From the NCBI RefSeq assembly GCF_031846245.1, contig NZ_JAVRIC010000001.1, positions 186,001 to 250,000 on the forward strand: a stretch of 64,000 bases of DNA, read 5' to 3'. A program made the position numbers and the translations under genes. This document shows, piece after piece, positions 1-64,000 of the stretch. Every line of letters begins with the position of its first letter. Position 1 is the first letter of the stretch. The notes under the pieces were generated by a model. It was not told where the DNA came from and ran no database searches. It worked only from the letters and a program-made list of their open reading frames with translations. The DNA is from Banduia mediterranea (GTDB taxonomy: Bacteria > Pseudomonadota > Gammaproteobacteria > Nevskiales > Nevskiaceae).

Positions 1-71
1 TGCGCATCATCGACAAGAAGGGCATCGATGCCGTTCTGTCGGACGTGCGTGCACGCGGCGAAAAGGTCTGA
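1..71 (+). CDS. rpmB: 50S ribosomal protein L28 (bL28), C-terminal end
   Basis: This is the last 22 codons of an ORF that enters from the left edge of the window. It ends with DAVLSDVRARGEKV, the usual tail of bL28, a component of the large ribosomal subunit. rpmG follows after 10 bases, which is the standard rpmB-rpmG pair. The identification rests on this short tail plus gene order. Confidence 0.85.
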   Translation, partial: RIIDKKGIDAVLSDVRARGEKV

Positions 72-81
72 GGATTAAGTA

Positions 82-249
82 ATGGCGAAGAAAGAACGTG
101 ACAAGATCCGCCTGATTTCCACTGCGGAAACCGGCTACTTCTACACCACGACCAAGAACAAGAAGAACACCCCGGACAAGCTGGAGTTCAAGAAGTACGA
201 TCCAGTGGCGCGCAAGCACGTTGTCTTCAAGGAAGGCAAGATCAAGTAG
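82..249 (+). CDS. rpmG: 50S ribosomal protein L33 (bL33)
   Basis: The ORF encodes 55 residues starting [13 protein letters not shown] and ending FKEGKIK, the full length and sequence pattern of bacterial bL33 in the large ribosomal subunit. The central block [20 protein letters not shown] is the conserved core. This form has no zinc-binding cysteine pairs, so it is the C-minus type, which works without zinc. It is cotranscribed with rpmB and followed by a rho-independent terminator about 55 bases downstream. Confidence 0.97.
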
Positions 250-303
250 CGCGTATACGGCAGCGCCTCGCGCGCCGCAACGGTTGAAGCTTCAGGTTTG
301 CAG

Positions 304-329
304 AAAGGCCCGCACGATGCGGGCCTTTT
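304..329 (+). terminator. Rho-independent terminator after rpmBG
   Basis: An 8-bp perfect stem (GGCCCGCA with TGCGGGCC) with a 3-base loop is followed by TTTT. An A-run on the 5' side makes it partly bidirectional. It closes the ribosomal protein pair. Confidence 0.85.
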
Positions 330-399
330 GCGCTGTCGGGACGACAGCCCCGATCCACCGGCATAAGATGCCGGCGTTCTCACGCGATGGTTCGGGGGC

Positions 400-1839
400 A
401 TGGTCGAGACTCAGCATCCACACCACCGACACTTGGAGCAGGCGCGCTCGCAGGTGATCGAGCTGCTGTCGCGGCAGGCGATCGAGCGGGATATCGTCAG
501 CCGGTCCGAGAATCGCAATCAGGATGTGGTGGCCGGTCTGGTGGCGCGTCAGCAGCGCACCCAGTTGTCGCTGAGGCTTGCTCAATTTCATCCGGCCGAC
601 GTCGCCTTCGTGCTTGAGGCGCTGGCCCCGGAGGCGCGCGCGGCGGCCTGGAATCTGGTGGGCCACGACCGTCGCGGCGCGGTACTGCTGGAGGCCGCCG
701 ACGCCGTTCGCCGTCAGTTGGTGGCGGCGATGCCGGCCGCGGAGATCGCGGCGACGGTGGCGCCACTGGATTCGGACGATATCGCCGATCTGATCGCCGA
801 GCTGCCGGACGAGCAGCGTGCCGATGTGCTGGCGCGGCTGGACCAGTCCGATCAGGCGGCGGTGCGTTCCGTGCTGTCGTTTCCGGATGGCACCGTCGGC
901 GCCGAGATGGATCTGGACTTCGTGTCGGTGCGTGAGGACGCCTCGCTCGACGCGGTGCTGCGCTACCTGCGGCGGCGTGGACGCCTGCCCGACGACACCA
1001 ATCAGATCTTCGTCGTGGACCGTCAGAACAACCTTCGCGGGGTGCTCTCGCTGGAACATCTGCTGCTGGGCGATCCGGAGCAGAGCGTGGCCGAGCTGAT
1101 GGACGCCAATCCGCGTCTGTTCTACACCGATGACCCGGTGCACGAGGCGGTCGGCGCCTTCGAACGCTACGACCTGATCACGGCGCCGGTGCTCAATCTT
1201 CAGAATCAGGTGGTGGGCCGCATTACCGTGGATTCGGTGCTCGACAGCCTCAACGAACGTCTGCAGCGACAGCGCCTGGAAGAAGTCGGCCTGTCCGAGG
1301 ATCAGGACGTGTATGCCCCGATACCGCAGGCGGCGCGCGAACGCTGGGCCTGGCTTGGCATCAATCTGGCGACGGCCTTCATCAGTTCGCGCGTGATCGG
1401 AGCCTTCGAGGACATCATCCTGCAATTGGTGGCCTTGGCCACGCTGATGCCGATTGTCGCCAGCATGGGGGGCAATACCGGCAACCAGACCGTGGCCCTG
1501 GTGATTCGCGGTCTGGCCCTGGGCCAGCTTGGCGGCCCTCAACTCAAGCGCCTGGTCTGGCGTGAGCTGGCGGTGAGTGCCTACAACGGCGTGATCTGGG
1601 GGGCGGTGCTGGGCCTCGCCGCGTTGTTGCTTTACCAGAATCCCGGCCTGGCCCTGGTGATCTCGGTGGCGATGCTGCTCAACCTGATCGTGGCGGCCAC
1701 GGTGGGTATCTTTGCGCCGGTGCTGCTCGACCGCTTCGGACGCGATCCGGTGCGCGGCAGCAGCATCATCCTGACCTTTGCCACGGACAGCATGGGTTTC
1801 TTGATCTTCCTCGGGCTGGCGTCCCTGGTATTGACCTGA
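400..1839 (+). CDS. mgtE: Magnesium transporter MgtE
   Basis: The 479-residue protein has the MgtE plan. A cytosolic helical N domain (about residues 35-140) comes first, then a pair of CBS domains (about 150-275), then a membrane domain of five helices (about 310-479). The membrane part contains the conserved GGNTGNQ motif near residue 355 and the late TFATDSMGF segment. MgtE is a dimeric, Mg-gated channel in the inner membrane whose N and CBS domains sense cytosolic Mg2+. The length is close to the family norm of 450-480. It stands alone between the rpmG terminator and the mtn genes. Confidence 0.93.
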   Translation: MVETQHPHHRHLEQARSQVIELLSRQAIERDIVSRSENRNQDVVAGLVARQQRTQLSLRLAQFHPADVAFVLEALAPEARAAAWNLVGHDRRGAVLLEAADAVRRQLVAAMPAAEIAATVAPLDSDDIADLIAELPDEQRADVLARLDQSDQAAVRSVLSFPDGTVGAEMDLDFVSVREDASLDAVLRYLRRRGRLPDDTNQIFVVDRQNNLRGVLSLEHLLLGDPEQSVAELMDANPRLFYTDDPVHEAVGAFERYDLITAPVLNLQNQVVGRITVDSVLDSLNERLQRQRLEEVGLSEDQDVYAPIPQAARERWAWLGINLATAFISSRVIGAFEDIILQLVALATLMPIVASMGGNTGNQTVALVIRGLALGQLGGPQLKRLVWRELAVSAYNGVIWGAVLGLAALLLYQNPGLALVISVAMLLNLIVAATVGIFAPVLLDRFGRDPVRGSSIILTFATDSMGFLIFLGLASLVLT

Positions 1840-1913
1840 GCCGCGACTATGGCTCGCGGTATTGTTTGGCTGCGGCCCATGTCCTGACGGCCATGCTCCA
1901 AGCGGCACCCCGC

Positions 1914-2037
1914 AGAATGAATCTGCTGCGACACGGCCGTTTCCCCACCCACCGTTCGCAGTCGCGAGCGGTCCCTCCCTCTCCAGCAGGCGGGCGAGGG
2001 TAGGTCGGCATCACGCCGCGCGTGATTCACGCTAAAG
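1914..2037 (-). repeat. Dispersed intergenic repeat, family B, copy 1
   Basis: Read on the minus strand, this stretch matches 13022-13121. Shared blocks are TTTA(G/A)CGTGAATCAC, CGTGATGCCGACCTA, CCTCGCCCGC and GCAG(C/G)AGATTCATT. The two copies differ in the middle by about 20 bases. It fills most of the gap between mgtE and mtnB and contains no convincing ORF. Confidence 0.7.
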
Positions 2038-2068
2038 TGCGCGGCCCGAACTGCATGGGCTCTGGCCG

Positions 2069-2683
2069 ATGATGGACGCAAGCCGAAGCGAATCGCTGAT
2101 CGCCGCCGGACGATTGTTCCATCAGCGCGGCTGGGTGCCGGCCAGCGGCGGCAATTTTTCGTACAAGATCAGCACTGATCGAATCGCGATCACAGCCAGT
2201 GGTTGCCACAAGGGCGAACTTTCGGCGGAGAACCTGATGCTGGTCGACTCCGCGGGTGCGGCGATCGACCCCGCGCGCCGATCTTCGGCCGAAACCTTGC
2301 TGCACTGCCAGATCTATGCGCGCGACCCATTGGCCGCCGCCGTATTTCATACGCACTCGGTGGCGTCCACAGTGCTGTCACGAACTCGGAATAGCCTGCG
2401 CCTCGCCGATTTCGAGCTGCTCAAGATTCTCGAGGGGATAGAAACCCACGAAGCCGCTGTCGAAATCCCCGTGTTCGAGAATGATCAGGATATCCGGCGA
2501 CTGGCGGCGCAGGTCGATGCCGCGATGCTGAACGGACAAGGACGCCACGGTTATCTGATCCGCGGGCACGGTCTGTACGTTTGGGGCTCAAGTGTGGAGC
2601 TGGCCCGTTATCGAATCGAGGCGCTGGAATTCATGTTCCAGTGCGAACTGGAAGCCGCGCGCGTCGGCGGATCGAGTGACTGA
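2069..2683 (+). CDS. mtnB: Methylthioribulose-1-phosphate dehydratase
   Basis: This 204-residue class II aldolase-fold enzyme dehydrates 5-methylthioribulose-1-phosphate in the methionine salvage pathway. Visible hallmarks are ASGGNFSYK near residue 25 (phosphate binding), the zinc ligands in FHTHS near residue 94, and the third histidine in RGHGLYVWG near residue 164. Its length fits the family. It is the first gene of a three-gene block with mtnD and mtnC, all on the plus strand with short gaps. ATG codons at 2069 and 2072 are both possible starts. Confidence 0.93.
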   Translation: MMDASRSESLIAAGRLFHQRGWVPASGGNFSYKISTDRIAITASGCHKGELSAENLMLVDSAGAAIDPARRSSAETLLHCQIYARDPLAAAVFHTHSVASTVLSRTRNSLRLADFELLKILEGIETHEAAVEIPVFENDQDIRRLAAQVDAAMLNGQGRHGYLIRGHGLYVWGSSVELARYRIEALEFMFQCELEAARVGGSSD

Positions 2684-2703
2684 ATGAGTGGAGGAACAAG
2701 AGC

Positions 2704-3264
2704 ATGAGCAAGCTGTCGATCTTTGCGGAGGGCAATCCGCATCGGGCCGAAGTGGTACACCGCGACTTTGATTCGATTCAGTCGAATCTCGCTGCCATCG
2801 GGGTCGCGTTCGAGCGCTGGGAAGCCTCGCGTGAGCTGGATGCGCATGCCACGCAGGACGAGATCATCGAAGCCTACCGGGAGTCGATCGACCGGCTCAT
2901 GCATCGCTACGGATTCAAGGCCGTGGACGTGATCTCGATGACTGCTGACAACCCTCAGAAGGAAGCGGCACGAGAGAAATTTCTGCATGAGCACACCCAT
3001 GACGACTTCGAGGTCCGCTTTTTTGTCGAGGGCGAGGGCGTGTTCTACATCCGCACCGATGCCAAGGTCTACGCGATGCACTGCCTGCGCGGGGACCTGT
3101 TGTGCGTGCCGGCGAACACCACCCATTGGTTCGATATGGGGCCGAATCCGAATCTCAAGGCGATTCGGCTGTTCGTGAATCCGCAGGGCTGGGTGCCGGC
3201 CTTCACCGGCGACGACATCGCCGACCGCTTTCCCAGGCTTGACACCCTGGACCGCGCCGCCTGA
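2704..3264 (+). CDS. mtnD: Acireductone dioxygenase
   Basis: The 186-residue cupin protein matches acireductone dioxygenase (ARD), which cleaves the acireductone intermediate of methionine salvage with O2. The metal ligands are visible in HTHDDFEVRF (two His and one Glu) and in the later NTTHWFDMG. The product depends on whether Fe or Ni is bound, which the sequence cannot show. It lies 20 bases after mtnB with GGAGGAAC just upstream of the ATG, and 22 bases before mtnC. Confidence 0.95.
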   Translation: MSKLSIFAEGNPHRAEVVHRDFDSIQSNLAAIGVAFERWEASRELDAHATQDEIIEAYRESIDRLMHRYGFKAVDVISMTADNPQKEAAREKFLHEHTHDDFEVRFFVEGEGVFYIRTDAKVYAMHCLRGDLLCVPANTTHWFDMGPNPNLKAIRLFVNPQGWVPAFTGDDIADRFPRLDTLDRAA

Positions 3265-3286
3265 GCGCGGGGCGACTTCACCGACC

Positions 3287-3964
3287 ATGATCAAGGCCAT
3301 TGTCACCGACATCGAGGGCACCACCTCGTCGATCGATTTCGTGCACGAATCGCTGTTTCCGTATGCGCGCAAGCACATGCGGCAGTTCCTGCGTGACAAC
3401 GCCGGCGACGAGAGGGTGCAGCTGGAGCTGCATGAAGTCGAAAAGGTCGAGGGCGAGGACCTGTCACTGGACGATGCCGCCGAGGTGCTGGAGCGCTGGA
3501 TCGCCGAAGACCGCAAGTACACGCCGCTCAAGGCTTTGCAGGGCATGATCTGGGCGCAGGGCTACGCGGCCGGTGAACTCAAGGGGCACGTTTATCCGGA
3601 TACGCCTGATTACCTGCGACGCTGGCACCAGGCGGGCCTGAGCCTGTTCGTCTATTCCTCCGGATCGGTGGAGGCGCAGCAGCTGATTTTCGGGCATTCG
3701 CAGGCCGGCGATCTGCGGCCGCTGTTTTCCGGGTATTTCGATACTCGGGTCGGCGCCAAGCGCGAGGTCGACGCCTATCGGCGCATTGCCGAACGGGTGG
3801 AACTGGCGCCGGATTCGATCCTGTTTCTGTCCGACATCGGTGCGGAACTCGATGCGGCCCAGGCCGCCGGCTTTCAGACCTGCCAGTTGCTGCGCGATGA
3901 CAAGGCGGTGCCGGCCGAAGGCCACCGCCAGGCGCGGGATTTCTCAGAAGTGATCCTGGGCTGA
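3287..3964 (+). CDS. mtnC: Enolase-phosphatase E1 (MtnC)
   Basis: The 225-residue HAD-family enzyme performs both the enolase and phosphatase steps that turn 2,3-diketo-5-methylthiopentyl-1-phosphate into acireductone. Motif I is AIVTDIEGTTSSIDFVH at the N-terminus. Motif II is YSSGS near residue 125, and the late FLSDIGAELDAA block carries the acidic motif. The ATG at 3287 is chosen because MIKAIVTDIEG is where the family begins; an in-frame start at 3239 would overlap mtnD. The partners mtnA and mtnP are not in the window. Confidence 0.94.
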   Translation: MIKAIVTDIEGTTSSIDFVHESLFPYARKHMRQFLRDNAGDERVQLELHEVEKVEGEDLSLDDAAEVLERWIAEDRKYTPLKALQGMIWAQGYAAGELKGHVYPDTPDYLRRWHQAGLSLFVYSSGSVEAQQLIFGHSQAGDLRPLFSGYFDTRVGAKREVDAYRRIAERVELAPDSILFLSDIGAELDAAQAAGFQTCQLLRDDKAVPAEGHRQARDFSEVILG

Positions 3965-4027
3965 CGGTGAGACCGGCATAGCCGGAAAAGGCTGGACGGG
4001 GGTCGTGCTCCGCCCGCAGCCTTTTTC

Positions 4028-4069
4028 GCCTCACGCCTCACGCCTCACGCCTCACGCCTCACGCCTCAC
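4028..4069 (-). repeat. Heptanucleotide tandem repeat (GTGAGGC)6
   Basis: Six exact copies of GTGAGGC on the minus strand (GCCTCAC on plus) run into the 3' end of the M15 peptidase gene. The last coding copy supplies the codons for REA-stop. The same heptamer recurs at 17610-17637 and near 29373. Confidence 0.9.
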
Positions 4070-4598
4070 GCCCAAACCGCCAATGCCACGGTTCGTAGAC
4101 GTAGCCGTGAGGATTCCCGCGCGGGTAGGACAGCGAAAAGCCGCAGTCGCCGGCGTGTTTTCGCAGCCAGGCGTAGGCCTCGGTCTGTTCGAACACCTCA
4201 TCCAGCAGCGGGCAGCCCGGCGTGCCAATGTCCAGCGCCCGTCCGGTGTGATGTTCGCTGCATCCCGGTGGGGCGTTGACGGCGAGAATCTCGGCCAGCG
4301 TGCGGCCGCGTTCGAGCTTCTGACGAATCAGCAGCGCCTGATAGTCGTAGCTGCGAAACGCGGATACCACGCTCAGCACCACACCATCCGCGGCGGCGGC
4401 TTCGCGCATCTTCAGCCAGGCCTGCGCGGCCCGCGGCGTCAGGACCTTGTCGCGATGGTCGGTGCCGAGGCCCACGGGCGCAAGACGTCGCGCCTGCCGG
4501 TAGAGGGGCAGGGCGCGTCTGCTGATCTCGTCCGGGTCGATGCCGAGCTGATCAAGCAGCGTCGTGAGATAGCGCTGGTCAGCGGTGTTCGGTTTCAT
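4059..4598 (-). CDS. M15-family D-alanyl-D-alanine carboxypeptidase (VanY/DdcY type)
   Basis: The 179-residue protein has the M15B zinc peptidase signature: SAFRSYDYQ near residue 99, SEHHTGRALDIG near residue 132 (zinc His and Asp), and EPWHWRF near the C-terminus (catalytic Glu, zinc His). Such enzymes trim the terminal D-Ala of peptidoglycan stems. No signal peptide is seen, so the site of action is unclear. Its start overlaps the murI stop by four bases, so the pair is probably translated together, and a link to wall metabolism is sensible. Its last codons lie inside a GTGAGGC tandem repeat. Confidence 0.85.
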   Translation of the reverse strand: MKPNTADQRYLTTLLDQLGIDPDEISRRALPLYRQARRLAPVGLGTDHRDKVLTPRAAQAWLKMREAAAADGVVLSVVSAFRSYDYQALLIRQKLERGRTLAEILAVNAPPGCSEHHTGRALDIGTPGCPLLDEVFEQTEAYAWLRKHAGDCGFSLSYPRGNPHGYVYEPWHWRFGREA

Positions 4599-5434
4599 GA
4601 GGTGCTCAGTCTCAGTTCGGAGGTCCAGGGCAGCGCTTGCGCCGGAAAATGCAGGCCCAGCAGCTGCTCGATGGCTGTTTCCAGATGCGCGGGTTCACCG
4701 GAACTGAGGAACCGGTGGCGCGGGCAGCCGCGTCCGTCGTTGGCCAGCGTCCGTGTTTCGAGCACACGACCCAGTTGCCGTGCCACGGCTGGTGCCGGAT
4801 CGATGATCGTGACGCCGGCCCCGGCGATGCGCGCGATCAGCGGTGCCACGAACGGGTAGTGTGTGCAGGCAAGCACGATACGGTCCGCGCCGGCGTCGAG
4901 CATCGGCGCCAGCAAGTCTCGCAGCAGCGCTTCGGTGTCGGGCGATTCGAGCCGGCCCGCCTCGATCTGCTCCACCAGGCCCGGGCAGGGCTGATTGATC
5001 AGGCGTACATCCGCCGCGTAGCGCTGGGCGGTCTGGGCAAACAGGGCGCCGACGAGTGTGCCCGGCGTCGCCAGCACGCCGACCACGCGGCTTTGCGTGG
5101 CTTTCGCCGCCGGTTTGACGGCCGGCTCCATGCCGATGAACGGGATCTGCGGAAAGCGCGAGCGCAGGGCATACAGCGCCGCAGCCGAGGCCGCATTGCA
5201 GGCCACGACGATGGCCTTGCAACCCAAATCCAGCAAATGCACGGTAATCGCCTCGGCGTAACGCAGGATTTCCGTCGGGGGGCGCGGGCCGTACGGGATG
5301 TGCGCTTGGTCGGCGAAATAGATCGTCGATTCGGCGGGCCACTGCCGCCGGATTTCACGCCACACCGACAGCCCACCGACGCCGGAGTCGAACAGCCCGA
5401 CCGGGGCGGTGCTGAGCGGGCGGTCAGCCACCAC
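4595..5434 (-). CDS. murI: Glutamate racemase
   Basis: The 279-residue protein makes D-glutamate for peptidoglycan. GLFDSGVGGLSV at residues 13-24 is the N-terminal signature. The two catalytic cysteines are in VACNAAS and LACTHYPF. The length is normal for MurI. The gene overlaps its neighbours on both sides: 11 bases with cysQ upstream and 4 bases with the M15 peptidase downstream. This indicates a cysQ-murI-peptidase operon on the minus strand. Confidence 0.96.
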   Translation of the reverse strand: MVADRPLSTAPVGLFDSGVGGLSVWREIRRQWPAESTIYFADQAHIPYGPRPPTEILRYAEAITVHLLDLGCKAIVVACNAASAAALYALRSRFPQIPFIGMEPAVKPAAKATQSRVVGVLATPGTLVGALFAQTAQRYAADVRLINQPCPGLVEQIEAGRLESPDTEALLRDLLAPMLDAGADRIVLACTHYPFVAPLIARIAGAGVTIIDPAPAVARQLGRVLETRTLANDGRGCPRHRFLSSGEPAHLETAIEQLLGLHFPAQALPWTSELRLSTS

Positions 5435-6221
5435 GCAGACGCTCCGGCCAACCGAAGGTGGTGTCGCCCACGACCACGAAGCCCGGATTGATCAGCGAGG
5501 CCTTCTGGTTGTAGCGCAGCGGCGTGAGTTCCGGCAGTTGCAGCACCGCACCGCCCGCCGCTTCGAGCACGCATTGCCCGGCGGCCGTGTCCCATTCCGA
5601 TGTGGGGCCGGTGCGCGGATACAGGTCGGCCTCACCTTCGGCGATCGCACAGAATTTCAGCGAGCTTCCGCGCGACAGGGCGTGATGCTCGGGCAGGCGT
5701 TTCATCATTGTCTGAAGCTGCGTGTCCTGGTGCGAGCGGCTGACGAAGATGCTCGGCGTGCCGGGAACCGTCCGTGTCCGGATCGGTACGCGTCCGGACG
5801 CGTCGGTGCGATGGGCGCTGTGTCCGCGCCGGGCACTGTAGATCTTGCCGCTGGTCGGTGCGTAAACCACCCCGAGAATCGGGCGGTCATCCTCGATCAA
5901 GGCGATGTTGACCGAGAACTCACCGTTCCTGCGGACGAACTCCCGCGTTCCGTCCAGCGGATCGACCAGCCAGTAGCGGTGCCAGCCGGCGCGTTCCTCG
6001 AAGCCGGCATGGTGGCCCTCTTCGGACAGCACCGGATACTCTGGGGTCAGCGCCGACAGGCGCCGCTCGATGATGCGATGCGCCGCCAGATCAGCCTGCG
6101 TCACGGGCGAATCGTCGGCTTTCTCCTGCACGTCGAAATCGCTGCCATAGACGCGCAGGATCGCTTCGCCGGCGTTCAGGGCGATGGCTTCCACGGTCTC
6201 AAGCAGTGACGGGTCTGGCAT
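5424..6221 (-). CDS. cysQ: 3'(2'),5'-bisphosphate nucleotidase CysQ
   Basis: The 265-residue protein belongs to the inositol monophosphatase superfamily and hydrolyses PAP left from sulfate assimilation. Metal-binding motifs are visible: SEEG near residue 66, DPLDGTREF near residue 87, and SEWDTAAG late in the protein. It is the first gene of the minus-strand cysQ-murI operon. It diverges from yrfG across a 65-base gap. A nudE gene, often found beside cysQ and yrfG, is absent here. Confidence 0.94.
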   Translation of the reverse strand: MPDPSLLETVEAIALNAGEAILRVYGSDFDVQEKADDSPVTQADLAAHRIIERRLSALTPEYPVLSEEGHHAGFEERAGWHRYWLVDPLDGTREFVRRNGEFSVNIALIEDDRPILGVVYAPTSGKIYSARRGHSAHRTDASGRVPIRTRTVPGTPSIFVSRSHQDTQLQTMMKRLPEHHALSRGSSLKFCAIAEGEADLYPRTGPTSEWDTAAGQCVLEAAGGAVLQLPELTPLRYNQKASLINPGFVVVGDTTFGWPERLRGG

Positions 6222-6286
6222 CGGATTCGGGGTCGTTGGCGCATTCGGAACAATGCCGCCAGTGGCAGCTGGTTATCATACCGGCC

Positions 6287-6946
6287 ATGCTCAACTGGGA
6301 TGCCATCGACCATGTTCTGCTGGACATGGATGGCACGATACTCGACCTGTCTTTCGACAACCGTTTCTGGCGTGAGCTGGTGCCGCAACGCTATGCGCAG
6401 CGGCTTGGCCTGAGTCTGGAAGCGGCTATCGCCGAGTTGGAACCGCAGTTTCGCAACACCCAGGGGCTCCTGCAGTGGTACTGCCTGGATCATTGGGGTG
6501 CGATCACCGGGCTCGATTTGGTGGCGATGAAGCGCGAGGTCCGGCACTGGATCGCGCCGCTGGACGGTGCGGTAGACTTTCTGGAAGCTGTGCGCGCGCA
6601 TGGAAAGTCGCTGTGGCTGGTCACCAATGCGCATCGCGGCAGCCTTGAGGTCAAGCTCGCGCAGACCGGCCTTGGCGTGCATTTCGATTGCGTGGTGTCT
6701 TCGCATGACTTTGGTGCGCCGAAGGAGCACCCCGATTTCTGGGCCCGCTTGTCCGCTGCGTTTCCGTTCGTGCGCGAGCGAGCCTTGTTCGTCGACGATT
6801 CGCTGCCGGTGCTGCACGCGGCTCGTGCCTATGGGATTTCCGAGGTCGTCGCGATTCTCCGACCGGACAGCCGCCTGCCGCCGCGCGAGATCGAAGGCTT
6901 CAAGTCGGTGCTGTCGCTTGGGCAACTGCGACCGAATCAGCAATAA
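6287..6946 (+). CDS. yrfG: HAD-family GMP/IMP nucleotidase (YrfG-like)
   Basis: The 219-residue HAD hydrolase has motif I in LLDMDGTILDL near residue 10, motif II in LVTNAHRG, the KEHPDFW lysine block and motif IV in ALFVDDSL. E. coli YrfG dephosphorylates purine nucleotides; activity here is inferred from that similarity. The ATG at 6287 is chosen because the upstream in-frame start at 6206 would overlap cysQ and adds non-homologous residues. It is followed by a structured RNA-like unit and terminator. Confidence 0.85.
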   Translation: MLNWDAIDHVLLDMDGTILDLSFDNRFWRELVPQRYAQRLGLSLEAAIAELEPQFRNTQGLLQWYCLDHWGAITGLDLVAMKREVRHWIAPLDGAVDFLEAVRAHGKSLWLVTNAHRGSLEVKLAQTGLGVHFDCVVSSHDFGAPKEHPDFWARLSAAFPFVRERALFVDDSLPVLHAARAYGISEVVAILRPDSRLPPREIEGFKSVLSLGQLRPNQQ

Positions 6947-6968
6947 TTGCCGGAAATTCGCGCAAACT

Positions 6969-7011
6969 CCCCTATGTAGGGGACGCGAGGCGCAAAGCAA
7001 GTGTCTAGAAT
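6969..7011 (+). promoter_or_regulatory. Candidate activator site and -10 box of a small RNA gene
   Basis: A perfect palindrome CCCCTATGTAGGGG (6969-6982) lies upstream of a -10-like TAGAAT (7006-7011). No -35 hexamer is seen at the right distance. If transcription starts near 7018, the palindrome is centred near -42, the position of a class II activator. The binding protein is unknown. Confidence 0.45.
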
Positions 7012-7017
7012 TTTCCC

Positions 7018-7107
7018 AGCGGCGCTTCGGCGCTGCGCAGAGCTGAATGCCCACGCTCTGTCTGACCGGCAGTCTTAGGGCGGCTTTCCCGAGCCGCCCA
7101 TTTTTTT
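7018..7107 (+). ncRNA. Candidate small RNA (two stem-loops plus terminator)
   Basis: Three hairpins follow one another. 7019-7036 is a 7-bp stem closed by a C(UUCG)G tetraloop, 7038-7060 is a 6-bp stem CAGAGC/GCTCTG, and 7078-7099 is a terminator stem with seven Ts. The roughly 90-base unit has its own promoter-like element and holds no ORF. It could instead be only the 3' UTR of yrfG. It does not match an RNA family I can recognise. Confidence 0.45.
7078..7107 (+). terminator. Rho-independent terminator
   Basis: Perfect 8-bp stem GGGCGGCT/AGCCGCCC with a 6-base loop, followed by seven Ts. It ends transcription from yrfG and from the candidate small RNA. Confidence 0.9.
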
Positions 7108-7134
7108 GGGTGGCCGGTGCTGCAACACCCACCG

Positions 7135-7236
7135 CCGTCATTCCGGGGCCCGCGTGGCGGGAACCCGGAATCCATGTTGGCCCACCGAACGCCGCACGGA
7201 TTCCGGATCAAGCCTGCGGCTCGTCCGGAATGACGG
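7135..7236. repeat. Dispersed palindromic repeat, family A, copy 1
   Basis: The element is bounded by perfect 12-bp inverted arms CCGTCATTCCGG and CCGGAATGACGG. It contains internal GGAATCCATG and GGATTCCGGATCAAGCCTGC blocks. One half is nearly identical to 14058-14100 in inverse orientation. It lies between convergent yrfG and ybbP and resembles REP-type intergenic repeats. Confidence 0.8.
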
Positions 7237-7238
7237 GG

Positions 7239-9707
7239 CTATTCGCCGCGCAGCACCGTATTGGGCGGTGTATCCAGCGTGCGGCGCAGCGCGAACCAGC
7301 CGAGTGAGGTGACGATCGCCGTGCCGGCACCGGCGCCGATCAGCCACAGCAGCGGACGCGGCCCGTAGTCGATGCCGAACACGAATTCAGCGAGCGTCCA
7401 GCTCAGCGCCTGCGCGCCGATCGCGGCGACGCTGCCGGCCAGCAATCCGAGCACCGCGTATTCGGTGAGCACGCCCTGGCGCACCACCGAACGGCGAGCG
7501 CCCAGGGCGCGCAGCAGGCCGATCTCGCGGCGGCGTTCGTCACGCGTGCCTTCGATCGCGGCCAGCAGTACCGTCAGTCCGGCCACCAGGGTGAAGATGA
7601 AGATGAACTCCACGGCGCGTGTGATGCGGTCCATGATCGAGCGGACCTCGCGCATCACGCTGTCGATGTCGAGCACCGTCACGTTCGGGAAACGATCGAC
7701 CAGGGCGCGCAGCAGCACTCGTTCGTCCGGCGGCAGGTAAAAGCTGGTGAGAAAGTTGGCGTCGGCGGGGTCGAGCACGCCGGGCGGCGCCAGCAGAAAG
7801 AAATTGGGCTGAAAGCTGTCCCATTCGACGGTGCGGAAGTTCTTCACCGTGAGCGTGACTTCGCGGTCGGCGATCGCCAGCGTCAGCGTGTCGCCGAGTT
7901 TCAGCCCGAGGCGTTCCACCGCGTAGTCATCCGCCGACAGCCAGGGCTGACCCTGGCCGGATTCGCCCCACCATTGTCCGTCCGTAATCGTGTTGTCCGG
8001 CCCCAGGGTCTCGGTCCACGACAGGTTGAACTCTCGATTGATCCATCGCCGCGTTTCCGGATCGTCGAAGGATTCCGAGCTGACGGCTTCGCCGTTGAGC
8101 CCGACCAGGCGACCGCGCACCATCGGCCACAGTTTCAGTTCGTCGTAGCCGCGCTCGGCGAAGAACGCGTTCATCGGTGCGACCTGATCCGGCAGCACAT
8201 TGATCAGGAACTGGTTGGGCGTGCCGTCCGGAAGGCGCGCGCGCCAGGTTTCGAGCAGATCGGTGCGGGACACCGAGACCAGCAGCAGCGCTAGCAGCGA
8301 CAGCCCCAGCGCCACCACCTGCGCCACCGTGGCCGCGCGTCGCCGCGACACATTACCCAGGCCGAAGCGCCAGGACGCGCCGACCCGGCCGCGCAGCGGC
8401 GCCAGCAGGCGCACCAGCAGCAGGGCCAGCCCGGCCAGAACCGCGATTGCGATGGCGGCGCCGCCGAGCACGTAGCTCGCCAGCTTGACGTCGCGGGTCT
8501 GCCACCACAGCAGCGCGGCGATGGCGCTGACCGCGGCCAGTGGCACCAGACGGGACATGCTGGTTCCGGCATCGACACGCTGGAACACGCGCACCGGCGT
8601 AACGCGGCGCGCGTCGAGCACCGGCGGCAGGCCGAAGCCGAGCAGCATCAGCAGTCCCACCAATTGCGCAGACAACAAGGGCCACAGCGTGGGGGCGGGC
8701 AGCTCGGTATCGAGCAAGGAGCCGATCAGTCGCACGATCACGAATTGCGCGAGCCCGCCGACCGCCGCACCGACCAGCCCGGCCAGCACACCGGCGAACA
8801 GCAGGCTGCCGGCCAGCGCCGTGACGATGTAGTTGCCGTGCGCGCCCAGGCATTTCAGCAGCGCGACCTCGTCGCGCAGGCGCGTGCCGTAGCTGCGCGC
8901 GCAGATCGCCACGGCGGCGCCGGACAGCAGCAGCGCCGACAGCACCGCCAGATCGAGAAAGCGCTGCGCGGTATCCAGTGCATTGCGCACCGCCGGGCTC
9001 GCGTCCTGCGGCGTGACGGCGCGCGCATCTTCGGGAATGTCCAGCGCTTCGAGCGCCGTCGTGGGCCCGGCCAGCATCAGTTCGTAGCTGACGCGGCTGA
9101 AGGCGCCCATCAGCTGTGTGGCCGGCAGGTCTGCGGCGTTGATCAGCAGGCGCGGCGCCAGATCACCGAAGCTGCCGCCCCGGTCGGGTTCATAGGCGAT
9201 CACGGCGCCGATATTCAGATCCAGATCGCCAAGCTTCAGCGATGCGCCCGCCGAGAGCCCCAGATCGGTCCACAGGCGCGCGTCGACCCAGGCTTCGCCC
9301 GGCGGGGGAATGCCGGCGGCGACGCGTTCGGTGCCGAACGGCTGATCGGTGATGCGCAGTTCGCCGCGCGGCGGATAGCCGGCCGAGACGGCCTTGACCG
9401 AGGCCAGGCGGCTGGTTTCGCCGTGGAACACCACGCTGGGCAGCGAGTACACGGATACGGCGTCGAGTCCGTCGGCACGCGCCTGTTCGAGCAGCGCATC
9501 CGGCAGTGCATCATGCGCGCTGACGATCAGGTCGGCGCCCATGGTTTCGCCGGACTGCGCGGCCAAGGCTGCGCGCACGCGATCCGTGAACAGACCGACC
9601 GCGCAGCTGGTGCCGACACCGACCGTCAGCGCGACCGACAGGATCAGAAGCTCACCGGAACGCCAACCGCGCGCGTAACGGCGCCAGGCATAGCGCCAGG
9701 CGCTCAC
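7239..9707 (-). CDS. ybbP: ABC transporter permease, FtsX/MacB type (YbbP-like)
   Basis: The 822-residue inner membrane protein has the large YbbP layout: an N-terminal helix, a long periplasmic segment, a central block of helices, a second periplasmic segment and a C-terminal FtsX domain. The FtsX domain includes TVLLAAIEGTRDERRREIGL and a final ALGARRSV-like stretch. Its start overlaps the ybbA stop by four bases, so the two form one transporter. Relatives work with an ATPase and sit beside tesA; the substrate is not established, though lipid or lipoprotein release is often proposed. Confidence 0.88.
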   Translation of the reverse strand: MSAWRYAWRRYARGWRSGELLILSVALTVGVGTSCAVGLFTDRVRAALAAQSGETMGADLIVSAHDALPDALLEQARADGLDAVSVYSLPSVVFHGETSRLASVKAVSAGYPPRGELRITDQPFGTERVAAGIPPPGEAWVDARLWTDLGLSAGASLKLGDLDLNIGAVIAYEPDRGGSFGDLAPRLLINAADLPATQLMGAFSRVSYELMLAGPTTALEALDIPEDARAVTPQDASPAVRNALDTAQRFLDLAVLSALLLSGAAVAICARSYGTRLRDEVALLKCLGAHGNYIVTALAGSLLFAGVLAGLVGAAVGGLAQFVIVRLIGSLLDTELPAPTLWPLLSAQLVGLLMLLGFGLPPVLDARRVTPVRVFQRVDAGTSMSRLVPLAAVSAIAALLWWQTRDVKLASYVLGGAAIAIAVLAGLALLLVRLLAPLRGRVGASWRFGLGNVSRRRAATVAQVVALGLSLLALLLVSVSRTDLLETWRARLPDGTPNQFLINVLPDQVAPMNAFFAERGYDELKLWPMVRGRLVGLNGEAVSSESFDDPETRRWINREFNLSWTETLGPDNTITDGQWWGESGQGQPWLSADDYAVERLGLKLGDTLTLAIADREVTLTVKNFRTVEWDSFQPNFFLLAPPGVLDPADANFLTSFYLPPDERVLLRALVDRFPNVTVLDIDSVMREVRSIMDRITRAVEFIFIFTLVAGLTVLLAAIEGTRDERRREIGLLRALGARRSVVRQGVLTEYAVLGLLAGSVAAIGAQALSWTLAEFVFGIDYGPRPLLWLIGAGAGTAIVTSLGWFALRRTLDTPPNTVLRGE

Positions 9708-10423
9708 ATCAGCGACTCGACGATGCGCCCGGCCTCGATGCGGAGCGCACGCTTGCAGCGAGCCGCCAGGGTGTTGTCATGCGTGACCATCACCAGAGTG
9801 GTGCCGCGTTGCGCGTTGAGATCGAACAGCAGATCGATGATGCGCGCGCCGGTGGCGGTATCCAGATTGCCGGTGGGCTCATCGGCGAACAGCAGCTTCG
9901 GCTCGCCGGCAAAGGCACGGGCGATCGCCACGCGCTGCTGCTCGCCGCCCGAAAGCTGCGTCGGGTAATGATTCAGGCGATGCTCCAGACCGACCTGCTG
10001 CAGCGCTTCGCGTGCGCGCTTGGCCGGTCGGTCCAGGCCCGCCAGTTCGGCCGGCAGCATCACGTTCTCCAGGGCAGTGAAGCCGGCCAGCAACTGGAAC
10101 GACTGGAATACGAAGCCGACGCCGCCGGCGCGGACCGCGGCGCGCGCGTCCTCGTCCATGGCGCCGATGTCGTGACCGGTGAGTTCGATGCGGCCGGTGC
10201 TCGGCAGGTCCAGCCCGGCCAGTAGCGACAGCAGTGTGGTCTTGCCGGAGCCGGAACGACCGATGATCGCGACGGTTTCGCCTTCGGCTATGCTTAGGTT
10301 CACGTTCTCGAGAATCGTGAGTACGCCAGCGGCGCCGTCGATCGACTTGCCGACGCCGTCCGCGACGATCACGTTTCCGCTAGCCGTTTCGGCCTCAACT
10401 GTCACCTCGTCCCTCATGAGCAT
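9704..10423 (-). CDS. ybbA: ABC transporter ATP-binding protein (YbbA-like)
   Basis: The ATPase partner of YbbP is about 239 residues long. Walker A is GRSGSGKTTL, the signature motif is LSGGEQQRVAIARAF, Walker B is LLFADEPTGNLD and the switch histidine is in MVTHD. It belongs to the LolD/MacB branch. The ATG at 10423 has AGAAG six bases upstream and reads MLMRDEV. A second ATG at 10417 overlaps the tesA start codon on the other strand. The N-terminal 20 residues before VIVADGVGKS look weakly conserved, so the true start could be further inside. Confidence 0.88.
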   Translation of the reverse strand: MLMRDEVTVEAETASGNVIVADGVGKSIDGAAGVLTILENVNLSIAEGETVAIIGRSGSGKTTLLSLLAGLDLPSTGRIELTGHDIGAMDEDARAAVRAGGVGFVFQSFQLLAGFTALENVMLPAELAGLDRPAKRAREALQQVGLEHRLNHYPTQLSGGEQQRVAIARAFAGEPKLLFADEPTGNLDTATGARIIDLLFDLNAQRGTTLVMVTHDNTLAARCKRALRIEAGRIVESLM

Positions 10424-11066
10424 TCGTCTTCTGCTGTTCGTATTGAGTCTGTGGTCCGCACTTTGGACCGGCGTGGTGCGTGCCGATACGGCGCCGACCA
10501 TTCTGGTGTTCGGCGATTCGTTGTCCGCAGGCTACGGCATCGATGTGAATTCCGGATGGGTGCAGTTGCTGCGCGATCGGCTGAAGGATCAAGGCTATCC
10601 ACACCAAGTCGTCAACGGAAGTGTATCCGGCGAAACCACCGCCGGTGGCCTGTCGCGCCTGCCGGCGACGCTGCAACGGCATCCGCCTGACATCGTGCTG
10701 CTGGAACTGGGCGCCAACGATGGTCTGCGCGGATTGCCGCTGGAGACGATGCGCAAGAATCTCGAAGCGCTGGTCGCGGCCAGCCAGGACACCGGCGCAA
10801 CGGTGGTGCTGTTCGAGATGCGGCTGCCGCCGAACTACGGCAGCGAGTACACGGAGCGTTTTCGCGCGGTATTCCACGCCGTGGCCGAAGATAGCGGGGC
10901 GATCCTGCTGCCGTTCTTCATGGCGAGCATCGCGCGCGATCCCGCCAATTTCCAGGCCGACCGCGCGCACCCCACCGCGGCGGCGCAGCCGGCCCTGCTC
11001 GATGCGATCTGGCCGACGCTGGAACTACTGCTGGAAGGGAAAGCCGCGGCCGCGCCTGCATCCTGA
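10416..11066 (+). CDS. tesA: Multifunctional acyl-CoA thioesterase/arylesterase TesA
   Basis: The 216-residue SGNH hydrolase starts with a signal peptide (MSIRLLLFVLSLWSALWTGVVRA). It carries block I FGDSLSAGYG, block II Gly in NGSVSGETT, block III ELGANDGLRG and block V DRAHPTAAAQ with the catalytic Asp-His pair. TesA-type enzymes hydrolyse thioesters and esters in the periplasm. It is divergent from ybbA with overlapping start codons, the same three-gene neighbourhood as in E. coli. No clear Shine-Dalgarno sequence precedes the ATG. Confidence 0.93.
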   Translation: MSIRLLLFVLSLWSALWTGVVRADTAPTILVFGDSLSAGYGIDVNSGWVQLLRDRLKDQGYPHQVVNGSVSGETTAGGLSRLPATLQRHPPDIVLLELGANDGLRGLPLETMRKNLEALVAASQDTGATVVLFEMRLPPNYGSEYTERFRAVFHAVAEDSGAILLPFFMASIARDPANFQADRAHPTAAAQPALLDAIWPTLELLLEGKAAAAPAS

Positions 11067-11121
11067 ACGCGGCTTGATCCGTATCGGTATCACTTCCCCA
11101 ATTTTCGATATCGACCGGATC

Positions 11122-11686
11122 ATGAAAATCGCCGTCATCGGCAGCGGCATCTCGGGTCTTGCGGCCGCTTATTTCCTCGGCCGGCGCCATGAGGTCACGC
11201 TGTACGAACAGGACCGTCGCGTGGGCGGTCACACCAACACCGTGGACATCGACACCGCCGCGGGGCCGCTGTCGATCGATACCGGTTTCATCGTCTGCAA
11301 TCCGGTCAACTATCCGAATTTCTATCCGCTGCTCGACAGTCTCGGCGTGGAACGCCAGAACACCGATATGTCGCTGGGCGTGTCGGTCGAAAGACGGGCG
11401 TATCGAGTGGGCCGGAGACGAAGATCTGAGCAAGATCTTTGCGCAGCCCTCGCTGAGGTTCTCGCCCACGCACATCCGCATGCTGCTGGCGGCGATGGCG
11501 GGGCCGATCTGGAACGCCTTGCTTGCCGAGGATGCGCTCAGCGACACGCCGATCGGCGTCAGCTACTGGATGAACCAGCTGCAACCGATACCCGGCCCGG
11601 TGAACTACATCGTCTCGCTGAATCCGCCACGGCCACCGCACGCGGACTCGGTGCTCTACCAGACCCGGTACGCGCATCCGCAGTAC
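11122..11686 (+). pseudogene. NAD(P)/FAD-dependent oxidoreductase (COG2907 type), frameshifted and internally deleted
   Basis: MKIAVIGSGISGLAAAYFLG is a clear FAD-binding GxGxxG start, followed by GHTNTVDIDT and GFIVCNPVNYPNF, typical of the amine-oxidase-like proteins that accompany cyclopropane synthase genes. The frame changes near 11389: the first part reads in frame 1, and the continuation SKDGRIEWAGDEDLSKIF reads in frame 2. The later SYWMNQLQ and RYAHPQY blocks are recognisable, but the long stretch between them is missing. The family is about 420-450 residues; only about 190 remain. It then runs straight into the cyclopropane synthase piece. It cannot be functional as read. Confidence 0.75.
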
Positions 11687-12361
11687 GGCGCCCTGCAGCA
11701 CCGCCGCGCCAACACCAAGCACCGCGCCAAGGAAAACATCCAGTATCACTACGATCTGGGCAATGATTTCTATCGTCTGTGGCTCGACGAGAGCATGGCC
11801 TATTCCAGCGCCGTGTTCGCCAGCCCCAACGACACTCTGCATCAGGCGCAGCTCAACAAGTTCGAGAACCTGTCCCAGGAACGGCTGGTCGAAGCCAGCG
11901 CCCGTGCCGAGCGTGAAGCTGTGGCCGAGCGCGTGACGTTCGAATTGTGTGATTACCGCGACGTGCGCGAACACTGTGACCGGATCTTCTCCGTCGAGAT
12001 GTACGAGGCCGTGGGCGAGCAATTCTGGCCCACCTATTCCGAGACGATCCATCGCGTGCTCAAGCCGGGCGGCATCGCCTCGAACCAGGGCATCACGATT
12101 TCCGACAAGATCTTCGATCAGTACCGCAACAAGCGCGACTTCATCCAGGAGTACATCTTTCCGGGGGGGGCATGCTGAGCCCGGTGCACCATTTCCAGAA
12201 GCTCGCCGCCGCCGGTCTGAGGCCCGAAGTCCCGCAGCTGTTCGCGCTCGACCATGCCGAAACCCTGGCGCACCGGCACCGCAGCGTGCAGGCCGTGCGC
12301 GAGCCGATCAAGCGTCAGTTCGGCGAGCGCTTCTATCGCATGTGGCCTTACTCTCTGGCCT
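11687..12361 (+). pseudogene. cfa: Cyclopropane-fatty-acyl-phospholipid synthase, internally deleted and frameshifted
   Basis: HYDLGNDFYRLWLDESMAYS, LCDYRDV, FSVEMYEAVGEQFWPTY and DFIQEYIFPGG are classic cyclopropane synthase (CFA) blocks. The N-terminal domain is missing. The SAM-binding motif (normally VLEIGCGWGG between NKFENL and AERVTF) has been removed without breaking the frame. At 12163-12170 a run of eight Gs shifts the frame to a stop at 12178; with seven Gs the protein would continue as GGMLSPVHHFQKL to FGERFYRMW. The enzyme would add methylene bridges to membrane lipids, but this copy lacks its cofactor site. Confidence 0.8.
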
Positions 12362-12537
12362 TCACCACGTTCTGGCTGTGGGCCGCCTACAAGCTCAGAA
12401 CCTGGTCAGCCCGTATCGCCTGGCTGCTGGCGATCTATCTCGCCGGTAACATGGCCATGGCAGTGTTCGTGCTATGGCAGGTCTGGACACTTCCGCGCGA
12501 CGCCGGTCTCGACGCCTTGCTGACGCGTCGCGCGTGA
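12362..12537 (+). pseudogene. C-terminal part of a small membrane protein, fused to the cfa remnant
   Basis: After the cyclopropane synthase block FYRMWPY, the same frame continues with FTTFWLWAAYKL and two hydrophobic helices, ending WTLPRDAGLDALLTRRA. This does not resemble a CFA C-terminus. It looks like the end of a small membrane protein of the kind that follows cfa in such clusters (DUF1475-like, tentative). The stop overlaps the GTG of the DUF2062 gene by GTGA. Confidence 0.45.
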
Positions 12538-13025
12538 GCGGGGCCCGGTCGTGGCTGCGCCGGCACTTGCTGGAGCCGGTGCTGAATCAATTGCGGCAGG
12601 GCGTGTCACCCGAAAAGATCGCCTTGACGATCGCCCTGGGGCTGAGCCTGTCGGTGTTCCCGATACTCGGCAGCACCACACTGCTGTGTCTGCTCGCCGG
12701 CATCGCCTTCAAGCTCAACCAGCCGCTGATCCAGATTGCCAACTATCTGGGCTATCCCTTGCAGATTCTGCTTTTGCTGCCGTTCTACCGGGCGGGTGAA
12801 TGGCTGGGCACGCCGCATCTGGCCTTGTCGGTTCCCGATTTGGTCGCGCGCTTCAAGGCCGGCCCGTGGCAATTCATGCTTGATTTCGGCTTGATCGCGC
12901 TTGGCGGCGTCGGCATCTGGTGCCTGTGCGCACCGCTGTTCGTCGGCCTGGTCTATGGGGTGCTGCTCGTGACGCTGCGCCTGCTGGGACGGCGCGTTAC
13001 AGCTGCGCGTAGCGCGCCGGTTTAA
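12534..13025 (+). CDS. DUF2062 membrane protein
   Basis: The 163-residue protein has the DUF2062 pattern: a short basic N-terminus (RSWLRRHLLEPVLNQLRQG), then SPEKIALTIALGLSLSVFPI with the GxxxSVFPI(L)G block, and three to four membrane helices. The function of the family is unknown; it is often next to lipid-modification genes. GTG at 12534 is preferred because it overlaps the preceding stop and begins at the conserved region. The ATG at 12474 would lie inside the upstream frame. Confidence 0.8.
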   Translation: MSGARSWLRRHLLEPVLNQLRQGVSPEKIALTIALGLSLSVFPILGSTTLLCLLAGIAFKLNQPLIQIANYLGYPLQILLLLPFYRAGEWLGTPHLALSVPDLVARFKAGPWQFMLDFGLIALGGVGIWCLCAPLFVGLVYGVLLVTLRLLGRRVTAARSAPV

Positions 13026-13121
13026 CGTGAATCACATGCGACGTGATGCCGACCTAGCCTCGCCCGCTTGCGGGAGAGCGGCGGGTAGAGGGGAACCGCC
13101 ATGCCGCAGGAGATTCATTGT
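13022..13121 (+). repeat. Dispersed intergenic repeat, family B, copy 2
   Basis: It matches the reverse complement of 1914-2037 over TTTAACGTGAATCAC, CGTGATGCCGACCTA, CCTCGCCCGC and AGATTCATT blocks. It starts at the stop codon of the DUF2062 gene. The remaining bases to 13305 show no gene or clear signal. Confidence 0.7.
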
Positions 13122-13305
13122 TCGGCTGCCTGGCCGGAGGTGCTGGCGGCGATCAGAACCTTCGCCTGAACCGGGCCGACAAAGAATGATACGGGCCGAG
13201 ATGGACGTGATACGGGAATGAGACGGTCGCAGCCGGTGCGTGGACGCGACACACCGATGCTGCCACCCTTGGGCGCATTGCCTATCCAGACTGGAGTCCC
13301 CCCGT

Positions 13306-14034
13306 ATGCGCCGCCTGCCCATGCTGTTGTTGCCGCTGGTTTTCAGCGCCTGTGCGGACTCCGATTGGCAGGCCAGTTCCGGCCGCATCCTCGATGCGAT
13401 CCAGACCCAGCAGGGCAGCGGTCAGCTCAGTCAGAGCGATATCCTGTCGGGTCTGCGCGAGGCTCTGGCCCAGGGTACGACCACGGCGATCAACCAGCTC
13501 GGCACCACTGATGGCTTCTGGAAGGACGGCGAAGTCCGGATTCCCTTGCCGGCGGCGCTCGCCAAATACGAAAGCACCGCACGTCAGTTCGGTTACGGTC
13601 CCAAGCTCGATGAATTCCAGCTCACCCTGAATCGCGCCGCCGAGCAGGCGGTGCCACAGGTGGCGTCGATCTTCGGCAATGCCGTGGGCAAGATGACGGT
13701 GGCGGATGCGCGCTCGATCCTGCAGGGCAGCGACGACGCGGCCACGCAGTACTTCCGCAGAACCGCCGGCACCGAGCTGTACAGCAAGATCAATCCGATC
13801 GTGAAATCCGCGACGGCCAAGGTTGGCGTGACCCAGCAGTACAAACAGCTCGTCGGTTCGCTGGGGTCGATCCTGCAGATGGGCGGCATTACCGCGACCG
13901 ATCTCGACGACTATGTCACCAATAGAACGCTCGACGGGCTGTTCCTGAAGATCGCGGACGAGGAGCAGCGCATTCGTGAGAATCCGGCCGCACGCACCAC
14001 CGACATCCTGAGGCGCGTGTTCGGTAGCGGCTGA
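13306..14034 (+). CDS. DUF4197 lipoprotein
   Basis: The 242-residue protein begins MRRLPMLLLPLVFSACAD, a lipoprotein signal with Cys near residue 16, and continues with the DUF4197 pattern (LREALAQGTTTAINQLG, DGFWKD, IPLP, RAAEQAVP, DARSILQG, YFRRTAGTELYSKINPIV). Members are periplasmic or outer-membrane lipoproteins of unknown function. ATG 13306 is chosen at the start of the signal peptide, with GGAG about 10 bases upstream. It stands alone between two repeats. Confidence 0.85.
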   Translation: MRRLPMLLLPLVFSACADSDWQASSGRILDAIQTQQGSGQLSQSDILSGLREALAQGTTTAINQLGTTDGFWKDGEVRIPLPAALAKYESTARQFGYGPKLDEFQLTLNRAAEQAVPQVASIFGNAVGKMTVADARSILQGSDDAATQYFRRTAGTELYSKINPIVKSATAKVGVTQQYKQLVGSLGSILQMGGITATDLDDYVTNRTLDGLFLKIADEEQRIRENPAARTTDILRRVFGSG

Positions 14035-14057
14035 GCCGCAGGCCGTCGCGTCCTCCA

Positions 14058-14100
14058 CCGTCATTCCGGACAAGCCGCAGGCTTGATCCGGAATCCATGC
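14058..14100. repeat. Dispersed palindromic repeat, family A, half copy
   Basis: CCGTCATTCCGGAC...GATCCGGAATCC is nearly identical to the reverse complement of the right half of 7135-7236. It lies 24 bases after the DUF4197 stop. Confidence 0.75.
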
Positions 14101-14164
14101 GCGGTCCGATGAGCCTACCTGTCACGGCGCATCGGGTAGGAGGCGGGTAGAGGAATAATTCTAC

Positions 14165-14725
14165 CCGCCGTCACCGGGTGGCCGGAGGCAGTTGCCCACC
14201 TCCGGCTCCCACAGAACGTCGCGTGCGGATTTCCCGCACTACGCTCTTCGGATGTTGATTCACAGCACTGCGAGCGCTCGCAACTCCCCCGTAGAAAAGT
14301 GCCAGCTTCGGTCGCAGCAAGGGCAGTCGGTCTGCACATACACGTTGCAGTCGTCCGCGTAGCGACAGAAGCAATGTCCGCGCTTTTCCAGTTCCCGGTC
14401 CAGATCATCGAGCAGAATGTTGGACAACAGCGGCGACAGCGGCCCGCCTTGCGGCGTGCCCTGCGTCCGCGGGCTCACCAGCCCGCCCTCCATCATCCCG
14501 GCGCTGAGGTAGCGGCGGATCAGTTTCAGGACACGCTTATCCTTCACCTTGCGCGCCACCCGCGCCATCAGCGTGGACTGCCATTCAAGGCAGTCCATGA
14601 CGGCCCCTGCTCACTCCTCCAGATTCCGCCTCGCGGCGGACACCCTTGGCGTTCGGCTAACTCTTCCCCTTGCCGGGCGAGTAGAGGACTTCCACCTCCA
14701 AGCGGGTGCGCCCAGCCGGGCGCAC
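14165..14725 (-). mobile_element. Group II intron relic behind the atp terminator
   Basis: On the minus strand a GTGCG intron start lies at 14725. It is followed by domain I-like sequence (GGTGGAAGTCCTCTAC, GGGGAAGAGTTAGCCGAACG, AAGGGTGTC, GAGGCGGAATCTG), a reverse transcriptase fragment, then a domain V-like hairpin (GTGCGGGAAATCCGCAC at about 14213-14229) and a domain VI-like stem to about 14165. A full intron is about 1.8-2.5 kb, so most of the ORF and RNA is lost. Its 5' end is six bases after the atpC terminator stem-loop, the placement typical of class C (IIC) introns. Confidence 0.75.
14260..14598 (-). pseudogene. Group II intron reverse transcriptase/maturase fragment
   Basis: About 83 residues match the palm region of LtrA-type proteins: LMARVARKVKDKRVLKLIRR, GTPQGGPLSPLLSN, LDDLDRELEKRG and the catalytic FCRYADDCNVY box at codons 78-88. 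The N-terminal fingers, the thumb and maturase X domain and any endonuclease domain are absent. After YVQT the frame enters unrelated intron RNA sequence. It cannot make a working enzyme. Confidence 0.85.
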
Positions 14726-14730
14726 CAAAC

Positions 14731-14760
14731 GCAAAAGGGCCGCTCGAAGCGGCCCTTTTG
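14731..14760 (-). terminator. Terminator of the ATP synthase operon
   Basis: The stem is AAAAGGGCCGCT/AGCGGCCCTTTT with a 4-base loop. The A and T runs make it effective on both strands. It lies about 12 bases past the atpC stop codon. Confidence 0.9.
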
Positions 14761-14771
14761 CAGGCATTCGC

Positions 14772-15188
14772 CTAGCGAATATCCTTGAGCTTCTTGACGA
14801 AGTGCAGGCGGGCTGCGGCTTCGACCAGTTCGGCCTGGGCACGGGCCAGATCCATTTCGCCCTTGGCGTTCTCCACCGCTTCCTCAGCGGCGCGCTTGGC
14901 ATCGGCCGCGGCGGCTTCATCCGCATCCTTGGCACGCAGCGCGGTGTCCGCCATCACCGTGACCAGATGGGGCTGAACTTCCAGCAGGCCGCCGGACACG
15001 AAGAAGTAAAGCTGTTCGCCGTCGGCGGTCTTCACCCGGACTTCGCCGGGCTTGAGCCGGGTCAGCAGGGGCGAGTGCTTGGGCGCGATGCCGACTTCAC
15101 CGAGTTCGGCCGGGGCAAACACCATCGCGGCTTCGCCGGAATGGATGTGGCCCTCGGCCGACACGATGTCTACATGCAGTTGGGACAT
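14772..15188 (-). CDS. atpC: ATP synthase F1 subunit epsilon
   Basis: The 138-residue protein has the N-terminal beta-sandwich (HVDIVSAEGHIHSGEA, LGEVGIAPKHSPLLTRLKPG, FFVSGGLLEVQP) and a C-terminal two-helix tail rich in Ala and Glu. It is part of the central rotor stalk and can inhibit ATP hydrolysis. It is the last gene of the atp operon and is followed by the terminator. Confidence 0.97.
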   Translation of the reverse strand: MSQLHVDIVSAEGHIHSGEAAMVFAPAELGEVGIAPKHSPLLTRLKPGEVRVKTADGEQLYFFVSGGLLEVQPHLVTVMADTALRAKDADEAAAADAKRAAEEAVENAKGEMDLARAQAELVEAAARLHFVKKLKDIR

Positions 15189-15267
15189 GGAACGCCTCTA
15201 GAGTCCTGAATCCGGGGGTGCAACGCATGAGACCAAACGCTTCGCCTCACCCGCCACACCGTTCGGA

Positions 15268-16683
<1,416 letters not shown>

Positions 16684-16735
16684 TTAAGCCGTTTCCCACA
16701 TCCGCCCGAAGGCCGATGCAAAAGATTCATTTGCC

Positions 16736-17599
16736 TCAGACCGCCGCCGCGCCACCGACGATTTCCGCCAGTTCCTTGGTGATGCTGGCCTGGCGGGCCT
16801 TGTTGTAGGCGAGTTCCAACTGACTGATGATCTTGCCGGCGTTGTCGGTGGCCGCCTTCATCGCCACCATGCGTGCGCTCTGCTCGCAGGCCACGTTCTC
16901 GATCACGCCCTGATACACCTGCGATTCCACGTAACGCTGCAGCACCGTGTCGAGCAGTTCGCTCGATTCGGGCTCGTAGATGTAGTCCCAGTTTTCGAGC
17001 AGGTTCTCGGTGTCGTCCACCGGCTGCACCGGCAGCAACTGCACCAGATCGGCCTTCTGCGTCATCGTGTTGACGAACGCGGCGGATGCGATGAACACGC
17101 GATCCACTTCACCTTCGCGGTAGGCATCGGTCAACACCTTGATCGTGCCAAGCAGATCCTCGAGATGTGGTCGATCGCCCAAGTGTGTTGCCTGCGCGCT
17201 CAGCTTGGCGCCGAAGCGCTTGAAGAACGACACACCCTTGGCGCCGATCACCGACAGCTCGCAGTCGACGTTCTGATCCTTGTAGTCGCGCAGGGCGCGC
17301 ACCACCTGGCGGAAGGTGTTGACGTTGAGACCGCCGCACAGACCACGGTCGGTGCTGACCACCAGTATCGCGACACGCTTGACCTTGCGGTCCAGCATGA
17401 ACGGGTGCTTGTACTCGGGGTTCGCGTGCGCGAGGTGCCCGATCGTACGGCGGATGCGCTCGGAATACGGGCGCGCGGCCGACATGCGCTCCTGTGCCTT
17501 GCGCATCTTCGACATCGCGACCTTTTCCATCGCGCGCGTGATCTTCTGCGTGTTCTTCACGCTCTTGATCTTGCCGCGGATTTCCTTCGCGTTTGCCAT
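16736..17599 (-). CDS. atpG: ATP synthase F1 subunit gamma
   Basis: The 287-residue protein shows the conserved N-terminal helix ([20 protein letters not shown]), [11 protein letters not shown] near residue 88 and the C-terminal [20 protein letters not shown] helix. It is the rotating shaft inside the alpha-beta hexamer. The spacer to atpA on its upstream side contains a heptamer repeat. Confidence 0.97.
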
Positions 17600-17609
17600 T
17601 GCTTTGCTC

Positions 17610-17637
17610 GTTAGGCGTGAGGCGTTAGGCGTGAGGC
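17610..17637. repeat. Two 14-bp direct repeats made of GTTAGGC/GTGAGGC heptamers
   Basis: GTTAGGCGTGAGGC occurs twice in tandem in the atpA-atpG spacer. Its GTGAGGC half is the unit of the six-copy array at 4028-4069. Confidence 0.85.
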
Positions 17638-17705
17638 GATTGCCCCTGCGCTGTTCATGCCGTCACTGGATCGGGAAACATTCACATCTGCCTCACCGGC
17701 AATCA

Positions 17706-19259
<1,554 letters not shown>

Positions 19260-19288
19260 GGAACGAATCCTCGAAAAATTCTTGGGTG

Positions 19289-19825
19289 TCAGCCCGTCAA
19301 GGCGGACTGCAAACGCGACAACTCGCCGGCAAAGGAACCGTCGATCACCATGTCACCGGTGCGGATACGCGCGCCGGCAATCAGGCTTTCATCGGTGGCC
19401 CAGCTCACTTCGAGTTCGCGGGACAAACGCTTGCCGATCGCGGTCGTCAACGCGGACTGCTGCGACGCCTCGACCGGTACCGCGGTGGTGATCTCGACTT
19501 CGACGCGACGCTCGGACTCGTCCTTGAGCGCGTCATACTGTTCCGCGACCTGCGGCAACAGCGACAGACGCCCGTTCTCCGCCAGCAAGCGGACCAGATT
19601 GGCTTCCTGCGCCGAGAGTCCGCCCTTGAAGATCGAGACCAGCAGATCTGCCTGCTGCGCCCGCTTCAGGGAAGGATGCCCGACAGCCGCGCTCAGCTCC
19701 GGCATCGCCATGGCCTGCGCCAGCGAATCCAGGGTGGTCGCCCACTGATCCAGCGAACCCTCGGCCTGGGCGATCTCGAAGACCGCCTTGGCGTAGGGCC
19801 GCGCCATCGTGCTCTGCTCGGCCAT
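19289..19825 (-). CDS. atpH: ATP synthase F1 subunit delta
   Basis: The 178-residue protein has the delta/OSCP pattern: [13 protein letters not shown] at the start, [20 protein letters not shown] in the middle and a C-terminal [17 protein letters not shown]. It links the alpha ring to the peripheral stalk. It follows atpF after two bases. Confidence 0.96.
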
Positions 19826-19827
19826 GA

Positions 19828-20298
19828 TCAGATCTGCGCCGCCAGCGCGTCGATGACTTCAGCATGCGCCTGGGTATCGAGCTCACGCTTGAGTATCCGC
19901 GCGGCACCGAGAACCGCCAGTTCGCCGACCTGCTTGCGCAGGGCCTCACGGGCGGAGGCGAGTTCACGCTCGACCTCGTCGTGACCGGCAGCCTTGATGC
20001 GATCCGCTTCGGACCGTGCGGTCTCGCGGGCGTCCTCGACGATCTTGGAAGCCTGCCTGGACGCGTTGGAGAGAATCTCCTGCGCCTGCGTGCGGGCCGC
20101 CTTGAGCTCAAGCTCGGCCTGGGTCGCGGCCTCTTCCAGCGCCTTCTCGCCCTTGTCCGCGGCGGCAAGCCCACTGGCGATGCGCGCCTGGCGTTCCTTC
20201 ATCGCCTGGGTGATCGGCGGCCACACGAACTTCATCGTGAACCACACGAACAGCGCGAACGTGATGACTTGAACGATCAGGGTGGCATTAATGCCCAT
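19828..20298 (-). CDS. atpF: ATP synthase Fo subunit b
   Basis: The 156-residue protein has a single N-terminal membrane helix ([24 protein letters not shown]) and a long Ala/Glu/Arg-rich coiled coil. It forms the dimeric peripheral stalk. One copy only is present, so b is a homodimer. Confidence 0.96.
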
Positions 20299-20339
20299 GG
20301 CTCACCTCGTTGCTTTGGCCAATGACTGTTGGGACGTTC

Positions 20340-20657
<318 letters not shown>

Positions 20658-20691
20658 TTAAACAAACTGTTTTAGAACTGTTCTACGAAAT

Positions 20692-21537
<846 letters not shown>

Positions 21538-21573
21538 CTAGCCTCGCCCTGCCTTCGTTCGGGTGTGCACCGC

Positions 21574-22008
21574 TCAATCCCGCCAGCGCAGCGCCCACAA
21601 AAAAACCAATCCAGTCAGTCCGTAAGTCGCGATCACCGGCAGAAACACGTCTGCGAAGTAACGGATCGCAAATACGAACATCGCCAACACCAGCGCCAGC
21701 TTGATCGCCTGGGCGACCACGAAATTGCGCAACATATGCGGCGCATCACCACGGCCGCGCAAAAACACGCGTGCCGCAAAAAAGCCGTTGCTGACCACTC
21801 CGATCATTCCGCCGCAGAGCGCCGCAAGGCCCTCGTGCGCAGACGCGACCGCTGTCCATACAGCGCCCGCGGTACCACTGATCAGAACCTGCCAAATTAA
21901 GAGGCGGGCCGGCACTCTGCCCATCTTGTGCCCCGCCGTTTGTGATGCCACCCCTGATTCGTTCCGCCTTGGCGGAACGGCCGGCGCGGCGTGCGCGTCT
22001 GGCGGCAT
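21574..22008 (-). CDS. atpI: ATP synthase subunit I (AtpI)
   Basis: The 144-residue protein has four hydrophobic helices after a proline-rich N-terminus (about residues 1-35) and contains GAVWTAVASAHEGLAALCGG and RNFVVAQAIKLALVLAMF. AtpI is a non-structural helper thought to aid c-ring assembly or magnesium supply. It is the first gene of the operon, 42 bases from the predicted transcript start. A start 28 codons further in (MGRVPARLL) is also possible. Confidence 0.88.
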   Translation of the reverse strand: MPPDAHAAPAVPPRRNESGVASQTAGHKMGRVPARLLIWQVLISGTAGAVWTAVASAHEGLAALCGGMIGVVSNGFFAARVFLRGRGDAPHMLRNFVVAQAIKLALVLAMFVFAIRYFADVFLPVIATYGLTGLVFLWALRWRD

Positions 22009-22056
22009 CCTTCAGTCCATAAAAATGCTCGAGGACAACCCCGAGCGCGGCGCAGG

Positions 22057-22085
22057 AGTTTACTCAAGCCCGGGAACCGGGTCAA
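22057..22085 (-). promoter_or_regulatory. Sigma70 promoter of the atp operon
   Basis: On the minus strand, TTGACC (22080-22085) and TAAACT (22057-22062) are separated by exactly 17 bases, 49 bases upstream of the atpI start. This is the best promoter match in front of the operon. Confidence 0.7.
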
Positions 22086-22165
22086 CGATACTGATGTCCT
22101 AGTCGGCCGCCCGCACAAAACTGATTTTTTCGCACCGCAGCATTGCTGCCGGGTCAACGACTCGC

Positions 22166-22948
22166 TCAGCGGTCCAGCGCGCGGTCGAGGAATCGCGCAA
22201 TGAACGTCTGGGGCAGCAGGCGGCTGCCGGCCGCAAGCCACTTGGACGACTGCCTCGGCAGCACCACCGGGCGCGCCCGCTCGAGACCGAGCAGAGCGTC
22301 GTCCACCACGCGATTGGCCGAGGCCACGGCGAAGCGCGGCACATATTCGCGCATCGTGCCGGCGCCGGAGGTTTCAAAAAACGGGGTGTCGACCGGCCCC
22401 GGGCACACGCAAACTACCCGAATGCCGCGCTTTTTGTATTCCGCCCACAAGCCGAGCGAGAAATTCAACACGAACGCCTTGGTAGCCGAATACACGCTCA
22501 TGCGCGGCATCGGCTGGAAGGCCGCCAAGGACGCTACATTGACGATCCCGCCGCGACCAACAGCCAGCATCGGCGGCAGGAAGGCCTCCACCAGATCGAC
22601 CACCGCGGCGCAGTTGAGCTGCACCATGTCGTAGGGGCGTCCGGCTTCCTGCGCATCGAAGGCACCAAGGTGACCAAAACCGGCGTTGTTGATCAGCAGG
22701 TCCACATGCATGCCGAGCGCTTCCACCGAATCGGCGATGCGTCGTCCCGGTCGCGGCTGCGTCAGATCGGCTGCGATCACCTCGATGCGGCAGCCATGCC
22801 GCTCGCGCAAATGTTCAGCCAGCGCCAACAGCTTTTCCCGCGAACGGGCCACAAGGATGAGGTCGTAGTTGTCAGCCGCGAGCTGTCGTGCGAATTCCTC
22901 GCCGATGCCGCTGGAGGCGCCTGTGACAAGTGCGGTTCGGCCAGTCAT
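22166..22948 (-). CDS. SDR-family NAD(P)-dependent oxidoreductase
   Basis: The 260-residue classical short-chain dehydrogenase has the cofactor motif VTGASSGIGEE (residues 8-18), NNAG near residue 88, and the active-site Ser and YSATK near residue 155. It resembles the DltE/YqjQ branch of unknown substrate. It is transcribed towards the atp operon with a 157-base gap. The last residues (RLLPQTFIARFLDRALDR) suggest weak membrane association. Confidence 0.88.
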   Translation of the reverse strand: MTGRTALVTGASSGIGEEFARQLAADNYDLILVARSREKLLALAEHLRERHGCRIEVIAADLTQPRPGRRIADSVEALGMHVDLLINNAGFGHLGAFDAQEAGRPYDMVQLNCAAVVDLVEAFLPPMLAVGRGGIVNVASLAAFQPMPRMSVYSATKAFVLNFSLGLWAEYKKRGIRVVCVCPGPVDTPFFETSGAGTMREYVPRFAVASANRVVDDALLGLERARPVVLPRQSSKWLAAGSRLLPQTFIARFLDRALDR

Positions 22949-23037
22949 GCGTGTTCCGTGTTTGAAAACTACACGCTCACGCTAGCAGTCCTTCCATGAG
23001 AAGACTACGGATATGGATGTGAGCCGAATCGATGAGT

Positions 23038-23158
23038 GCCCCATTCTCGCGGAGGGAGAAGGGTTGGGGATGAGGGCGCTCAGCGCCCATTTGTACGCTG
23101 AGACTGCCTGTAGCGGGCGCCCTCACCCCGACCCTTTCCCGAAGGGAGAGGGAGAAAA
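23038..23158. repeat. Long inverted repeat, intergenic (family C)
   Basis: Imperfect arms of about 35 bases (GGGAGAAGGGTTGGGGATGAGGG... and its complement ...CCCTCACCCCGACCCTTTCCC) enclose about 45 bases. It lies between the SDR gene start and the parB end and would form a strong hairpin in RNA. The rest of 22949-23239 shows no gene. Confidence 0.75.
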
Positions 23159-23239
23159 GCCGTCCTTGGCGATACCCGCAGTTATCAGTTACGTGGACTA
23201 CCAGCACGGGTGGATAAACCTTCCCGTGCTGGGGCGGGA

Positions 23240-24079
23240 TCACCCGATCGACTTCAGAATCCGGTCAAGATCGCCCAGGTCGCGGAAGCCGATGGTGAGC
23301 CGCCCCTTGCCGCCGTGCGTCTGGCGAATCTGTACCTTGGTGCCGAGCTTGGCGCCAAGCTCGTTCTCCAGGGCCAACATTGGGCTCGGCATCGGTCGCT
23401 TCGGCGGCGCCGGATCGGCGGCCGCCAGCGCCTCGGTCTGGCGCACGGACAGGCCTTTCTCGGCCACCGTTCGCGCCAGCTCGACCTGATTTTCCGGCTC
23501 TGCGCCGAGCAATGCCCGCGCATGACCGAAGCTGAGCTTGCTCTCGCGCACCAGTTCCTGAATCTCTTCCGGCAGATCGAACAGCCGCAGCAGATTGCTC
23601 ACCGAAACCCGCGACTTGCCGACCGCCACCGCGCACTGTTCGTGCGTGAGCCCGCATTCGTCGATCAGGCGGCGCAGCGCGGCGGCTTCTTCGAGCACGT
23701 TGAGGTCGGCGCGCTGGATATTCTCGACCAGCGCCACCGCCATCGCCGACAGTTCGTCGAGTTCGCGGATCACCGCCGGCACCGTGACCATCCCGGCCAG
23801 CTTGGCTGCGCGCCAGCGCCGCTCGCCGGCGACGATCTCGTAGCGGCTGGGGCCGATCGGACGCACCACGATCGGCTGCACCACACCCTGCGCCTTGATC
23901 GAGGCCGCCAGCGCCTCCAGCGCCTCGGTATCGAAATGGCGGCGCGGTTGGTGCTTGCCGGATTCGAGCTGGGCCACCGGCAGGTCGCGCAGCTCGTCAC
24001 CGGATTGCGCTTCCGACGGGTTGCCGCTGCTCAGCAGCGCGTCGAGGCCACGGCCCAGGCCGCGCTTCTTGACGGCCAT
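23240..24079 (-). CDS. parB: Chromosome-partitioning protein ParB
   Basis: The 279-residue ParB/Spo0J protein has the basic start (MAVKKRGLGRGLDALLS), the CTPase/ParB domain with GERRWRAAKLAG near residue 83 and NIQRADLNVLEEA, a helix-turn-helix (TVAQ-like LTHEQCAVAVGKSRVSVSNLLRL) and a C-terminal dimer domain. It loads at parS and spreads as a clamp. It overlaps parA by one base. No parS site was seen in the window. Confidence 0.95.
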   Translation of the reverse strand: MAVKKRGLGRGLDALLSSGNPSEAQSGDELRDLPVAQLESGKHQPRRHFDTEALEALAASIKAQGVVQPIVVRPIGPSRYEIVAGERRWRAAKLAGMVTVPAVIRELDELSAMAVALVENIQRADLNVLEEAAALRRLIDECGLTHEQCAVAVGKSRVSVSNLLRLFDLPEEIQELVRESKLSFGHARALLGAEPENQVELARTVAEKGLSVRQTEALAAADPAPPKRPMPSPMLALENELGAKLGTKVQIRQTHGGKGRLTIGFRDLGDLDRILKSIG

Positions 24080-24873
24080 CAGAGCGTCCCTCCGAGTCGC
24101 ATCTGGCCGCCGTCATGACGGCGCATCATCTCGCCGGCCAGCGCCAGATAGGCGCGCGCGCCGGAGGAGCTGGCATCGTAGATCATCGCCGGCAGGCCAT
24201 GACTGGGCGCCTCCGCCAGGCGGATGTTGCGCGGCACGATGGTGCGGTAGACCTTGTCGCCGAAATGCTGGACGAGCTGGGCGGAGACATCGTTGGCGAG
24301 ATTGTTGCGCGGGTCGAACATCGTTCTCAGCAGACCCTCGATTTCGAGATTCGGATTGATGAGCTTGCGGATCTTGTGGACGGTGTCCATCAGCGCGCTG
24401 AGCCCTTCGAGGGCGTAGTACTCGCACTGCATCGGCACCAGCACGCCATCGGCCGCGACCAGGGCATTGACGGTGAGCTTGGACAGCGCCGGCGGGCAAT
24501 CGAGAATGATGTAGTCGAAGGCCTCGGCCAGCTCGGCCAGCGCGCTCTTGAGCGCGAAGTCGCCGAGCGGCAGTTCGCGCAGCTTGATTTCGGCTTCGGT
24601 CATGTCGCCGTTGGCCGGGATCAGGCTGATGCCGAGTTCCGGCAGCGGAATCACGGTCTCCAGCGGCGTGGCCTTTTCCAGCAGCAGATCGCGCGCCGTC
24701 AGTTCGACCTCGCTCTTGTCGACGCCCACGCCCATCGTCGCATTGCCCTGCGCGTCCAGATCGACCAGCAGCACGCGGCGGCCCATGGAACCCAGCGAGG
24801 CGGCAAGATTGACCGAGGAGGTGGTCTTGCCGACTCCGCCTTTCTGGTTGGCCACGGCGATGATGCGCGTCAT
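24079..24873 (-). CDS. parA: Chromosome-partitioning ATPase ParA (Soj)
   Basis: The 264-residue protein has the deviant Walker A KGGVGKTTSSVNLA (residues 11-24), Walker A' LVDLDAQGNAT near residue 38 and Walker B ILDCPP near residue 122. It drives origin segregation with ParB. The gene overlaps rsmG by four bases upstream and parB by one base downstream, giving an rsmG-parA-parB operon. Confidence 0.96.
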   Translation of the reverse strand: MTRIIAVANQKGGVGKTTSSVNLAASLGSMGRRVLLVDLDAQGNATMGVGVDKSEVELTARDLLLEKATPLETVIPLPELGISLIPANGDMTEAEIKLRELPLGDFALKSALAELAEAFDYIILDCPPALSKLTVNALVAADGVLVPMQCEYYALEGLSALMDTVHKIRKLINPNLEIEGLLRTMFDPRNNLANDVSAQLVQHFGDKVYRTIVPRNIRLAEAPSHGLPAMIYDASSSGARAYLALAGEMMRRHDGGQMRLGGTL

Positions 24874-25508
24874 GAGGCGCGCGTCGCCACGACCAGTTGC
24901 CGCGCTTCGGCGAGGCCTGGTACGGCCAAACGATGAATGTCGAGAATCTTCACGTTCCCGGGGATGTCCTTGGTTTCACTGTGGCTGAGCTTACCTTTCA
25001 TCGCCAGCCACTGCCCATCTGCGGCCAGTGCGCCCTCGGTGAGGCGCAGGAAATCGGCCAGCGAGGCGAAGGCGCGCGAAACCACGGCCGGAAACGGTGC
25101 TTCGGCCTCCAGATCCTCGGCCCGCCCTTCGACCACTTCGACGTTGTCCAGGCCCAGCGTACGCGCCGCGTGGCGCATGAACCGGGCTTTCTTGCCATTG
25201 GAATCCAGCACGGTCACCTGCAACTGCGGTCGCGCGATCGCCAGCACGATGCCGGGTAGACCGGCGCCGGCGCCCACGTCAAGCAGACGCGTCTGTGGCA
25301 ATGTGAAGCGCGTTTCGCCGCCCCGGATCAGCACCAGCGAATCGAGCAGGTGGCGCGTCACCATCTCCGCCGGGTCGCGCACCGCCGTGAGGTTGTAGGC
25401 GCGGTTCCACTTCTCCAGTTCGCCCAGATAGCGCAGCAGTGGTTCCGCCAGCGCGGCGTCTAGCGACAAGGCGGCGAGGCCGCTGTGCAGGACGGTTGCG
25501 GATTTCAC
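24870..25508 (-). CDS. rsmG: 16S rRNA (guanine527-N7)-methyltransferase RsmG
   Basis: The 212-residue methyltransferase (GidB) has KWNRAYNLTAVRDPAEMVTRHLLDS-type N-terminal residues and the SAM motif LLDVGAGAGLPGI near residue 75. It modifies G527 of 16S rRNA. The start is GTG at 25508. The usual upstream partner mnmG is not adjacent; a divergent acetyltransferase is found instead. Confidence 0.95.
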   Translation of the reverse strand: MKSATVLHSGLAALSLDAALAEPLLRYLGELEKWNRAYNLTAVRDPAEMVTRHLLDSLVLIRGGETRFTLPQTRLLDVGAGAGLPGIVLAIARPQLQVTVLDSNGKKARFMRHAARTLGLDNVEVVEGRAEDLEAEAPFPAVVSRAFASLADFLRLTEGALAADGQWLAMKGKLSHSETKDIPGNVKILDIHRLAVPGLAEARQLVVATRAS

Positions 25509-25615
25509 GGGAGAAAAGCCAACTCAAAAAAATGGCGCGCAGTATAGCCGGCACCCGATGCGACCGGACATCGGCTTGACCGTACGATACGCTCAGGCCT
25601 CGTCCGCGCAATCCC

Positions 25616-26110
25616 ATGTCCATCACTGTTCGTGACGCCACTGAATCCGATCTGCCACGCATTCTGGAGATTCTCAACGAGGCCATCGCCAACACCACCG
25701 CGGTGTGGTCGTGGACGCCGCTGGACCTTGCGAACCGCCAGGCCTGGCTGGCCGCACGCCGTCAACGCGGCTTCCCGGTGCTGGTGGCCACGGACGAGTC
25801 CGGCGTGCTCGGCTATGCCAGCTACGGCCCGTTTCGGGACTGGGACGGCTATGCGCAGACGGTGGAGCATTCGGTCTACATCGATGTCGCCGCACGCGGC
25901 CGGGGTCTTGGCCGCAGTCTGCTCCAGGCCCTGATCGCGCGGGCACAGGAGGCCGGCCTGCACGTGATGATTGGCGGCATCGACGCCAGCAACACCGTGT
26001 CGATCCGCCTGCATGAGTCGCTGGGCTTCACCGAGAGCGCACGCATGCCGCAGGTGGGCCGCAAGTTCGATCGCTGGCTGGACCTGGTGTTCCTGCAGAA
26101 ACAGCTTTGA
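25616..26110 (+). CDS. GNAT N-acetyltransferase (phosphinothricin/methionine-sulfoximine type)
   Basis: The 164-residue protein matches the PAT/MnaT group of GNATs: ILEILNEAIANTTAVWSW near the start, GYASYGPFRDWDGYAQTVEHSVY, the acetyl-CoA motif RGRGLGRSLLQALI near residue 100, and HESLGFTESARMPQVGRKF near the end. Relatives acetylate amino groups of L-methionine sulfone/sulfoximine or phosphinothricin. The substrate here is inferred. It is a single gene, divergent from rsmG. Confidence 0.85.
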   Translation: MSITVRDATESDLPRILEILNEAIANTTAVWSWTPLDLANRQAWLAARRQRGFPVLVATDESGVLGYASYGPFRDWDGYAQTVEHSVYIDVAARGRGLGRSLLQALIARAQEAGLHVMIGGIDASNTVSIRLHESLGFTESARMPQVGRKFDRWLDLVFLQKQL

Positions 26111-26118
26111 ATCGCTCT

Positions 26119-26211
26119 TGGGTCTCGCGCAAAGACGCAAAGAACGCCAAGAACAGAAAAAGCAGTTTCAGCTTTCAGCTTTCAGCTTCTCCTTTGCTTC
26201 TTTGCGTGAGA
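26119..26211. repeat. Inverted repeat with internal TTTCAGC direct repeats
   Basis: GGGTCTCGCGCAAAGACGCAAAGAA (left) pairs imperfectly with TTCTTTGCGTGAGACCC (right). Between them TTTCAGC occurs three times. It separates the GNAT gene from the 3' end of cusA and may act as a weak terminator between the convergent genes. Confidence 0.6.
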
Positions 26212-26263
26212 CCCGCCGTTCGCTTTTTCCATGGCGTTCCTTGCGCGACACGGCCTTGGCTTG

Positions 26264-29200
26264 TCAGCGCCGCCCATGAATCAGCTTGTAGGCCGCCGGC
26301 AGCACCAGCATCGACAGCAGCGGCGCGCTGATCATGCCGCCGATCATCGGTGCGGCGATGCGCTGCATGATCTCCGAACCGGCGCCGCCGCCCCAGAACA
26401 TCGGCAACAATCCCGCCACGATCACCGCCACGGTCATCGCCTTGGGGCGCACGCGCTGCACCGCGCCTTCGATGATCGCGGCATCGAGGCCGTCGTCGCT
26501 CAGCGTTTCGCCGGACTCGCGGTAGCGGCGCAGTGCCTGGTCCAGATAAATCAGCATGACCACGCCGAACTCCGCCGACACGCCCGCCAGCGCGATGAAC
26601 CCGATCGCGCTCGCCACCGACACGGCATGTCCCAGCGCCCAGATCAGCCAGACACCGCCGATCAACGCGAACGGCAGCGTACCCATGATCAGCAGCGCCT
26701 CGGGCCAGCGCCCGAAGCTCAGATACAACAGCACGAAGATGATCGCCAGCGTCACGGGGATCACCAGCCGCAGGCGCTGCGCCGCGCGTTCCAGGTACTC
26801 GAACTGACCGGCCCAGGTGATCGAATAGCCGGCCGGCAACGCGAGCTGCTCGGCCACCGCCTGTTTGGCCTCGGCGACGTAGGAGCCCAGGTCGCGGCCG
26901 CGAATGTCAACGAAAACCGTGCCGGTCGGCCGCGCGTTCTCGCTCTTGATCATCGGCGGGCCGTCGACGATGGCGATCTCGGCGATGACGCCCAGCGTCA
27001 GCGTCTGCCCGTCCGCCGTGAGTAGCGGCAGCGATTCCAGCGCCGCCACCGAATCGCGCCATTGGCGCGGGTAGCGCAGATTGATCGGATAGCGCGCCAG
27101 ACCCTCCACGGTCTGGCCGATGTTCTGGCCGCCGACCGCCACGGCGACGATGCGGTTGAACTGCGCGATCGACAGACCGTAGCGCGCGAGCTGTTCACGA
27201 TGTGGATGCAGTTCGATGTAGCGACCGCCATCGACGCGTTCGGCGAAGGCCGACACCGTGCCTTCGATCGGCTTGAGCACAGCTTCGATCTCGCCGCCGA
27301 TACGGTCGATCACGGCCAGATCCGGGCCCGAAATCTTGAGGCCCACCGGCGACTTGATGCCGGTGGCAAGCATGTCGATGCGATTGCGGATCGGCTGTAC
27401 CCAGACGTTGCCCATGCCGGGAATCTGCAAGGCGGCATCGAAGGCTTCGATCAGTCCGGCCTGCGTCATGCCGGGCCGCCATTGATCGCGCGGCTTGAGG
27501 CGGATCGTGGTTTCGATCATCGTCAACGGCGCCGGATCGGTCGCCGTATCGGCGCGGCCGACCTTGCCGAACACGGTTTCGACTTCCGGAAAGGTCTTGA
27601 GGATACGGTCGGTCTGCTGCAGGGTTTCGGCGGCCTTGCCCGGCGACACGCCCGGCAGCGTGGTCGGCATGTACAGCACATCGCCTTCATCCAGTGGCGG
27701 GATGAACTCCGACCCCAGGCGCGTCATCGGCCACAGCGACAGCAGCAATACCAAGCCGGCCAGACCCAGCGTCCACCACGGATGGCGCAGCACGCGCAGG
27801 ATCACCGGCCGATACAGGCGTACCAGCACGCGGTTGAGCGGATTGGCGGACTCGGGCCGGATGCGTCCGCGCACGAACAACACCATCAGCACCGGCACCA
27901 GGGTCACGGACAGGCCGGCGGCCGCCGCCATCGCGTAGGTCTTGGTGTAGGCCAGCGGTGCGAACAGGCGTCCTTCCTGTGCCTGCAAGGTGAACACCGG
28001 CACGAAGGAGGCGGTGATGATCAGCAGGCTGAAGAACAGCGCCGGCCCGACTTCGGCGGCGGCCTCGGCGATGCGCCGGACATGATCGCCGCCGCTGCCT
28101 TCGTGCTCGATGCGCTTGTGTGCGTTTTCGATCATCACGATCGCGGCATCGACCATGGCACCGATGGCGATGGCGATGCCGCCCAGGCTCATGATGTTGG
28201 CGCCGATGCCCTGGTAGCGCATCACGATGAAGGCCACCAGCACGCCGACCGGCAGGCTCACCACCGCGACCAGCGCCGAACGCAGGTGGAACAGGAAGGC
28301 CGCGCAGACAATGGCGACGACGATGAATTCCTCCAGCAGTTTGTGCCCGAGGTTGTCCACGGCCCGCTCGATCAAGGCCGAACGGTCGTAGGTCGGCACG
28401 ATCTCGACACCTGCCGGCAGGCTGCCCCGCAGTTCTTCGAGCCTGGCCTTGACCGCGGCGATGGTCTCCACGGCGTTGGCGCCGTAGCGCATCACGATGA
28501 CGCCGCCGACGGTCTCGCCCTCACCATCGAGTTCGGCGATGCCGCGACGCAGTTCCGGACCGAGGCGGATTTCGGCGACATCCGCCAGGCGCAGCGGCAC
28601 GCCGTCACCGCGCACACCGAGGCCGATCTGGCGGAAGTCGTCGAGCGAGCGCAGATAGCCGCGCGAGCGCACCATGTATTCGGCTTCGCCGAGTTCGAGG
28701 ATGGAGCCGCCGGCCTCGCCGTTGGCGTCGCGCACCGCCTGTATCACCTGATCCACCGTGATTCCGTAGGCACGCAGCCGGTTCGGATCGACCACGATCT
28801 GGTACTGGCGATTGAAGCCGCCGAGCGTCGCCACCTCCGAAACGTTCGGCAGGCTCTTGAGTTCGTACTTCAGGAACCAGTCCTGCAGGCTGCGCAACTG
28901 CGAGAGGTCGTGCTGCCCGCTGCGATCCACCAGCGCGTATTCGTAGACCCAGCCCACACCGGTGGCGTCCGGCCCCAGCGATGCCCGGGCGCCGTCCGGA
29001 AGCCCCCCCTGAATCTGTGACAGGTACTCCAGCACGCGCGAACGCGCCCAGTACAGATCCACTCCGTCCTCGAACAACACGTACACGAAGGACTCGCCGA
29101 ACATCGAATAGCCGCGCACGGTCTTGGCATAGGGCACCGACAACATCGTCGTGGTCAATGGATAGGTGAGCTGGTCCTCGACCAGTTGCGGGGCCTGCCC

Positions 29201-29362
29201 CGGCCAGGTGGTGCGCACGATCACCTGCACGTCCGACAGATCGGGAAGCGCGTCCAGCGGGGTGGTTCGCACCGCCCATACGCCCCAGGCCACCGCCAGC
29301 GCCGTCGCCAGCAGCACCAGGAAACGGTTATCGATACTCCAGTGGATCAGGCGCGCGATCAT
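26264..29362 (-). CDS. cusA: Copper/silver efflux RND transporter CusA
   Basis: The 1032-residue HME-RND pump has 12 membrane helices with two large periplasmic loops. The three methionines that form the copper relay of E. coli CusA are in the right contexts ([27 protein letters not shown]), which argues for Cu(I)/Ag(I) rather than Co/Zn/Cd. TM4 carries [20 protein letters not shown] with the proton-relay Asp. It overlaps cusB by four bases and is the last gene of the cusCBA block. Confidence 0.94.
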
Positions 29363-30597
29363 GGGTGTTGCCCGTGAGGCGTGACTTGGTCCATGCGCGC
29401 ATAGACGCCTTGCAGGCTCGCCTCCGAATCGATCAGGAATTGACCGGAGACGACGACCTGCTGATCTTCTTCAAGCCCGCCCACGATCACCGTACGGCCA
29501 CGGCGCTCCGGGCCCAGTTCCACGGACACGGGCCGGAAACGGCCTTCGCCCTCGGCAACGATCACGGTGTTGCGCGAGCCGGTTCGGATCAGGGCTTCGC
29601 TCGGCACCGTCAGCACGTCGCGGCGCGCGCCGCCGTACAGCGTCACGTCCACAGACATGCCGGGCCGCAGCAGACCGTCCGGATTGTCGAACACCAGCCG
29701 CGCACGCACGGTGCGGCTGGCGGCGTCCGCCGTCGGATACAGATAGTCGACCTCGCCTTCCAGCAGACTCCCGGTGCTGTTGAGCAACTGCACCTCGGCC
29801 GGGCGCCCCTGAGCGATCCAGTCAGCCTGGGCCTCCGGAATGTCGGCATACACCCACACACGCGAGAGGTCGGCGATGCGCATCAGCGGCATGCCGGGTC
29901 CGATCTGGCGGCCTTCGTGGGCGTCCAGGTCGATCACCACACCGTCGATCGGCGAGACCAGGGACAGCTCGCGTTCGGCCGTGCCGCGCCGCCGAACGCC
30001 GTCGACCTGAGCCTCGGTGGCGCCGAGCAGCCGCAGACGTTGGCGTGAAGCTTCAGCCAGCGCCGCATCACCGGCCCGCAGCGCCAGCACATACTCCTGT
30101 TGCGCCGCGTACAGGGCCGGCGAATAGACGCCGGCGACGCGTTCGCCGCGCCGCACCGTCGCGCCGACGGTATGCACGGTCTGAGATTCGATCCAGCCCG
30201 AGGCGCGACTCTCGATGACGCGGATGCGCCGATCGTCGATCGCGACGCTGCCCACCGTATCGATGCGCTGCCAAAACGTGCCGCGCTCGACCGGCGCGGT
30301 GCGCACGCCCAGGTTCTGGGCCATGCGCGGATCGATGCTGACAAGGCCTTCACCAGAAACGGCCTGCCGGTACTTCGGCACCAGCGCCATGTCCATGAAC
30401 GGTGAGGGACCGGGTGCGTCGAAATGCACGTCCGGCTTCATCGGGTCGTACCAGTACAGCACCTCGCGTGCATCCGCAGCCGAGGCGGCGGGCGGGGACT
30501 CGGCGTCGGAGGCTTTCGGCGCACGTGCATACCAGATGCCGCCGGCCGCCACCGCGATGATCAGCAACGATGCGGCGATCAGACTTGTCCTGTTCAT
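29359..30597 (-). CDS. cusB: Copper/silver efflux periplasmic adaptor CusB
   Basis: The 412-residue membrane fusion protein has an N-terminal anchor ([24 protein letters not shown]) and then a metal-binding domain with [12 protein letters not shown] and [12 protein letters not shown], typical of CusB. A barrel-sandwich hybrid and beta-barrel domain follow. It joins CusA to the outer membrane channel and hands over metal. The ATG at 30597 overlaps the cusC stop (ATGA) with CGGAGA upstream. The last codons cross a GTGAGGC repeat unit. Confidence 0.92.
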
Positions 30598-31856
30598 TCG
30601 GATTCTCCGGCGGCGAGCCATTGCAGGCTGGCCGTTTTGTTCAATTCCTGGGTCTGCAGCCTCAGGCGTTGCAGACGAAGCTCCAGCACGGTACGGCGCG
30701 CATCGAATACCGGGGCGAGGCCGCCGTTGCCGGCGCGGTAATCCGCCAGCGCGGTGTCCGTGCGGCGCTGTGCCAGCGGCAGCAGCGTGTCGTCGTAGCG
30801 CCGCAGGCGTTCGCCAAGGCGGGTCCATTCGCGGTAGTCCGAGGCAGCCTGCGCACGCAGCTGCCGCAGGCGGTCCTCACGGCTGGCCGACTGTCCGGCC
30901 AGCATTGCGCGGGCGGCGGCCAGCTCGCGGTCCTGACGCCGGCTGGCGCCGACCCAGGGCAGATCGATAGCCACCTCCACGCTGATCATGTCGTCGTAAG
31001 GCTGGCGATAGGCATAGCCGGCCTGCACCTGCCAATCGGGCTTGTTCTGCGCCTGCGCGAGTTCGATCTGCGTCTGCGCCAGCGCCTCCAGCCGGTCTTC
31101 GCCGCGGATCTCCGGATGGGCCGCAAGACCGGCCAACAAGGTTTCCAGGGATGGCGGAGCCCTCAGCTGCGGCGCCTTGTCAGGCAGCGCCTCCTGCGCC
31201 GCCTGGTCCCCGATCCAGCGCGCCAGACGCGCCCGATCGACGGCCTGTTGCTGTTCGAGTTCCGCGATCCGGTCGCGCATTCGTTCCAGATCCAGGCTGG
31301 CCGCGAGCACCGTGGTCTGCCCGCCCTGGCCGCTGCCAAAACCGATCGTCGCGGTGTCCTGCTGATGCCGGCTTTGCGCGGTCAGCTGACGCATCAAGGC
31401 CAGCGCGCGTACGCCGCTCCAGACCGCGATCCAGGCCTGTGCCACATCCCGATCGATGCGTCGCCTCAATGCCTGGTAGCGGACTTCTTCCAGCGCCGCC
31501 GTGTCCTGCTCGCGCTGCGAGGCAAGTTCGCGCTTGGCGGCATTGGGCACGACCTGACGAATCCCGATTCGCGTCATGCTCATGCGTTCGGCGTCGTTGC
31601 GATACGGGTTGGGATCGGACAGGCTGAGGTTGCTCAGGCCCAGGTTCAGCGCCGGCACCGGCAGTTGCGCCGCCGAGACGGCGCGCTCTCGGGCCGCATT
31701 GATGTCGGCGCGCTGCGCCAGCAACGCGGGCTGCTGTGCGAGCGCCAGACGCTGCGCCTGTTCAAGCGCCAGCGTCGGCGCGGCCGCCACAGGCTGCGCC
31801 AACACGATCAGGATCAAGGCCCACGCCGCAGCGAAGGTGCCTGCCATTCTAAACAT
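30594..31856 (-). CDS. cusC: Outer membrane efflux protein CusC (TolC family)
   Basis: The 420-residue TolC-family protein has a signal peptide (MFRMAGTFAAAWALILIVLAQPVAAA) without a lipobox cysteine. It carries two repeats of the outer-membrane-efflux domain rich in Ala, Gln and Arg coiled coils. SSD and porin strands are visible only by pattern. The ATG at 31856 has GCGGAGA upstream; a longer upstream extension (to 32237) overlaps the next gene. It is translationally coupled to cusB. Confidence 0.88.
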   Translation of the reverse strand: MFRMAGTFAAAWALILIVLAQPVAAAPTLALEQAQRLALAQQPALLAQRADINAARERAVSAAQLPVPALNLGLSNLSLSDPNPYRNDAERMSMTRIGIRQVVPNAAKRELASQREQDTAALEEVRYQALRRRIDRDVAQAWIAVWSGVRALALMRQLTAQSRHQQDTATIGFGSGQGGQTTVLAASLDLERMRDRIAELEQQQAVDRARLARWIGDQAAQEALPDKAPQLRAPPSLETLLAGLAAHPEIRGEDRLEALAQTQIELAQAQNKPDWQVQAGYAYRQPYDDMISVEVAIDLPWVGASRRQDRELAAARAMLAGQSASREDRLRQLRAQAASDYREWTRLGERLRRYDDTLLPLAQRRTDTALADYRAGNGGLAPVFDARRTVLELRLQRLRLQTQELNKTASLQWLAAGESE

Positions 31857-31924
31857 GGATGTCTCCGCAAGAACGGACGGATCGCGAGCCCGGAACTGGC
31901 CCGGAAACGCGACTCGGTGAACGC

Positions 31925-32296
31925 TTAACTTGCGGAGCGGATCGGAGGTCGAAGTCGGGGAGCCTGCGGCAGCAGGCTCGAAATCGGCAGCGGCGCCGAG
32001 ACACGAAGCACGGCCGGCCCGATGGGCGCCGTGACCGCAAGCGCCATCGGCAAGGCCGCCGAGGTACAGCCGCTGGGGCAGTGGCAGGCGCTGGTCTGGC
32101 AGCACGGCAAAAGCTCGTCGCCCGCGTCGGCCGTCATGCCGTCGTGGCAATGCTCGGCGGGCATGCCGCTGGGCTCGGGCACGCTGGCGGCCGGCAGCAT
32201 CGGCGGCATGGCCACGGACGCGTAGGCCTGTCCGCACAGTGCGAACATCAGCAGAACCATGGCGCCAAGACGAATCATCGGCGCCATTGTAGCCAC
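31925..32296 (-). CDS. Small Cys/His/Met-rich periplasmic protein (CopL/DUF2946-like)
   Basis: The 123-residue protein has a signal peptide (about residues 1-26). A metal-binding-looking segment follows with GMPAEHCHDGM and CCQTSACHCPSGC (seven Cys, several His and Met), then a proline-rich tail LRPPIRSAS. Such small proteins often precede czc/cus efflux genes in Xanthomonadales and relatives and are linked to copper resistance. It sits 68 bases before cusC on the same strand. ATGs at codons 1, 5 and 7 are all possible; no strong Shine-Dalgarno is seen. Confidence 0.65.
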   Translation of the reverse strand: MATMAPMIRLGAMVLLMFALCGQAYASVAMPPMLPAASVPEPSGMPAEHCHDGMTADAGDELLPCCQTSACHCPSGCTSAALPMALAVTAPIGPAVLRVSAPLPISSLLPQAPRLRPPIRSAS

Positions 32297-32308
32297 AAGC
32301 GGCGCCCG

Positions 32309-32679
32309 CTATTCGCCCAGGTGACGCTCGCTGATTTGCTGCGCCTGAATTTCATCCTCGTGGAAGGGGAAACGCAGCCAGCGCTTGTGCGAATAGGCCT
32401 CGGTGAAATCGGCGTAGCGCGGGCTCGCCGGATCGGTCACATCGAGCAGCAGCAGACCTCACACTGAAACCAAAACCCAAGGACGGCTATTCACGAGATT
32501 GGAGACGGCGAGCTTGGGCGGGTACTCGACCAGCCGGTGCACATGATCGTCCTCGCCGCCCATCTCGATCAGTTTCGCCTCGAAGTCGGCGCAGGTCTTG
32601 GCGAAGATCGTGCGCAGCCGGTCAATGGCGCTGCCGTCAGCAGAATGGCCACGAATGTGGCAGCCCCAGTCAATCGCAT
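32309..32679 (-). pseudogene. Remains of a secreted beta-propeller-like (LVIVD-repeat) protein
   Basis: The gene keeps its start: AAGGAGGAG five bases before the ATG at 32679, then a signal peptide MRLTGAATFVAILLTAAPL. It also keeps its end: GLLLLDVTDPASPRYADF through to SERHLGE-stop at 32309. The LLxLDVTDPxxPR pattern is that of LVIVD/choice-of-anchor-B proteins (tentative). The middle is missing and is replaced by a transposase fragment. It lies 12 bases before the Cys-rich protein gene, so it may once have led the cus operon. Confidence 0.6.
32470..32620 (-). mobile_element. IS200-type Y1 transposase fragment
   Basis: IFAKTCADFEAKLIEMGGED followed by DHVHRLVEYPPKLAVSNLVNS is the HUH-motif region of IS200/IS605 TnpA. 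Only about 50 residues remain; the tyrosine helix and both element ends are missing. It sits inside the broken beta-propeller gene. Confidence 0.75.
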
Positions 32680-32817
32680 GATCTCCTCCTTGATTTATCG
32701 TCCAGCTCGCAAACAGGCGCATCTGACGTGCGTGCCGGGACGTTAGCACGCGCGGTCAGACAGAAAAACCAATGGCGCTCGTCGTTTCAGGACGGGTGCA
32801 CGAGAGCAGGGACGGGT

Positions 32818-35586
32818 ATGCAGATGAACGGCACGTGGACACGGGTGGTACTGGCGCTGGGCCTGGCGGCTCTCGGCGGCTGCGGCAGCAGCCCGGGCCC
32901 CAGCGGCGACGGTAGCGGCAGCGGATCGGGCAGCGGCTTCAAGACCTTCGAGGTCTGCGGCAGCGACGCGCAGGTCCGCGACCAGGCGCTGATCGCCTTC
33001 TTCGATGCGCGTGAAGGCGACACCATCGAATTCTGCGAAGGCAGGTTCAGCATCTCCACCGGCCTGATCCTGCACGGCAAGCGCGGCATCACCATCAAGG
33101 GCCAGGGCATGGACAAGACCATGCTGGACTTCGCCGAAAGCGACAGCGCGGAAGGCCTGAACATTTCGCACAGCGACGGCATCACCCTGCTGGGCTTCAC
33201 CGTGCGCGACACCCCCGGCAACGCGATCCGCGTATTCCGTTCCAAGTACGTCACCTTCCGCCAGATTCGTGCGCTGTGGAGCGGCTACGATACCTGCGAC
33301 ACTGATCCCGACGCCGACGACTCCTGCGCCCATCATGGGGCCTACGGTCTGTATCCGGTGGAATCGCAGCATGTGCTGATCGAGGATTCCGAAGCCTTTG
33401 GCGCCTCCGATGCCGGCATCTACGTCGGCCAGACCAGCGACGTGATCGTGCGGCGCACGCGTGCCGAATACAACGTGGCCGGCTTCGAGTTCGAGAACAC
33501 CTATCGCGCCGTGTTCGAGGACAACATCGCCACCAACAATACCGGCGGCTTCCTGGTGTTCGACCTGCCGAATCTGGCGCAGTACGGCACCAAGAACATC
33601 ATTCGCAACAACCAGTCGTACAACAACAACACCGACAACTTCGCGCCGATCGGCAATATCGTGGGCATCGTACCGCGCGGCACCGGCATGCTGTTGCTGG
33701 CCACCGACCAGCTCGAGGTCTATGGCAACGAGGTCAACGACAACGACACGCTGGGCATCGCCATCGTCAACTATGCGCTGGCCGACCCGAACCAGCCCGA
33801 CCAGAAGTACGACTTCTTCCCGGAGGGCATCCACATCCACGGCAACAGCTTCCGCGACAACGGCACCAATATCCAGCTGCCGAGCGCCGATCGCGGCACG
33901 TCCTCGCTGCTGCCGCTGCTGCTCAAGCTCAAGAACCTGGGCCGCTCGGCCCACATCACCTGGGATGGCGCGGTCGATGCGCCCAATGGCTGCACCCAGA
34001 TTCCGTTGGACGCCGACGGCATCCCGCTGACCGAACCGAACCCGAATGAAACACGCCCCGAACCGCGCGTGGACGAACGCGGTCGTCCGAATTTCATGGG
34101 TTCCGATCCCGAACCGGAATGCAAGTGGACCGAATGGAAGTTCGCCGAGGGCGAGGATGAGCCGAAGCTGCCGGAAAACGGGCTGTGCATCGAGGACGAC
34201 AACATCTTCGAAAATACGCAGCCGCTCGGCAATCTCACCACCACCGACTTCCTCAACGCCAAACTCACCTCGTCGGCCACCGCGCAGTTGGTGATCGACC
34301 TGCTCAAGCCGGCGACCACCAGCCTGGAACCGCATCGCTGCCAGCTACCCAGGCGCGCCGATCCCGATCTGGGGCTGCCGTTCGTGCCCAGCGCCGATTC
34401 GGACAGCGCGCGACCCAGCGATTCGGAAGTCAGCAAGGCCTGCAACGGTGGCCCGTCCGGTGAGCCGAACTTCGCGGCCGCGGCCCAGTACAACTGCCCG
34501 GACCTGGCGCAGTACGGCCTGTTCCATGACGACGAAGATCCGCGCAGCGGCGCCAATGGCGGTGTCCTCTACGGTCTGAGCACGCCGCTGTTCTCGGACT
34601 ACGCGAACAAGCACCGTTTCGTGTTTCTGCCGCCCGGCAAGGCGGCGAAATACCAGGACCATCATGACGGCATCACCGCCACGCTGGACTTTCCGGTCGG
34701 CACGATCATCGCCAAGACCTTCTCGTTCCTGGACGGCGCCGACGAGCACATCATCGAGACCCGCCTGCTGATCAAGCGCGAGACCGAAACCGGCACCACC
34801 TGGATCGGCCTGCCCTATATCTGGCAGGACGAAGGCGGCAAGCGCGTGGCCAAGCTCACGGTCGAAGGCGGCTCCGCCAAGGTGCACTACAACTTCGACG
34901 ATCCGGACCCCGACGTGGACGCCCACTACGAAGGCCAGGTCGAGCGCTACGGTATTCCGGCCGCGATGAACTGCATCTCCTGCCACGGCGGCGATGATCG
35001 CGAACCCGGCTCGGCGCCGATCGGTCCCAAGCCGCGCCTGATGAACCGCGACATGGATTACGGCGACGAAGGCGTGATGAACCAGCTGGTCTACTGGCAG
35101 ATGCACGGCCTGCTCGAAGGCCTGCCGGCCAATCTCGAGGACGTGGAACGCCTGCCGCGCTGGAACGTACCGGGCGACACCGGCGAGCTGCCGGACAGCG
35201 AGGCCGATATCCACCTGCGCGTGCGTGCCTACCTTGAAACCAATTGCGCGCACTGTCACAACTCGCACGGCGGCGCCAGCAATTCGGGCCTGTACCTCGA
35301 CAGCTTCCGCACCGTCGACAACCGCTACGGCATCTGCAAGAAGCCGGTCGCGGCCGGCAAGGGTTCCGGCGGGCGGCTCTACGACATCGTGCCCGAATCG
35401 GCGAACGATTCGATCCTGCCGTTCCGTGTCGGCTCGGCCGAAGCCGGCGTGCGCATGCCGCCGATCGCGCGCACCGTACCGCACGGCGAGGCCGTGGCCC
35501 TGATCCAGCAGTGGATCGACACGGTACTTCCGACCGACGACACCGAAGACGCGGACGTCTGCACAGGACCGCTTTCGGGCTTCTGA
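32818..35586 (+). CDS. Lipoprotein fusing a parallel beta-helix domain to an SO2930-type diheme cytochrome c
   Basis: The 922-residue protein starts with a lipoprotein signal (lipobox LGGC, Cys22) and a Gly/Ser linker. Residues about 35-400 are a right-handed parallel beta-helix with repeating VxIxD/NxxY turns (FENTYRAVFEDNIATNN, GTKNIIRNNQSYNN), as in TIGR03805. Residues about 570-920 match the SO2930-family diheme cytochrome (TIGR03806), with FLPPG, heme motifs CISCH (near 719) and CAHCH (near 810), and a final MPP/IQQW segment. In other bacteria these are usually two neighbouring genes. ATG 32818 fits the signal peptide; longer starts add unrelated residues. Confidence 0.85.
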   Translation: MQMNGTWTRVVLALGLAALGGCGSSPGPSGDGSGSGSGSGFKTFEVCGSDAQVRDQALIAFFDAREGDTIEFCEGRFSISTGLILHGKRGITIKGQGMDKTMLDFAESDSAEGLNISHSDGITLLGFTVRDTPGNAIRVFRSKYVTFRQIRALWSGYDTCDTDPDADDSCAHHGAYGLYPVESQHVLIEDSEAFGASDAGIYVGQTSDVIVRRTRAEYNVAGFEFENTYRAVFEDNIATNNTGGFLVFDLPNLAQYGTKNIIRNNQSYNNNTDNFAPIGNIVGIVPRGTGMLLLATDQLEVYGNEVNDNDTLGIAIVNYALADPNQPDQKYDFFPEGIHIHGNSFRDNGTNIQLPSADRGTSSLLPLLLKLKNLGRSAHITWDGAVDAPNGCTQIPLDADGIPLTEPNPNETRPEPRVDERGRPNFMGSDPEPECKWTEWKFAEGEDEPKLPENGLCIEDDNIFENTQPLGNLTTTDFLNAKLTSSATAQLVIDLLKPATTSLEPHRCQLPRRADPDLGLPFVPSADSDSARPSDSEVSKACNGGPSGEPNFAAAAQYNCPDLAQYGLFHDDEDPRSGANGGVLYGLSTPLFSDYANKHRFVFLPPGKAAKYQDHHDGITATLDFPVGTIIAKTFSFLDGADEHIIETRLLIKRETETGTTWIGLPYIWQDEGGKRVAKLTVEGGSAKVHYNFDDPDPDVDAHYEGQVERYGIPAAMNCISCHGGDDREPGSAPIGPKPRLMNRDMDYGDEGVMNQLVYWQMHGLLEGLPANLEDVERLPRWNVPGDTGELPDSEADIHLRVRAYLETNCAHCHNSHGGASNSGLYLDSFRTVDNRYGICKKPVAAGKGSGGRLYDIVPESANDSILPFRVGSAEAGVRMPPIARTVPHGEAVALIQQWIDTVLPTDDTEDADVCTGPLSGF

Positions 35587-35596
35587 GTTTGGGGCG

Positions 35597-35642
35597 TAGA
35601 CTCCTCCGGTACAGGTCGACGATCCTGTACCGGAGGAGTCTA
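35597..35642 (+). promoter_or_regulatory. Perfect hairpin that buries the ribosome-binding site of the next gene
   Basis: TAGACTCCTCCGGTACAGG (35597-35615) and its exact complement (35624-35642) are separated by 8 bases. The right arm contains the GGAGGAG Shine-Dalgarno and ends on the A of the ATG. There is no T-run after it, so a terminator role is less likely than control of translation or protein binding to DNA. Confidence 0.8.
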
Positions 35643-36811
35643 TGAAAAGGACAGTGACCGGTCGCGCCTGCGTGACCATTGCTTCAGGCTTTCTACTGGG
35701 CGTGCTACTCAGCGCCTGCGGTGGCGGAGGCGGCGGATCGGACGACGGTGGCATCGATCTCGACGACCTCAAGACCGAAATTACCGTGACCCGTGAGGCC
35801 TGTACCCCGTTCGGTGCACCGCCACGGCCGCTACAGGCGACCAATGCGCTGTTCCAACCCACCTGCATCACCGGTGGCGAGCGCATGGCGGACTGGACGG
35901 ACGCCGAGGGAACCGCCCGCACCGCCTGTCTCTACGAACCCGAACAGGCTTCCACCGAAGCGCCGCTGCCGCTGGTGGTCTACCTGCACCCTTCGATATT
36001 CGGTCCCGACATTTCGCTGGCATTCAACAACGTGCGCGGCGGGCTCGAAACCGCCGATCTCAGCGGTGACCCGGAACGCCCGGGTTTCATCATGCTGGCG
36101 CCCTACGGTCGCGTTACCGAGCGCTATTACCCGTTCCCGGATGATGGCCTCACGCCGGGCTGGGACAACTGGTATCGCCAGATGCTGCCGGACCAGCCCA
36201 GCCGCAGCGTCAACGGCGAAGCCTGGCCGATCAATGTCGATGTCGCTGCCATCGATCACTTTCTCGATGAGGTCGTCGCCAGCGGCAAGGTCGATACCGA
36301 CCGCATCTATCTCATGGGCTGGTCCAATGGCTCGGCGTTGGCCGTGCTCTACGCCCTCAACCGACCCGAAATCGCGGCCGCCGCCGTATATTCCTCGCCG
36401 GATCCGTTCGAAGCGTTCAACGATCCCTGCGTGCAGCTTCCGGTACCGGATGCGCCCAAGGACGACACCGAGCTTCAGGTATTCAACGCCGGCCTGCCGA
36501 TCTTCCACATCCACAACGATTGCGATCTGGCCGGCCTGTGCCCGAACGGGCTCCATCTGAAGCAGACCGTGCTCGGCACCGGGGTAGCCGATTTCACGAG
36601 CCAGATCATCAATACGGCGCTCGATCCGGTGGATGCCTGCGTCGACGCCTGCGGCACCGATCCGCTCGCAGACTACGCCAGCCTCAGCGAGATTCCAGGC
36701 TATCTCGGCAACCTGCCGGGTTACACGGTAGGGCTCGTCAACCACCTGCGCTGGCCGATCGGCTATACCGACTCGATGTATGCCTTCCTGCGGGATCATC
36801 CGAAGAACTGA
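35642..36811 (+). CDS. Alpha/beta-hydrolase lipoprotein (esterase/depolymerase-like)
   Basis: The 389-residue protein has a lipoprotein signal (lipobox LSAC near residue 27) followed by a Gly/Ser/Asp linker. The hydrolase domain contains LVVYLHPS, DNWYRQ, the nucleophile elbow GWSNGSA near residue 225, and a late Asp/His region (HIHNDCD, NHLRW). It recalls LpqC/PHB-depolymerase-type secreted esterases; the substrate is unknown. Several Cys pairs suggest disulfides. It follows the beta-helix/cytochrome gene by 55 bases, suggesting a shared function at the outer membrane. Confidence 0.7.
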   Translation: MKRTVTGRACVTIASGFLLGVLLSACGGGGGGSDDGGIDLDDLKTEITVTREACTPFGAPPRPLQATNALFQPTCITGGERMADWTDAEGTARTACLYEPEQASTEAPLPLVVYLHPSIFGPDISLAFNNVRGGLETADLSGDPERPGFIMLAPYGRVTERYYPFPDDGLTPGWDNWYRQMLPDQPSRSVNGEAWPINVDVAAIDHFLDEVVASGKVDTDRIYLMGWSNGSALAVLYALNRPEIAAAAVYSSPDPFEAFNDPCVQLPVPDAPKDDTELQVFNAGLPIFHIHNDCDLAGLCPNGLHLKQTVLGTGVADFTSQIINTALDPVDACVDACGTDPLADYASLSEIPGYLGNLPGYTVGLVNHLRWPIGYTDSMYAFLRDHPKN

Positions 36812-36818
36812 ACGCAAA

Positions 36819-36850
36819 CAGCCCCTCCGCCGTACGCGGCAGAGGGGCTG
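36819..36850. terminator. Hairpin between convergent genes
   Basis: CAGCCCCTC/GAGGGGCTG stem with an inner GCCG/CGGC stem. There is no T-run on either side, so termination strength is uncertain. It lies between the esterase and yceI ends. Confidence 0.5.
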
Positions 36851-36873
36851 GGTGACTGCGTGGATGCGGCCGC

Positions 36874-37446
36874 TTACGGCTTCTTCAGCGCCTCGACCTG
36901 AATCTGCAATTCCACACCGGTACCCGAGGACGCGCCGTAGTCCATGCCGAAGTCGGTGCGGTCGAAGCTCGCCGTGGCGTCCGCACCGCAGACCTCCACC
37001 TTGAGCATCGGATGCTCGATGCACTTGAAGGAATTGATCTTCAACGGCACCGGTTTGCTCACGCCGAGCATCGTCAGTTCACCGTCGACAGCCACCGGCG
37101 TCGCACCGTCGAAACTGATCTCGCCGCTATAGGTAATCGTCGGGTATTCGGCAGCATTGAAGAAATCCTCGCTGCGCGCATGCTCGTTCATCTTCTCGTG
37201 ACCGAAATCGACGGTCGAGGCGTCGATCATGATGTCGACGCTGCCCGTGGCGGCCGCGGTATCGAGCATCACGCTGCCGCTGGTCTTGTTGAACTTGCCA
37301 CGCCAGAACGAAATGCCCATGTGCGGCGCGGTGAAGCTGGGATAGGTGTGATTCGACTCGATCACATATTCGGTCGGGGCGGCCTGGGCGAGACCGGCGG
37401 TGGCAAGCAGCACGGCGCTGAGGCCGAAGGTGAAGGTGCGAAACAT
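36874..37446 (-). CDS. YceI-family periplasmic lipid-binding protein (first copy)
   Basis: The 190-residue protein has a signal peptide (cleavage after AQAAP-like sequence) and the YceI lipocalin-like barrel: YVIESNHTYPSFTAPHMG, GKFNKTSGSV, DFFNAAEYPTITYSG and GELTMLGVSKPV. Family members bind isoprenoid quinone-like lipids. Its two cysteines in SFKCIEHPMLKVEVCGAD are not found in the second copy. It lies 55 bases downstream of the second yceI and has GAGGAG upstream of the ATG. Confidence 0.92.
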   Translation of the reverse strand: MFRTFTFGLSAVLLATAGLAQAAPTEYVIESNHTYPSFTAPHMGISFWRGKFNKTSGSVMLDTAAATGSVDIMIDASTVDFGHEKMNEHARSEDFFNAAEYPTITYSGEISFDGATPVAVDGELTMLGVSKPVPLKINSFKCIEHPMLKVEVCGADATASFDRTDFGMDYGASSGTGVELQIQVEALKKP

Positions 37447-37501
37447 GTTGAACTCCTCGATGGGACGATTTTGACCGGGGGTGAAAGCAGCGTGGCATGC
37501 C

Positions 37502-38077
37502 TCAGTCGGCAGTGGCCACGACGCGGAAATTGATGACGACCTCGTCTTCGAGCACTTCGTTCCAGTCGGGGTCGCCGATGGAATAGGCCTTGCGCGACAA
37601 CGTCAAGCTGCCTTCGAACACCTGTGCGTCACCATCGGCCTCGGTGCTGAAGCGAATGTCGCGAGCTTCGGTGCGGCCCTTGAGCGTGAAGTCGCCATGC
37701 GCGATGAAACTGCCTTGGGCGTCGGCACTCACCGAGGTCGAGACGAAGCTGGCCTGTGGATACTGCTCGGTCGCCAGCCATTCGGGCTTGCGCACCTCGG
37801 CGTTGTAGTCCTCATCACCGATGTCGAAGCTCGCCGTATCCACCGTGATCCGTGCGCTCGAATTCCGCGGCACGGCCGGATCGAACTGGATGCGGCCTTC
37901 GAAGCGATCGAAGCGGGCGCTGACCGGAACGCCCATCTGCTTGAAGCGCACGCTGATCTCGCTGTCGTCCGCGTTCACGGTCCACAGCCCGGCCGCGTAG
38001 GCCAGGGTGATCATGCCGGCGGTGCCCAACACCAGCAGGCGCAGGCCGTACAGCATCGAAGCCGGGCAGTAACGCAT
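37502..38077 (-). CDS. YceI-family protein (second copy)
   Basis: The 191-residue protein starts with a membrane or signal segment (MLYGLRLLVLGTAGMITLAYAAG), then the YceI barrel: WTVNADDSEISVRFKQMGVPV, RFDRFEGRIQFDP, ASFDIGDEDYN and GDFTLKGRTEARD. It resembles the E. coli YceI-cytochrome b561 arrangement. ATG 38077 is chosen for its GAGGAG eight bases upstream; an ATG at 38107 overlaps the cytochrome gene stop. Confidence 0.9.
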   Translation of the reverse strand: MRYCPASMLYGLRLLVLGTAGMITLAYAAGLWTVNADDSEISVRFKQMGVPVSARFDRFEGRIQFDPAVPRNSSARITVDTASFDIGDEDYNAEVRKPEWLATEQYPQASFVSTSVSADAQGSFIAHGDFTLKGRTEARDIRFSTEADGDAQVFEGSLTLSRKAYSIGDPDWNEVLEDEVVINFRVVATAD

Positions 38078-38099
38078 CGCAGGACTCCTCGTGTGTTTT

Positions 38100-38645
38100 T
38101 TAGCCATCGCGCCCGATGCGGAACATCCGCATCAGGGTGCCGTCATGGTCGATGAATTGATGCTTGATCGCAGCGGCCGCATGAACCACCACCAGCGCCA
38201 CCAGCGTGAACGCCAGAATTTCATGCACTTCGACCAGGACCTCGGCGACGGCCTTGTTCTTGTCGAGCAGATCCGGCAACGGAATGACACCGAAATACAC
38301 CACCTTGAAACCGCTGGCCGAACTCATCAGCCAGCCGCTGAGCGGAATCACGAGCATCAGCAGGTACAGGCCACCGTGGCTGATGTGGGCCGCGCGGCGT
38401 TGCCAGGCTGGCATGCCGGGCGGCAAGGGCGGCGGGCGGTGCGTGATGCGCCAGATGCCGCGGATCAGCACCAGCAGGAACACCGACACACCGATCCACT
38501 TGTGCCAGCTGTAAAGCTTGAGCTTCTGCGGCGAAAACGGCAGATCGTGCATGTACAGGCCGAGCCCGAAGCCGCCGAAAATCAGCACCGCCAGCAGCCA
38601 GTGCAGGGTGATCGCGGTGCGGGTGTAGTGGGGCTCGGCGTTCAT
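38100..38645 (-). CDS. Cytochrome b561 (CybB family)
   Basis: The 181-residue membrane protein has four helices. The heme-ligand histidines are in LHWLLAV, SWHKWIG, VHEILAF and VVVHAAAA. This is the bacterial b561 pattern for electron transfer from quinol or superoxide. It is first in an operon with two yceI genes, the known cybB-yceI association. Confidence 0.92.
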   Translation of the reverse strand: MNAEPHYTRTAITLHWLLAVLIFGGFGLGLYMHDLPFSPQKLKLYSWHKWIGVSVFLLVLIRGIWRITHRPPPLPPGMPAWQRRAAHISHGGLYLLMLVIPLSGWLMSSASGFKVVYFGVIPLPDLLDKNKAVAEVLVEVHEILAFTLVALVVVHAAAAIKHQFIDHDGTLMRMFRIGRDG

Positions 38646-38789
38646 CGGGGATACGCAGCGCAGACAACGCGCTTCCGGTTCTTGGGGGCGCCGTCACTAT
38701 AGATTCGCGCTGCCGGGGAGACCAGCCGAAGCTTTCGATCAAACTGATCGGCCTGATGAATCGGTCGGTCGACGATCAGGGGCCGGACG

Positions 38790-40955
38790 CTATCGCATCG
38801 CGTAGGCTGCGCGAACCAGGCGCGCCATGAAGCGCTCGCGCAGCCCGGCCGGTCGGGCCAGATCCAGATGATCCAGCGCGAAGACCAGGTCCTCGCGATC
38901 CGGCAACGCCGGTGCCAGCAGCGCACCGAGCAGCCGTAGGCGTCCGCCCCAGCTGGCGCCTGCCGACTTGAGCCGGCCCAGCGTCGCGATCAGATCGATC
39001 TCCTGATCCTTGAGATCGCTGCCGAACGGCAGCTTCGGCAGCGCACCTCCATCAATGAAGCTCTGCACGGCGGCGGTGATCGCCTGGGGCGTGTTGTTGC
39101 GGGCACTGTCGGGCACGCGATAGTCGGCCGGCAACTTGCCGGCCTTGCGGGCGGCATCCGCCAGTTGTTCCTGGAAGCGGCTGTCGGCGATCGCGATCAG
39201 CGCCTCGATGCATTCGCGATCGGTCTTGCCACGCAGATCGGCCGCACCGTATTCGGTGATGACGATGTCACGCAGATGACGCGGGATCGTGGCGTGCGCG
39301 TACTCCCAGACGATGTTGGACTCGGCCGTCTTGCCCTCGCCGTGCGTCGAACGCAGCAACAGGATCGAGCGACCGTCCTCGAGCTGATGCGCCATCGACA
39401 CGAAGTTGTACTGCCCGCCCACGCCGGAAATGACCTGCCCGTCCTTGAGCTGATCGGATACCGCCGCGCCCAGCAGAGTGACCTTCATCGCGATGTTGAT
39501 GAAGCGTGCGGCCTGGCGTTGCAGGCGTTCGAGTTCGTAGTGCGTGAAGATGCGATTGACCTCGGCCACCGAGGTCATCCCGATCAGTGCGCGCCGGGGC
39601 TCGTCCAGCATCTGCAGGCGTCGATAGAAATCGGCCGGGCCGATGAAGAAGGCGCCGTGCATGCTGGCGCCGTGACGCAGACCCTCCCCGATCGCGCTGC
39701 GGTTGAGCGCGGCTCGCACCTCGGGATCGTCCAGCGCATTGTCGACCACATGAGCATCCGGCAGACGCAGCTGCGGGCCGCTGCCGACCAGCCCGGTGCG
39801 CGCCAGGCCCACGTCCTGCAGCCATTCGATGTAGGCCGACGACAGGCGCTTGTCGAGCGCACCCATGGCCCACAGCCGGTCGTAGAGATCCGGCGGTAGA
39901 TGGTCGGGATCGGCGCCGTCGTTGACCAGCCGTTGCAGCGTCGCATCTTCGTAGACGCGGCGTCGCACGATACCGTCCTCGAACAGGGCAAACAATGGAT
40001 TGGAGATCAGCTCACTGGCGACGTACAGACCCTTGCCAAAGCGGTCGACGCCGCCCAGCGGTTCGACCAGCGGCCCCGGTTGCAGCGCCGCCAGCAACTT
40101 GCGATAGGTCACGTTGTCGGATTCGCGCAGGCGCAGACCCTGGCAGGCAGCGTCACCGAGATTGCCGATGCCGACTTGCAGGGTGCCGCCGTCACGCACC
40201 AGTGCCGAGGCACGCACACCGATCGCGTAGTCGATCGCGGAGATCGGCGCGTGCGGTACCGCGAACGGACTGTGATCCAGCTCCGGCGCATCCAGCACGA
40301 TGTCGAAATCGGCCTCGGCGACCTCGGCATCATTACCGAACCACGGCATCTCGCGATTGATCTGCGCCACCGCCAGCCAAGGCCATTCGACATCCTTGAG
40401 CATCGGCACGATCTGCAGCGTCACGTCCGGATTGCTGGACAGGCTCAGGCGCCGCCGACCTTCGTCCTCGCGCAGCGAGACCGCCTGCAGCAGCAGGTTC
40501 ACGCCGCGCGACAGCATGTCCCGCGCCACATGGGTGTAGTTGCTGCTGATGTAGTTCTGCTGCCCCACCGGATTGTGCAGTCGCGCGCCGCTCTTGACGT
40601 AGAACTCGACGACGCGAACATTCGGCGGCAGAGACTGCGCCTCCAGCGCATCGAGATAGTCCAGCCTCGGATAGTCGCCCCACACGCGCTTGCGGATCGG
40701 CCGCAGCACGCGCTCTTCCAGATCGGACGCGCCACGCGGCGGGTTCAGCGACAGTGCGGTGATGATGTCCAGCGAGATCGTCGGATCTTCCACCGCCCGT
40801 TGATACAGGGCATTGAGCAGCGCATTCGGCTTACCGATGCCCAGCGGCGTGCCCACCACCAGGCGCTTGCCGAGCCGCCGCAGCATGTCCGAAACCGCCT
40901 CGCTGGCATGAGATGTCACCAGCGTAGTGCTGGCTCGTGCATTGCGTGTGCCCAT
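38790..40955 (-). CDS. Acetyl-CoA hydrolase/transferase family protein
   Basis: The 721-residue protein contains the acetyl-CoA hydrolase/CoA-transferase fold. Features include VQIGIG-like LQVGIGNLGDAAC, the conserved GVGGQYNFV near residue 525, ESNIVWEY and ITEYGAADLRGKTDREC near residue 580. Family members move CoA between short acyl groups. It is longer than the 500-residue class, matching the large proteobacterial form with an extra C-terminal helical region. The start at 40955 (MGTRNARAST) is chosen because sequence upstream looks non-coding. Confidence 0.85.
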   Translation of the reverse strand: MGTRNARASTTLVTSHASEAVSDMLRRLGKRLVVGTPLGIGKPNALLNALYQRAVEDPTISLDIITALSLNPPRGASDLEERVLRPIRKRVWGDYPRLDYLDALEAQSLPPNVRVVEFYVKSGARLHNPVGQQNYISSNYTHVARDMLSRGVNLLLQAVSLREDEGRRRLSLSSNPDVTLQIVPMLKDVEWPWLAVAQINREMPWFGNDAEVAEADFDIVLDAPELDHSPFAVPHAPISAIDYAIGVRASALVRDGGTLQVGIGNLGDAACQGLRLRESDNVTYRKLLAALQPGPLVEPLGGVDRFGKGLYVASELISNPLFALFEDGIVRRRVYEDATLQRLVNDGADPDHLPPDLYDRLWAMGALDKRLSSAYIEWLQDVGLARTGLVGSGPQLRLPDAHVVDNALDDPEVRAALNRSAIGEGLRHGASMHGAFFIGPADFYRRLQMLDEPRRALIGMTSVAEVNRIFTHYELERLQRQAARFINIAMKVTLLGAAVSDQLKDGQVISGVGGQYNFVSMAHQLEDGRSILLLRSTHGEGKTAESNIVWEYAHATIPRHLRDIVITEYGAADLRGKTDRECIEALIAIADSRFQEQLADAARKAGKLPADYRVPDSARNNTPQAITAAVQSFIDGGALPKLPFGSDLKDQEIDLIATLGRLKSAGASWGGRLRLLGALLAPALPDREDLVFALDHLDLARPAGLRERFMARLVRAAYAMR

Positions 40956-41140
40956 TGCTCGCCCCGTGCTTGTCTGATTCTTTTCGCTTCTCAGCTTAAC
41001 GATCACGGCTGAACTTTTGCGGACAGCCGCCAAGACCACCGCAGCGACCCTGGGGTTTGCCCGAGACTGGGAATGATCCCAGATGGCAGAACGTAGCGGC
41101 CGGCCTACGCTGGGCGCCCCATTTGCTCCGGGTCGCCGAC

Positions 41141-42391
41141 GTGGCCGTGAACGCCCTGTCCTCAAGCACAATCGAGTCTGCCGTACCGCCGCACGCCCTG
41201 TCCGGTTTCGGACTGGACACCACCGAGCTCGGCGATCAGCTCGGCGCCCTGCTGGCACAGGATCCGGAAGGCGGCACCGCCAGCCTGCGCGAATCGCTGG
41301 ACACCCTGCCGGAAGCCGACCGCGCGCGGCTGGCCCAATCGCTGGTCGACACGCTCGACGAGGACGCCATCAGCGCCCTGCAAGCCACGCCCGAGGGACG
41401 TGCGGCCCTGGCCGGCACCTTGCGCAGCGCCGCCGACGAAGGCGGTGGTGCCGACCCGCGGGCTGCCGCCGACCTATCCGCTGGGAAACGCGAACTGCTG
41501 CTCGACCTCACCCAGATCGGCCTTGGCGTTGCCGGCGTCTTCGACCCCACGCCGATTTCGGACGGCGCCAGCCTGGCGATCTCGGTGGCACGCGGCGACT
41601 GGTTCGGCGCCGTGATCGACGGCGTCAGCATGATTCCGTATGCCGGCGACCTCGCCAAGATCGGCAAGCTCGGCAAATTCGCCGACACTGTGGACAGCGC
41701 CGTGGACCTGGCGCGCGGTGACGCGGCGTTTGCCGAAGCGCTGCGCCCGGCACTCGGCGGCCTCGACAAGGCCCTCAAGGCCGTGCCGATCGACGAGTTG
41801 CCGGCGGCGGTGCGCGAGCCTCTGGAACGCATGCGCGCCCGCCTCGACGAGTTCTTCGACGCCGCCGCCGACGGCAGTCGCGCGCTCGATGGTCTTCGCC
41901 TGGAAACCGGCGCCGCCGGCGACAACGTGTTCCACTGGGAACTCAATGCGGCCGGCCGGCCGGTGCACGCCGAGGCCGAGCTTTCGGAGGTCTTCGACAA
42001 GGCACCGCGCAGCTCCGCCGAAACCCGGGCGCAGGGCGATGTCGCCGATCTCGGCCGCAGCGACGACGCCGGCGGCCATGTGTTCGGCCATCGCTTCACG
42101 CTCGATCAGGGCGAACGCAACATGTTTCCGCAGAACGCCCAGTTCAATAACAGCGCCTATCGCGTGCTGGAGAACGAATGGGCGGCCTGGGCCGACAGCG
42201 GCAAGCGCGTCGACATCGAGATCGACTTCAAGGATTTCGACGGCGTGCGTCCGCAATCGCTGGACGTGAGTTACGAGGTGGTGGACCCGGCGAATGGCGA
42301 CGTCGTTTACGATAACTACGTTCGTTTCGAGAACGAGGCCGAACAGCAGTTCGAACGCGTTTCCACGAGCGACATCAACGAGAACTACTGA
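41141..42391 (+). CDS. Polymorphic-toxin-like protein with C-terminal DNA/RNA non-specific endonuclease domain
   Basis: The roughly 416-residue protein ends with a nuclease of the Endonuclea_NS_2 type: DAGGHVFGHRF (catalytic His), NMFPQNAQFNNSAYRVLENEW, then a beta-rich tail ending SDINENY. Residues about 120-200 are a pre-toxin-like segment (GLGVAGVFDPTPISDG, GDWFGAVIDGVSMIPYAGD, KIGKLGKF). No signal peptide, PAAR or RHS repeat is seen, so the delivery route is unknown. There is no ATG near the N-terminus; GTG 41141 is a guess, and TTG 41057 is the longest option. Confidence 0.7.
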   Translation: MAVNALSSSTIESAVPPHALSGFGLDTTELGDQLGALLAQDPEGGTASLRESLDTLPEADRARLAQSLVDTLDEDAISALQATPEGRAALAGTLRSAADEGGGADPRAAADLSAGKRELLLDLTQIGLGVAGVFDPTPISDGASLAISVARGDWFGAVIDGVSMIPYAGDLAKIGKLGKFADTVDSAVDLARGDAAFAEALRPALGGLDKALKAVPIDELPAAVREPLERMRARLDEFFDAAADGSRALDGLRLETGAAGDNVFHWELNAAGRPVHAEAELSEVFDKAPRSSAETRAQGDVADLGRSDDAGGHVFGHRFTLDQGERNMFPQNAQFNNSAYRVLENEWAAWADSGKRVDIEIDFKDFDGVRPQSLDVSYEVVDPANGDVVYDNYVRFENEAEQQFERVSTSDINENY

Positions 42392-42392
42392 C

Positions 42393-42788
42393 GTGAGCAC
42401 CGTCGAGACGATGGATCGGAACGAAGCCACCCTGCAACTGGCACGCGCGATAGCCGCCGACACCAAGCTCGGCGCCCTGCCCTGGGACGACCTGGTGCTG
42501 GTCGCCCGCTTCGACGAGGGCGTCAGCAAGGTCAACGGATTTGCCTATCAGGCTGGTGGCGCCTCGCGGCCGGTGGCGCCTCGCGGCGCGGCGGTGCTCG
42601 ATGCCTTCATCGACTTGCGCGCCGCCACGGCGGCCGACGACCAGGCGGACTGGATCGCCTGCAAGCTGCACGTTCGCCGTGCCGGCGGCAAGCTGTCGCT
42701 GGATTTCGAGTACGAACAACCGGATCGCTGGAAGATTTCGCCGGCGAACGTGAAGCAAATGAGCGAGGCATTGCGCCCGGCCGATTGA
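42393..42788 (+). CDS. Candidate immunity protein (YezG/DUF600-like)
   Basis: The 131-residue acidic protein starts one base after the toxin stop (GTG 42393; ATG at 42411 also possible). It has a short helical start (ATLQLARAIAADTKLG), central strands (LVLVARFDEGVSKVNGFAYQ) and FEYEQPDRWKISPANV near the end. These loosely follow the DUF600/YezG immunity pattern paired with NS_2 nucleases. The function is inferred mainly from position. Confidence 0.6.
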   Translation: MSTVETMDRNEATLQLARAIAADTKLGALPWDDLVLVARFDEGVSKVNGFAYQAGGASRPVAPRGAAVLDAFIDLRAATAADDQADWIACKLHVRRAGGKLSLDFEYEQPDRWKISPANVKQMSEALRPAD

Positions 42789-42810
42789 CCGATCGAGCGC
42801 GCGCCCCGCG

Positions 42811-44253
42811 CTACAGATACGGCGAGAACAGCCAGCAGGCGGCATCGCGCAGGCGTTTCGGGAACGGCCGCCGTTCGAGTTCCTCCACCGTGGCCATGCG
42901 TGAACGCGTCATCACGGTCTTGCAGTAGTCGACGAACTCGCCGGCGAGCTGTGCATCAAACAGTTCCACGCCGAGTTCGAAGTTCAGTCGCAGGCTGCGC
43001 GCATCCAGGTTCGCCGAGCCCACCAACGCATAGCTGCCGTCGACCACGAACAGCTTGGAGTGCGCGAACGGCGCCGGCTGATACCAGACCAGGAATCCAC
43101 GGCGCAGCATCGATGCCAGCACGTGCCGCACGGCGTAGTGGACGAAGCGCAGATTGCCGCGCTCCGGCAGGATCAGATGCACGCGTACACCGCGCAAGGC
43201 GGCGCCGTGCAGAGCGGCTTCGAGTTCTCGCGGCGGCAGGAAGTACGGCGTCATGATGTAGATGTCGTGACGCGCGCTGGCGATCGCCGCCTGCATCACC
43301 AGACTCAGATGGTCCATGTCCTCATTGGGGCCATCGGTGATCACGCGCGCGATCGTGGTGCCGGGCACTGCAGCGTCCGCCTGCCAGACATCCGGCATCC
43401 AGGCCTCATGCGCGGAGAACTGCCAGTCCTGCGCGAAGGCGCGCGCCAGCTGGGTGATCGCCGGGCCGCGCAGCTCGAAATGCAGATCGCTCACCGGATG
43501 GCGATTGCCGGGGTCTTGCGCCAGATGGCGGCCGCCGATGTTCATGCCGCCGGTAAAGGCCACGCATCCGTCCACCAGCAGCAACTTGCGATGGTTGCGC
43601 AAGTTCAGATAAAGCGCCGGTGGCAGCAGGCGCGGCGGGTGGAATCGCGCCACCGGCACGCCGCCGCGACGCAACAGCCAGCCGGCGCGCGGAAAGCTGT
43701 ACCACTCGCCGACCCCGTCGATCAGCACGCGCACTTCCACACCGCGTCTGTGCGCCCGGATCAAGGCCTCGATGAAATCCCTGCCGGCGCGATCGGTATC
43801 GAACAGGTAGGTCGCCATCGCCACTGAATGACTGGCCCTGTCGATCGCCTCGATCATGCGTGGATACGCGGATTCGCCGTCACGCAGCATTTCCACATGG
43901 TGGCCGCCCAGCAAGGGCAGCTGCGTGATGACATCACTGGTGCGCACCAGCGAAAGATTGGCCTGCAGGATCGCGGGCACCTTGTCGCGATTGCGGATAT
44001 CGGATTCGTTGTCGATGCCGACGGCGCCGCCGCGCAGATGCAGAAAGCCGAGCTGGCGGCCACGGGTGCGCACGCGATTGATGCCGAACAGCATGTACAA
44101 CACCGGGCCGGCCAGCGGAAACAGCAGGCACACGGCGATCCAGCCCCAGGCGGTGCGCGGGTCCGGCGCCGTCAGCAGGGCATGTCCGCCCGCCACGAAA
44201 GCGATGGCGCCCCCGGCGAAGAACAGCAGTGCGTGCCAGGGGACGAAGGCTAG
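42811..44253 (-). CDS. cls: Cardiolipin synthase (phospholipase D family)
   Basis: The roughly 480-residue enzyme has two N-terminal membrane helices (WHALLFFAGGAIAFVAGG; WIAVCLLFPLAGPVLYMLFG) and two HKD motifs, NHRKLLLVDGCVAFTGG and AHSKLFVVDGSYALVGSAN. It condenses phosphatidyl groups to cardiolipin at the inner membrane. The start is unresolved: no ATG, GTG or TTG lies close before the first helix. TTG 44466 would overlap the upstream gene by 217 bases, and GTG 44196 would cut the helix. The given end is the edge of homology beside the upstream stop codon. Confidence 0.9.
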   Translation of the reverse strand, partial: LAFVPWHALLFFAGGAIAFVAGGHALLTAPDPRTAWGWIAVCLLFPLAGPVLYMLFGINRVRTRGRQLGFLHLRGGAVGIDNESDIRNRDKVPAILQANLSLVRTSDVITQLPLLGGHHVEMLRDGESAYPRMIEAIDRASHSVAMATYLFDTDRAGRDFIEALIRAHRRGVEVRVLIDGVGEWYSFPRAGWLLRRGGVPVARFHPPRLLPPALYLNLRNHRKLLLVDGCVAFTGGMNIGGRHLAQDPGNRHPVSDLHFELRGPAITQLARAFAQDWQFSAHEAWMPDVWQADAAVPGTTIARVITDGPNEDMDHLSLVMQAAIASARHDIYIMTPYFLPPRELEAALHGAALRGVRVHLILPERGNLRFVHYAVRHVLASMLRRGFLVWYQPAPFAHSKLFVVDGSYALVGSANLDARSLRLNFELGVELFDAQLAGEFVDYCKTVMTRSRMATVEELERRPFPKRLRDAACWLFSPYL

Positions 44254-45050
44254 TTCGGTCGTAGCGCGATCTCCGTGGCCACCGGCAGATGGTCGGACAG
44301 GCGGTTGTCGAGCACTTGTGTCCGCACGATCGATACACCCGCGGTGGACAGGACATGGTCGATCGAACGTGTCGGACGCCAGCTCGGAAAGGTTGGCTCG
44401 GCATGCGCTGGCGTCAAGCCGGCGGCACGCAGTCTCTGGTGGTCGCGCAGTTCCTGCGGCTCGCAATTGAGGTCACCGAGAATCACCGTGTCCTGCGTGG
44501 CGGTGTCGGCATCCGGAATGGCGAGACCGCCCAGATAGTCCAGCTGGCGCGTGCGTGCTTCACGGTTCAGTGCCAGATGCGTCACCACCAATTGCAAGGG
44601 TGCATGTGCATCCAGGCGCAGCTCGGCCTGCAAGGCGCCGCGTCCGGGAATTCTTCCCGGCAGCGGATGGTGACGAACCTCGTGCAAGGGATAACGCGAC
44701 AGGAAGCCGAGGCAGTGCCGTGCGAACGGCTTGAGATCACGATTGATCGCAGCCTGCCAGTGCGTAAATCCGGCGCTGCTCGCGAGGTATTCCACCTGGT
44801 TGAGCTGCTGCGTGCGCAGGCTGCCGGCATCGCATTCCTGAAGCGCCACCACGTCGTAGTCGGACGCCAGCTCGGCGATGCGGTCGAGGTTGGAACGGAC
44901 CCCGCGCGACGGCAGGACGTGACGCCACATCCCGGTGAAGTAGTGCCGGTAGTGTTCGGTCTGCATGCCCACCTGGATGTTCAGCGTGAGCACGCGCAAG
45001 CTGCGCTCCGGCGCACTTTCGTCCCGCGGCTTTTTGTCGTGATGGAACAT
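44250..45050 (-). CDS. Endonuclease/exonuclease/phosphatase family protein
   Basis: The 266-residue protein has the EEP fold: LRVLTLNIQVG near residue 18, ALQECDAG (catalytic Glu), VTHLALN, ILGDLNCEP (Asp and Asn) and the final SDHLPV (Asp-His). Enzymes of this type beside cardiolipin synthase may act on phosphodiester lipids or nucleic acids; the substrate is unknown. Its stop lies at the beginning of cls, suggesting coupling. Confidence 0.85.
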   Translation of the reverse strand: MFHHDKKPRDESAPERSLRVLTLNIQVGMQTEHYRHYFTGMWRHVLPSRGVRSNLDRIAELASDYDVVALQECDAGSLRTQQLNQVEYLASSAGFTHWQAAINRDLKPFARHCLGFLSRYPLHEVRHHPLPGRIPGRGALQAELRLDAHAPLQLVVTHLALNREARTRQLDYLGGLAIPDADTATQDTVILGDLNCEPQELRDHQRLRAAGLTPAHAEPTFPSWRPTRSIDHVLSTAGVSIVRTQVLDNRLSDHLPVATEIALRPN

Positions 45051-45121
45051 CGTCCGGATTATGCCGTCTTGCGCGTGGTCATCATCTGAATGATCGGCGC
45101 CAAGGTCCGATCAGGCGCGGC

Positions 45122-45153
45122 TTGACTCTGGACCTGGGTCCAAGGTTTACCCT
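45122..45153 (+). promoter_or_regulatory. MerR-type (CueR) promoter/operator
   Basis: TTGACT and TACCCT are separated by 20 bases, the long spacer that MerR activators require. A 14-base palindrome TGGACCTGGGTCCA (45129-45142) fills the spacer. It lies 26 bases upstream of the merR-family gene, which probably regulates itself and the ATPase. Confidence 0.8.
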
Positions 45154-45178
45154 GTATTCCCGAGAACAGGAATGACCC

Positions 45179-45595
45179 ATGTTGAGAATCGGACAACTCG
45201 CCGATCAGGCTCAGGTGCCGATCGACACCGTGCGTTACTACGAGCGCGCCGGCCTGCTGCAAGCACCGGACCGCAGCGCGGCCGGCTACCGGCTGTACGA
45301 CGGCGCCAGCGTGCACCGTCTGCGCTTCGTCCGCCGCGCCAAACGGCTCGGCTTCAGCCTGGACGACATTGCCGAATTGCTGCGACTTTCGGACCGGCGC
45401 GGCGACATTGCCGGCGTGCGCGCGACCGCACAGGCGAAATTGAGCGAAATCGAGGCACGCATCGTCGAGCTCAGCCGCATCCGCGACGGCCTGAGCCGGC
45501 TGGTTGACGCCTGCCCCGGCCACGGCGATGCCGCCGACTGTCCGATTCTCGGCGCCCTCAATCACGATGTTCCCGAACAGGATCGGTACTCATGA
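45179..45595 (+). CDS. cueR: Cu(I)-responsive MerR-family regulator (CueR-like)
   Basis: The 138-residue regulator has the winged HTH ([27 protein letters not shown]), a long dimerisation helix and the metal loop [13 protein letters not shown] with two cysteines spaced as in CueR. In the family a Ser or Thr near residue 77 favours +1 metals. It likely senses Cu(I)/Ag(I) and untwists the upstream promoter. Its TGA overlaps the ATG of the copper ATPase. Confidence 0.88.
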
Positions 45596-47787
45596 ACGAA
45601 AGCAGCAGCCACAACCAGGCCGAACACAAGCCAAACGAACACGGCTGCGGCCATGCGCATCACGCCCACGCTGCGGCCCCGGCCAAAGCGGTGCCCGGTG
45701 CGCAATACACCTGCCCGATGCACCCGGAAGTGCTGCAGTCAGGTCCCGGCAGCTGCCCGAAATGCGGAATGGCGCTGGAACCGACGATGCCCAGCGAAAC
45801 CGTGGACGACAGCGAGCTGCGCGACATGACACGCCGTTTCACGACAGGCGTTGTGCTCTCGGCACCGCTGCTGGTACTGGCGATGGGGCCGATGCTGGGT
45901 CTGCCTCTGAGCGGCGCCTGGCTACCTTGGACCGAGCTGGCCCTGGCCAGCCCCGTGGTGCTGTGGGCCGGCTGGCCGTTCTTCGTGCGCGGCGCGCAGT
46001 CGCTGCGTGGCTGGAACCTCAACATGTTCACGCTGATCGCCCTGGGTTCCGGCGCCGCCTATCTGTTCTCACTGCTGGCGACCGTGGCGCCCGGACGGCT
46101 GCCCGCAGCGTTTCTGGACGATGGCCATCCACCGCTGTATTTCGAGGCCGCTGCGGTCATCGTGACACTGGTGCTGCTGGGCCAGGTACTGGAACTGCGC
46201 GCACGCGCGCAGACTTCGGGTGCGATCCGCGCCCTGCTCAAGTTGGCGCCGAAGACCGCGCATCGCGTCGATGCCCAGGGCCGGGAAAGCGATGTGGAAC
46301 TGGATCAGCTCAAAACGGGCGATCGGCTCAGGGTGCGACCCGGCGAAAAAGTACCGGTGGATGGGCGGGTGCTGGATGGCGACAGCCATGTCGACGAGTC
46401 GATGCTCAGCGGTGAAGCCGATCCAGTTCGGAAATCGGCGGGCGGGCGCGTCTCTGCCGGCACCGGCAATGGTCATGGCAGCCTGCTGATCGAGGCCGAG
46501 CGTGTGGGCCAGGACACCACTTTGTCGCAGATCGTGAAGATGGTCGCCGATGCGCAGCGGTCGCGCGCGCCGGTACAACGCCTGGCGGACCAGGTGGCCG
46601 CCTGGTTCGTGCCGGCCGTGGTGCTCGCGGCCGCAAGCGCGGCTGTCGCATGGACCCTGTTCGGCCCGGCGCCGGTACTGGCGCATGCGCTGATCGCGAC
46701 GGTCTCCGTGCTGATCGTGGCCTGCCCCTGCGCTTTGGGTCTGGCCACGCCGATGTCGATCATGGTCGGAGTCGGCCGCGGCGCCCAGATCGGCGTGCTG
46801 ATCAAGGACGCGGCGGCCCTGGAGCGCTTGCAGGCGGTCGATACCGTGGTGGTCGACAAGACCGGTACGCTGACCGAAGGCAAGCCGACTCTGAGCCGTG
46901 TGGCCTCCGTCGGCGAGCTGGCGGACAATGAACTGCTGCGGCTGGCCGCAGCCGTGGAGGCGGCCAGCGAGCATCCGCTGGCGCGCGCCATCGTCGACGG
47001 CGCCGAAGCGCGAAAACTGCGGCTTCCGAAAGCGCAACAGTTCTACAGCGATCCTGGCCTCGGCGTGTGGGGCCAGATCGATGGCCAGCGCATCGCCGTA
47101 GGCAATCGGCGTCTGGCCGAACGCGAAGGCGCCAGCCTGGGCCGGGTCGGGGACGAAGCGGCCCAGGCGCAGGCGCGCGGGTCCACTGTCGTCTACGTGC
47201 TGCACGACAGCGCGCTGGCCGGCTACCTGCTGATCGAGGACAGCATCAAGTCCTCCACACCGGCAGCACTTCAGGCGCTGCGCAAAGCCGGTGTGCGCGT
47301 GATCATGCTCACCGGCGACGATCAAGCCACCGCCGAGCATGTCGGCCGCGAGCTGGGGCTCGACGAAGTCGTCGCCAATGTGCTGCCGCAGGACAAGGCA
47401 AGCACCATTGAACGCCTGCAGCGTGAGGGTCGCGTGGTGGCGATGGCCGGCGACGGTGTCAACGACGCGCCGGCACTGGCGCGCGCGGATGTCGGCATCG
47501 CCATGGGCGGCGGCGCGGACGTGGCCATGGAATCGGCCGGCGTAACGCTGATGCGCGGCGATCTCGGCGGCATCGCACAGGCGATCTCGCTGTCGCGCAA
47601 GACCCTGCGCAATATCCGTCAGAACCTGTGGTTTGCCTTCGCCTACAACGTGCTCGGCGTGCCGATCGCGGCCGGCGTGCTGTATCCGCTGTTCGGCTGG
47701 TTGCTGTCGCCGATGCTCGCCGCCGCGGCGATGAGCCTGTCGTCGGTGTCGGTGATCGGTAACGCCCTGCGTCTGCGGCGTGCCTGA
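45592..47787 (+). CDS. copA: Copper-exporting P1B-type ATPase
   Basis: The 731-residue pump begins with a His-rich stretch and a heavy-metal-binding domain (YTCPMHPEV...[10 protein letters not shown]) instead of classical GMTCxxC domains. It has the CPC membrane motif in [12 protein letters not shown] near residue 376, the phosphorylated Asp in [11 protein letters not shown] near 422, HP in SEHPLARAI, and the YN and MxxSS residues in the last two helices that mark Cu(I) transport (P1B-1). It is in one operon with the CueR-like regulator. Confidence 0.94.
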
Positions 47788-47903
47788 ACATGTGGTGCGC
47801 CGGAGCCCGCGCCGAACGAGGGTGAGCGTTCAAACCACGGCGTTATATTCGTGCGGATGGTTGGCGATTAGCCTGCGCGCATCGACTGAAACGGAGCGAT
47901 GCG

Positions 47904-48230
47904 ATGGAAACAGGAGTGGGCAGAGCTGGTTACGTCCGACGCAGCGAGTCGGACTGGCGCACGTTGATTGAAGAGTGGGCGCAAAGCGGTCAGAACCAGG
48001 CGGCCTTCTGCGCCTCGCGTGGGATTGCACTGAGCACGCTGGGCAACTGGCGGCGCAAGCTCAAGGCCGGGCCGGCGGCGTCGTCCGGCGCGCCGCATCA
48101 AGCCACCGGCTTCATCGAGCTGACGGCACCGAGGGCGCCGGACAAGGAATCGCCGGCCTGGGGTGTGGAGCTGAGCCTGGGAGAAGGGACGGTACTGCGC
48201 CTGCGGCGCGCGCATGCTCACGGTCGGTGA
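47904..48230 (+). CDS. tnpA: IS66 accessory protein TnpA
   Basis: The 108-residue protein has the helix-turn-helix of IS66 Orf1 (RTLIEEWAQSGQNQAAFCASRGIALSTLGNWRRKLK) and a C-terminal domain VELSLGEGTVLRLRR. It appears intact, but the element lacks a working transposase, so it is probably inert. Confidence 0.88.
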   Translation: METGVGRAGYVRRSESDWRTLIEEWAQSGQNQAAFCASRGIALSTLGNWRRKLKAGPAASSGAPHQATGFIELTAPRAPDKESPAWGVELSLGEGTVLRLRRAHAHGR

Positions 48231-48272
48231 GCGTCGCATCTGGCTGTATCGCCAGCCGACCGACATGCGCAG
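48214..48272 (+). pseudogene. tnpB: IS66 TnpB N-terminal fragment
   Basis: MLTVGERRIWLYRQPTDMRR matches the first 20 residues of IS66 Orf2 and stops matching where a deletion joins tnpC. The ATG overlaps the end of tnpA as in intact elements. Confidence 0.75.
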
Positions 48273-48842
48273 GCGCCAGCATCGGTCCTCGAATCCAGCG
48301 TCGCCGACGTCAGCCTGCTGGCCGGTCTTCTGACCGACAAGTTTGCCTGTCACCTGCCCTTGTATCGCCAGCATCAACGTCTGGCCGACGCCGGGATTCA
48401 AGTCAGCCGCAGCAGTCTCACGCAATGGACGCAGCGTGCCATCGATTTGCTCCGGCCGATCGTCGAAGCCCAGCACCGGCACCTTTTACAAAGTCGGGTG
48501 CTGGCGATGGACGAAACCCCGATCAAGGCCGGCCGGGAGAAACAAGGCAAGCTGCGCCAGGCCTATCTGTGGCCGATCTACGGACAGGATCACGAAATCG
48601 TCTTTCACTATGCGCCCTCGCGGGAGCATCGGCACGTCAAAGCCTTCCTCGGCGAGGCCTTCGCCGGCACGCTGCTGTCCGACGGCTATGAAGCCTACAG
48701 CGCCTATGCCGCGCAGAACGTCCAGGTGAAGCATCCCGCCTGCCGAGTCATCGAACCCACGCCGCGCGAATGGAAACTCCGCTTCGCCGACAATCCGCTT
48801 CGACCAGACATTGAGCGTCGGGGCAACTACGCTGCGGTTTGA
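48273..48842 (+). pseudogene. tnpC: IS66 transposase TnpC, central fragment
   Basis: About 190 residues match the central DDE domain: LLAGLLTDKFACHLPLYRQ, VLAMDETPIKAG (catalytic Asp), LLSDGYEAYSAYA (second Asp). The N-terminal zinc-finger region and the C-terminal catalytic Glu part are gone. The frame ends at a stop three codons before the right inverted repeat. Confidence 0.85.
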
Positions 48843-48912
48843 ACGCTTACGTTAGGACCGCTCGCGCAGCGAGCGTGTCCGTCATCGGTGCGGTTCTTGC
48901 GAAACCGGTGAC

Positions 48913-49764
48913 ATGGGTGAATTCACACCGTTTCAACAAGCCTCGGCTCAGGACGCGCGTGCGATGATGGCGCCCATGCCCGAACCCTCTTCCGGACCCG
49001 CCAATCGCAACGGCGGCGATCGTCCCGAATCACGCGCCGAGTCACGACTCGGCGCGAACATGCGTCATCGCGTGGAACACGTGGTGGAGGATGCGTCTCG
49101 CGAGATTCGTCGTCATGTGCCGCCAGCGCTGTACTCGCTGGGCGAGGAGGTCGCGCATGCGATCACGCATGGCGTCGGAGTGATGCTGGGCATTGCCGGT
49201 CTGGCGATACTGGTGGCGCGCGCCGCGCTGTATGGCGACCCCCTGCACATCGTCAGCAGCGCGATCTTCGGTGCTTCGCTGATCATTCTGTACACGGCCT
49301 CCACGCTTTATCACAGCGTGCCGCCCTCACGCGCCAAGGAAATCCTGCGCGTGATCGATCATGTTTCAATCTATCTGCTGATCGCCGGAACCTATACGCC
49401 GTTCACGCTGGTCACGCTCAACGGCCCCTGGGGCTGGTCGCTGTTCGGCGTGACCTGGGGCCTGGCGGCGGTCGGCATCGTCTTCAAACTGTTCTTCACC
49501 GGCCGCTTCGAGGCCTTGTCCGTCGGAATCTACCTGGGCATGGGCTGGTGTGCCGTGGTCGCGATCGAGCCGCTGCTGGATTCGCTGGGTACCGGCGGAC
49601 TGTTGCTGCTGCTCGGCGGCGGCCTTTGCTACACCGGTGGGGTCGCGTTCTATCTGTGGAAGCGGCTCAGCTATCACCACGCGATCTGGCACAGCTTCGT
49701 GCTCGCCGGCAGCGTGCTGCACTACTTTGCGGTGTTGTTCTACGTCTTGCCGGGCGGCGACTGA
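48913..49764 (+). CDS. Hemolysin III/PAQR-family membrane protein
   Basis: The 283-residue protein has a hydrophilic N-terminus (about residues 1-70) and then seven helices of the HlyIII family. Conserved blocks are SLGEEVAHAITHGVG, STLYHSVP, IDHVSIYLLIAGTYTPF and the late HHAIWHSFVLAGSVLHYFAV, whose His residues may bind metal. Bacterial members (TrhA/YqfA) affect membrane energy or lipid homeostasis. The start could be 48913 or the ATG at 48964. Its end overlaps the convergent reductase gene by 25 bases. Confidence 0.88.
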   Translation: MGEFTPFQQASAQDARAMMAPMPEPSSGPANRNGGDRPESRAESRLGANMRHRVEHVVEDASREIRRHVPPALYSLGEEVAHAITHGVGVMLGIAGLAILVARAALYGDPLHIVSSAIFGASLIILYTASTLYHSVPPSRAKEILRVIDHVSIYLLIAGTYTPFTLVTLNGPWGWSLFGVTWGLAAVGIVFKLFFTGRFEALSVGIYLGMGWCAVVAIEPLLDSLGTGGLLLLLGGGLCYTGGVAFYLWKRLSYHHAIWHSFVLAGSVLHYFAVLFYVLPGGD

Positions 49765-50420
49765 ACCTGGAACGGCCAGCGATGCACCTTCGTGCCGGCG
49801 CGCGGATCGAAGGCAGCCGCGATCAACGCCGCGGCGACCGCGTCCGCCTGGACCGGACGCATTGGCGCCAGAGCGCCACGAAACAGCGGTGCCAGCAGCG
49901 GTGCGACGGCCTGAGCGAACGATTCCAGCGGACGCTGTTCGCTGCGATCCCCCAGCAGCAACGAGGGTCTGAGAATGTGCACGGCGCTGTAACCGACATC
50001 CGACACCGCCTGTTCCATGCGCGCCTTGACCCGCGAATAGAACGCCAGTGAGCGGACATTCGCTCCGTAGGCGGACACGACCATGAAACGCGAGGCGCCG
50101 GCAGCGTGCGCGGCACGCGCAAACGCCAGCACCAGGTGATGGTCGACGTGCTCGAACGCGGTGCGTGAGCCGGCACGCTCGAGCGTGGTGCCGAGGCAGC
50201 AATAGGCATCGTCGGCCGGCAGAGCCGGCACGAGCGCCGTCAGGTCATCGAAATCGGTTCGCAGCCATTTCAGCTTCGGGTGCTCGAACGGGTCCGCCTG
50301 GCGCGTCAGCGCGATCACGCGCCCATAGCGCGGATCATCCAGCAGCCGCTGCAGGCAGCACCGCCCGACCAGGCCGGTGGTGCCGGCGATGACCGCGATG
50401 CGCGGAACGATCTCTGTCAT
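49740..50420 (-). CDS. NAD(P)H-binding oxidoreductase (TIP30/YraR-like)
   Basis: The 226-residue Rossmann protein starts with IAVIAGTTGLVGR (residues 8-20). It contains CLGTTLERAGS, the FxxVDHxLV block typical of HTATIP2-like proteins, and YSRVKARMEQAV with the active Tyr and Lys. The function is probably an NADPH-dependent reductase; the substrate is unknown. Confidence 0.8.
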   Translation of the reverse strand: MTEIVPRIAVIAGTTGLVGRCCLQRLLDDPRYGRVIALTRQADPFEHPKLKWLRTDFDDLTALVPALPADDAYCCLGTTLERAGSRTAFEHVDHHLVLAFARAAHAAGASRFMVVSAYGANVRSLAFYSRVKARMEQAVSDVGYSAVHILRPSLLLGDRSEQRPLESFAQAVAPLLAPLFRGALAPMRPVQADAVAAALIAAAFDPRAGTKVHRWPFQVQSPPGKT

Positions 50421-50485
50421 AAACTGGGACTCTCCATTGTTTGCCGGCTGCCTGCGGGCGGCCGCCGCATCGACCGAAGACCGAC

Positions 50486-50923
50486 ATGACCGCTCCTTTC
50501 GAACTTCACGAACGTCTCGCCGCCGACACCTCTAGTCTGGGCGAATTGCCGCTGTCACGTCTGCTGATGAGCCGCGACGGGCGCTATCCCTGGTTTCTGC
50601 TGGTGCCGCGCATTGCCGGCCTGCGTGAACTGCACGAGCTGGACGCTGCCGACCGCCATCGACTCAGTGATGAATCGGCGGCGCTGTCACGCGCGCTGCT
50701 GAAGGTTTTCGGCGGCGACAAGCTCAACGTCGCCGCCATCGGCAACCAGGTGCCGCAGTTGCACCTGCACCACGTGGTCCGATCCGCGGATGACGACGCA
50801 TGGCCGGCCCCGGTATGGGGCCATTCGCCGCCGCTGGCCCTGGCGGATGACGAGGCGCAGCGGCGGCGGCACGCGGTGTCCGCATCCTTGCGGGCGGCCG
50901 GCATTGCGCTGCGCGCGGATTGA
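50486..50923 (+). CDS. HIT-family protein
   Basis: The 145-residue protein carries [20 protein letters not shown] near residue 90, a variant histidine-triad motif (HxHxH core reading HLHHV). It belongs to the proteobacterial HIT subgroup that acts on nucleotide-like substrates. ATG 50486 ([11 protein letters not shown]) is preferred over an upstream start at 50441 that adds Pro/Arg-rich residues. Confidence 0.82.
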
Positions 50924-51082
50924 GTCTGCCGTGCGGCGCAGTAGCGCTGCTAGACTCCGCCGACAGCCCTATCGACACCGCTCAGCAAAATCGGGTGAAA
51001 TCCGCCGCCCATGCTGCCTGACGATTCCCGGGGAATGGTGCAGACCTTGCGCCCGCCTATCTCGATACGGGGAGAACATTCG

Positions 51083-51911
51083 ATGATGCAATCGGTCGCA
51101 GGCAAGAAGATTCTGATCACCGGCGCCGCCATGGGCATGGGCCGGCTCTATGCCGAGCTGGCGATTCGCGAGTCGGCCGCCGCGGTGGTTTTGGGATGTC
51201 AACGAAGCCGCGCTGACGGAGACCGCTGAGGCTCTGAGCGCTCAGGCGGCAAGGTACATCCCTATGTCGTGGACGTATCCACCTTGGAGGCGATCGATGA
51301 AACCGCAGCGAAAGTGCGCACCGAGATCGGCGATATCGAGCTGCTGTTCAACAACGCCGGCATCGTACGCGGACGCTTCTTCTGGGAACACGACCACCGT
51401 CGCGATACCTTCCTGACGATGGCGATCAACTCGCTGGCGATCATGTACATCGCGCGGGAGTTTTTGCCTGGCATGATCGCCTCCGGCAGCGAATACCGCG
51501 TGGTCAACATCGCATCCGCGGCCGGGCTGGTCTCCAAGCCGAAGATGAGCGTGTACTGCGCCTCCAAGTGGGCGGCCGTCGGGCTGGTCCGATTCGGTAC
51601 GGCTGGAGCTGGAACAGGCCGGGCACCACCACGTCAAAGTCACGACCGTATGCCCCAGCTACATCAGTACCGGCATTTTCGATGGTGCCAAGGCGCCCCT
51701 GCTGACGCCGATTCTGACGCCGGAGTACGTGGTCAACCGTGTCTGGCGCGCGATGAAGCTCGGCAAGCCTTTCCTGACCATGTTGTTCATGGTCCGTCTG
51801 TCGATGCGGTTCTGCGGCCTGTTGCCGATCCGCGTCTGGGACTGGCTCGGCGGAAAATTCTTCGGCGTATACAAGTCCATGGAGGACTTCCATGGGCGGC
51901 CGACGGTCTGA
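51083..51911 (+). pseudogene. SDR-family oxidoreductase with three frameshifts
   Basis: The protein is recognisable from end to end: KKILITGAAMGMGRLYAELA, WDVNEAALTETAEALSAQ, YVVDVSTLEAIDETAAK, LLFNNAGIVRG, YCASKWAAVGL, RLELEQAG, YISTGIFDGAK. It needs three frame changes, near 51193 (frame 2 to 3), 51246 (one G too few in a GGC run) and 51586 (one base too many). It is otherwise full length (about 275 residues). It is either a recent pseudogene or a stretch with sequencing errors. It lies upstream of the acyl-CoA reductase on the same strand. Confidence 0.85.
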
Positions 51912-52035
51912 AAACCTCACTGCGCCGCAGCGCGATACGCGGGCCGTTTTGAGGACACGCCCTGTCACCTGCGCACGGCTACACTAGGCGCAAGGAAGCT
52001 AGTAAAACAACAGGCTGTTAGAGGAGGAGAGGCAG

Positions 52036-54027
52036 GTGAACTATCTGGTGACCGGGGGAACGGGATTCATCGGGCGTTTTCTGATTGCACGATTGCTGCA
52101 GCGTGAAGGCGCCCAGGTGCACGTGCTGGTCCGGGAAGGCTCCACTGCCAAGTTCGACGGGCTTGTCGAACGCTTCCCGGAACAGGCCAAGCAACTGCAT
52201 TCCGTGCATGGCGACGTGACGCAGGACGGGCTGATGGCGGCCGCCGCGCGCCGGAAGCTGGTCGGCAAGATCGATCACGTGTTTCACTTGGCGGCCGTGT
52301 ACGACATGAACATGGACGACGCCACGGCCGATCGCGTCAACAACGAGGGCACGCGCAAGCTCGTGAACTTCGTCAACGGCCTGGGCGGCAATGTTCGCCT
52401 GCATCATGTGTCCAGCATCGCCGTGGCCGGCGGCGGTTACGTGGGTCGTTTCAGCGAGGCAATGTTCGACGAGGGTCAGGATCTCGACCATCCGTACTTC
52501 CGCACCAAGTTCCAATCGGAAAAGATCGTTCGCGAAGAATCCAGTGTGCCGTTCCGGGTGTACCGGCCCGGCACCGTCGTCGGTTCGTCCGAAACCGGCG
52601 AGATGGACAAGGTCGACGGCCCTTACTACTTCTTCAAGACGATCCAGCGCATCCGCGACGCAGTGCCGAAATGGCTGCCGCTGATGGGCGTGGAGGGCGG
52701 CCACGTTCCCGTGGTTCCGGTCGACTACGTGGCCGCGGCGATGGACGAACTCGCCCACCACGACGGCCTGGACGGGCAAAGCTTCCACCTCGTGCAGCGC
52801 AATGCTCCGACCGTGGGTGATCTCATTCAGTTGCTGCTCGAAGCCGCACATGGCCCCGAGATCACCAGAAACGTGGACCTGCCGCCGCTGAGCCTGCCGC
52901 GCAGCGTGCGCCGGGTTTCGCGCTCCGTGACAAGCCGGCTGCCGATCGACATCGAACGCACGGTATCCAAGACCATCGGCATTCCGGTTTCGGTGCTGGG
53001 CTACATCAACAATCGCGCGATCTTCGACGATCGCAAGACACGGGCTGCGCTCAAGGGCAGTGGCATCAAATGCCCAGAGTTCCACGACTATGTGGAACGC
53101 CTGTGGCACTACTGGGAAGCGCATCTGGATACACATGTGCGTCTGCCGCCGGAACTGTCGCGCAAGGTCGCCGGCAAGGTTGTGCTGATTACCGGCGCAT
53201 CCAGCGGCATCGGCTTCACCACCGCCAAGAAACTGGCGGCCGCCGGCGCGCGCGTGATCATGGTGGCGCGCAAGCCGACCAAGCTGGAGGAGGCGCGCCA
53301 GACGCTGCTCAACTTCGGCAGCGAGGTCTATGCCTATCCCTGCGACTTGGCGGACATGGACGCCGTGGACCAGCTCGGGAAGCAGGTACTCAAGGATTTC
53401 GGCCACGTCGACATCCTGATCAACAACGCCGGTCGTTCGATCCGTCGTGCGGTTGCCGAGTCCTATGACCGCTTCCATGATTTCGAGCGCACCATGGAGC
53501 TCAACTACTACGGCGCGGTACGGATGATCATGGCGCTGCTGCCGACGATGTCGAAGCGGCGTCAGGGACACATCATCAACATCTCGTCGATCGGAGTGCT
53601 CGCCAACGCCGCCCGCTTCTCGGCGTATGTTGCCAGCAAGGCAGCACTGGATGCGTTCACGCGCTGCCTGTCGGCCGAAATCCGCAGGAGCAACATCCAC
53701 ACCACCGCGATCTACATGCCGCTGGTGCGCACACCCATGATCGCGCCGACCAGGATCTACGACTACGTGCCAACCTGGTCGCCGGACGACGCCGCCGACA
53801 CCGTGATGCGCGCGATCATCAAGCGGCCGAAGTCGATCGCCACGCCGCTGGGCACGGCAGCGGCGCTGAGCTACGCGATGTGGCCCAAGATCAACGACTA
53901 CGTGCTGTCCAAGGGCTTCCAGCTGTTTCCGTCCTCGAGCGCTGCCAAGAGAGGGCGCAAAGGCCGCGAAAAGCCGACGCTGGAACAGGTGGTGTTCGCC
54001 AATCTGTTCAAGGGCGAGCACTGGTAA
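52036..54027 (+). CDS. Bifunctional fatty acyl-CoA reductase (Marinobacter FAR type)
   Basis: The 663-residue protein has two Rossmann modules. The first is an extended-SDR/Male-sterility-like domain (VTGGTGFIGRFL at residues 5-16, YRPGTVVGSSETGEMDKVDG near 180, the catalytic YFRTK near 155). The second is a classical SDR domain from about residue 375 (VVLITGASSGIG, NNAGRSIRR, YVASK near 532). This exact order and length match the Marinobacter enzyme that reduces acyl-CoA to fatty alcohol for wax esters. The start is GTG 52036, with GAGGAGAGGC upstream. No wax ester synthase is in the window. Confidence 0.92.
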   Translation: MNYLVTGGTGFIGRFLIARLLQREGAQVHVLVREGSTAKFDGLVERFPEQAKQLHSVHGDVTQDGLMAAAARRKLVGKIDHVFHLAAVYDMNMDDATADRVNNEGTRKLVNFVNGLGGNVRLHHVSSIAVAGGGYVGRFSEAMFDEGQDLDHPYFRTKFQSEKIVREESSVPFRVYRPGTVVGSSETGEMDKVDGPYYFFKTIQRIRDAVPKWLPLMGVEGGHVPVVPVDYVAAAMDELAHHDGLDGQSFHLVQRNAPTVGDLIQLLLEAAHGPEITRNVDLPPLSLPRSVRRVSRSVTSRLPIDIERTVSKTIGIPVSVLGYINNRAIFDDRKTRAALKGSGIKCPEFHDYVERLWHYWEAHLDTHVRLPPELSRKVAGKVVLITGASSGIGFTTAKKLAAAGARVIMVARKPTKLEEARQTLLNFGSEVYAYPCDLADMDAVDQLGKQVLKDFGHVDILINNAGRSIRRAVAESYDRFHDFERTMELNYYGAVRMIMALLPTMSKRRQGHIINISSIGVLANAARFSAYVASKAALDAFTRCLSAEIRRSNIHTTAIYMPLVRTPMIAPTRIYDYVPTWSPDDAADTVMRAIIKRPKSIATPLGTAAALSYAMWPKINDYVLSKGFQLFPSSSAAKRGRKGREKPTLEQVVFANLFKGEHW

Positions 54028-54063
54028 CCCAGGTCTCGATCTGCTTGGCAGGGACGCCGGGCC

Positions 54064-54816
54064 ATGAATTCACGACGCATCCGTCCGGCACTACTGATCG
54101 CGCTCGGCCTGCATGCCGCAGGCGTGATCGCCGGGCTCGGCATGCTGGACCATCGCGGCCGACCACATTCCATTCCGATACGGTTGGCACCGCCGGTCGT
54201 GGCCCTGCAGCTTTCGAACGAAATCGGGATTGAGCGGGCGCAGGGCTCCGCGCCCGCCACGCGGCAGGCGGGTCTGCGGCCGCTGGGCCTGCAGATGAGT
54301 CAGCGCCTCGGCGCCGCAGCGCAGGCACGAGCGGTCCGCGCGTCCTTCACTCTGGAAATGCGGAAATTACCGATGCGGACGACCGCCTCCGCGCCGATCG
54401 ATCTCGCCAGGGCGGTGCTGGCGGACGCAGCCGACCTGGATGCCGAATGGCGGCAGATGCCGGCGCAGCACGATCCGCTGACAGGGCCGGAACCGCCGAT
54501 CGGTGCTTCGACTCCCAACAAGCACGCGTTCTATTCGCGCGCCACGGCTCAACTGTTCAGGGTGAATCAGGACGTGCTGGAAGCGGTGGCCGCGGCCCGC
54601 GGCCGCAGCGGGCGCCACAGCACCGTGGAAGTGAGGCTCACAGTGAACCGGCAGGGGCGCGTGATCGATACGCGCGTGGTTCGCAGCAGCGGTTACGCCG
54701 ATCTCGACCGGGCCGCTGTGGGAATGGTGCTTGCGGCGTCGCCGTTGCCGCGCATGTCCGAGGACATGACGCAGCAACGCGCCGAATTCAATATCCCGAT
54801 CATGGTCGTACGGTAA
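54064..54816 (+). CDS. TonB C-terminal-domain protein
   Basis: The 250-residue protein has one N-terminal membrane helix (ALLIALGLHAAGVIAGLG), a variable periplasmic linker and a TonB_C domain at about 165-250 (VEVRLTVNRQGRVIDTRVVRSSGYADLDRAAVGMVLAASPLP). It may energise an outer membrane receptor or act in envelope transport; exbBD are not adjacent. It ends 6 bases from the end of the convergent aroG-type gene. Confidence 0.8.
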   Translation: MNSRRIRPALLIALGLHAAGVIAGLGMLDHRGRPHSIPIRLAPPVVALQLSNEIGIERAQGSAPATRQAGLRPLGLQMSQRLGAAAQARAVRASFTLEMRKLPMRTTASAPIDLARAVLADAADLDAEWRQMPAQHDPLTGPEPPIGASTPNKHAFYSRATAQLFRVNQDVLEAVAAARGRSGRHSTVEVRLTVNRQGRVIDTRVVRSSGYADLDRAAVGMVLAASPLPRMSEDMTQQRAEFNIPIMVVR

Positions 54817-54822
54817 GGCTTC

Positions 54823-55890
54823 TCAGGCGCTGGCGACGAGCCGCTCGCGCCGCTGCGCCACGGCGCCGGCCAGTTCGCGCAGGACTTGGGCGGTGTCCTC
54901 CCAGTGAATGCAGGCGTCGGTGACCGACTGACCGTAGACCGCGTCCGGCCCGATCTCCTGACGCCCTTCGACCAGATGACTTTCGATCATCACGCCGATG
55001 ATGCGCTGGTCGCCACCGGCGATCTGGTTGCCGATGTCCTGGGCCACGGCGAGCTGGCGCTTGTGCTGCTTCTGGCTGTTGGCGTGCGAGCAGTCGATCA
55101 TCACCTGCTGCGGCAGGCCGGCCTTGGCCAAGGCCGCACAGCTGGCTTCCACGCTGGCGGCGTCGTAGTTGGTACCGCTGGAACCGCCGCGCAGGATCAG
55201 ATGGCAATCGGCATTGCCGGCAGTTTCGAAGATTGCGACTTCCCCGGTCTGCGTCAGCGACAGGAAGCGGTGCGGACTGGACGCCGACTGGCAGGCGTCG
55301 ACGGCGACCTTGACGCTGCCGTCGGTCCCGTTCTTGAAGCCCACCGGACACGACAGACCCGAGGCCATTTCGCGATGCAGCTGCGATTCCGTGGTGCGGG
55401 CGCCGATGGCGCCCCAGGCGACCAGATCCGCGAGGTACTGCGGCGTGAGAATATCGAGGTATTCCACACCGGCAGGCATGCCCTGTTCGGCGAGCGTCAG
55501 CAACAGGCTGCGCGCGGAGCGCAGCCCCTTGTCGATGTCGTAACTGTCGTTGAGATCGGGATCGTTGATCAGACCCTTCCAGCCGACGGTGGTCCGCGGC
55601 TTCTCGAAATACACGCGCATCACGATCAGCAGGTTCTTCGAAAACTGCTGTTTGGCCGCAGACAGGCGCTGCGCGTATTCCTGCGCCGCGCGCGTGTCAT
55701 GGATCGAACACGGCCCGACCACGACCAGCAGACGATCATCACGACCGGCCAGCACATCCTGGATCTGCGAGCGCGTCTCGGACACGGTCTGGGCGGCGCC
55801 GTCCGACAGCGGATACTCGGACTGCACCTGTGCCGGCATGGAGACCGGACGGATGGTCTTGATACGCAGGTTTTCGGTGACGCGTTTCAT
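54823..55890 (-). CDS. aroG: 3-deoxy-7-phosphoheptulonate synthase (DAHP synthase, class I)
   Basis: The 355-residue enzyme condenses PEP and erythrose-4-phosphate at the entry to aromatic amino acid synthesis. Signature blocks are LLVVVGPCSIHD near residue 61, MRVYFEKPRTTVGWKGLINDP near 92, GARTTESQLHREMASGLSCPVGFKNGTDG near 165 and the metal His/Glu segments DCSHANSQK and IESHLVEG. The allosteric type (Phe, Tyr or Trp) cannot be told from sequence by eye. ATG 55890 begins at MKRVTENLRI; the longer frame to 55968 is rejected. Confidence 0.95.
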   Translation of the reverse strand: MKRVTENLRIKTIRPVSMPAQVQSEYPLSDGAAQTVSETRSQIQDVLAGRDDRLLVVVGPCSIHDTRAAQEYAQRLSAAKQQFSKNLLIVMRVYFEKPRTTVGWKGLINDPDLNDSYDIDKGLRSARSLLLTLAEQGMPAGVEYLDILTPQYLADLVAWGAIGARTTESQLHREMASGLSCPVGFKNGTDGSVKVAVDACQSASSPHRFLSLTQTGEVAIFETAGNADCHLILRGGSSGTNYDAASVEASCAALAKAGLPQQVMIDCSHANSQKQHKRQLAVAQDIGNQIAGGDQRIIGVMIESHLVEGRQEIGPDAVYGQSVTDACIHWEDTAQVLRELAGAVAQRRERLVASA

Positions 55891-56026
55891 GGCAACAACC
55901 GCAGTAAGCACAAACGGGGGCGGGGATGCTATCAGAGCCCGCTGTGTCACGCAGCCGTAGCGGCGCACGGCCGCCGCTTTCGGCTAATCTGCCGGACTTC
56001 GATTTCGGCGGCCTGGGGCAATACCG

Positions 56027-56986
56027 ATGTTTGGACGATTACGGGCAAGAATTCTGCTGTCGGCCGCACTGGGCCTGATCCCGCTGAGCGCGCAGGCGGA
56101 CCGCTTCATGAACCTGCGCAACGAAGCGGCACTGGCGCGTGGATTCGGCTTGCCGGCGCTGGGGCGCGCACATCTGGCCGAGGACAAGGCCTGGATTCTG
56201 AGTGCCGATCTCAGCAACGAGTATCACGCCTCGCAGGACGGCGGCTCCGCCTTGCTGCTGGACGGCGAAACCGCGCGCTACGCGATCGAATACCGACGCC
56301 GTATCGGCGCCCGAATGGAACTCGGCGTGGAACTACCGCTGCTGCATCAGAGCGGCGGCTTCATGGATTCTGCGATCGAGAACTGGCACGACTGGTTTTC
56401 GCTGCCCAATGGCGGGCGCGACGAAGCCGAGCAGGATCAGTACCGCTATCGCTATGTGGAATCCGGAGAGACCCTGCTCGATGTCACCGATCGCGGCACG
56501 CGACTGGGCGAGGCGCGGCTGCTCGCGGCCTGGACGCTGGGTGCGGACACCGCCTTGCGTGGCGCAATCAAGCTGCCGACCGGTGACGCCGACCGACTGT
56601 CCGGCAACGACGCCGTCGCGCTCTCGGCCTGGCTCGACCATGCCTGGCAGCGTGGCGCCTGGTCCGCCTATCTCTCGGGCGGCGGACTCTATGCCGCGCA
56701 AGGCGAAGTGCTCCGCGAGCACCAACGCCGATGGGTCGCACTGGGCGGTGCCGGCCTGGGCTGGCAGGCTAGGCCGGCGTTGCGTTTTCTGGTCCAGCTC
56801 AACGCCCATTCGGCGCTCTACGAAAACGTGGAGGACGACGTCCTGCGCCGCGCCGGCTTGCAGCTCGGCATCGGTGCGGCGATCCGTCTGTCACCCGGAA
56901 GCGAGTTCCATATCGGGTTTCAGGAAGACCCGGTGGTCGCCAGTTCCCCGGATTTTTCGCTGCACTTCGCCCTGGCATTTGAGTAG
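56027..56986 (+). CDS. DUF3187 outer-membrane-like protein
   Basis: The 319-residue protein has a signal peptide (cleavage after SAQA), FMNLRNEAALARGFGLPA and alternating beta-strand sequence ending in FSLHFALAFE with terminal Phe-Glu, which suggests an outer membrane beta-barrel. It fits the DUF3187 family of unknown function. It is divergent from the DAHP synthase gene. Confidence 0.8.
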   Translation: MFGRLRARILLSAALGLIPLSAQADRFMNLRNEAALARGFGLPALGRAHLAEDKAWILSADLSNEYHASQDGGSALLLDGETARYAIEYRRRIGARMELGVELPLLHQSGGFMDSAIENWHDWFSLPNGGRDEAEQDQYRYRYVESGETLLDVTDRGTRLGEARLLAAWTLGADTALRGAIKLPTGDADRLSGNDAVALSAWLDHAWQRGAWSAYLSGGGLYAAQGEVLREHQRRWVALGGAGLGWQARPALRFLVQLNAHSALYENVEDDVLRRAGLQLGIGAAIRLSPGSEFHIGFQEDPVVASSPDFSLHFALAFE

Positions 56987-57049
56987 CAGCACTGCCCGGC
57001 CATCGAATTTATTGATGGTTGAGTTTAGGGATTTTGCTACCATCGGAGC

Positions 57050-57961
57050 GTGAAACTCTCCCTGGACGCACTGCGCACGCTGGAGGCGATTGTCGAATAC
57101 GGCAGCTTCGCCGGTGCCGCCGGTGCCCTGCATCGCGTGCCGTCGGCGCTGACCTACACCATCCAGAAGCTTGAAGCCGACCTGGGCGTGCGCCTGTTCG
57201 AACGCAGCGGCCGGCGTGCCGAACCGACTGCGGTTGGCCGAGCGCTGGTCGAGGAGGCGCGCGGACTGCTGCGCCAGGCCGAACGCGTGGAAAGCCGCAT
57301 CAAACGCCTGTCCGAAGGCTGGGAGGCGGAGCTGGCGGTCGCCGTCGATGGCCTGGTACCGATGGAATGGCTGTTTCCGATGGTCGAGGACTTCGATCGA
57401 CATGGCGCCAGCACTCGACTGCGACTGATGCAGGAGTTGATCGGCGGGCCCTGGGATGCGCTGATCGACCGCCGTGTCGACGTCGCAGTGGCGGCCGGCG
57501 AGACCCCATCGGGCTACGGACTGACCAGCCGTGTCATCGGCGAGATCGAGTGGGTTTACGTGCTGGCCGCGAAGCATGTGCTCGCCGACGCCGAGGAACC
57601 GCTGACCGAAAGCGTCCTGCTCGAACATCGAGCGGTGGTGGTGGCCGACAGTTCGCGCCGGCTCAGTGTCGGCACCAGCGGCGTTCACCCGGGGCAACCG
57701 ACACTGACGGTGTCCACGCTGGAACACAAGATTGCCGCCCAGATTCGCGGACTCGGTGGCGGCTTTCTGCCGCTTCACCTGGCGCGGGCGCATATCGAAG
57801 CCGGCCGGCTTCGACACAAGGCAGTGGAGACTCCGCGCGAACCACTGACCTTGCGCGTGGCCTGGCGCGACAGCGAGGCCGGGCGCGGCGTGCAGTGGAT
57901 TCGCGAATGGCTATTGCATTCGGGCGACCTCTGTTCGAGGTTGCGCGAATTCTCAAGTTGA
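57050..57961 (+). CDS. LysR-family transcriptional regulator
   Basis: The 303-residue regulator has the N-terminal HTH (LSLDALRTLEAIVEYGSFAGAAGALHRVPSALTYTIQKLEADLGV) and a C-terminal effector domain. It starts with GTG 57050. It lies 63 bases after the DUF3187 gene and 60 before the zinc receptor on the same strand, so its target is not obvious from divergence. The effector is unknown. Confidence 0.92.
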   Translation: MKLSLDALRTLEAIVEYGSFAGAAGALHRVPSALTYTIQKLEADLGVRLFERSGRRAEPTAVGRALVEEARGLLRQAERVESRIKRLSEGWEAELAVAVDGLVPMEWLFPMVEDFDRHGASTRLRLMQELIGGPWDALIDRRVDVAVAAGETPSGYGLTSRVIGEIEWVYVLAAKHVLADAEEPLTESVLLEHRAVVVADSSRRLSVGTSGVHPGQPTLTVSTLEHKIAAQIRGLGGGFLPLHLARAHIEAGRLRHKAVETPREPLTLRVAWRDSEAGRGVQWIREWLLHSGDLCSRLREFSS

Positions 57962-57985
57962 TACGTTATAACATTATAGGCAAAA
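57962..57985 (+). promoter_or_regulatory. Possible Zur-binding site
   Basis: TACGTTATAACATTATAGG is AT-rich and contains the GTTATAAC palindrome and an ATAATGTTATA half-site on the minus strand, resembling Zur boxes. It lies 37-60 bases before the zinc receptor start. The match is partial, so this is tentative. Confidence 0.4.
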
Positions 57986-58021
57986 TGCCTGCCTCACGAT
58001 TTTCCCTCCGAGGACTGGCCC

Positions 58022-60187
58022 ATGCACCCGCGTCATTCAGCCGTTACCCTGGGTTTGCTGGCCGCGCTGAGCGCGGTCACGGCGAACGCCCAATCAAACC
58101 CTGCGAACACGCCCACTTCTGACGCGGACGACACAACTCGCCTGGAAACGATCATCGTGGAGTCGGGCCCCTTCGGTGGCCGTGGCGGTGACGAACTGAC
58201 GCGTCCGGTCGACGTGATTTACGGCGATGCCCTGGCCCGCAAGAACAAGGCAACGATCGGCGATCTGCTGTCGGAAGAACCCGGCGTGGCCAATTCGGGG
58301 TTCGGCCCCGGTGTGGGTCATCCCGTGATTCGCGGACAGAGCGGGCCGCGCGTTTCGATCCTGCAGAACGGCATCGGCAGCATGGATGCGTCCTCGGTCA
58401 GCGCCGACCACGCGGTGGCGCTCGATCCCGGCGGCGCCGAACAGGTCGAGATCATCAAGGGGCCGGCCACACTGATCTACGGCAGCGGCGCGATCGGCGG
58501 CATCATCAATGTGGTCGACGACCGGCTCCCGGACGAAATCAGCCGTGGGCTGTCGGGTGCCGGGGACTTCTCGTTCGCCGACAACGCCGACGAACGCGAC
58601 GGCAGCCTCAAGCTGGGCTATGGCACCGACGCCGTGCAGTTCAATGCCAGCTACGGCTACCGCCGCGCCGACGATTTCGAGATTCCCGGCTATGCCGATG
58701 CCGACGGCGAAGGCGAACGCGGCGTCCTCGAAAACAGCGATGTCGATACGCAAAGCGGCAGCGCTTCGGTGTCCTGGATCACGCCGAAGCATGTGCTCGG
58801 CTTCGCCGTCAGCCGCTTTGACACGCTGTATGGCGTGCCGGGGCACGAGCATGGCGACGATGAAGGCGACGAAGGCGTGACCGAGGAGGAAGGCAAGGGC
58901 ACGCACATCGATCTCGACCAGACCCGCTACGACCTGCGCGGCGACTGGATCGAACCCTTCGCCGGCCTCGAGAAGATCAAGCTGCGTGCCGGCTACAACG
59001 ACTACGAGCACGCCGAGATCGAGGGCAGCGGTGAAGTCGGGACCCTGTTCAAGAACAAGGCCTACGAGGCGCGCGTCGAACTTTTGCACCTTGCCGTCGC
59101 CGGCTGGCACGGTGAAGTCGGTTCGCAGCTGTCGCACCGCGACTTCAAGGCGATCGGTGAGGAAGCCCTGGTGCCTCCGACGATCGCGCGCAACCTTGGC
59201 CTGTTCGTCGTCGAAGAACATCGGTTCGGCGACGGCCATCGCCTCGAACTCGGTGCGCGGGTCGAACGTGCCTCGGCGGAAGCGAATGGCACCCAGCCGA
59301 ACACCGACGCGACCCTGCCCGACCTCGATTTCACGCCCCTGAGCCTGTCCGCCGGCAGCGTGTTCGCCCTGGGCCACGACTATCACCTGCGCTTCAACCT
59401 GGCACGTTCGCAACGCGCGCCCACCACCGAGGAGCTCTATTCCTTCGGCGCGCATGAAGGCACCAAGGCCTACGAACGCGGTGATGTCGATCTCGATGTG
59501 GAAACCTCCAACAACGTGGAACTCAGTCTGGAGCGTCACCACGGACGATTTCGCAGCAGCGCCAGCGTCTACTACAACCGCATCGACGACTATATCTACG
59601 AAAAGCCGGTGGATCTTGGCCTGAACGTGGACGGCTCCGGCACGGCATCCAGCGACGGCATCGCCGACCGGGTGGACGATGAAGGCCATTTCGATCCGGA
59701 CGGAGAGCTGGTGCTCTATGACTATGAGCAAAGCCGCGCCACGTTCTACGGCCTGGAAGCGCAAGCCGAATACGCGCTGCTGCAACAGGGTCCGTTCAAG
59801 CTCGACGGTCGAATCTTCTTCGACACTGTGCGTGGCGAACTCGACGGCGGCCGTGACCTGCCGCGCATCACACCCTCACGTCTTGGCGGCGGTCTGGATG
59901 CCTCGTTTCGCCAGTGGAGCGCCTCGCTGGCCCTGACTCATGTCGACGAACAGGATCGCGTGGCCGCGCTGGAGACCGAGACCGAGGGATACACGCTGCT
60001 GTCGGCCGACCTCGGTTACCGACTGCGCTATGGAACGGGAATGGCGACGTTCTATCTGCGCGGCCGCAATCTGCTCGACGAGGAAGCACGTGAGCACACC
60101 TCGTTCCTGAAGGACTTGGCGCCGCTGACAGGACGTACCCTGATGGCCGGGGTTCGTTTCGAGTTCGCCGGCGTGCAAGGACTGTAA
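58022..60187 (+). CDS. znuD: TonB-dependent receptor, ZnuD-like (zinc uptake)
   Basis: The 721-residue outer membrane receptor has a signal peptide, a TonB-box-like RLETIIVES, a plug with DLLSEEPGVANSGFGPGVGHPVIRG and IIKGPATLIYGSGAIGGIINVVDDRLP, and a 22-strand barrel. An external loop GVPGHEHGDDEGDEG (residues about 272-290) is rich in His and Asp/Glu, as in ZnuD zinc receptors. It would import zinc using TonB energy; the possible Zur box upstream fits this. The C-terminal strand ends MAGVRFEFAGVQGL, slightly longer than the usual aromatic end. Confidence 0.85.
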   Translation: MHPRHSAVTLGLLAALSAVTANAQSNPANTPTSDADDTTRLETIIVESGPFGGRGGDELTRPVDVIYGDALARKNKATIGDLLSEEPGVANSGFGPGVGHPVIRGQSGPRVSILQNGIGSMDASSVSADHAVALDPGGAEQVEIIKGPATLIYGSGAIGGIINVVDDRLPDEISRGLSGAGDFSFADNADERDGSLKLGYGTDAVQFNASYGYRRADDFEIPGYADADGEGERGVLENSDVDTQSGSASVSWITPKHVLGFAVSRFDTLYGVPGHEHGDDEGDEGVTEEEGKGTHIDLDQTRYDLRGDWIEPFAGLEKIKLRAGYNDYEHAEIEGSGEVGTLFKNKAYEARVELLHLAVAGWHGEVGSQLSHRDFKAIGEEALVPPTIARNLGLFVVEEHRFGDGHRLELGARVERASAEANGTQPNTDATLPDLDFTPLSLSAGSVFALGHDYHLRFNLARSQRAPTTEELYSFGAHEGTKAYERGDVDLDVETSNNVELSLERHHGRFRSSASVYYNRIDDYIYEKPVDLGLNVDGSGTASSDGIADRVDDEGHFDPDGELVLYDYEQSRATFYGLEAQAEYALLQQGPFKLDGRIFFDTVRGELDGGRDLPRITPSRLGGGLDASFRQWSASLALTHVDEQDRVAALETETEGYTLLSADLGYRLRYGTGMATFYLRGRNLLDEEAREHTSFLKDLAPLTGRTLMAGVRFEFAGVQGL

Positions 60188-60254
60188 GCTCCCCCACAAC
60201 GAATGCCGGAGCCTGGCAGCGGCACCCCGAAGCGAAGCAGGCCAACCGGGCCCG

Positions 60255-60293
60255 CGCAGATTCCGACTCAAGTCTGCGGCTTGTCCGTCAATG
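60255..60293. repeat. Degenerate family A repeat
   Basis: GATTCCGACTCAAGTCTGC with GGCTTGTCCGTCAATGG is a decayed form of the half repeats at 7135-7236 and 14058-14100. It lies between the receptor gene and its terminator. Confidence 0.55.
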
Positions 60294-60321
60294 GCGATAC
60301 CGGGGCGGTATGCACGCAGAT

Positions 60322-60354
60322 AACAAGAAGGGCGCCAATGGCGCCCTTCTTGTT
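60322..60354. terminator. Bidirectional terminator between convergent genes
   Basis: A perfect 15-bp stem (AACAAGAAGGGCGCC with its complement) has a 3-base loop and short T/A runs on both sides. It serves the receptor gene and the Ig-like lipoprotein gene. Confidence 0.85.
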
Positions 60355-60389
60355 TCAAACCTGAAGCCGGAGATTAAGGCGTTTCCTCC

Positions 60390-61880
60390 TCAGTCGTCTT
60401 CCGCGACGATGTCGGTGGTCGCGCAGGCCGAGTAGACGTTGGTGGTGGCCAGCGCGGACAGCAGACCGGAGCTGAACCTCAGACGCAGTGCGTCGTGCGG
60501 CTCGGCGGCGGGTTCGGGCAGCGTCACCAGAACCTGCTGTTCGTCACCGAGCAATCCCAGCAGCGTCAGACGCAGGGGCATGATCTCGTTGGTGGTCTGC
60601 TGCTCTTCGCCGTCCAGCAGCGTCGTCACCGTCAGCTGTGAAATCAGTTCCGCGCTGAGCAAGGCGTTGGCCGGGCGCGAAATGATGAAGCCTGGCACGC
60701 CGCCAGCGGCGAACTCCGTGCCTTCGGCGGCGCTCACGGTGATCTGGGTATAGCCCTGCAGCAGACCCACCGGAATGATCATCTTGGCGAAGTTGTCGAA
60801 ATCATCGTCGATCACGTTGATTTCATCGTCCACCAGACAGCCCAGGCACAGCAGCAGATTGGGTCCGGTTTCGGCGCGCACGGTGGCGCCATTGCTTTGC
60901 AGGAGGCGCGAGATGCATTGATCCGGCGTGACCGTCAGTGTCGTGCTGCCACTTCGTTCTTCATCGCCGATGCCCGGAGACACGGCGGGCTTGAGCGTGA
61001 CCGTGATCGTGGCCGTGCCCTCGCCGGTACCGGTCGCGAGCCCTTCGGCGTCGATCGTGGCGATGCTGTCGTCGTCGCTGGTCCAGTCCAGCTGCTCATT
61101 GGGAATCTCGGCGCTGCTGCCGTCGCTGTACTCGCCGATTGCAGTGAACTGCTGCTCCAGGCCGACGCCGATGGTCGTATCCTCGGGTTCCACCATCGTC
61201 ACGCTCAGCAGAGCGGCGTCCGAGACCGTGACGCCAACCATGCCGGACACTGTGGTGCCTTCGGTGCCTTCGGTGGCATTGGTCGCCGTGGCGGTCAGCG
61301 TCGTGCCCCCGATGCTGACGCCGGTCACCGTGGTGGGATTGCCGACAGTGGGGTCGACGATGGCTCGCACCGGATTCGCCGAAGTCCAGGCCACCGTGGT
61401 GCCGTCCGTCAACTCACGCGGTTCCTCGCTGCCGGCATAGAGTCCGAGAACGGTGACGGTTTGTTCGGCACCGACGGGCACCTCGACTTCCGTCGGATCG
61501 AAGACCAGCTCCAGCAGCAGCGGACTCGTCACCGTAATCAGCGCGGTGGCGGACTCGCCGTCCTGCGAGGCCGTTACCGTGACCTGACCGCGGCTCAGGC
61601 CGGTGACCAGGCCATCGCCGTCGACCGAGGCGATATCGGAATCGTCGACCGACCAATCGGCGTCGATCGTGCCCGAATCCAGACCTTCCACGCCGGGTTG
61701 GCGCGTGAAGAATCCGGTCGCTGTCAACTGAATCGTATCGCCCGCAGCCACTTCACCGGTGGCCGGCGTCACTTCGATGTGATCGAGTTCCGGCGAGAAG
61801 TCTGGACTCTGAATCGAGTCGTCGCCACATGCGGCCAAAGCCAGAGCGCTTAGCGCGATTAGCCCGCGAATACCTTTCAT
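60390..61880 (-). CDS. Lipoprotein with bacterial Ig-like (BIG2) domains
   Basis: The 496-residue protein has a lipobox (LALAACGDD, Cys near 18) and three to four Ig-like repeats, each with a DWSxDDSxIASVDxDGLVTGLSxGxVTVTA pattern. The first is at about residues 35-118 and another at about 225-310. The C-terminal third has Cys pairs (CISRLL; LLLCLGC) and no recognised domain. It is probably a surface adhesin or matrix protein. ATG 61880 has GAAGGGAG upstream. Confidence 0.82.
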   Translation of the reverse strand: MKGIRGLIALSALALAACGDDSIQSPDFSPELDHIEVTPATGEVAAGDTIQLTATGFFTRQPGVEGLDSGTIDADWSVDDSDIASVDGDGLVTGLSRGQVTVTASQDGESATALITVTSPLLLELVFDPTEVEVPVGAEQTVTVLGLYAGSEEPRELTDGTTVAWTSANPVRAIVDPTVGNPTTVTGVSIGGTTLTATATNATEGTEGTTVSGMVGVTVSDAALLSVTMVEPEDTTIGVGLEQQFTAIGEYSDGSSAEIPNEQLDWTSDDDSIATIDAEGLATGTGEGTATITVTLKPAVSPGIGDEERSGSTTLTVTPDQCISRLLQSNGATVRAETGPNLLLCLGCLVDDEINVIDDDFDNFAKMIIPVGLLQGYTQITVSAAEGTEFAAGGVPGFIISRPANALLSAELISQLTVTTLLDGEEQQTTNEIMPLRLTLLGLLGDEQQVLVTLPEPAAEPHDALRLRFSSGLLSALATTNVYSACATTDIVAEDD

Positions 61881-62088
61881 TTCGAAAACTCCCTTCACTT
61901 CCCGTGAACTATGAGCGACAACCGAACCAAAAAGATTGTACGTTGACCCCTGAGGCAATCATAATCCAGAGGCGAGTGCCATAGACTAAAGTATCTACTG
62001 ATCCAAATCTTTCGCATTTGTTTTTCGTGAGCCGGTCATGAACTTGGGTTCTACTGGTTCACGTTCTGAAGAATTAGGGAGAACAACG

Positions 62089-63597
62089 ATGTTGAGACAG
62101 GGATGGCTGATCCTGGCAGCCTTGATGGTTGCTTCGCCAATTTGGGCTCAGGACGAGCCAGACAATCGTTGGTACGTATCGCCTCTGGTCGGCGGAATCG
62201 TATCGGATACAAGTGACTACGATTCCGGCATCGCCGCGTACATCACCGCAGGCCGGCCGCTCAACCAGTGGCTGACGCTGGAATTCGAAGGTCACTACGC
62301 GAAGATCGACGTTGACGATCTTATCAGCGACAACGACTACGAAAAGTACGGCGTTGGCGTATCCGCATTGTTGTTCCCGCTGGGGGCAAACGGCAGTCTC
62401 AAGCCCTATCTGCTCGCCGGCATCGCCGGCCAGGGCATCAGCTTCCTGCAGGAAGACACCGGCTCGCTGGGCCTTGCCGCTGGCGGTGGCATTGTTCAGC
62501 AGCTCAGCAATCACTGGGACTTCCGTGTCGACCTGCGCTATGCGCTTGACATGGTGGCCGGCCAGGGTGTCGTCGAGGACGACACCTTCTACAACTGGAT
62601 CGGCACTGTCGGTTTCCGTTATCGCATCGGCACCTGGCCCAACGATTCCGATCGTGACGGCGTGCCCGACAGCGCGGACGCCTGCCCCAACACGCCGCGT
62701 GGCGTTGCCGTGGGTCCCAACGGTTGCCCGCTCGACGGCGACGGCGACGGCGTACTCGACAAGGACGACCGTTGCCCCGACACCCCGCCGGGCGTGCCGG
62801 TCGGCGCCGACGGCTGCGAACGCGACAGCGATGGCGACGGCGTGCCGGATTCGCTCGACAAGTGTCCGAATACTCCGGCCGGTGCCGCTGTCGATGCCGA
62901 AGGCTGTCCGCGTGACTCCGACGGCGATGGCGTGCCGGACTATGCCGACAAGTGCCCGAACACGCCGGCCGGCGTGCAGGTGGACGCCCGCGGTTGCCCG
63001 TTCGTCGACAAGGACGGTGACGGCATTCCGGATGCACAGGACAACTGCCCGGATACCCCGGCGGGCGTCCCTGTCGGCGAGGATGGCTGTCCGCTCGACA
63101 GCGACGGCGACGGCGTGCCGGACTACATGGACGAATGTCCGAAGACACCGGCCGGTCTGGCGGTGCTGCCGAACGGTTGCGCGCTCAAGGGTGACAAGCG
63201 TCTGGCACGTCCCGGAGAAGCGGCCGATGCCGACGGCTTCGCGCTCGACCGCGACTTCATCCTGCATGGCGTGGTCTTCGAGTTCGACTCGGCACGCCTG
63301 ACCGCCGAAGCCAAGCGCATCCTCGACGATGTCGCCTTGACGATGGAGGCCTATCCGGATGTGAAGGTGGATGTCGAGGGCCACACCGACGCTACCGGCA
63401 CCGACGGCTACAACCAGGCTCTGTCGGAGAAGCGTTCATTGGCCGTGGTCGACTACCTCGTGTCCAAGGGCGTCGCTGGCAGCATGATGACGCCGGTCGG
63501 TTATGGCGAGTCGCGCCCGATCGCCAGCAACGCCACCGAAGAAGGCCGAGGCGAAAACCGCCGCGTGGTCTTCCGGGTGACCGACGAAGGCAATTGA
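62089..63597 (+). CDS. OmpA-family porin with thrombospondin type 3 repeats
   Basis: The 502-residue protein has a signal peptide ending PIWAQ, an N-terminal 8-strand barrel (about 25-185) and six TSP3 calcium-binding repeats (DSDGDGVPD with CPNTPAG and GCP; about 187-365). The C-terminal OmpA peptidoglycan-binding domain (about 395-500) contains EFDSARLTAEAKRILDDVA, VEGHTDATGT and LSEKRSLAVVDYL. It tethers the outer membrane to the wall. ATG 62089 has AGGGAGA upstream; 62038 adds non-signal residues. The TSP3 region is a set of roughly 90-base DNA repeats. Confidence 0.92.
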   Translation: MLRQGWLILAALMVASPIWAQDEPDNRWYVSPLVGGIVSDTSDYDSGIAAYITAGRPLNQWLTLEFEGHYAKIDVDDLISDNDYEKYGVGVSALLFPLGANGSLKPYLLAGIAGQGISFLQEDTGSLGLAAGGGIVQQLSNHWDFRVDLRYALDMVAGQGVVEDDTFYNWIGTVGFRYRIGTWPNDSDRDGVPDSADACPNTPRGVAVGPNGCPLDGDGDGVLDKDDRCPDTPPGVPVGADGCERDSDGDGVPDSLDKCPNTPAGAAVDAEGCPRDSDGDGVPDYADKCPNTPAGVQVDARGCPFVDKDGDGIPDAQDNCPDTPAGVPVGEDGCPLDSDGDGVPDYMDECPKTPAGLAVLPNGCALKGDKRLARPGEAADADGFALDRDFILHGVVFEFDSARLTAEAKRILDDVALTMEAYPDVKVDVEGHTDATGTDGYNQALSEKRSLAVVDYLVSKGVAGSMMTPVGYGESRPIASNATEEGRGENRRVVFRVTDEGN

Positions 63598-63621
63598 TTC
63601 ACGCCTGAGCGAAAGTGATCC

Positions 63622-63657
63622 AACCCTGGCACCGTGCAGACGGTGCCAGGGTTTTTT
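63622..63657 (+). terminator. Rho-independent terminator after the ompA-like gene
   Basis: Perfect stem AACCCTGGCACCG/CGGTGCCAGGGTT with a 6-base loop, followed by six Ts. The next gene starts 113 bases later with no other feature seen between. Confidence 0.92.
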
Positions 63658-63770
63658 GTGGGCTGCGCAAAGACACGGGGCCCCCGAGCCGCTTTTTGCG
63701 CTACCTTGTCGCCTTACCGGAACACTACAATCGGCGGCCGACGCGGGTCGCTTCGGGGGGAGAACGCGTG

Positions 63771-64000
63771 ATGTTGCGAGCGGTGTGCCTGCTCATATCC
63801 GGTCTTCTGGCCTCATCGGCATTCGCCGCGCGCGGTGACGGTTCCGGCGAAGCGGCCTGGTGGCTGTCGCCCATGCTCGGCGCGGCCACGGCAAACGGAG
63901 ACCAGGGCGGCGCCGCGGCCCTTTCGCTGGGGCGGGATTTCAACGAGCAATGGTCCCTGGAGTTTGCGGCACGGCATGCGCGCACCGATAGCACGGTGGA
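63771..64000 (+). CDS. Outer-membrane-barrel protein, N-terminal part (OmpA-like)
   Basis: The ORF starts MLRAVCLLISGLLASSAFAARGD, a signal peptide. It continues WWLSPMLGAATANGDQGGAAALSLGRDFNEQWSLEFAARHA, which parallels the N-terminal barrel of the preceding OmpA protein (WYVSPLVGG). It runs off the window edge. GGGGGAG lies eight to ten bases upstream. It is probably a second copy of the OmpA/TSP3 type, but the domain that would prove it is outside the window. Confidence 0.7.
   Translation, partial: MLRAVCLLISGLLASSAFAARGDGSGEAAWWLSPMLGAATANGDQGGAAALSLGRDFNEQWSLEFAARHARTDSTV

Follow-up and report, generated by a model that had tools for sequence, protein, structure and literature searches.

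The window, a stretch of 64,000 nucleotides from Banduia mediterranea, encodes a lipoprotein in which a beta-helix and a diheme cytochrome c form one chain and in which the first of the two haems appears, from modelling and profile comparison, to occupy a P460-like pocket. The protein as a whole may be a surface redox enzyme in which this P460-like haem is combined with a second haem for electron exit and a beta-helix of the polysaccharide type, a tentative reading whose chances are put close to even. The two families are known, as is their fusion, which is evidently old and common in the order; the real news is the haem-1 pocket, and the P460-like reading of haem 1 is new here. The features are listed below, with residue numbers counted from an alternative start codon at 32818.

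32824..35586, plus strand: fused lipoprotein gene with an intact frame
32881..32883, plus strand: lipobox Cys22 (LGGC), followed by a Gly/Ser linker; found in the sequence, with LGGC kept in the orthologue L072
32998..33969, plus strand: TIGR03805 beta-helix (residues 61-384), from HMM score and model
33970..34491, plus strand: linker of the fused forms (residues 385-558) with Cys435, Cys457 and Cys542, and Cys560 just after it; from cysteine conservation in fused proteins
34492..35052, plus strand: haem-1 domain (residues 559 to about 745), a P460/c'-beta-like sheet with CxxCH at its end, from VIA and hhalign
34714..34716, plus strand: Lys633 (G628-x4-K633), in the place of the lysine that is crosslinked to haem in P460, from conservation and hhalign
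34972..34986, plus strand: haem-1 motif CISCH (residues 719-723), with both C and the H in 90 of 90 rows
35200..35523, plus strand: haem-2 cytochrome c domain with CAHCH (residues 810-814) and Met880, from conservation
35600..35639, no strand assigned: perfect-stem hairpin between the fused gene and the esterase
35642..36811, plus strand: esterase-like lipoprotein, PHB-depolymerase-like, below curated cut-offs

The frame from 32818 to 35586 on the plus strand translates into 922 residues with a single stop, at its end, and the gene is present as a single copy in its genome. The ATG at 32824 is the more probable start, since the same-genus orthologue keeps this codon and has ATA (Ile) in place of the ATG at 32818. 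The orthologue is collinear with an open frame and shares 888 of 922 residues with the window protein, 170 of 174 in the linker; codon differences fall chiefly at the third position. Outer-membrane sorting of the lipoprotein is predicted because Cys22 has no Asp at +2. An initial annotation had described a one-chain lipoprotein of beta-helix and diheme cytochrome, with a domain boundary at residues 540-580 and two CxxCH motifs in the C-terminal half. This description was borne out: both domains lie in a single frame free of internal stops and frameshifts, the TIGR03806 match in an HMM search begins at residue 559 and the motifs occupy residues 719-723 and 810-814. A missed stop or frameshift at 34300-34500, looked for as a sign of two separate genes, is absent, and the orthologue is open and collinear there. 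An assembly or annotation artefact joining two genes could be imagined from the 26 rows in which TIGR03805 and TIGR03806 are split elsewhere, but the congener and 53 matches in the order show the same join, and the linker region has invariant cysteines of its own; this leaves the artefact next to no probability, and the orthologues rule it out.

The N-terminal half matches the parallel beta-helix family TIGR03805 over residues 61-384 at 302.2 bits, above the curated cut-off of 141.5. The C-terminal half matches TIGR03806, the SO2930 family of diheme c-type cytochromes, over residues 559-902 (profile positions 1-313 of 314) at 300.4 bits and narrowly misses the curated cut-off of 313.3. The order was represented by 61 genomes, the window's own and 60 relatives; one of them passes this cut-off, and 42 of the 43 matching genomes fall below it. 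The cytochrome half is SO2930-like and lies just outside the curators' line for TIGR03806. Conservation was read from the 70 cytochrome domains of a tree (30 fused to a beta-helix, 26 split, 10 fused to GSDH, a PQQ sugar (glucose/sorbosone) dehydrogenase domain, 3 alone and 1 apparently frameshifted), in all of which the two c-type haem motifs inside the TIGR03806 region are invariant, and from 90 rows that include 20 of the phylum Bacteroidota.

For the fold of haem 1, the cytochrome half was modelled alone (residues 554-922, pLDDT 75.9, pTM 0.80). Foldseek returned nothing for this model at E <= 0.001. Among the 999 PDB chains aligned by VIA, the top five are all P460 or c'-beta proteins at Z 5.1-6.8, followed by an unrelated chain at 4.8; T. 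thermophilus c'-beta scores 6.8 over 118 residues, N. europaea c'-beta 6.7, M. capsulatus P460 6.3 in each of two entries and N. europaea P460 5.1, all of them below the value of 8 under which, according to the tool, a match may reflect a common arrangement. Taken alone, these model-derived Z values are weak. A passage of a 2025 review describes the P460/c'-beta fold as unique to those two families (PMC11928373).

Profile comparison with hhalign gave an 86.2% match (E 4.9e-6, score 41.05) between the haem-1 profile and one built from 23 PF16694 proteins; the value lies below 95%, and no more than 37 columns are aligned with confidence. None of 100 column-permuted controls was as good (best score 20.1), and the reversed profile scored 14.9. 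The same PF16694 profile aligns with the haem-2 half at 17.8% and with the beta-helix at 0.13%, and haem-1 profiles restricted to fused, split or GSDH rows give 66%, 49% and 69%, respectively. The Pfam HMM for PF16694 matches 2 of 15 relatives weakly (best E 0.0045); in the window protein it finds no match at E <= 0.1, and the gathering score is not reached. A PDB search with the cytochrome profile returned mainly generic cytochromes c.

Within a shared motif, FPxGTxxxK, hhalign places Lys633 on the crosslinking lysine of P460. According to the M. capsulatus paper (PMC6427953), only five residues are shared by all 144 P460 sequences, Gly73 and the crosslinking Lys78 among them, and this pair has the same G-x4-K spacing as Gly628 and Lys633. 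Position 633 is K in all 90 rows and position 628 is G in 86 of them; the form searched as G[TSA]x3K is carried by only 8 of the 23 PF16694 rows. Glu647, found in 88 of 90 rows, is a candidate distal carboxylate by strand pairing only, and a crosslinked protein without the carboxylate is reported, in a section of the review, to show no hydroxylamine oxidation (PMC11928373). The haem-1 domain is like cytochromes P460 and c'-beta in its C-terminal CxxCH and its G-x4-K lysine, and may be like them in the sheet fold of its model, a likeness with weak statistical support. It differs from them in being larger, in its fusion to a His/Met-type haem and a beta-helix, and in having, among the 90 rows, no invariant counterpart of the second conserved lysine of P460, Lys115 (the likely, though uncertain, counterpart at position 653 is H in 33, K in 28 and R in 21 of the 90). 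Neither diheme nor fusion came up in a word search of the review (PMC11928373), and no P460 link or functional study for SO2930, SO2931, TIGR03805 or TIGR03806 was found in the open-access literature searched.

In the haem-2 domain, C810, C813, H814 and M880 are present in 70 of 70 rows and H814 and M880 in 90 of 90, and haem 2 is likely ligated by His814 and Met880. The haem-1 domain has no other invariant His or Met among the 70 rows, as expected for an open haem. This missing second ligand counts, as does the P460/c'-beta likeness in fold and profile, against a plain electron relay, in which both haems would pass electrons from a helix-docked partner enzyme to soluble cytochromes and Lys633 would either have a structural role or bind haem 1 axially; the fused forms also have no conserved partner gene beside them. 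A relay would be natural where the cytochrome module follows a GSDH, as it does in 10 of 70 rows, and a part of PMC12055684 considers secreted GSDH-cytochrome c proteins from Teredinibacter as redox partners. In GSDH fusions a P460 haem, with a very low potential, would be poorly suited to accept electrons. The review gives P460 potentials of about -300 to -424 mV (PMC11928373). The relay remains a doubtful explanation, bordering on unlikely, and the apparent P460-like pocket with its always-conserved lysine is a hint of catalysis, beyond mere electron transfer.

In the full-length model (pLDDT 79.3, pTM 0.80), the helix aligns with the mannuronan C5-epimerase AlgE4 at Z 34.2 (305 residues, rmsd 2.8), with an alginate epimerase/lyase at Z 32.9, with the RbmB lyase at Z 32.0 and with NosD at Z 29.5; a right-handed beta-helix is common to AlgE4, RbmB, NosD and the modelled window protein. 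PDB sequence searches with the whole protein, the helix profile and a piece of the helix found no useful relative. The earlier proposal that the beta-helix binds a surface polymer holds as far as the kind of domain is concerned, the model placing it with polysaccharide-acting proteins (Z 34 to AlgE4, 32 to RbmB), and from this model we infer a role in binding or acting on a polymer. Tyr176, Pro180, Val181, Asp198, Tyr202, Gln205, Glu224, Glu226 and Asn227 are invariant among 57 helix domains, and Tyr179 is present in 56 of them. The conserved motif is YGxYPV, in contrast to the epimerase motif YG[FL]DPH; the catalytic Asp and His of the latter presumably correspond to Tyr179 and Val181 here, and epimerase activity is unlikely for this reason. 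A cytochrome on a polysaccharide might also donate electrons to a lytic polysaccharide monooxygenase (LPMO) on the same polymer, a role put forward for CBM-GSDH-cytochrome c proteins of Teredinibacter, which passages of PMC12055684 discuss as LPMO activators. LPMO_10 (PF03067) was found in 0 of 61 genomes, the window's own included, which disfavours the role for AA10, the family searched, within the order and makes it very improbable.

The mechanism proposed for the enzyme is that of an outer-membrane lipoprotein that would act as a single redox unit. Its N-terminal right-handed beta-helix, a fold taken from the model, would hold a polysaccharide or similar envelope polymer, and the cysteine-bearing linker would lock the helix to the cytochrome half. 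Haem 1 would lie in the P460/c'-beta-like sheet, perhaps crosslinked, and is the probable catalytic or small-ligand site because its distal side is predicted to be open and its invariant lysine stands at the P460 crosslink position. Haem 2 would relay electrons, with haem 1 on one side and a soluble or periplasmic cytochrome on the other. The likeliest chemistry would be P460-type oxidation or peroxide/NO chemistry, with a small nitrogen-oxide or a group of the bound polymer as the substrate.

The linker that joins the halves is 174 residues long in the window protein, and the interdomain distance in fused proteins is 143-237 residues. Cys542 and Cys560 are present in 30 of 30 fused proteins, as is Cys840 of the haem-2 domain, and Cys435 and Cys457 are present in 26 and 28 of the 30. 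The initial view that the two halves act as one unit is supported by Cys542 and Cys560, by the 30 fused rows themselves and by the split pairs: in each of the 26 split rows classified in the loci read, the two genes are neighbours and the helix gene comes first. With TIGR03805 and TIGR03806, split or fused, the window protein has in common both domains, the helix-then-cytochrome order, the two CxxCH motifs and a signal or lipoprotein N-terminus; it is set apart by its fusion, by a linker with cysteines invariant in the fused forms and by a TIGR03806 score below the cut-off.

The fusion itself is ordinary and is the norm in the order. TIGR03806 matches occur in 43 of the 61 genomes and TIGR03805 matches in 46, and 53 of 64 TIGR03806 matches, in 40 of the 61 genomes, share a frame with TIGR03805. 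These counts rule out the fusion as a rarity and overturn the earlier impression of something unusual, at least for the Nevskiales relatives sampled. The 59 TIGR03806 matches above 200 bits in the order comprise 52 fused proteins, 6 GSDH fusions and 1 at a contig end, with no split pair among the full-length matches in the 61 genomes. The two families had been introduced as known adjacent genes; split neighbours do exist, but fused forms are also common, and the NCBI text for TIGR03805 presumably says that the two may be fused. A phylum-wide draw gave TIGR03806 matches in 31 of 299 genomes. In Bacteroidota, the phylum of the row L034, 38 of 198 genomes match, and all 24 matches above 200 bits lie in frames of 350-496 residues, in which two domains of the lengths observed here would not fit. 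A plasmid search covered six records, one of which has a split pair.

Before the 70-row tree was built, L023 (on the same contig as L077) and the truncated L036, L116, L125 and L126 were left out; L028, from a MAG and apparently a fused gene with a frameshift, was labelled apart. The starred clade that holds the window protein has 27 rows, namely 26 fused proteins and the frameshifted row, and most fused proteins thus belong to one well-supported gammaproteobacterial clade of the tree. A second starred clade of 27 rows contains all 26 split forms and one lone cytochrome. The 10 GSDH fusions (PF07995; for example Microbulbifer L037 and the order members L080 and L111-L115) form a starred clade of their own; they carry the same C-terminal cytochrome module after a carbohydrate-related domain, which in their case is a PQQ dehydrogenase propeller and not a beta-helix. 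Four fused rows, one from a Myxococcota MAG and three gammaproteobacterial, lie outside the window's clade, and the fused state requires 4 changes on the tree, of which at least 2 are forced; a single origin of the fusion is therefore not shown. The fused architecture is old and stable as judged from this tree. This three-way phylogeny (fused, split and GSDH) is new here, with no record in print found in the open-access literature searched. A speculative extension, tentative and somewhat on the doubtful side, is that the whole TIGR03806 family, in its fused, split, Bacteroidota and GSDH forms, would be an unrecognised large branch of P460, with haem 1 crosslinked to the lysine and wired to a His/Met haem, and with the fused form aimed at envelope polysaccharide by its epimerase-type helix.

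Outside the window's clade, the genome G276 encodes a fused lipoprotein of 886 residues with a 370-residue cytochrome nearby, scoring 436.7 and 430.7 bits to the TIGR03805/TIGR03806 families. Because G276 has OmcA/MtrC genes, from which we infer a Shewanella, the fused protein of G276 and G350 is probably SO2931 and the lone cytochrome beside it SO2930; this probable Shewanella pair has the same fused architecture as the window protein. The outer-membrane diheme protein SO2931 is reportedly often listed for extracellular electron transfer. An Mtr-type porin-cytochrome conduit that reduces minerals could be the electron partner, given that the window's own genome encodes two such loci, one OmcA/MtrC-MtrA-MtrB and one MtrA-MtrB, that G276 and G350, both with OmcA/MtrC, carry the fused relative at 885-886 residues, and that SO2931 is described as an outer-membrane diheme lipoprotein in a part of PMC5357785. 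However, MtrB matches occur in 4 of the 61 genomes (2 over the cut-off) as against 40 of 61 for the fused protein, which rules out an Mtr partner as the general role, and two haems are few for a 920-residue protein; the conduit is accordingly an improbable explanation.

The P460-like reading offers a mechanism open to testing for two families long annotated only as a pair of unknown role. SO2931 would become a candidate enzyme and not a wire if haem 1 is a P460 haem, provided that the assignment of SO2931 here is right. SO2931 is said to be an outer-membrane cytochrome deleted in Shewanella work alongside better-known neighbours. P460 chemistry would, if the extension to the whole TIGR03806 family is true, be widespread outside nitrifiers and methanotrophs and anchored at the cell surface.

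A metal efflux operon of the CusA/CusB type is found to the left of the fused gene and runs on the minus strand. Neighbour clustering found no gene family that recurs beside the fused genes across their clade as a whole. In one split subclade, each of the six members (L096-L099, L104 and L109) has a TonB receptor alongside; the receptor operon was left out of the mechanism, as the clustering does not place it immediately beside other split pairs or fused forms. The esterase lipoprotein that had been noted downstream is indeed present as an esterase-like protein, but it is not a conserved neighbour: it stands beside the fused gene in 2 of 57 stretches, both from genomes of this genus, which rules it out as a partner, and it is probably not part of the system. 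The perfect-stem hairpin between the two genes occurs at one place in the genome and covers the ribosome-binding site of the esterase, with GGAGGAG held in its 3' arm; in the same-genus relative the stem is kept and the loop is changed.

The intergenic region between the fused beta-helix and diheme cytochrome gene and the downstream esterase gene contains a perfect-stem hairpin that occurs at a single site in the genome. The 3' arm of this hairpin contains the esterase's GGAGGAG, and in the congener the loop differs while the stem is kept. The element looks like either a translational switch or a processing or termination element. The features flanking the fused gene on both sides, including those in two related loci, are as follows:

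Window 35600-35639, hairpin with a perfect stem, between the fused and esterase genes
Window 26264-32237, minus strand, CusA/CzcA-type RND pump, CusB-like adaptor and outer-membrane factor
L072 (congener) 10457-12874, PvdQ-like acylase lipoprotein, divergent to the fused gene
L088 (another family member) 9526-12018, PvdQ-like acylase lipoprotein, divergent to the fused gene

The RND pump genes lie on the strand opposite to the fused gene and adjoin its start, and the window has no PvdQ-like acylase gene at the place corresponding to its position in L072 and L088.

Both parts of the fusion are also found in other company:

L110 (Ruegeria pomeroyi megaplasmid) 4764-8990, TIGR03805-type beta-helix locus
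L037 (Microbulbifer) 4027-9681, L118 3696-10190 and L117 4380-10496, giant proteins (~1900-2165 aa) of GSDH and the cytochrome module
L033 (Colwellia MAG) 3559-7080, cytochrome module without beta-helix, C-terminal in a protein that also has Ig-like and PSCyt1 domains

The helix in L110 is paired with a different haem partner than the TIGR03806-like module; upstream of it lie genes for a c-type cytochrome, a member of the cytochrome c peroxidase family and a TPR protein. The giant Microbulbifer protein additionally carries CBM26, an extra cytochrome c and PSD/PSCyt domains of planctomycete type.

Outside the window, the same genome encodes two conduits of the extracellular-electron-transfer type:

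C14 (L159 8310-13782), locus with OmcA/MtrC (558.8 bits), an MtrA-like decaheme and an MtrB porin
C10 (L160 7101-11547), a further decaheme-MtrB locus that also includes a PdsA-like diheme

Any MtrB match was found in only 4 of the 61 genomes sampled from the lineage.

Follow-up and report, generated by a model that had tools for sequence, protein, structure and literature searches.

A perfect hairpin predicted to bury the start site of a putative esterase gene in Banduia mediterranea, and its possible role in silencing read-through messages

In the fold-back inhibition of IS10 transposase, RNA reading into the element from its surroundings folds so as to mask the ribosome-binding site. A related arrangement is described for the lysozyme gene e of phage T4, where a stem hides the Shine–Dalgarno sequence (SD), the AUG or both in long transcripts from upstream, and where the DNA that encodes the 5′ side of that stem also contains a late promoter; according to the account of gene e in PMC3014915, its own transcripts lack this strand and are well translated. 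For I-TevI and mobE, the hairpin is likewise described as present only in transcripts from an upstream promoter, the RNA from the adjacent promoter being too short (PMC2988022, in its treatment of these two genes). Both are mobile endonuclease genes of phages, sited within introns or in the gaps between genes. Among the papers listed in our literature searches, which covered open-licence papers only, no chromosomal example of such a switch appeared; one may nevertheless be in print.

We analysed a window of 64,000 nucleotides that sits in contig C1 (294,287 bases) of the 3.83-Mb genome of Banduia mediterranea (G000); positions below are those of the window and refer to its plus strand unless stated otherwise. 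A perfect inverted repeat at 35597–35642 runs up to the first base of a putative esterase gene. As in T4 gene e, the SD and start codon of the esterase would be paired in a long RNA initiated upstream, at a calculated opening cost of 24–25 kcal/mol, and whereas gene e has mapped 5′ ends and the phage's late promoter sequence, TATAAATA, the esterase has a candidate −10-like hexamer. Unlike gene e, the esterase is a bacterial chromosomal gene and its stem is perfectly paired over 19–21 bp; unlike I-TevI and mobE, it is a putative esterase lipoprotein gene beside a cytochrome gene. In IS10 the sequence belongs to a mobile element, as its terminal inverted repeat, whereas the hairpin described here is single-copy. 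By analogy, the esterase hairpin would work like that of T4 gene e, its membership of this group depending on the promoter.

The upstream gene is an open reading frame (32728–35586) that ends with the stop codon TGA at 35584–35586, 10 nt 5′ of the hairpin, and encodes a parallel beta-helix domain fused to an SO2930-type diheme cytochrome c domain. Scanning of 32830–35583 against NCBIfam placed TIGR03805 (beta-helix) above its cut-off and TIGR03806 (SO2930-type diheme cytochrome) just below it (300.4 of 313.3 bits), and the same segment matched Beta_helix and NosD in Pfam. The two TIGR models match separate halves of the single upstream protein, which is thus a fusion, and relatives of this protein are present in 39 of 58 family genomes. 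The esterase gene (35642–36811) follows after an intergenic gap of 55 nt that is almost filled by the inverted repeat. Its product, of 389 amino acids, is a putative lipoprotein alpha/beta hydrolase related to PHB/PHA depolymerases: a lipoprotein-like signal, LLSAC, was read by eye at the N-terminus, and the protein matched Esterase_PHB in Pfam just below the cut-off and the NCBIfam short-chain PHA depolymerase model well below its cut-off. The original prediction had named it a secreted esterase. Viral relatives of the esterase were looked for and none was found. On its far side the esterase gene converges with a tandem pair of YceI-like genes at 36874–38107 on the minus strand; between the convergent genes lies a further hairpin (36820–36851), a perfect 14-bp repeat in the sister species that, by eye, reads with an arm mismatch in the window.

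The inverted repeat itself proved to have the position and sequence first assigned to it. Its left (5′) arm, 35597–35615, and right (3′) arm, 35624–35642, are each 19 nt long and 100% complementary, and they enclose an 8-nt loop, TCGACGAT (35616–35623). The SD, GGAGGAG (35632–35638), lies inside the right arm, whose final base is the A of the ATG, and the left arm contains the complementary CTCCTCC. The original prediction had placed the SD and the first base of the start codon within the arm; in the computed RNA fold, the additional pairs G35596–U35643 and C35595–G35644 extend the stem to 21 pairs, which take in the SD and all three bases of the AUG. The 101-nt fold has a z-score of −5.2, none of 200 dinucleotide shuffles being as stable, and base composition alone leads to a chance expectation of about 2e-5 such repeats per 64 kb, or 0.001 per genome. 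Within contig C1 it is the longest of 13 perfect repeats with arms of 12 or more and loops of 3–20. Elsewhere in the contig, outside the window, another perfect inverted repeat, with arms of 18 bp and a loop of 10 nt (G000:C1:154171–154216), falls within a predicted open reading frame. Even with three mismatches allowed, the genome holds no further copy of either arm of the hairpin, which is therefore not a dispersed repeat; in Rfam, the best match scored 23.4 bits, far short of the family's gathering score of 98. A search of 85 genomes of the order for the architecture pattern TANACTCCT...AGGAGTNTATG recovered one, the window's own, the pattern being a narrow one that missed the sister species because of a T-to-A change. 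The hairpin is confirmed as a real and clearly non-random feature of this locus.

Opening the esterase start site from SD to AUG was calculated to cost 24.8 kcal/mol, the highest value among 245 predicted starts in contig C1 (next highest 18.3, mean 7.4, sd 3.6 kcal/mol), start codons here, in the TANNNT counts over predicted starts and in the placing of contig hairpins relative to predicted genes being assigned by a simple rule of open reading frame plus SD rather than by annotation. The cost depended steeply on where the RNA begins. With a 5′ end 97 nt upstream of the hexamer TAGACT, with which the left arm begins, it was 24.7 kcal/mol, and with 5′ ends at TAGACT+0, +6, +8, +10 and +12 it was 24.1, 15.5, 9.7, 5.3 and 4.7 kcal/mol, respectively; over +10 to +12 the calculated values were 3.8–5.3 kcal/mol, and for 5′ ends at 35607–35611 they were about 4–5.5 kcal/mol. 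The same series in G001, the one sister genome with which the window genome was compared within the genus, ran 20.6, 18.5, 13.9, 8.9, 5.7 and 3.7 kcal/mol. When the difference between the read-through and own-start costs was scored for 40 placements of TANNNT drawn from 270 SD-bearing starts, it was largest in the two esterase copies (20.5 and 16.2 kcal/mol); the next difference was 8.2 kcal/mol, and among these 40 placements the hairpin design was not seen as a genome-wide theme. The fold itself is well supported, and burial of the start site is very likely if read-through RNA exists. The original proposal that the folded mRNA would hide the ribosome-binding site gains strong support from the calculated opening cost and from retention of the hairpin in the sister species.

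The hexamer TAGACT (35597–35602), which begins 45 nt before the ATG and was absent from the original prediction, resembles a −10 element of a putative esterase promoter, from which RNA would be expected to start 5–9 nt past the hexamer, at 35607–35611. Hexamers such as TATACT, TATGCT, TACACT and TATCAT stand some 40 nt ahead of the ATG in upstream regions of orthologues. Of 21 esterase-family upstreams, 8 had TANNNT at −50 to −36, including 6 of the 19 from outside the genus, as against a shuffle mean of 1.1, with none of 500 shuffles reaching 8. This set of 21 leaves out L011, L012, L041 and L045–L052, as well as L029 and L031 (duplicates of L033 and L034) and L032 (no start by the rule), and the start is uncertain for L006 and L007. 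In 664 kb from the two genus genomes, 227 predicted starts had an SD and upstream space of 30 nt or more. Among them there were 16 TANNNT matches at −47 to −38, an interval picked after the histogram had been viewed and a count that includes both esterases, compared with 61 across the 90 positions from −150 to −61 (p = 0.004). TAGACT occurs upstream of genes eight times, two of them the esterases, compared with twice for its reverse complement, a mild enrichment that ranks about eighth of 180 letter permutations. No −35 element was recognisable, the hexamer 17 nt before TAGACT being TTCGGG (2/6 by eye), and a promoter scan of the region gave no match. Moreover, the complementarity of the arms means that the AGTCTA of the start region dictates TAGACT, which could therefore be a by-product of the repeat, and its promoter-like position may be luck. 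From these sequence patterns we infer a candidate promoter in the left arm.

The hexamer pattern, the dependence of the opening cost on the 5′ end and the top ranks of the two esterases in the cost difference together lead us to read this element as a promoter-dependent start-site hairpin. The explanation we prefer, and regard as evenly balanced between right and wrong, is that the hairpin silences read-through messages and that the esterase is made from its own promoter only. RNA reading through from the cytochrome gene would fold the esterase SD and AUG into the 21-pair stem and, with about 25 kcal/mol needed to open it, would therefore hardly be translated for the esterase. The left arm would double as the esterase promoter region, with TAGACT as the −10 element and an RNA 5′ end near 35609; such RNA would begin inside the left arm, and the bases that pair with the SD would therefore never be transcribed. 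In this shorter RNA, opening the SD and AUG would cost ∼4–5 kcal/mol, a residual hairpin of 7–8 bp being left at the 5′ end, before the SD. Esterase output would then follow its own promoter, regardless of transcription of the upstream gene. The three readings originally offered were a translational switch, a processed operon junction and an operator for a dimeric regulator, of which the translational switch remains the best, its mechanism now being read as promoter choice. We think that what is switched is which promoter is used, and that neither ligand nor temperature is involved; a structure of about 25 kcal/mol would, in our judgement, be too stable for an RNA thermometer.

The hairpin might instead belong to the upstream gene, as an intercistronic 3′-end structure (a terminator without Ts, or a stabiliser of the mRNA 3′ end) that now overlaps the esterase start. 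Its place just 10 nt past the upstream stop codon would suit such a role, and several other perfect hairpins in contig C1, at contig positions 144753, 54088 and 112983, also lie 10–45 nt past predicted gene ends and are without a long T-run. However, scanning between the two genes found neither a T-run nor a terminator-like site, which bears out the earlier view that this is not a normal terminator. Over the final 8 bases of the arm and the next 8 bases, the plus strand has only three Ts, whereas 6 of the 12 other repeats have 7–9 Ts on the richer strand, the remaining six having only 1–5, and at 11 loci outside the genus the orthologues of the upstream gene are followed by unrelated hairpins or by none within 200 nt. 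We consider a 3′-end role of this kind unlikely.

The original prediction named relatives that have the same two genes but no hairpin as what would refute it; the sister species has both genes in the same order and the same distance apart, and it retains the hairpin, so that on this count the prediction is not refuted. Its left arm is unchanged. Two of the eight loop bases differ, one of these changes (T35616G) allowing one extra RNA pair, G–U, and the right arm carries a single change, T35639A, which is uncompensated and falls between the SD and the ATG. The sister stem accordingly has an uninterrupted 15-bp core, then the mismatch and then outer pairs, and the −10-like hexamer, SD and ATG are all left intact. 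With one uncompensated stem change between two sequences, this comparison has no power to detect covariation. The upstream neighbourhood is nearly identical in both genomes, the final 345 nt of the upstream gene differing at 2 positions, and conservation of the left arm therefore carries little weight. Divergence jumps at the loop, from 0 differences in 35438–35615 to 31 in 35616–35794 (counted), such that the ∼180 nt past 35615, which include the signal peptide region, are about 17% divergent, after which divergence is lower again.

Outside the genus, the closest esterase orthologues are 58–62% identical, and the named genomes with near esterases are a Nevskiales MAG, Sinimarinibacterium and Solimonas. 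These orthologues are without the hairpin and without the same upstream neighbour; in 21 orthologue rows, two of which are duplicates and from which the window and sister are excluded, opening the start site costs 2.6 to 10.5 kcal/mol. Among the matches listed, no genome outside the genus has the two genes adjoining, the nearest case being G014, where they are 1.3 kb apart. One esterase relative, L009 (in G023), lies downstream of a ClpA-like gene, so named from its translated end. At about 1427–1470 on the reverse complement of L009, TACACT stands 44 nt before the ATG and is followed by a bulged 12-pair hairpin, CTCCC-TGCATCC / GGATGCA-c-GGGAG, that covers part of the SD. L009 is like the window in having a −10-like hexamer and then a hairpin over part of the SD before an esterase relative, and unlike it in its shorter, bulged stem, its different upstream gene and a much smaller cost difference: opening its SD costs 11.3 in read-through RNA compared with 6.1 from +12, and by the measure applied to all orthologues its cost is an ordinary 8.3.

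The same comparisons bear on the possibility that the repeat arose by a chance template-switch mutation in an ancestor of the two species and has no function. The hairpin is known only from two closely related species, the one change in its stem is uncompensated, and orthologues manage without it, all of which would fit such an origin. Against this, both species retain the uninterrupted core, though a buried start should carry a cost for a gene dependent on read-through, and only 1 of 38 arm bases has changed compared with 13 of 58 in the stretch that follows (35643–35700); by this count of bases, the right arm has been conserved far better than the codons that directly follow. A functionless accident is, in our estimation, decidedly unlikely.

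A further alternative is that RNase III cuts the double strand formed in read-through RNA, separating the two messages and either freeing or destroying the esterase start. RNase III prefers about two helical turns, close to what a perfect 21-pair stem provides, but the mismatch in the sister shortens the uninterrupted stem. As a replacement for read-through silencing this seems very unlikely to us, and such processing would be compatible with read-through silencing as an extra step. Finally, the promoter might be overlapped by a DNA operator to which a dimeric regulator binds. Such a site, a perfect dyad over the putative −10, would account for symmetry at the DNA level, but we hold it highly improbable. 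The arms, at 19 bp, are longer than ordinary operator half-sites, and an operator shared with other genes is not supported: a genome-wide search allowing three mismatches gave no other arm copy, and the inner 26-mer recurs at three places, all with exactly three mismatches, and yields 8 strand matches compared with 22 for a reversed control.

Silencing of read-through messages thus remains our preferred reading. A broader proposal, which we put forward tentatively and consider rather doubtful, is that a −10 and start region that is the reverse complement of the SD and start codon serves to insulate a chromosomal gene from the one before it, the choice of promoter rather than a ligand settling whether the mRNA is translatable, and that this design may have arisen at least twice in the family, here and, weakly, in L009. 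If true, what is known as a phage trick would also be at work on a bacterial chromosome, keeping tandem genes independent of one another without a terminator. The element would be a simple insulator readable from sequence, with the −10 in the left arm and the SD in the right, and the prediction of operons from gene spacing alone could mislead.
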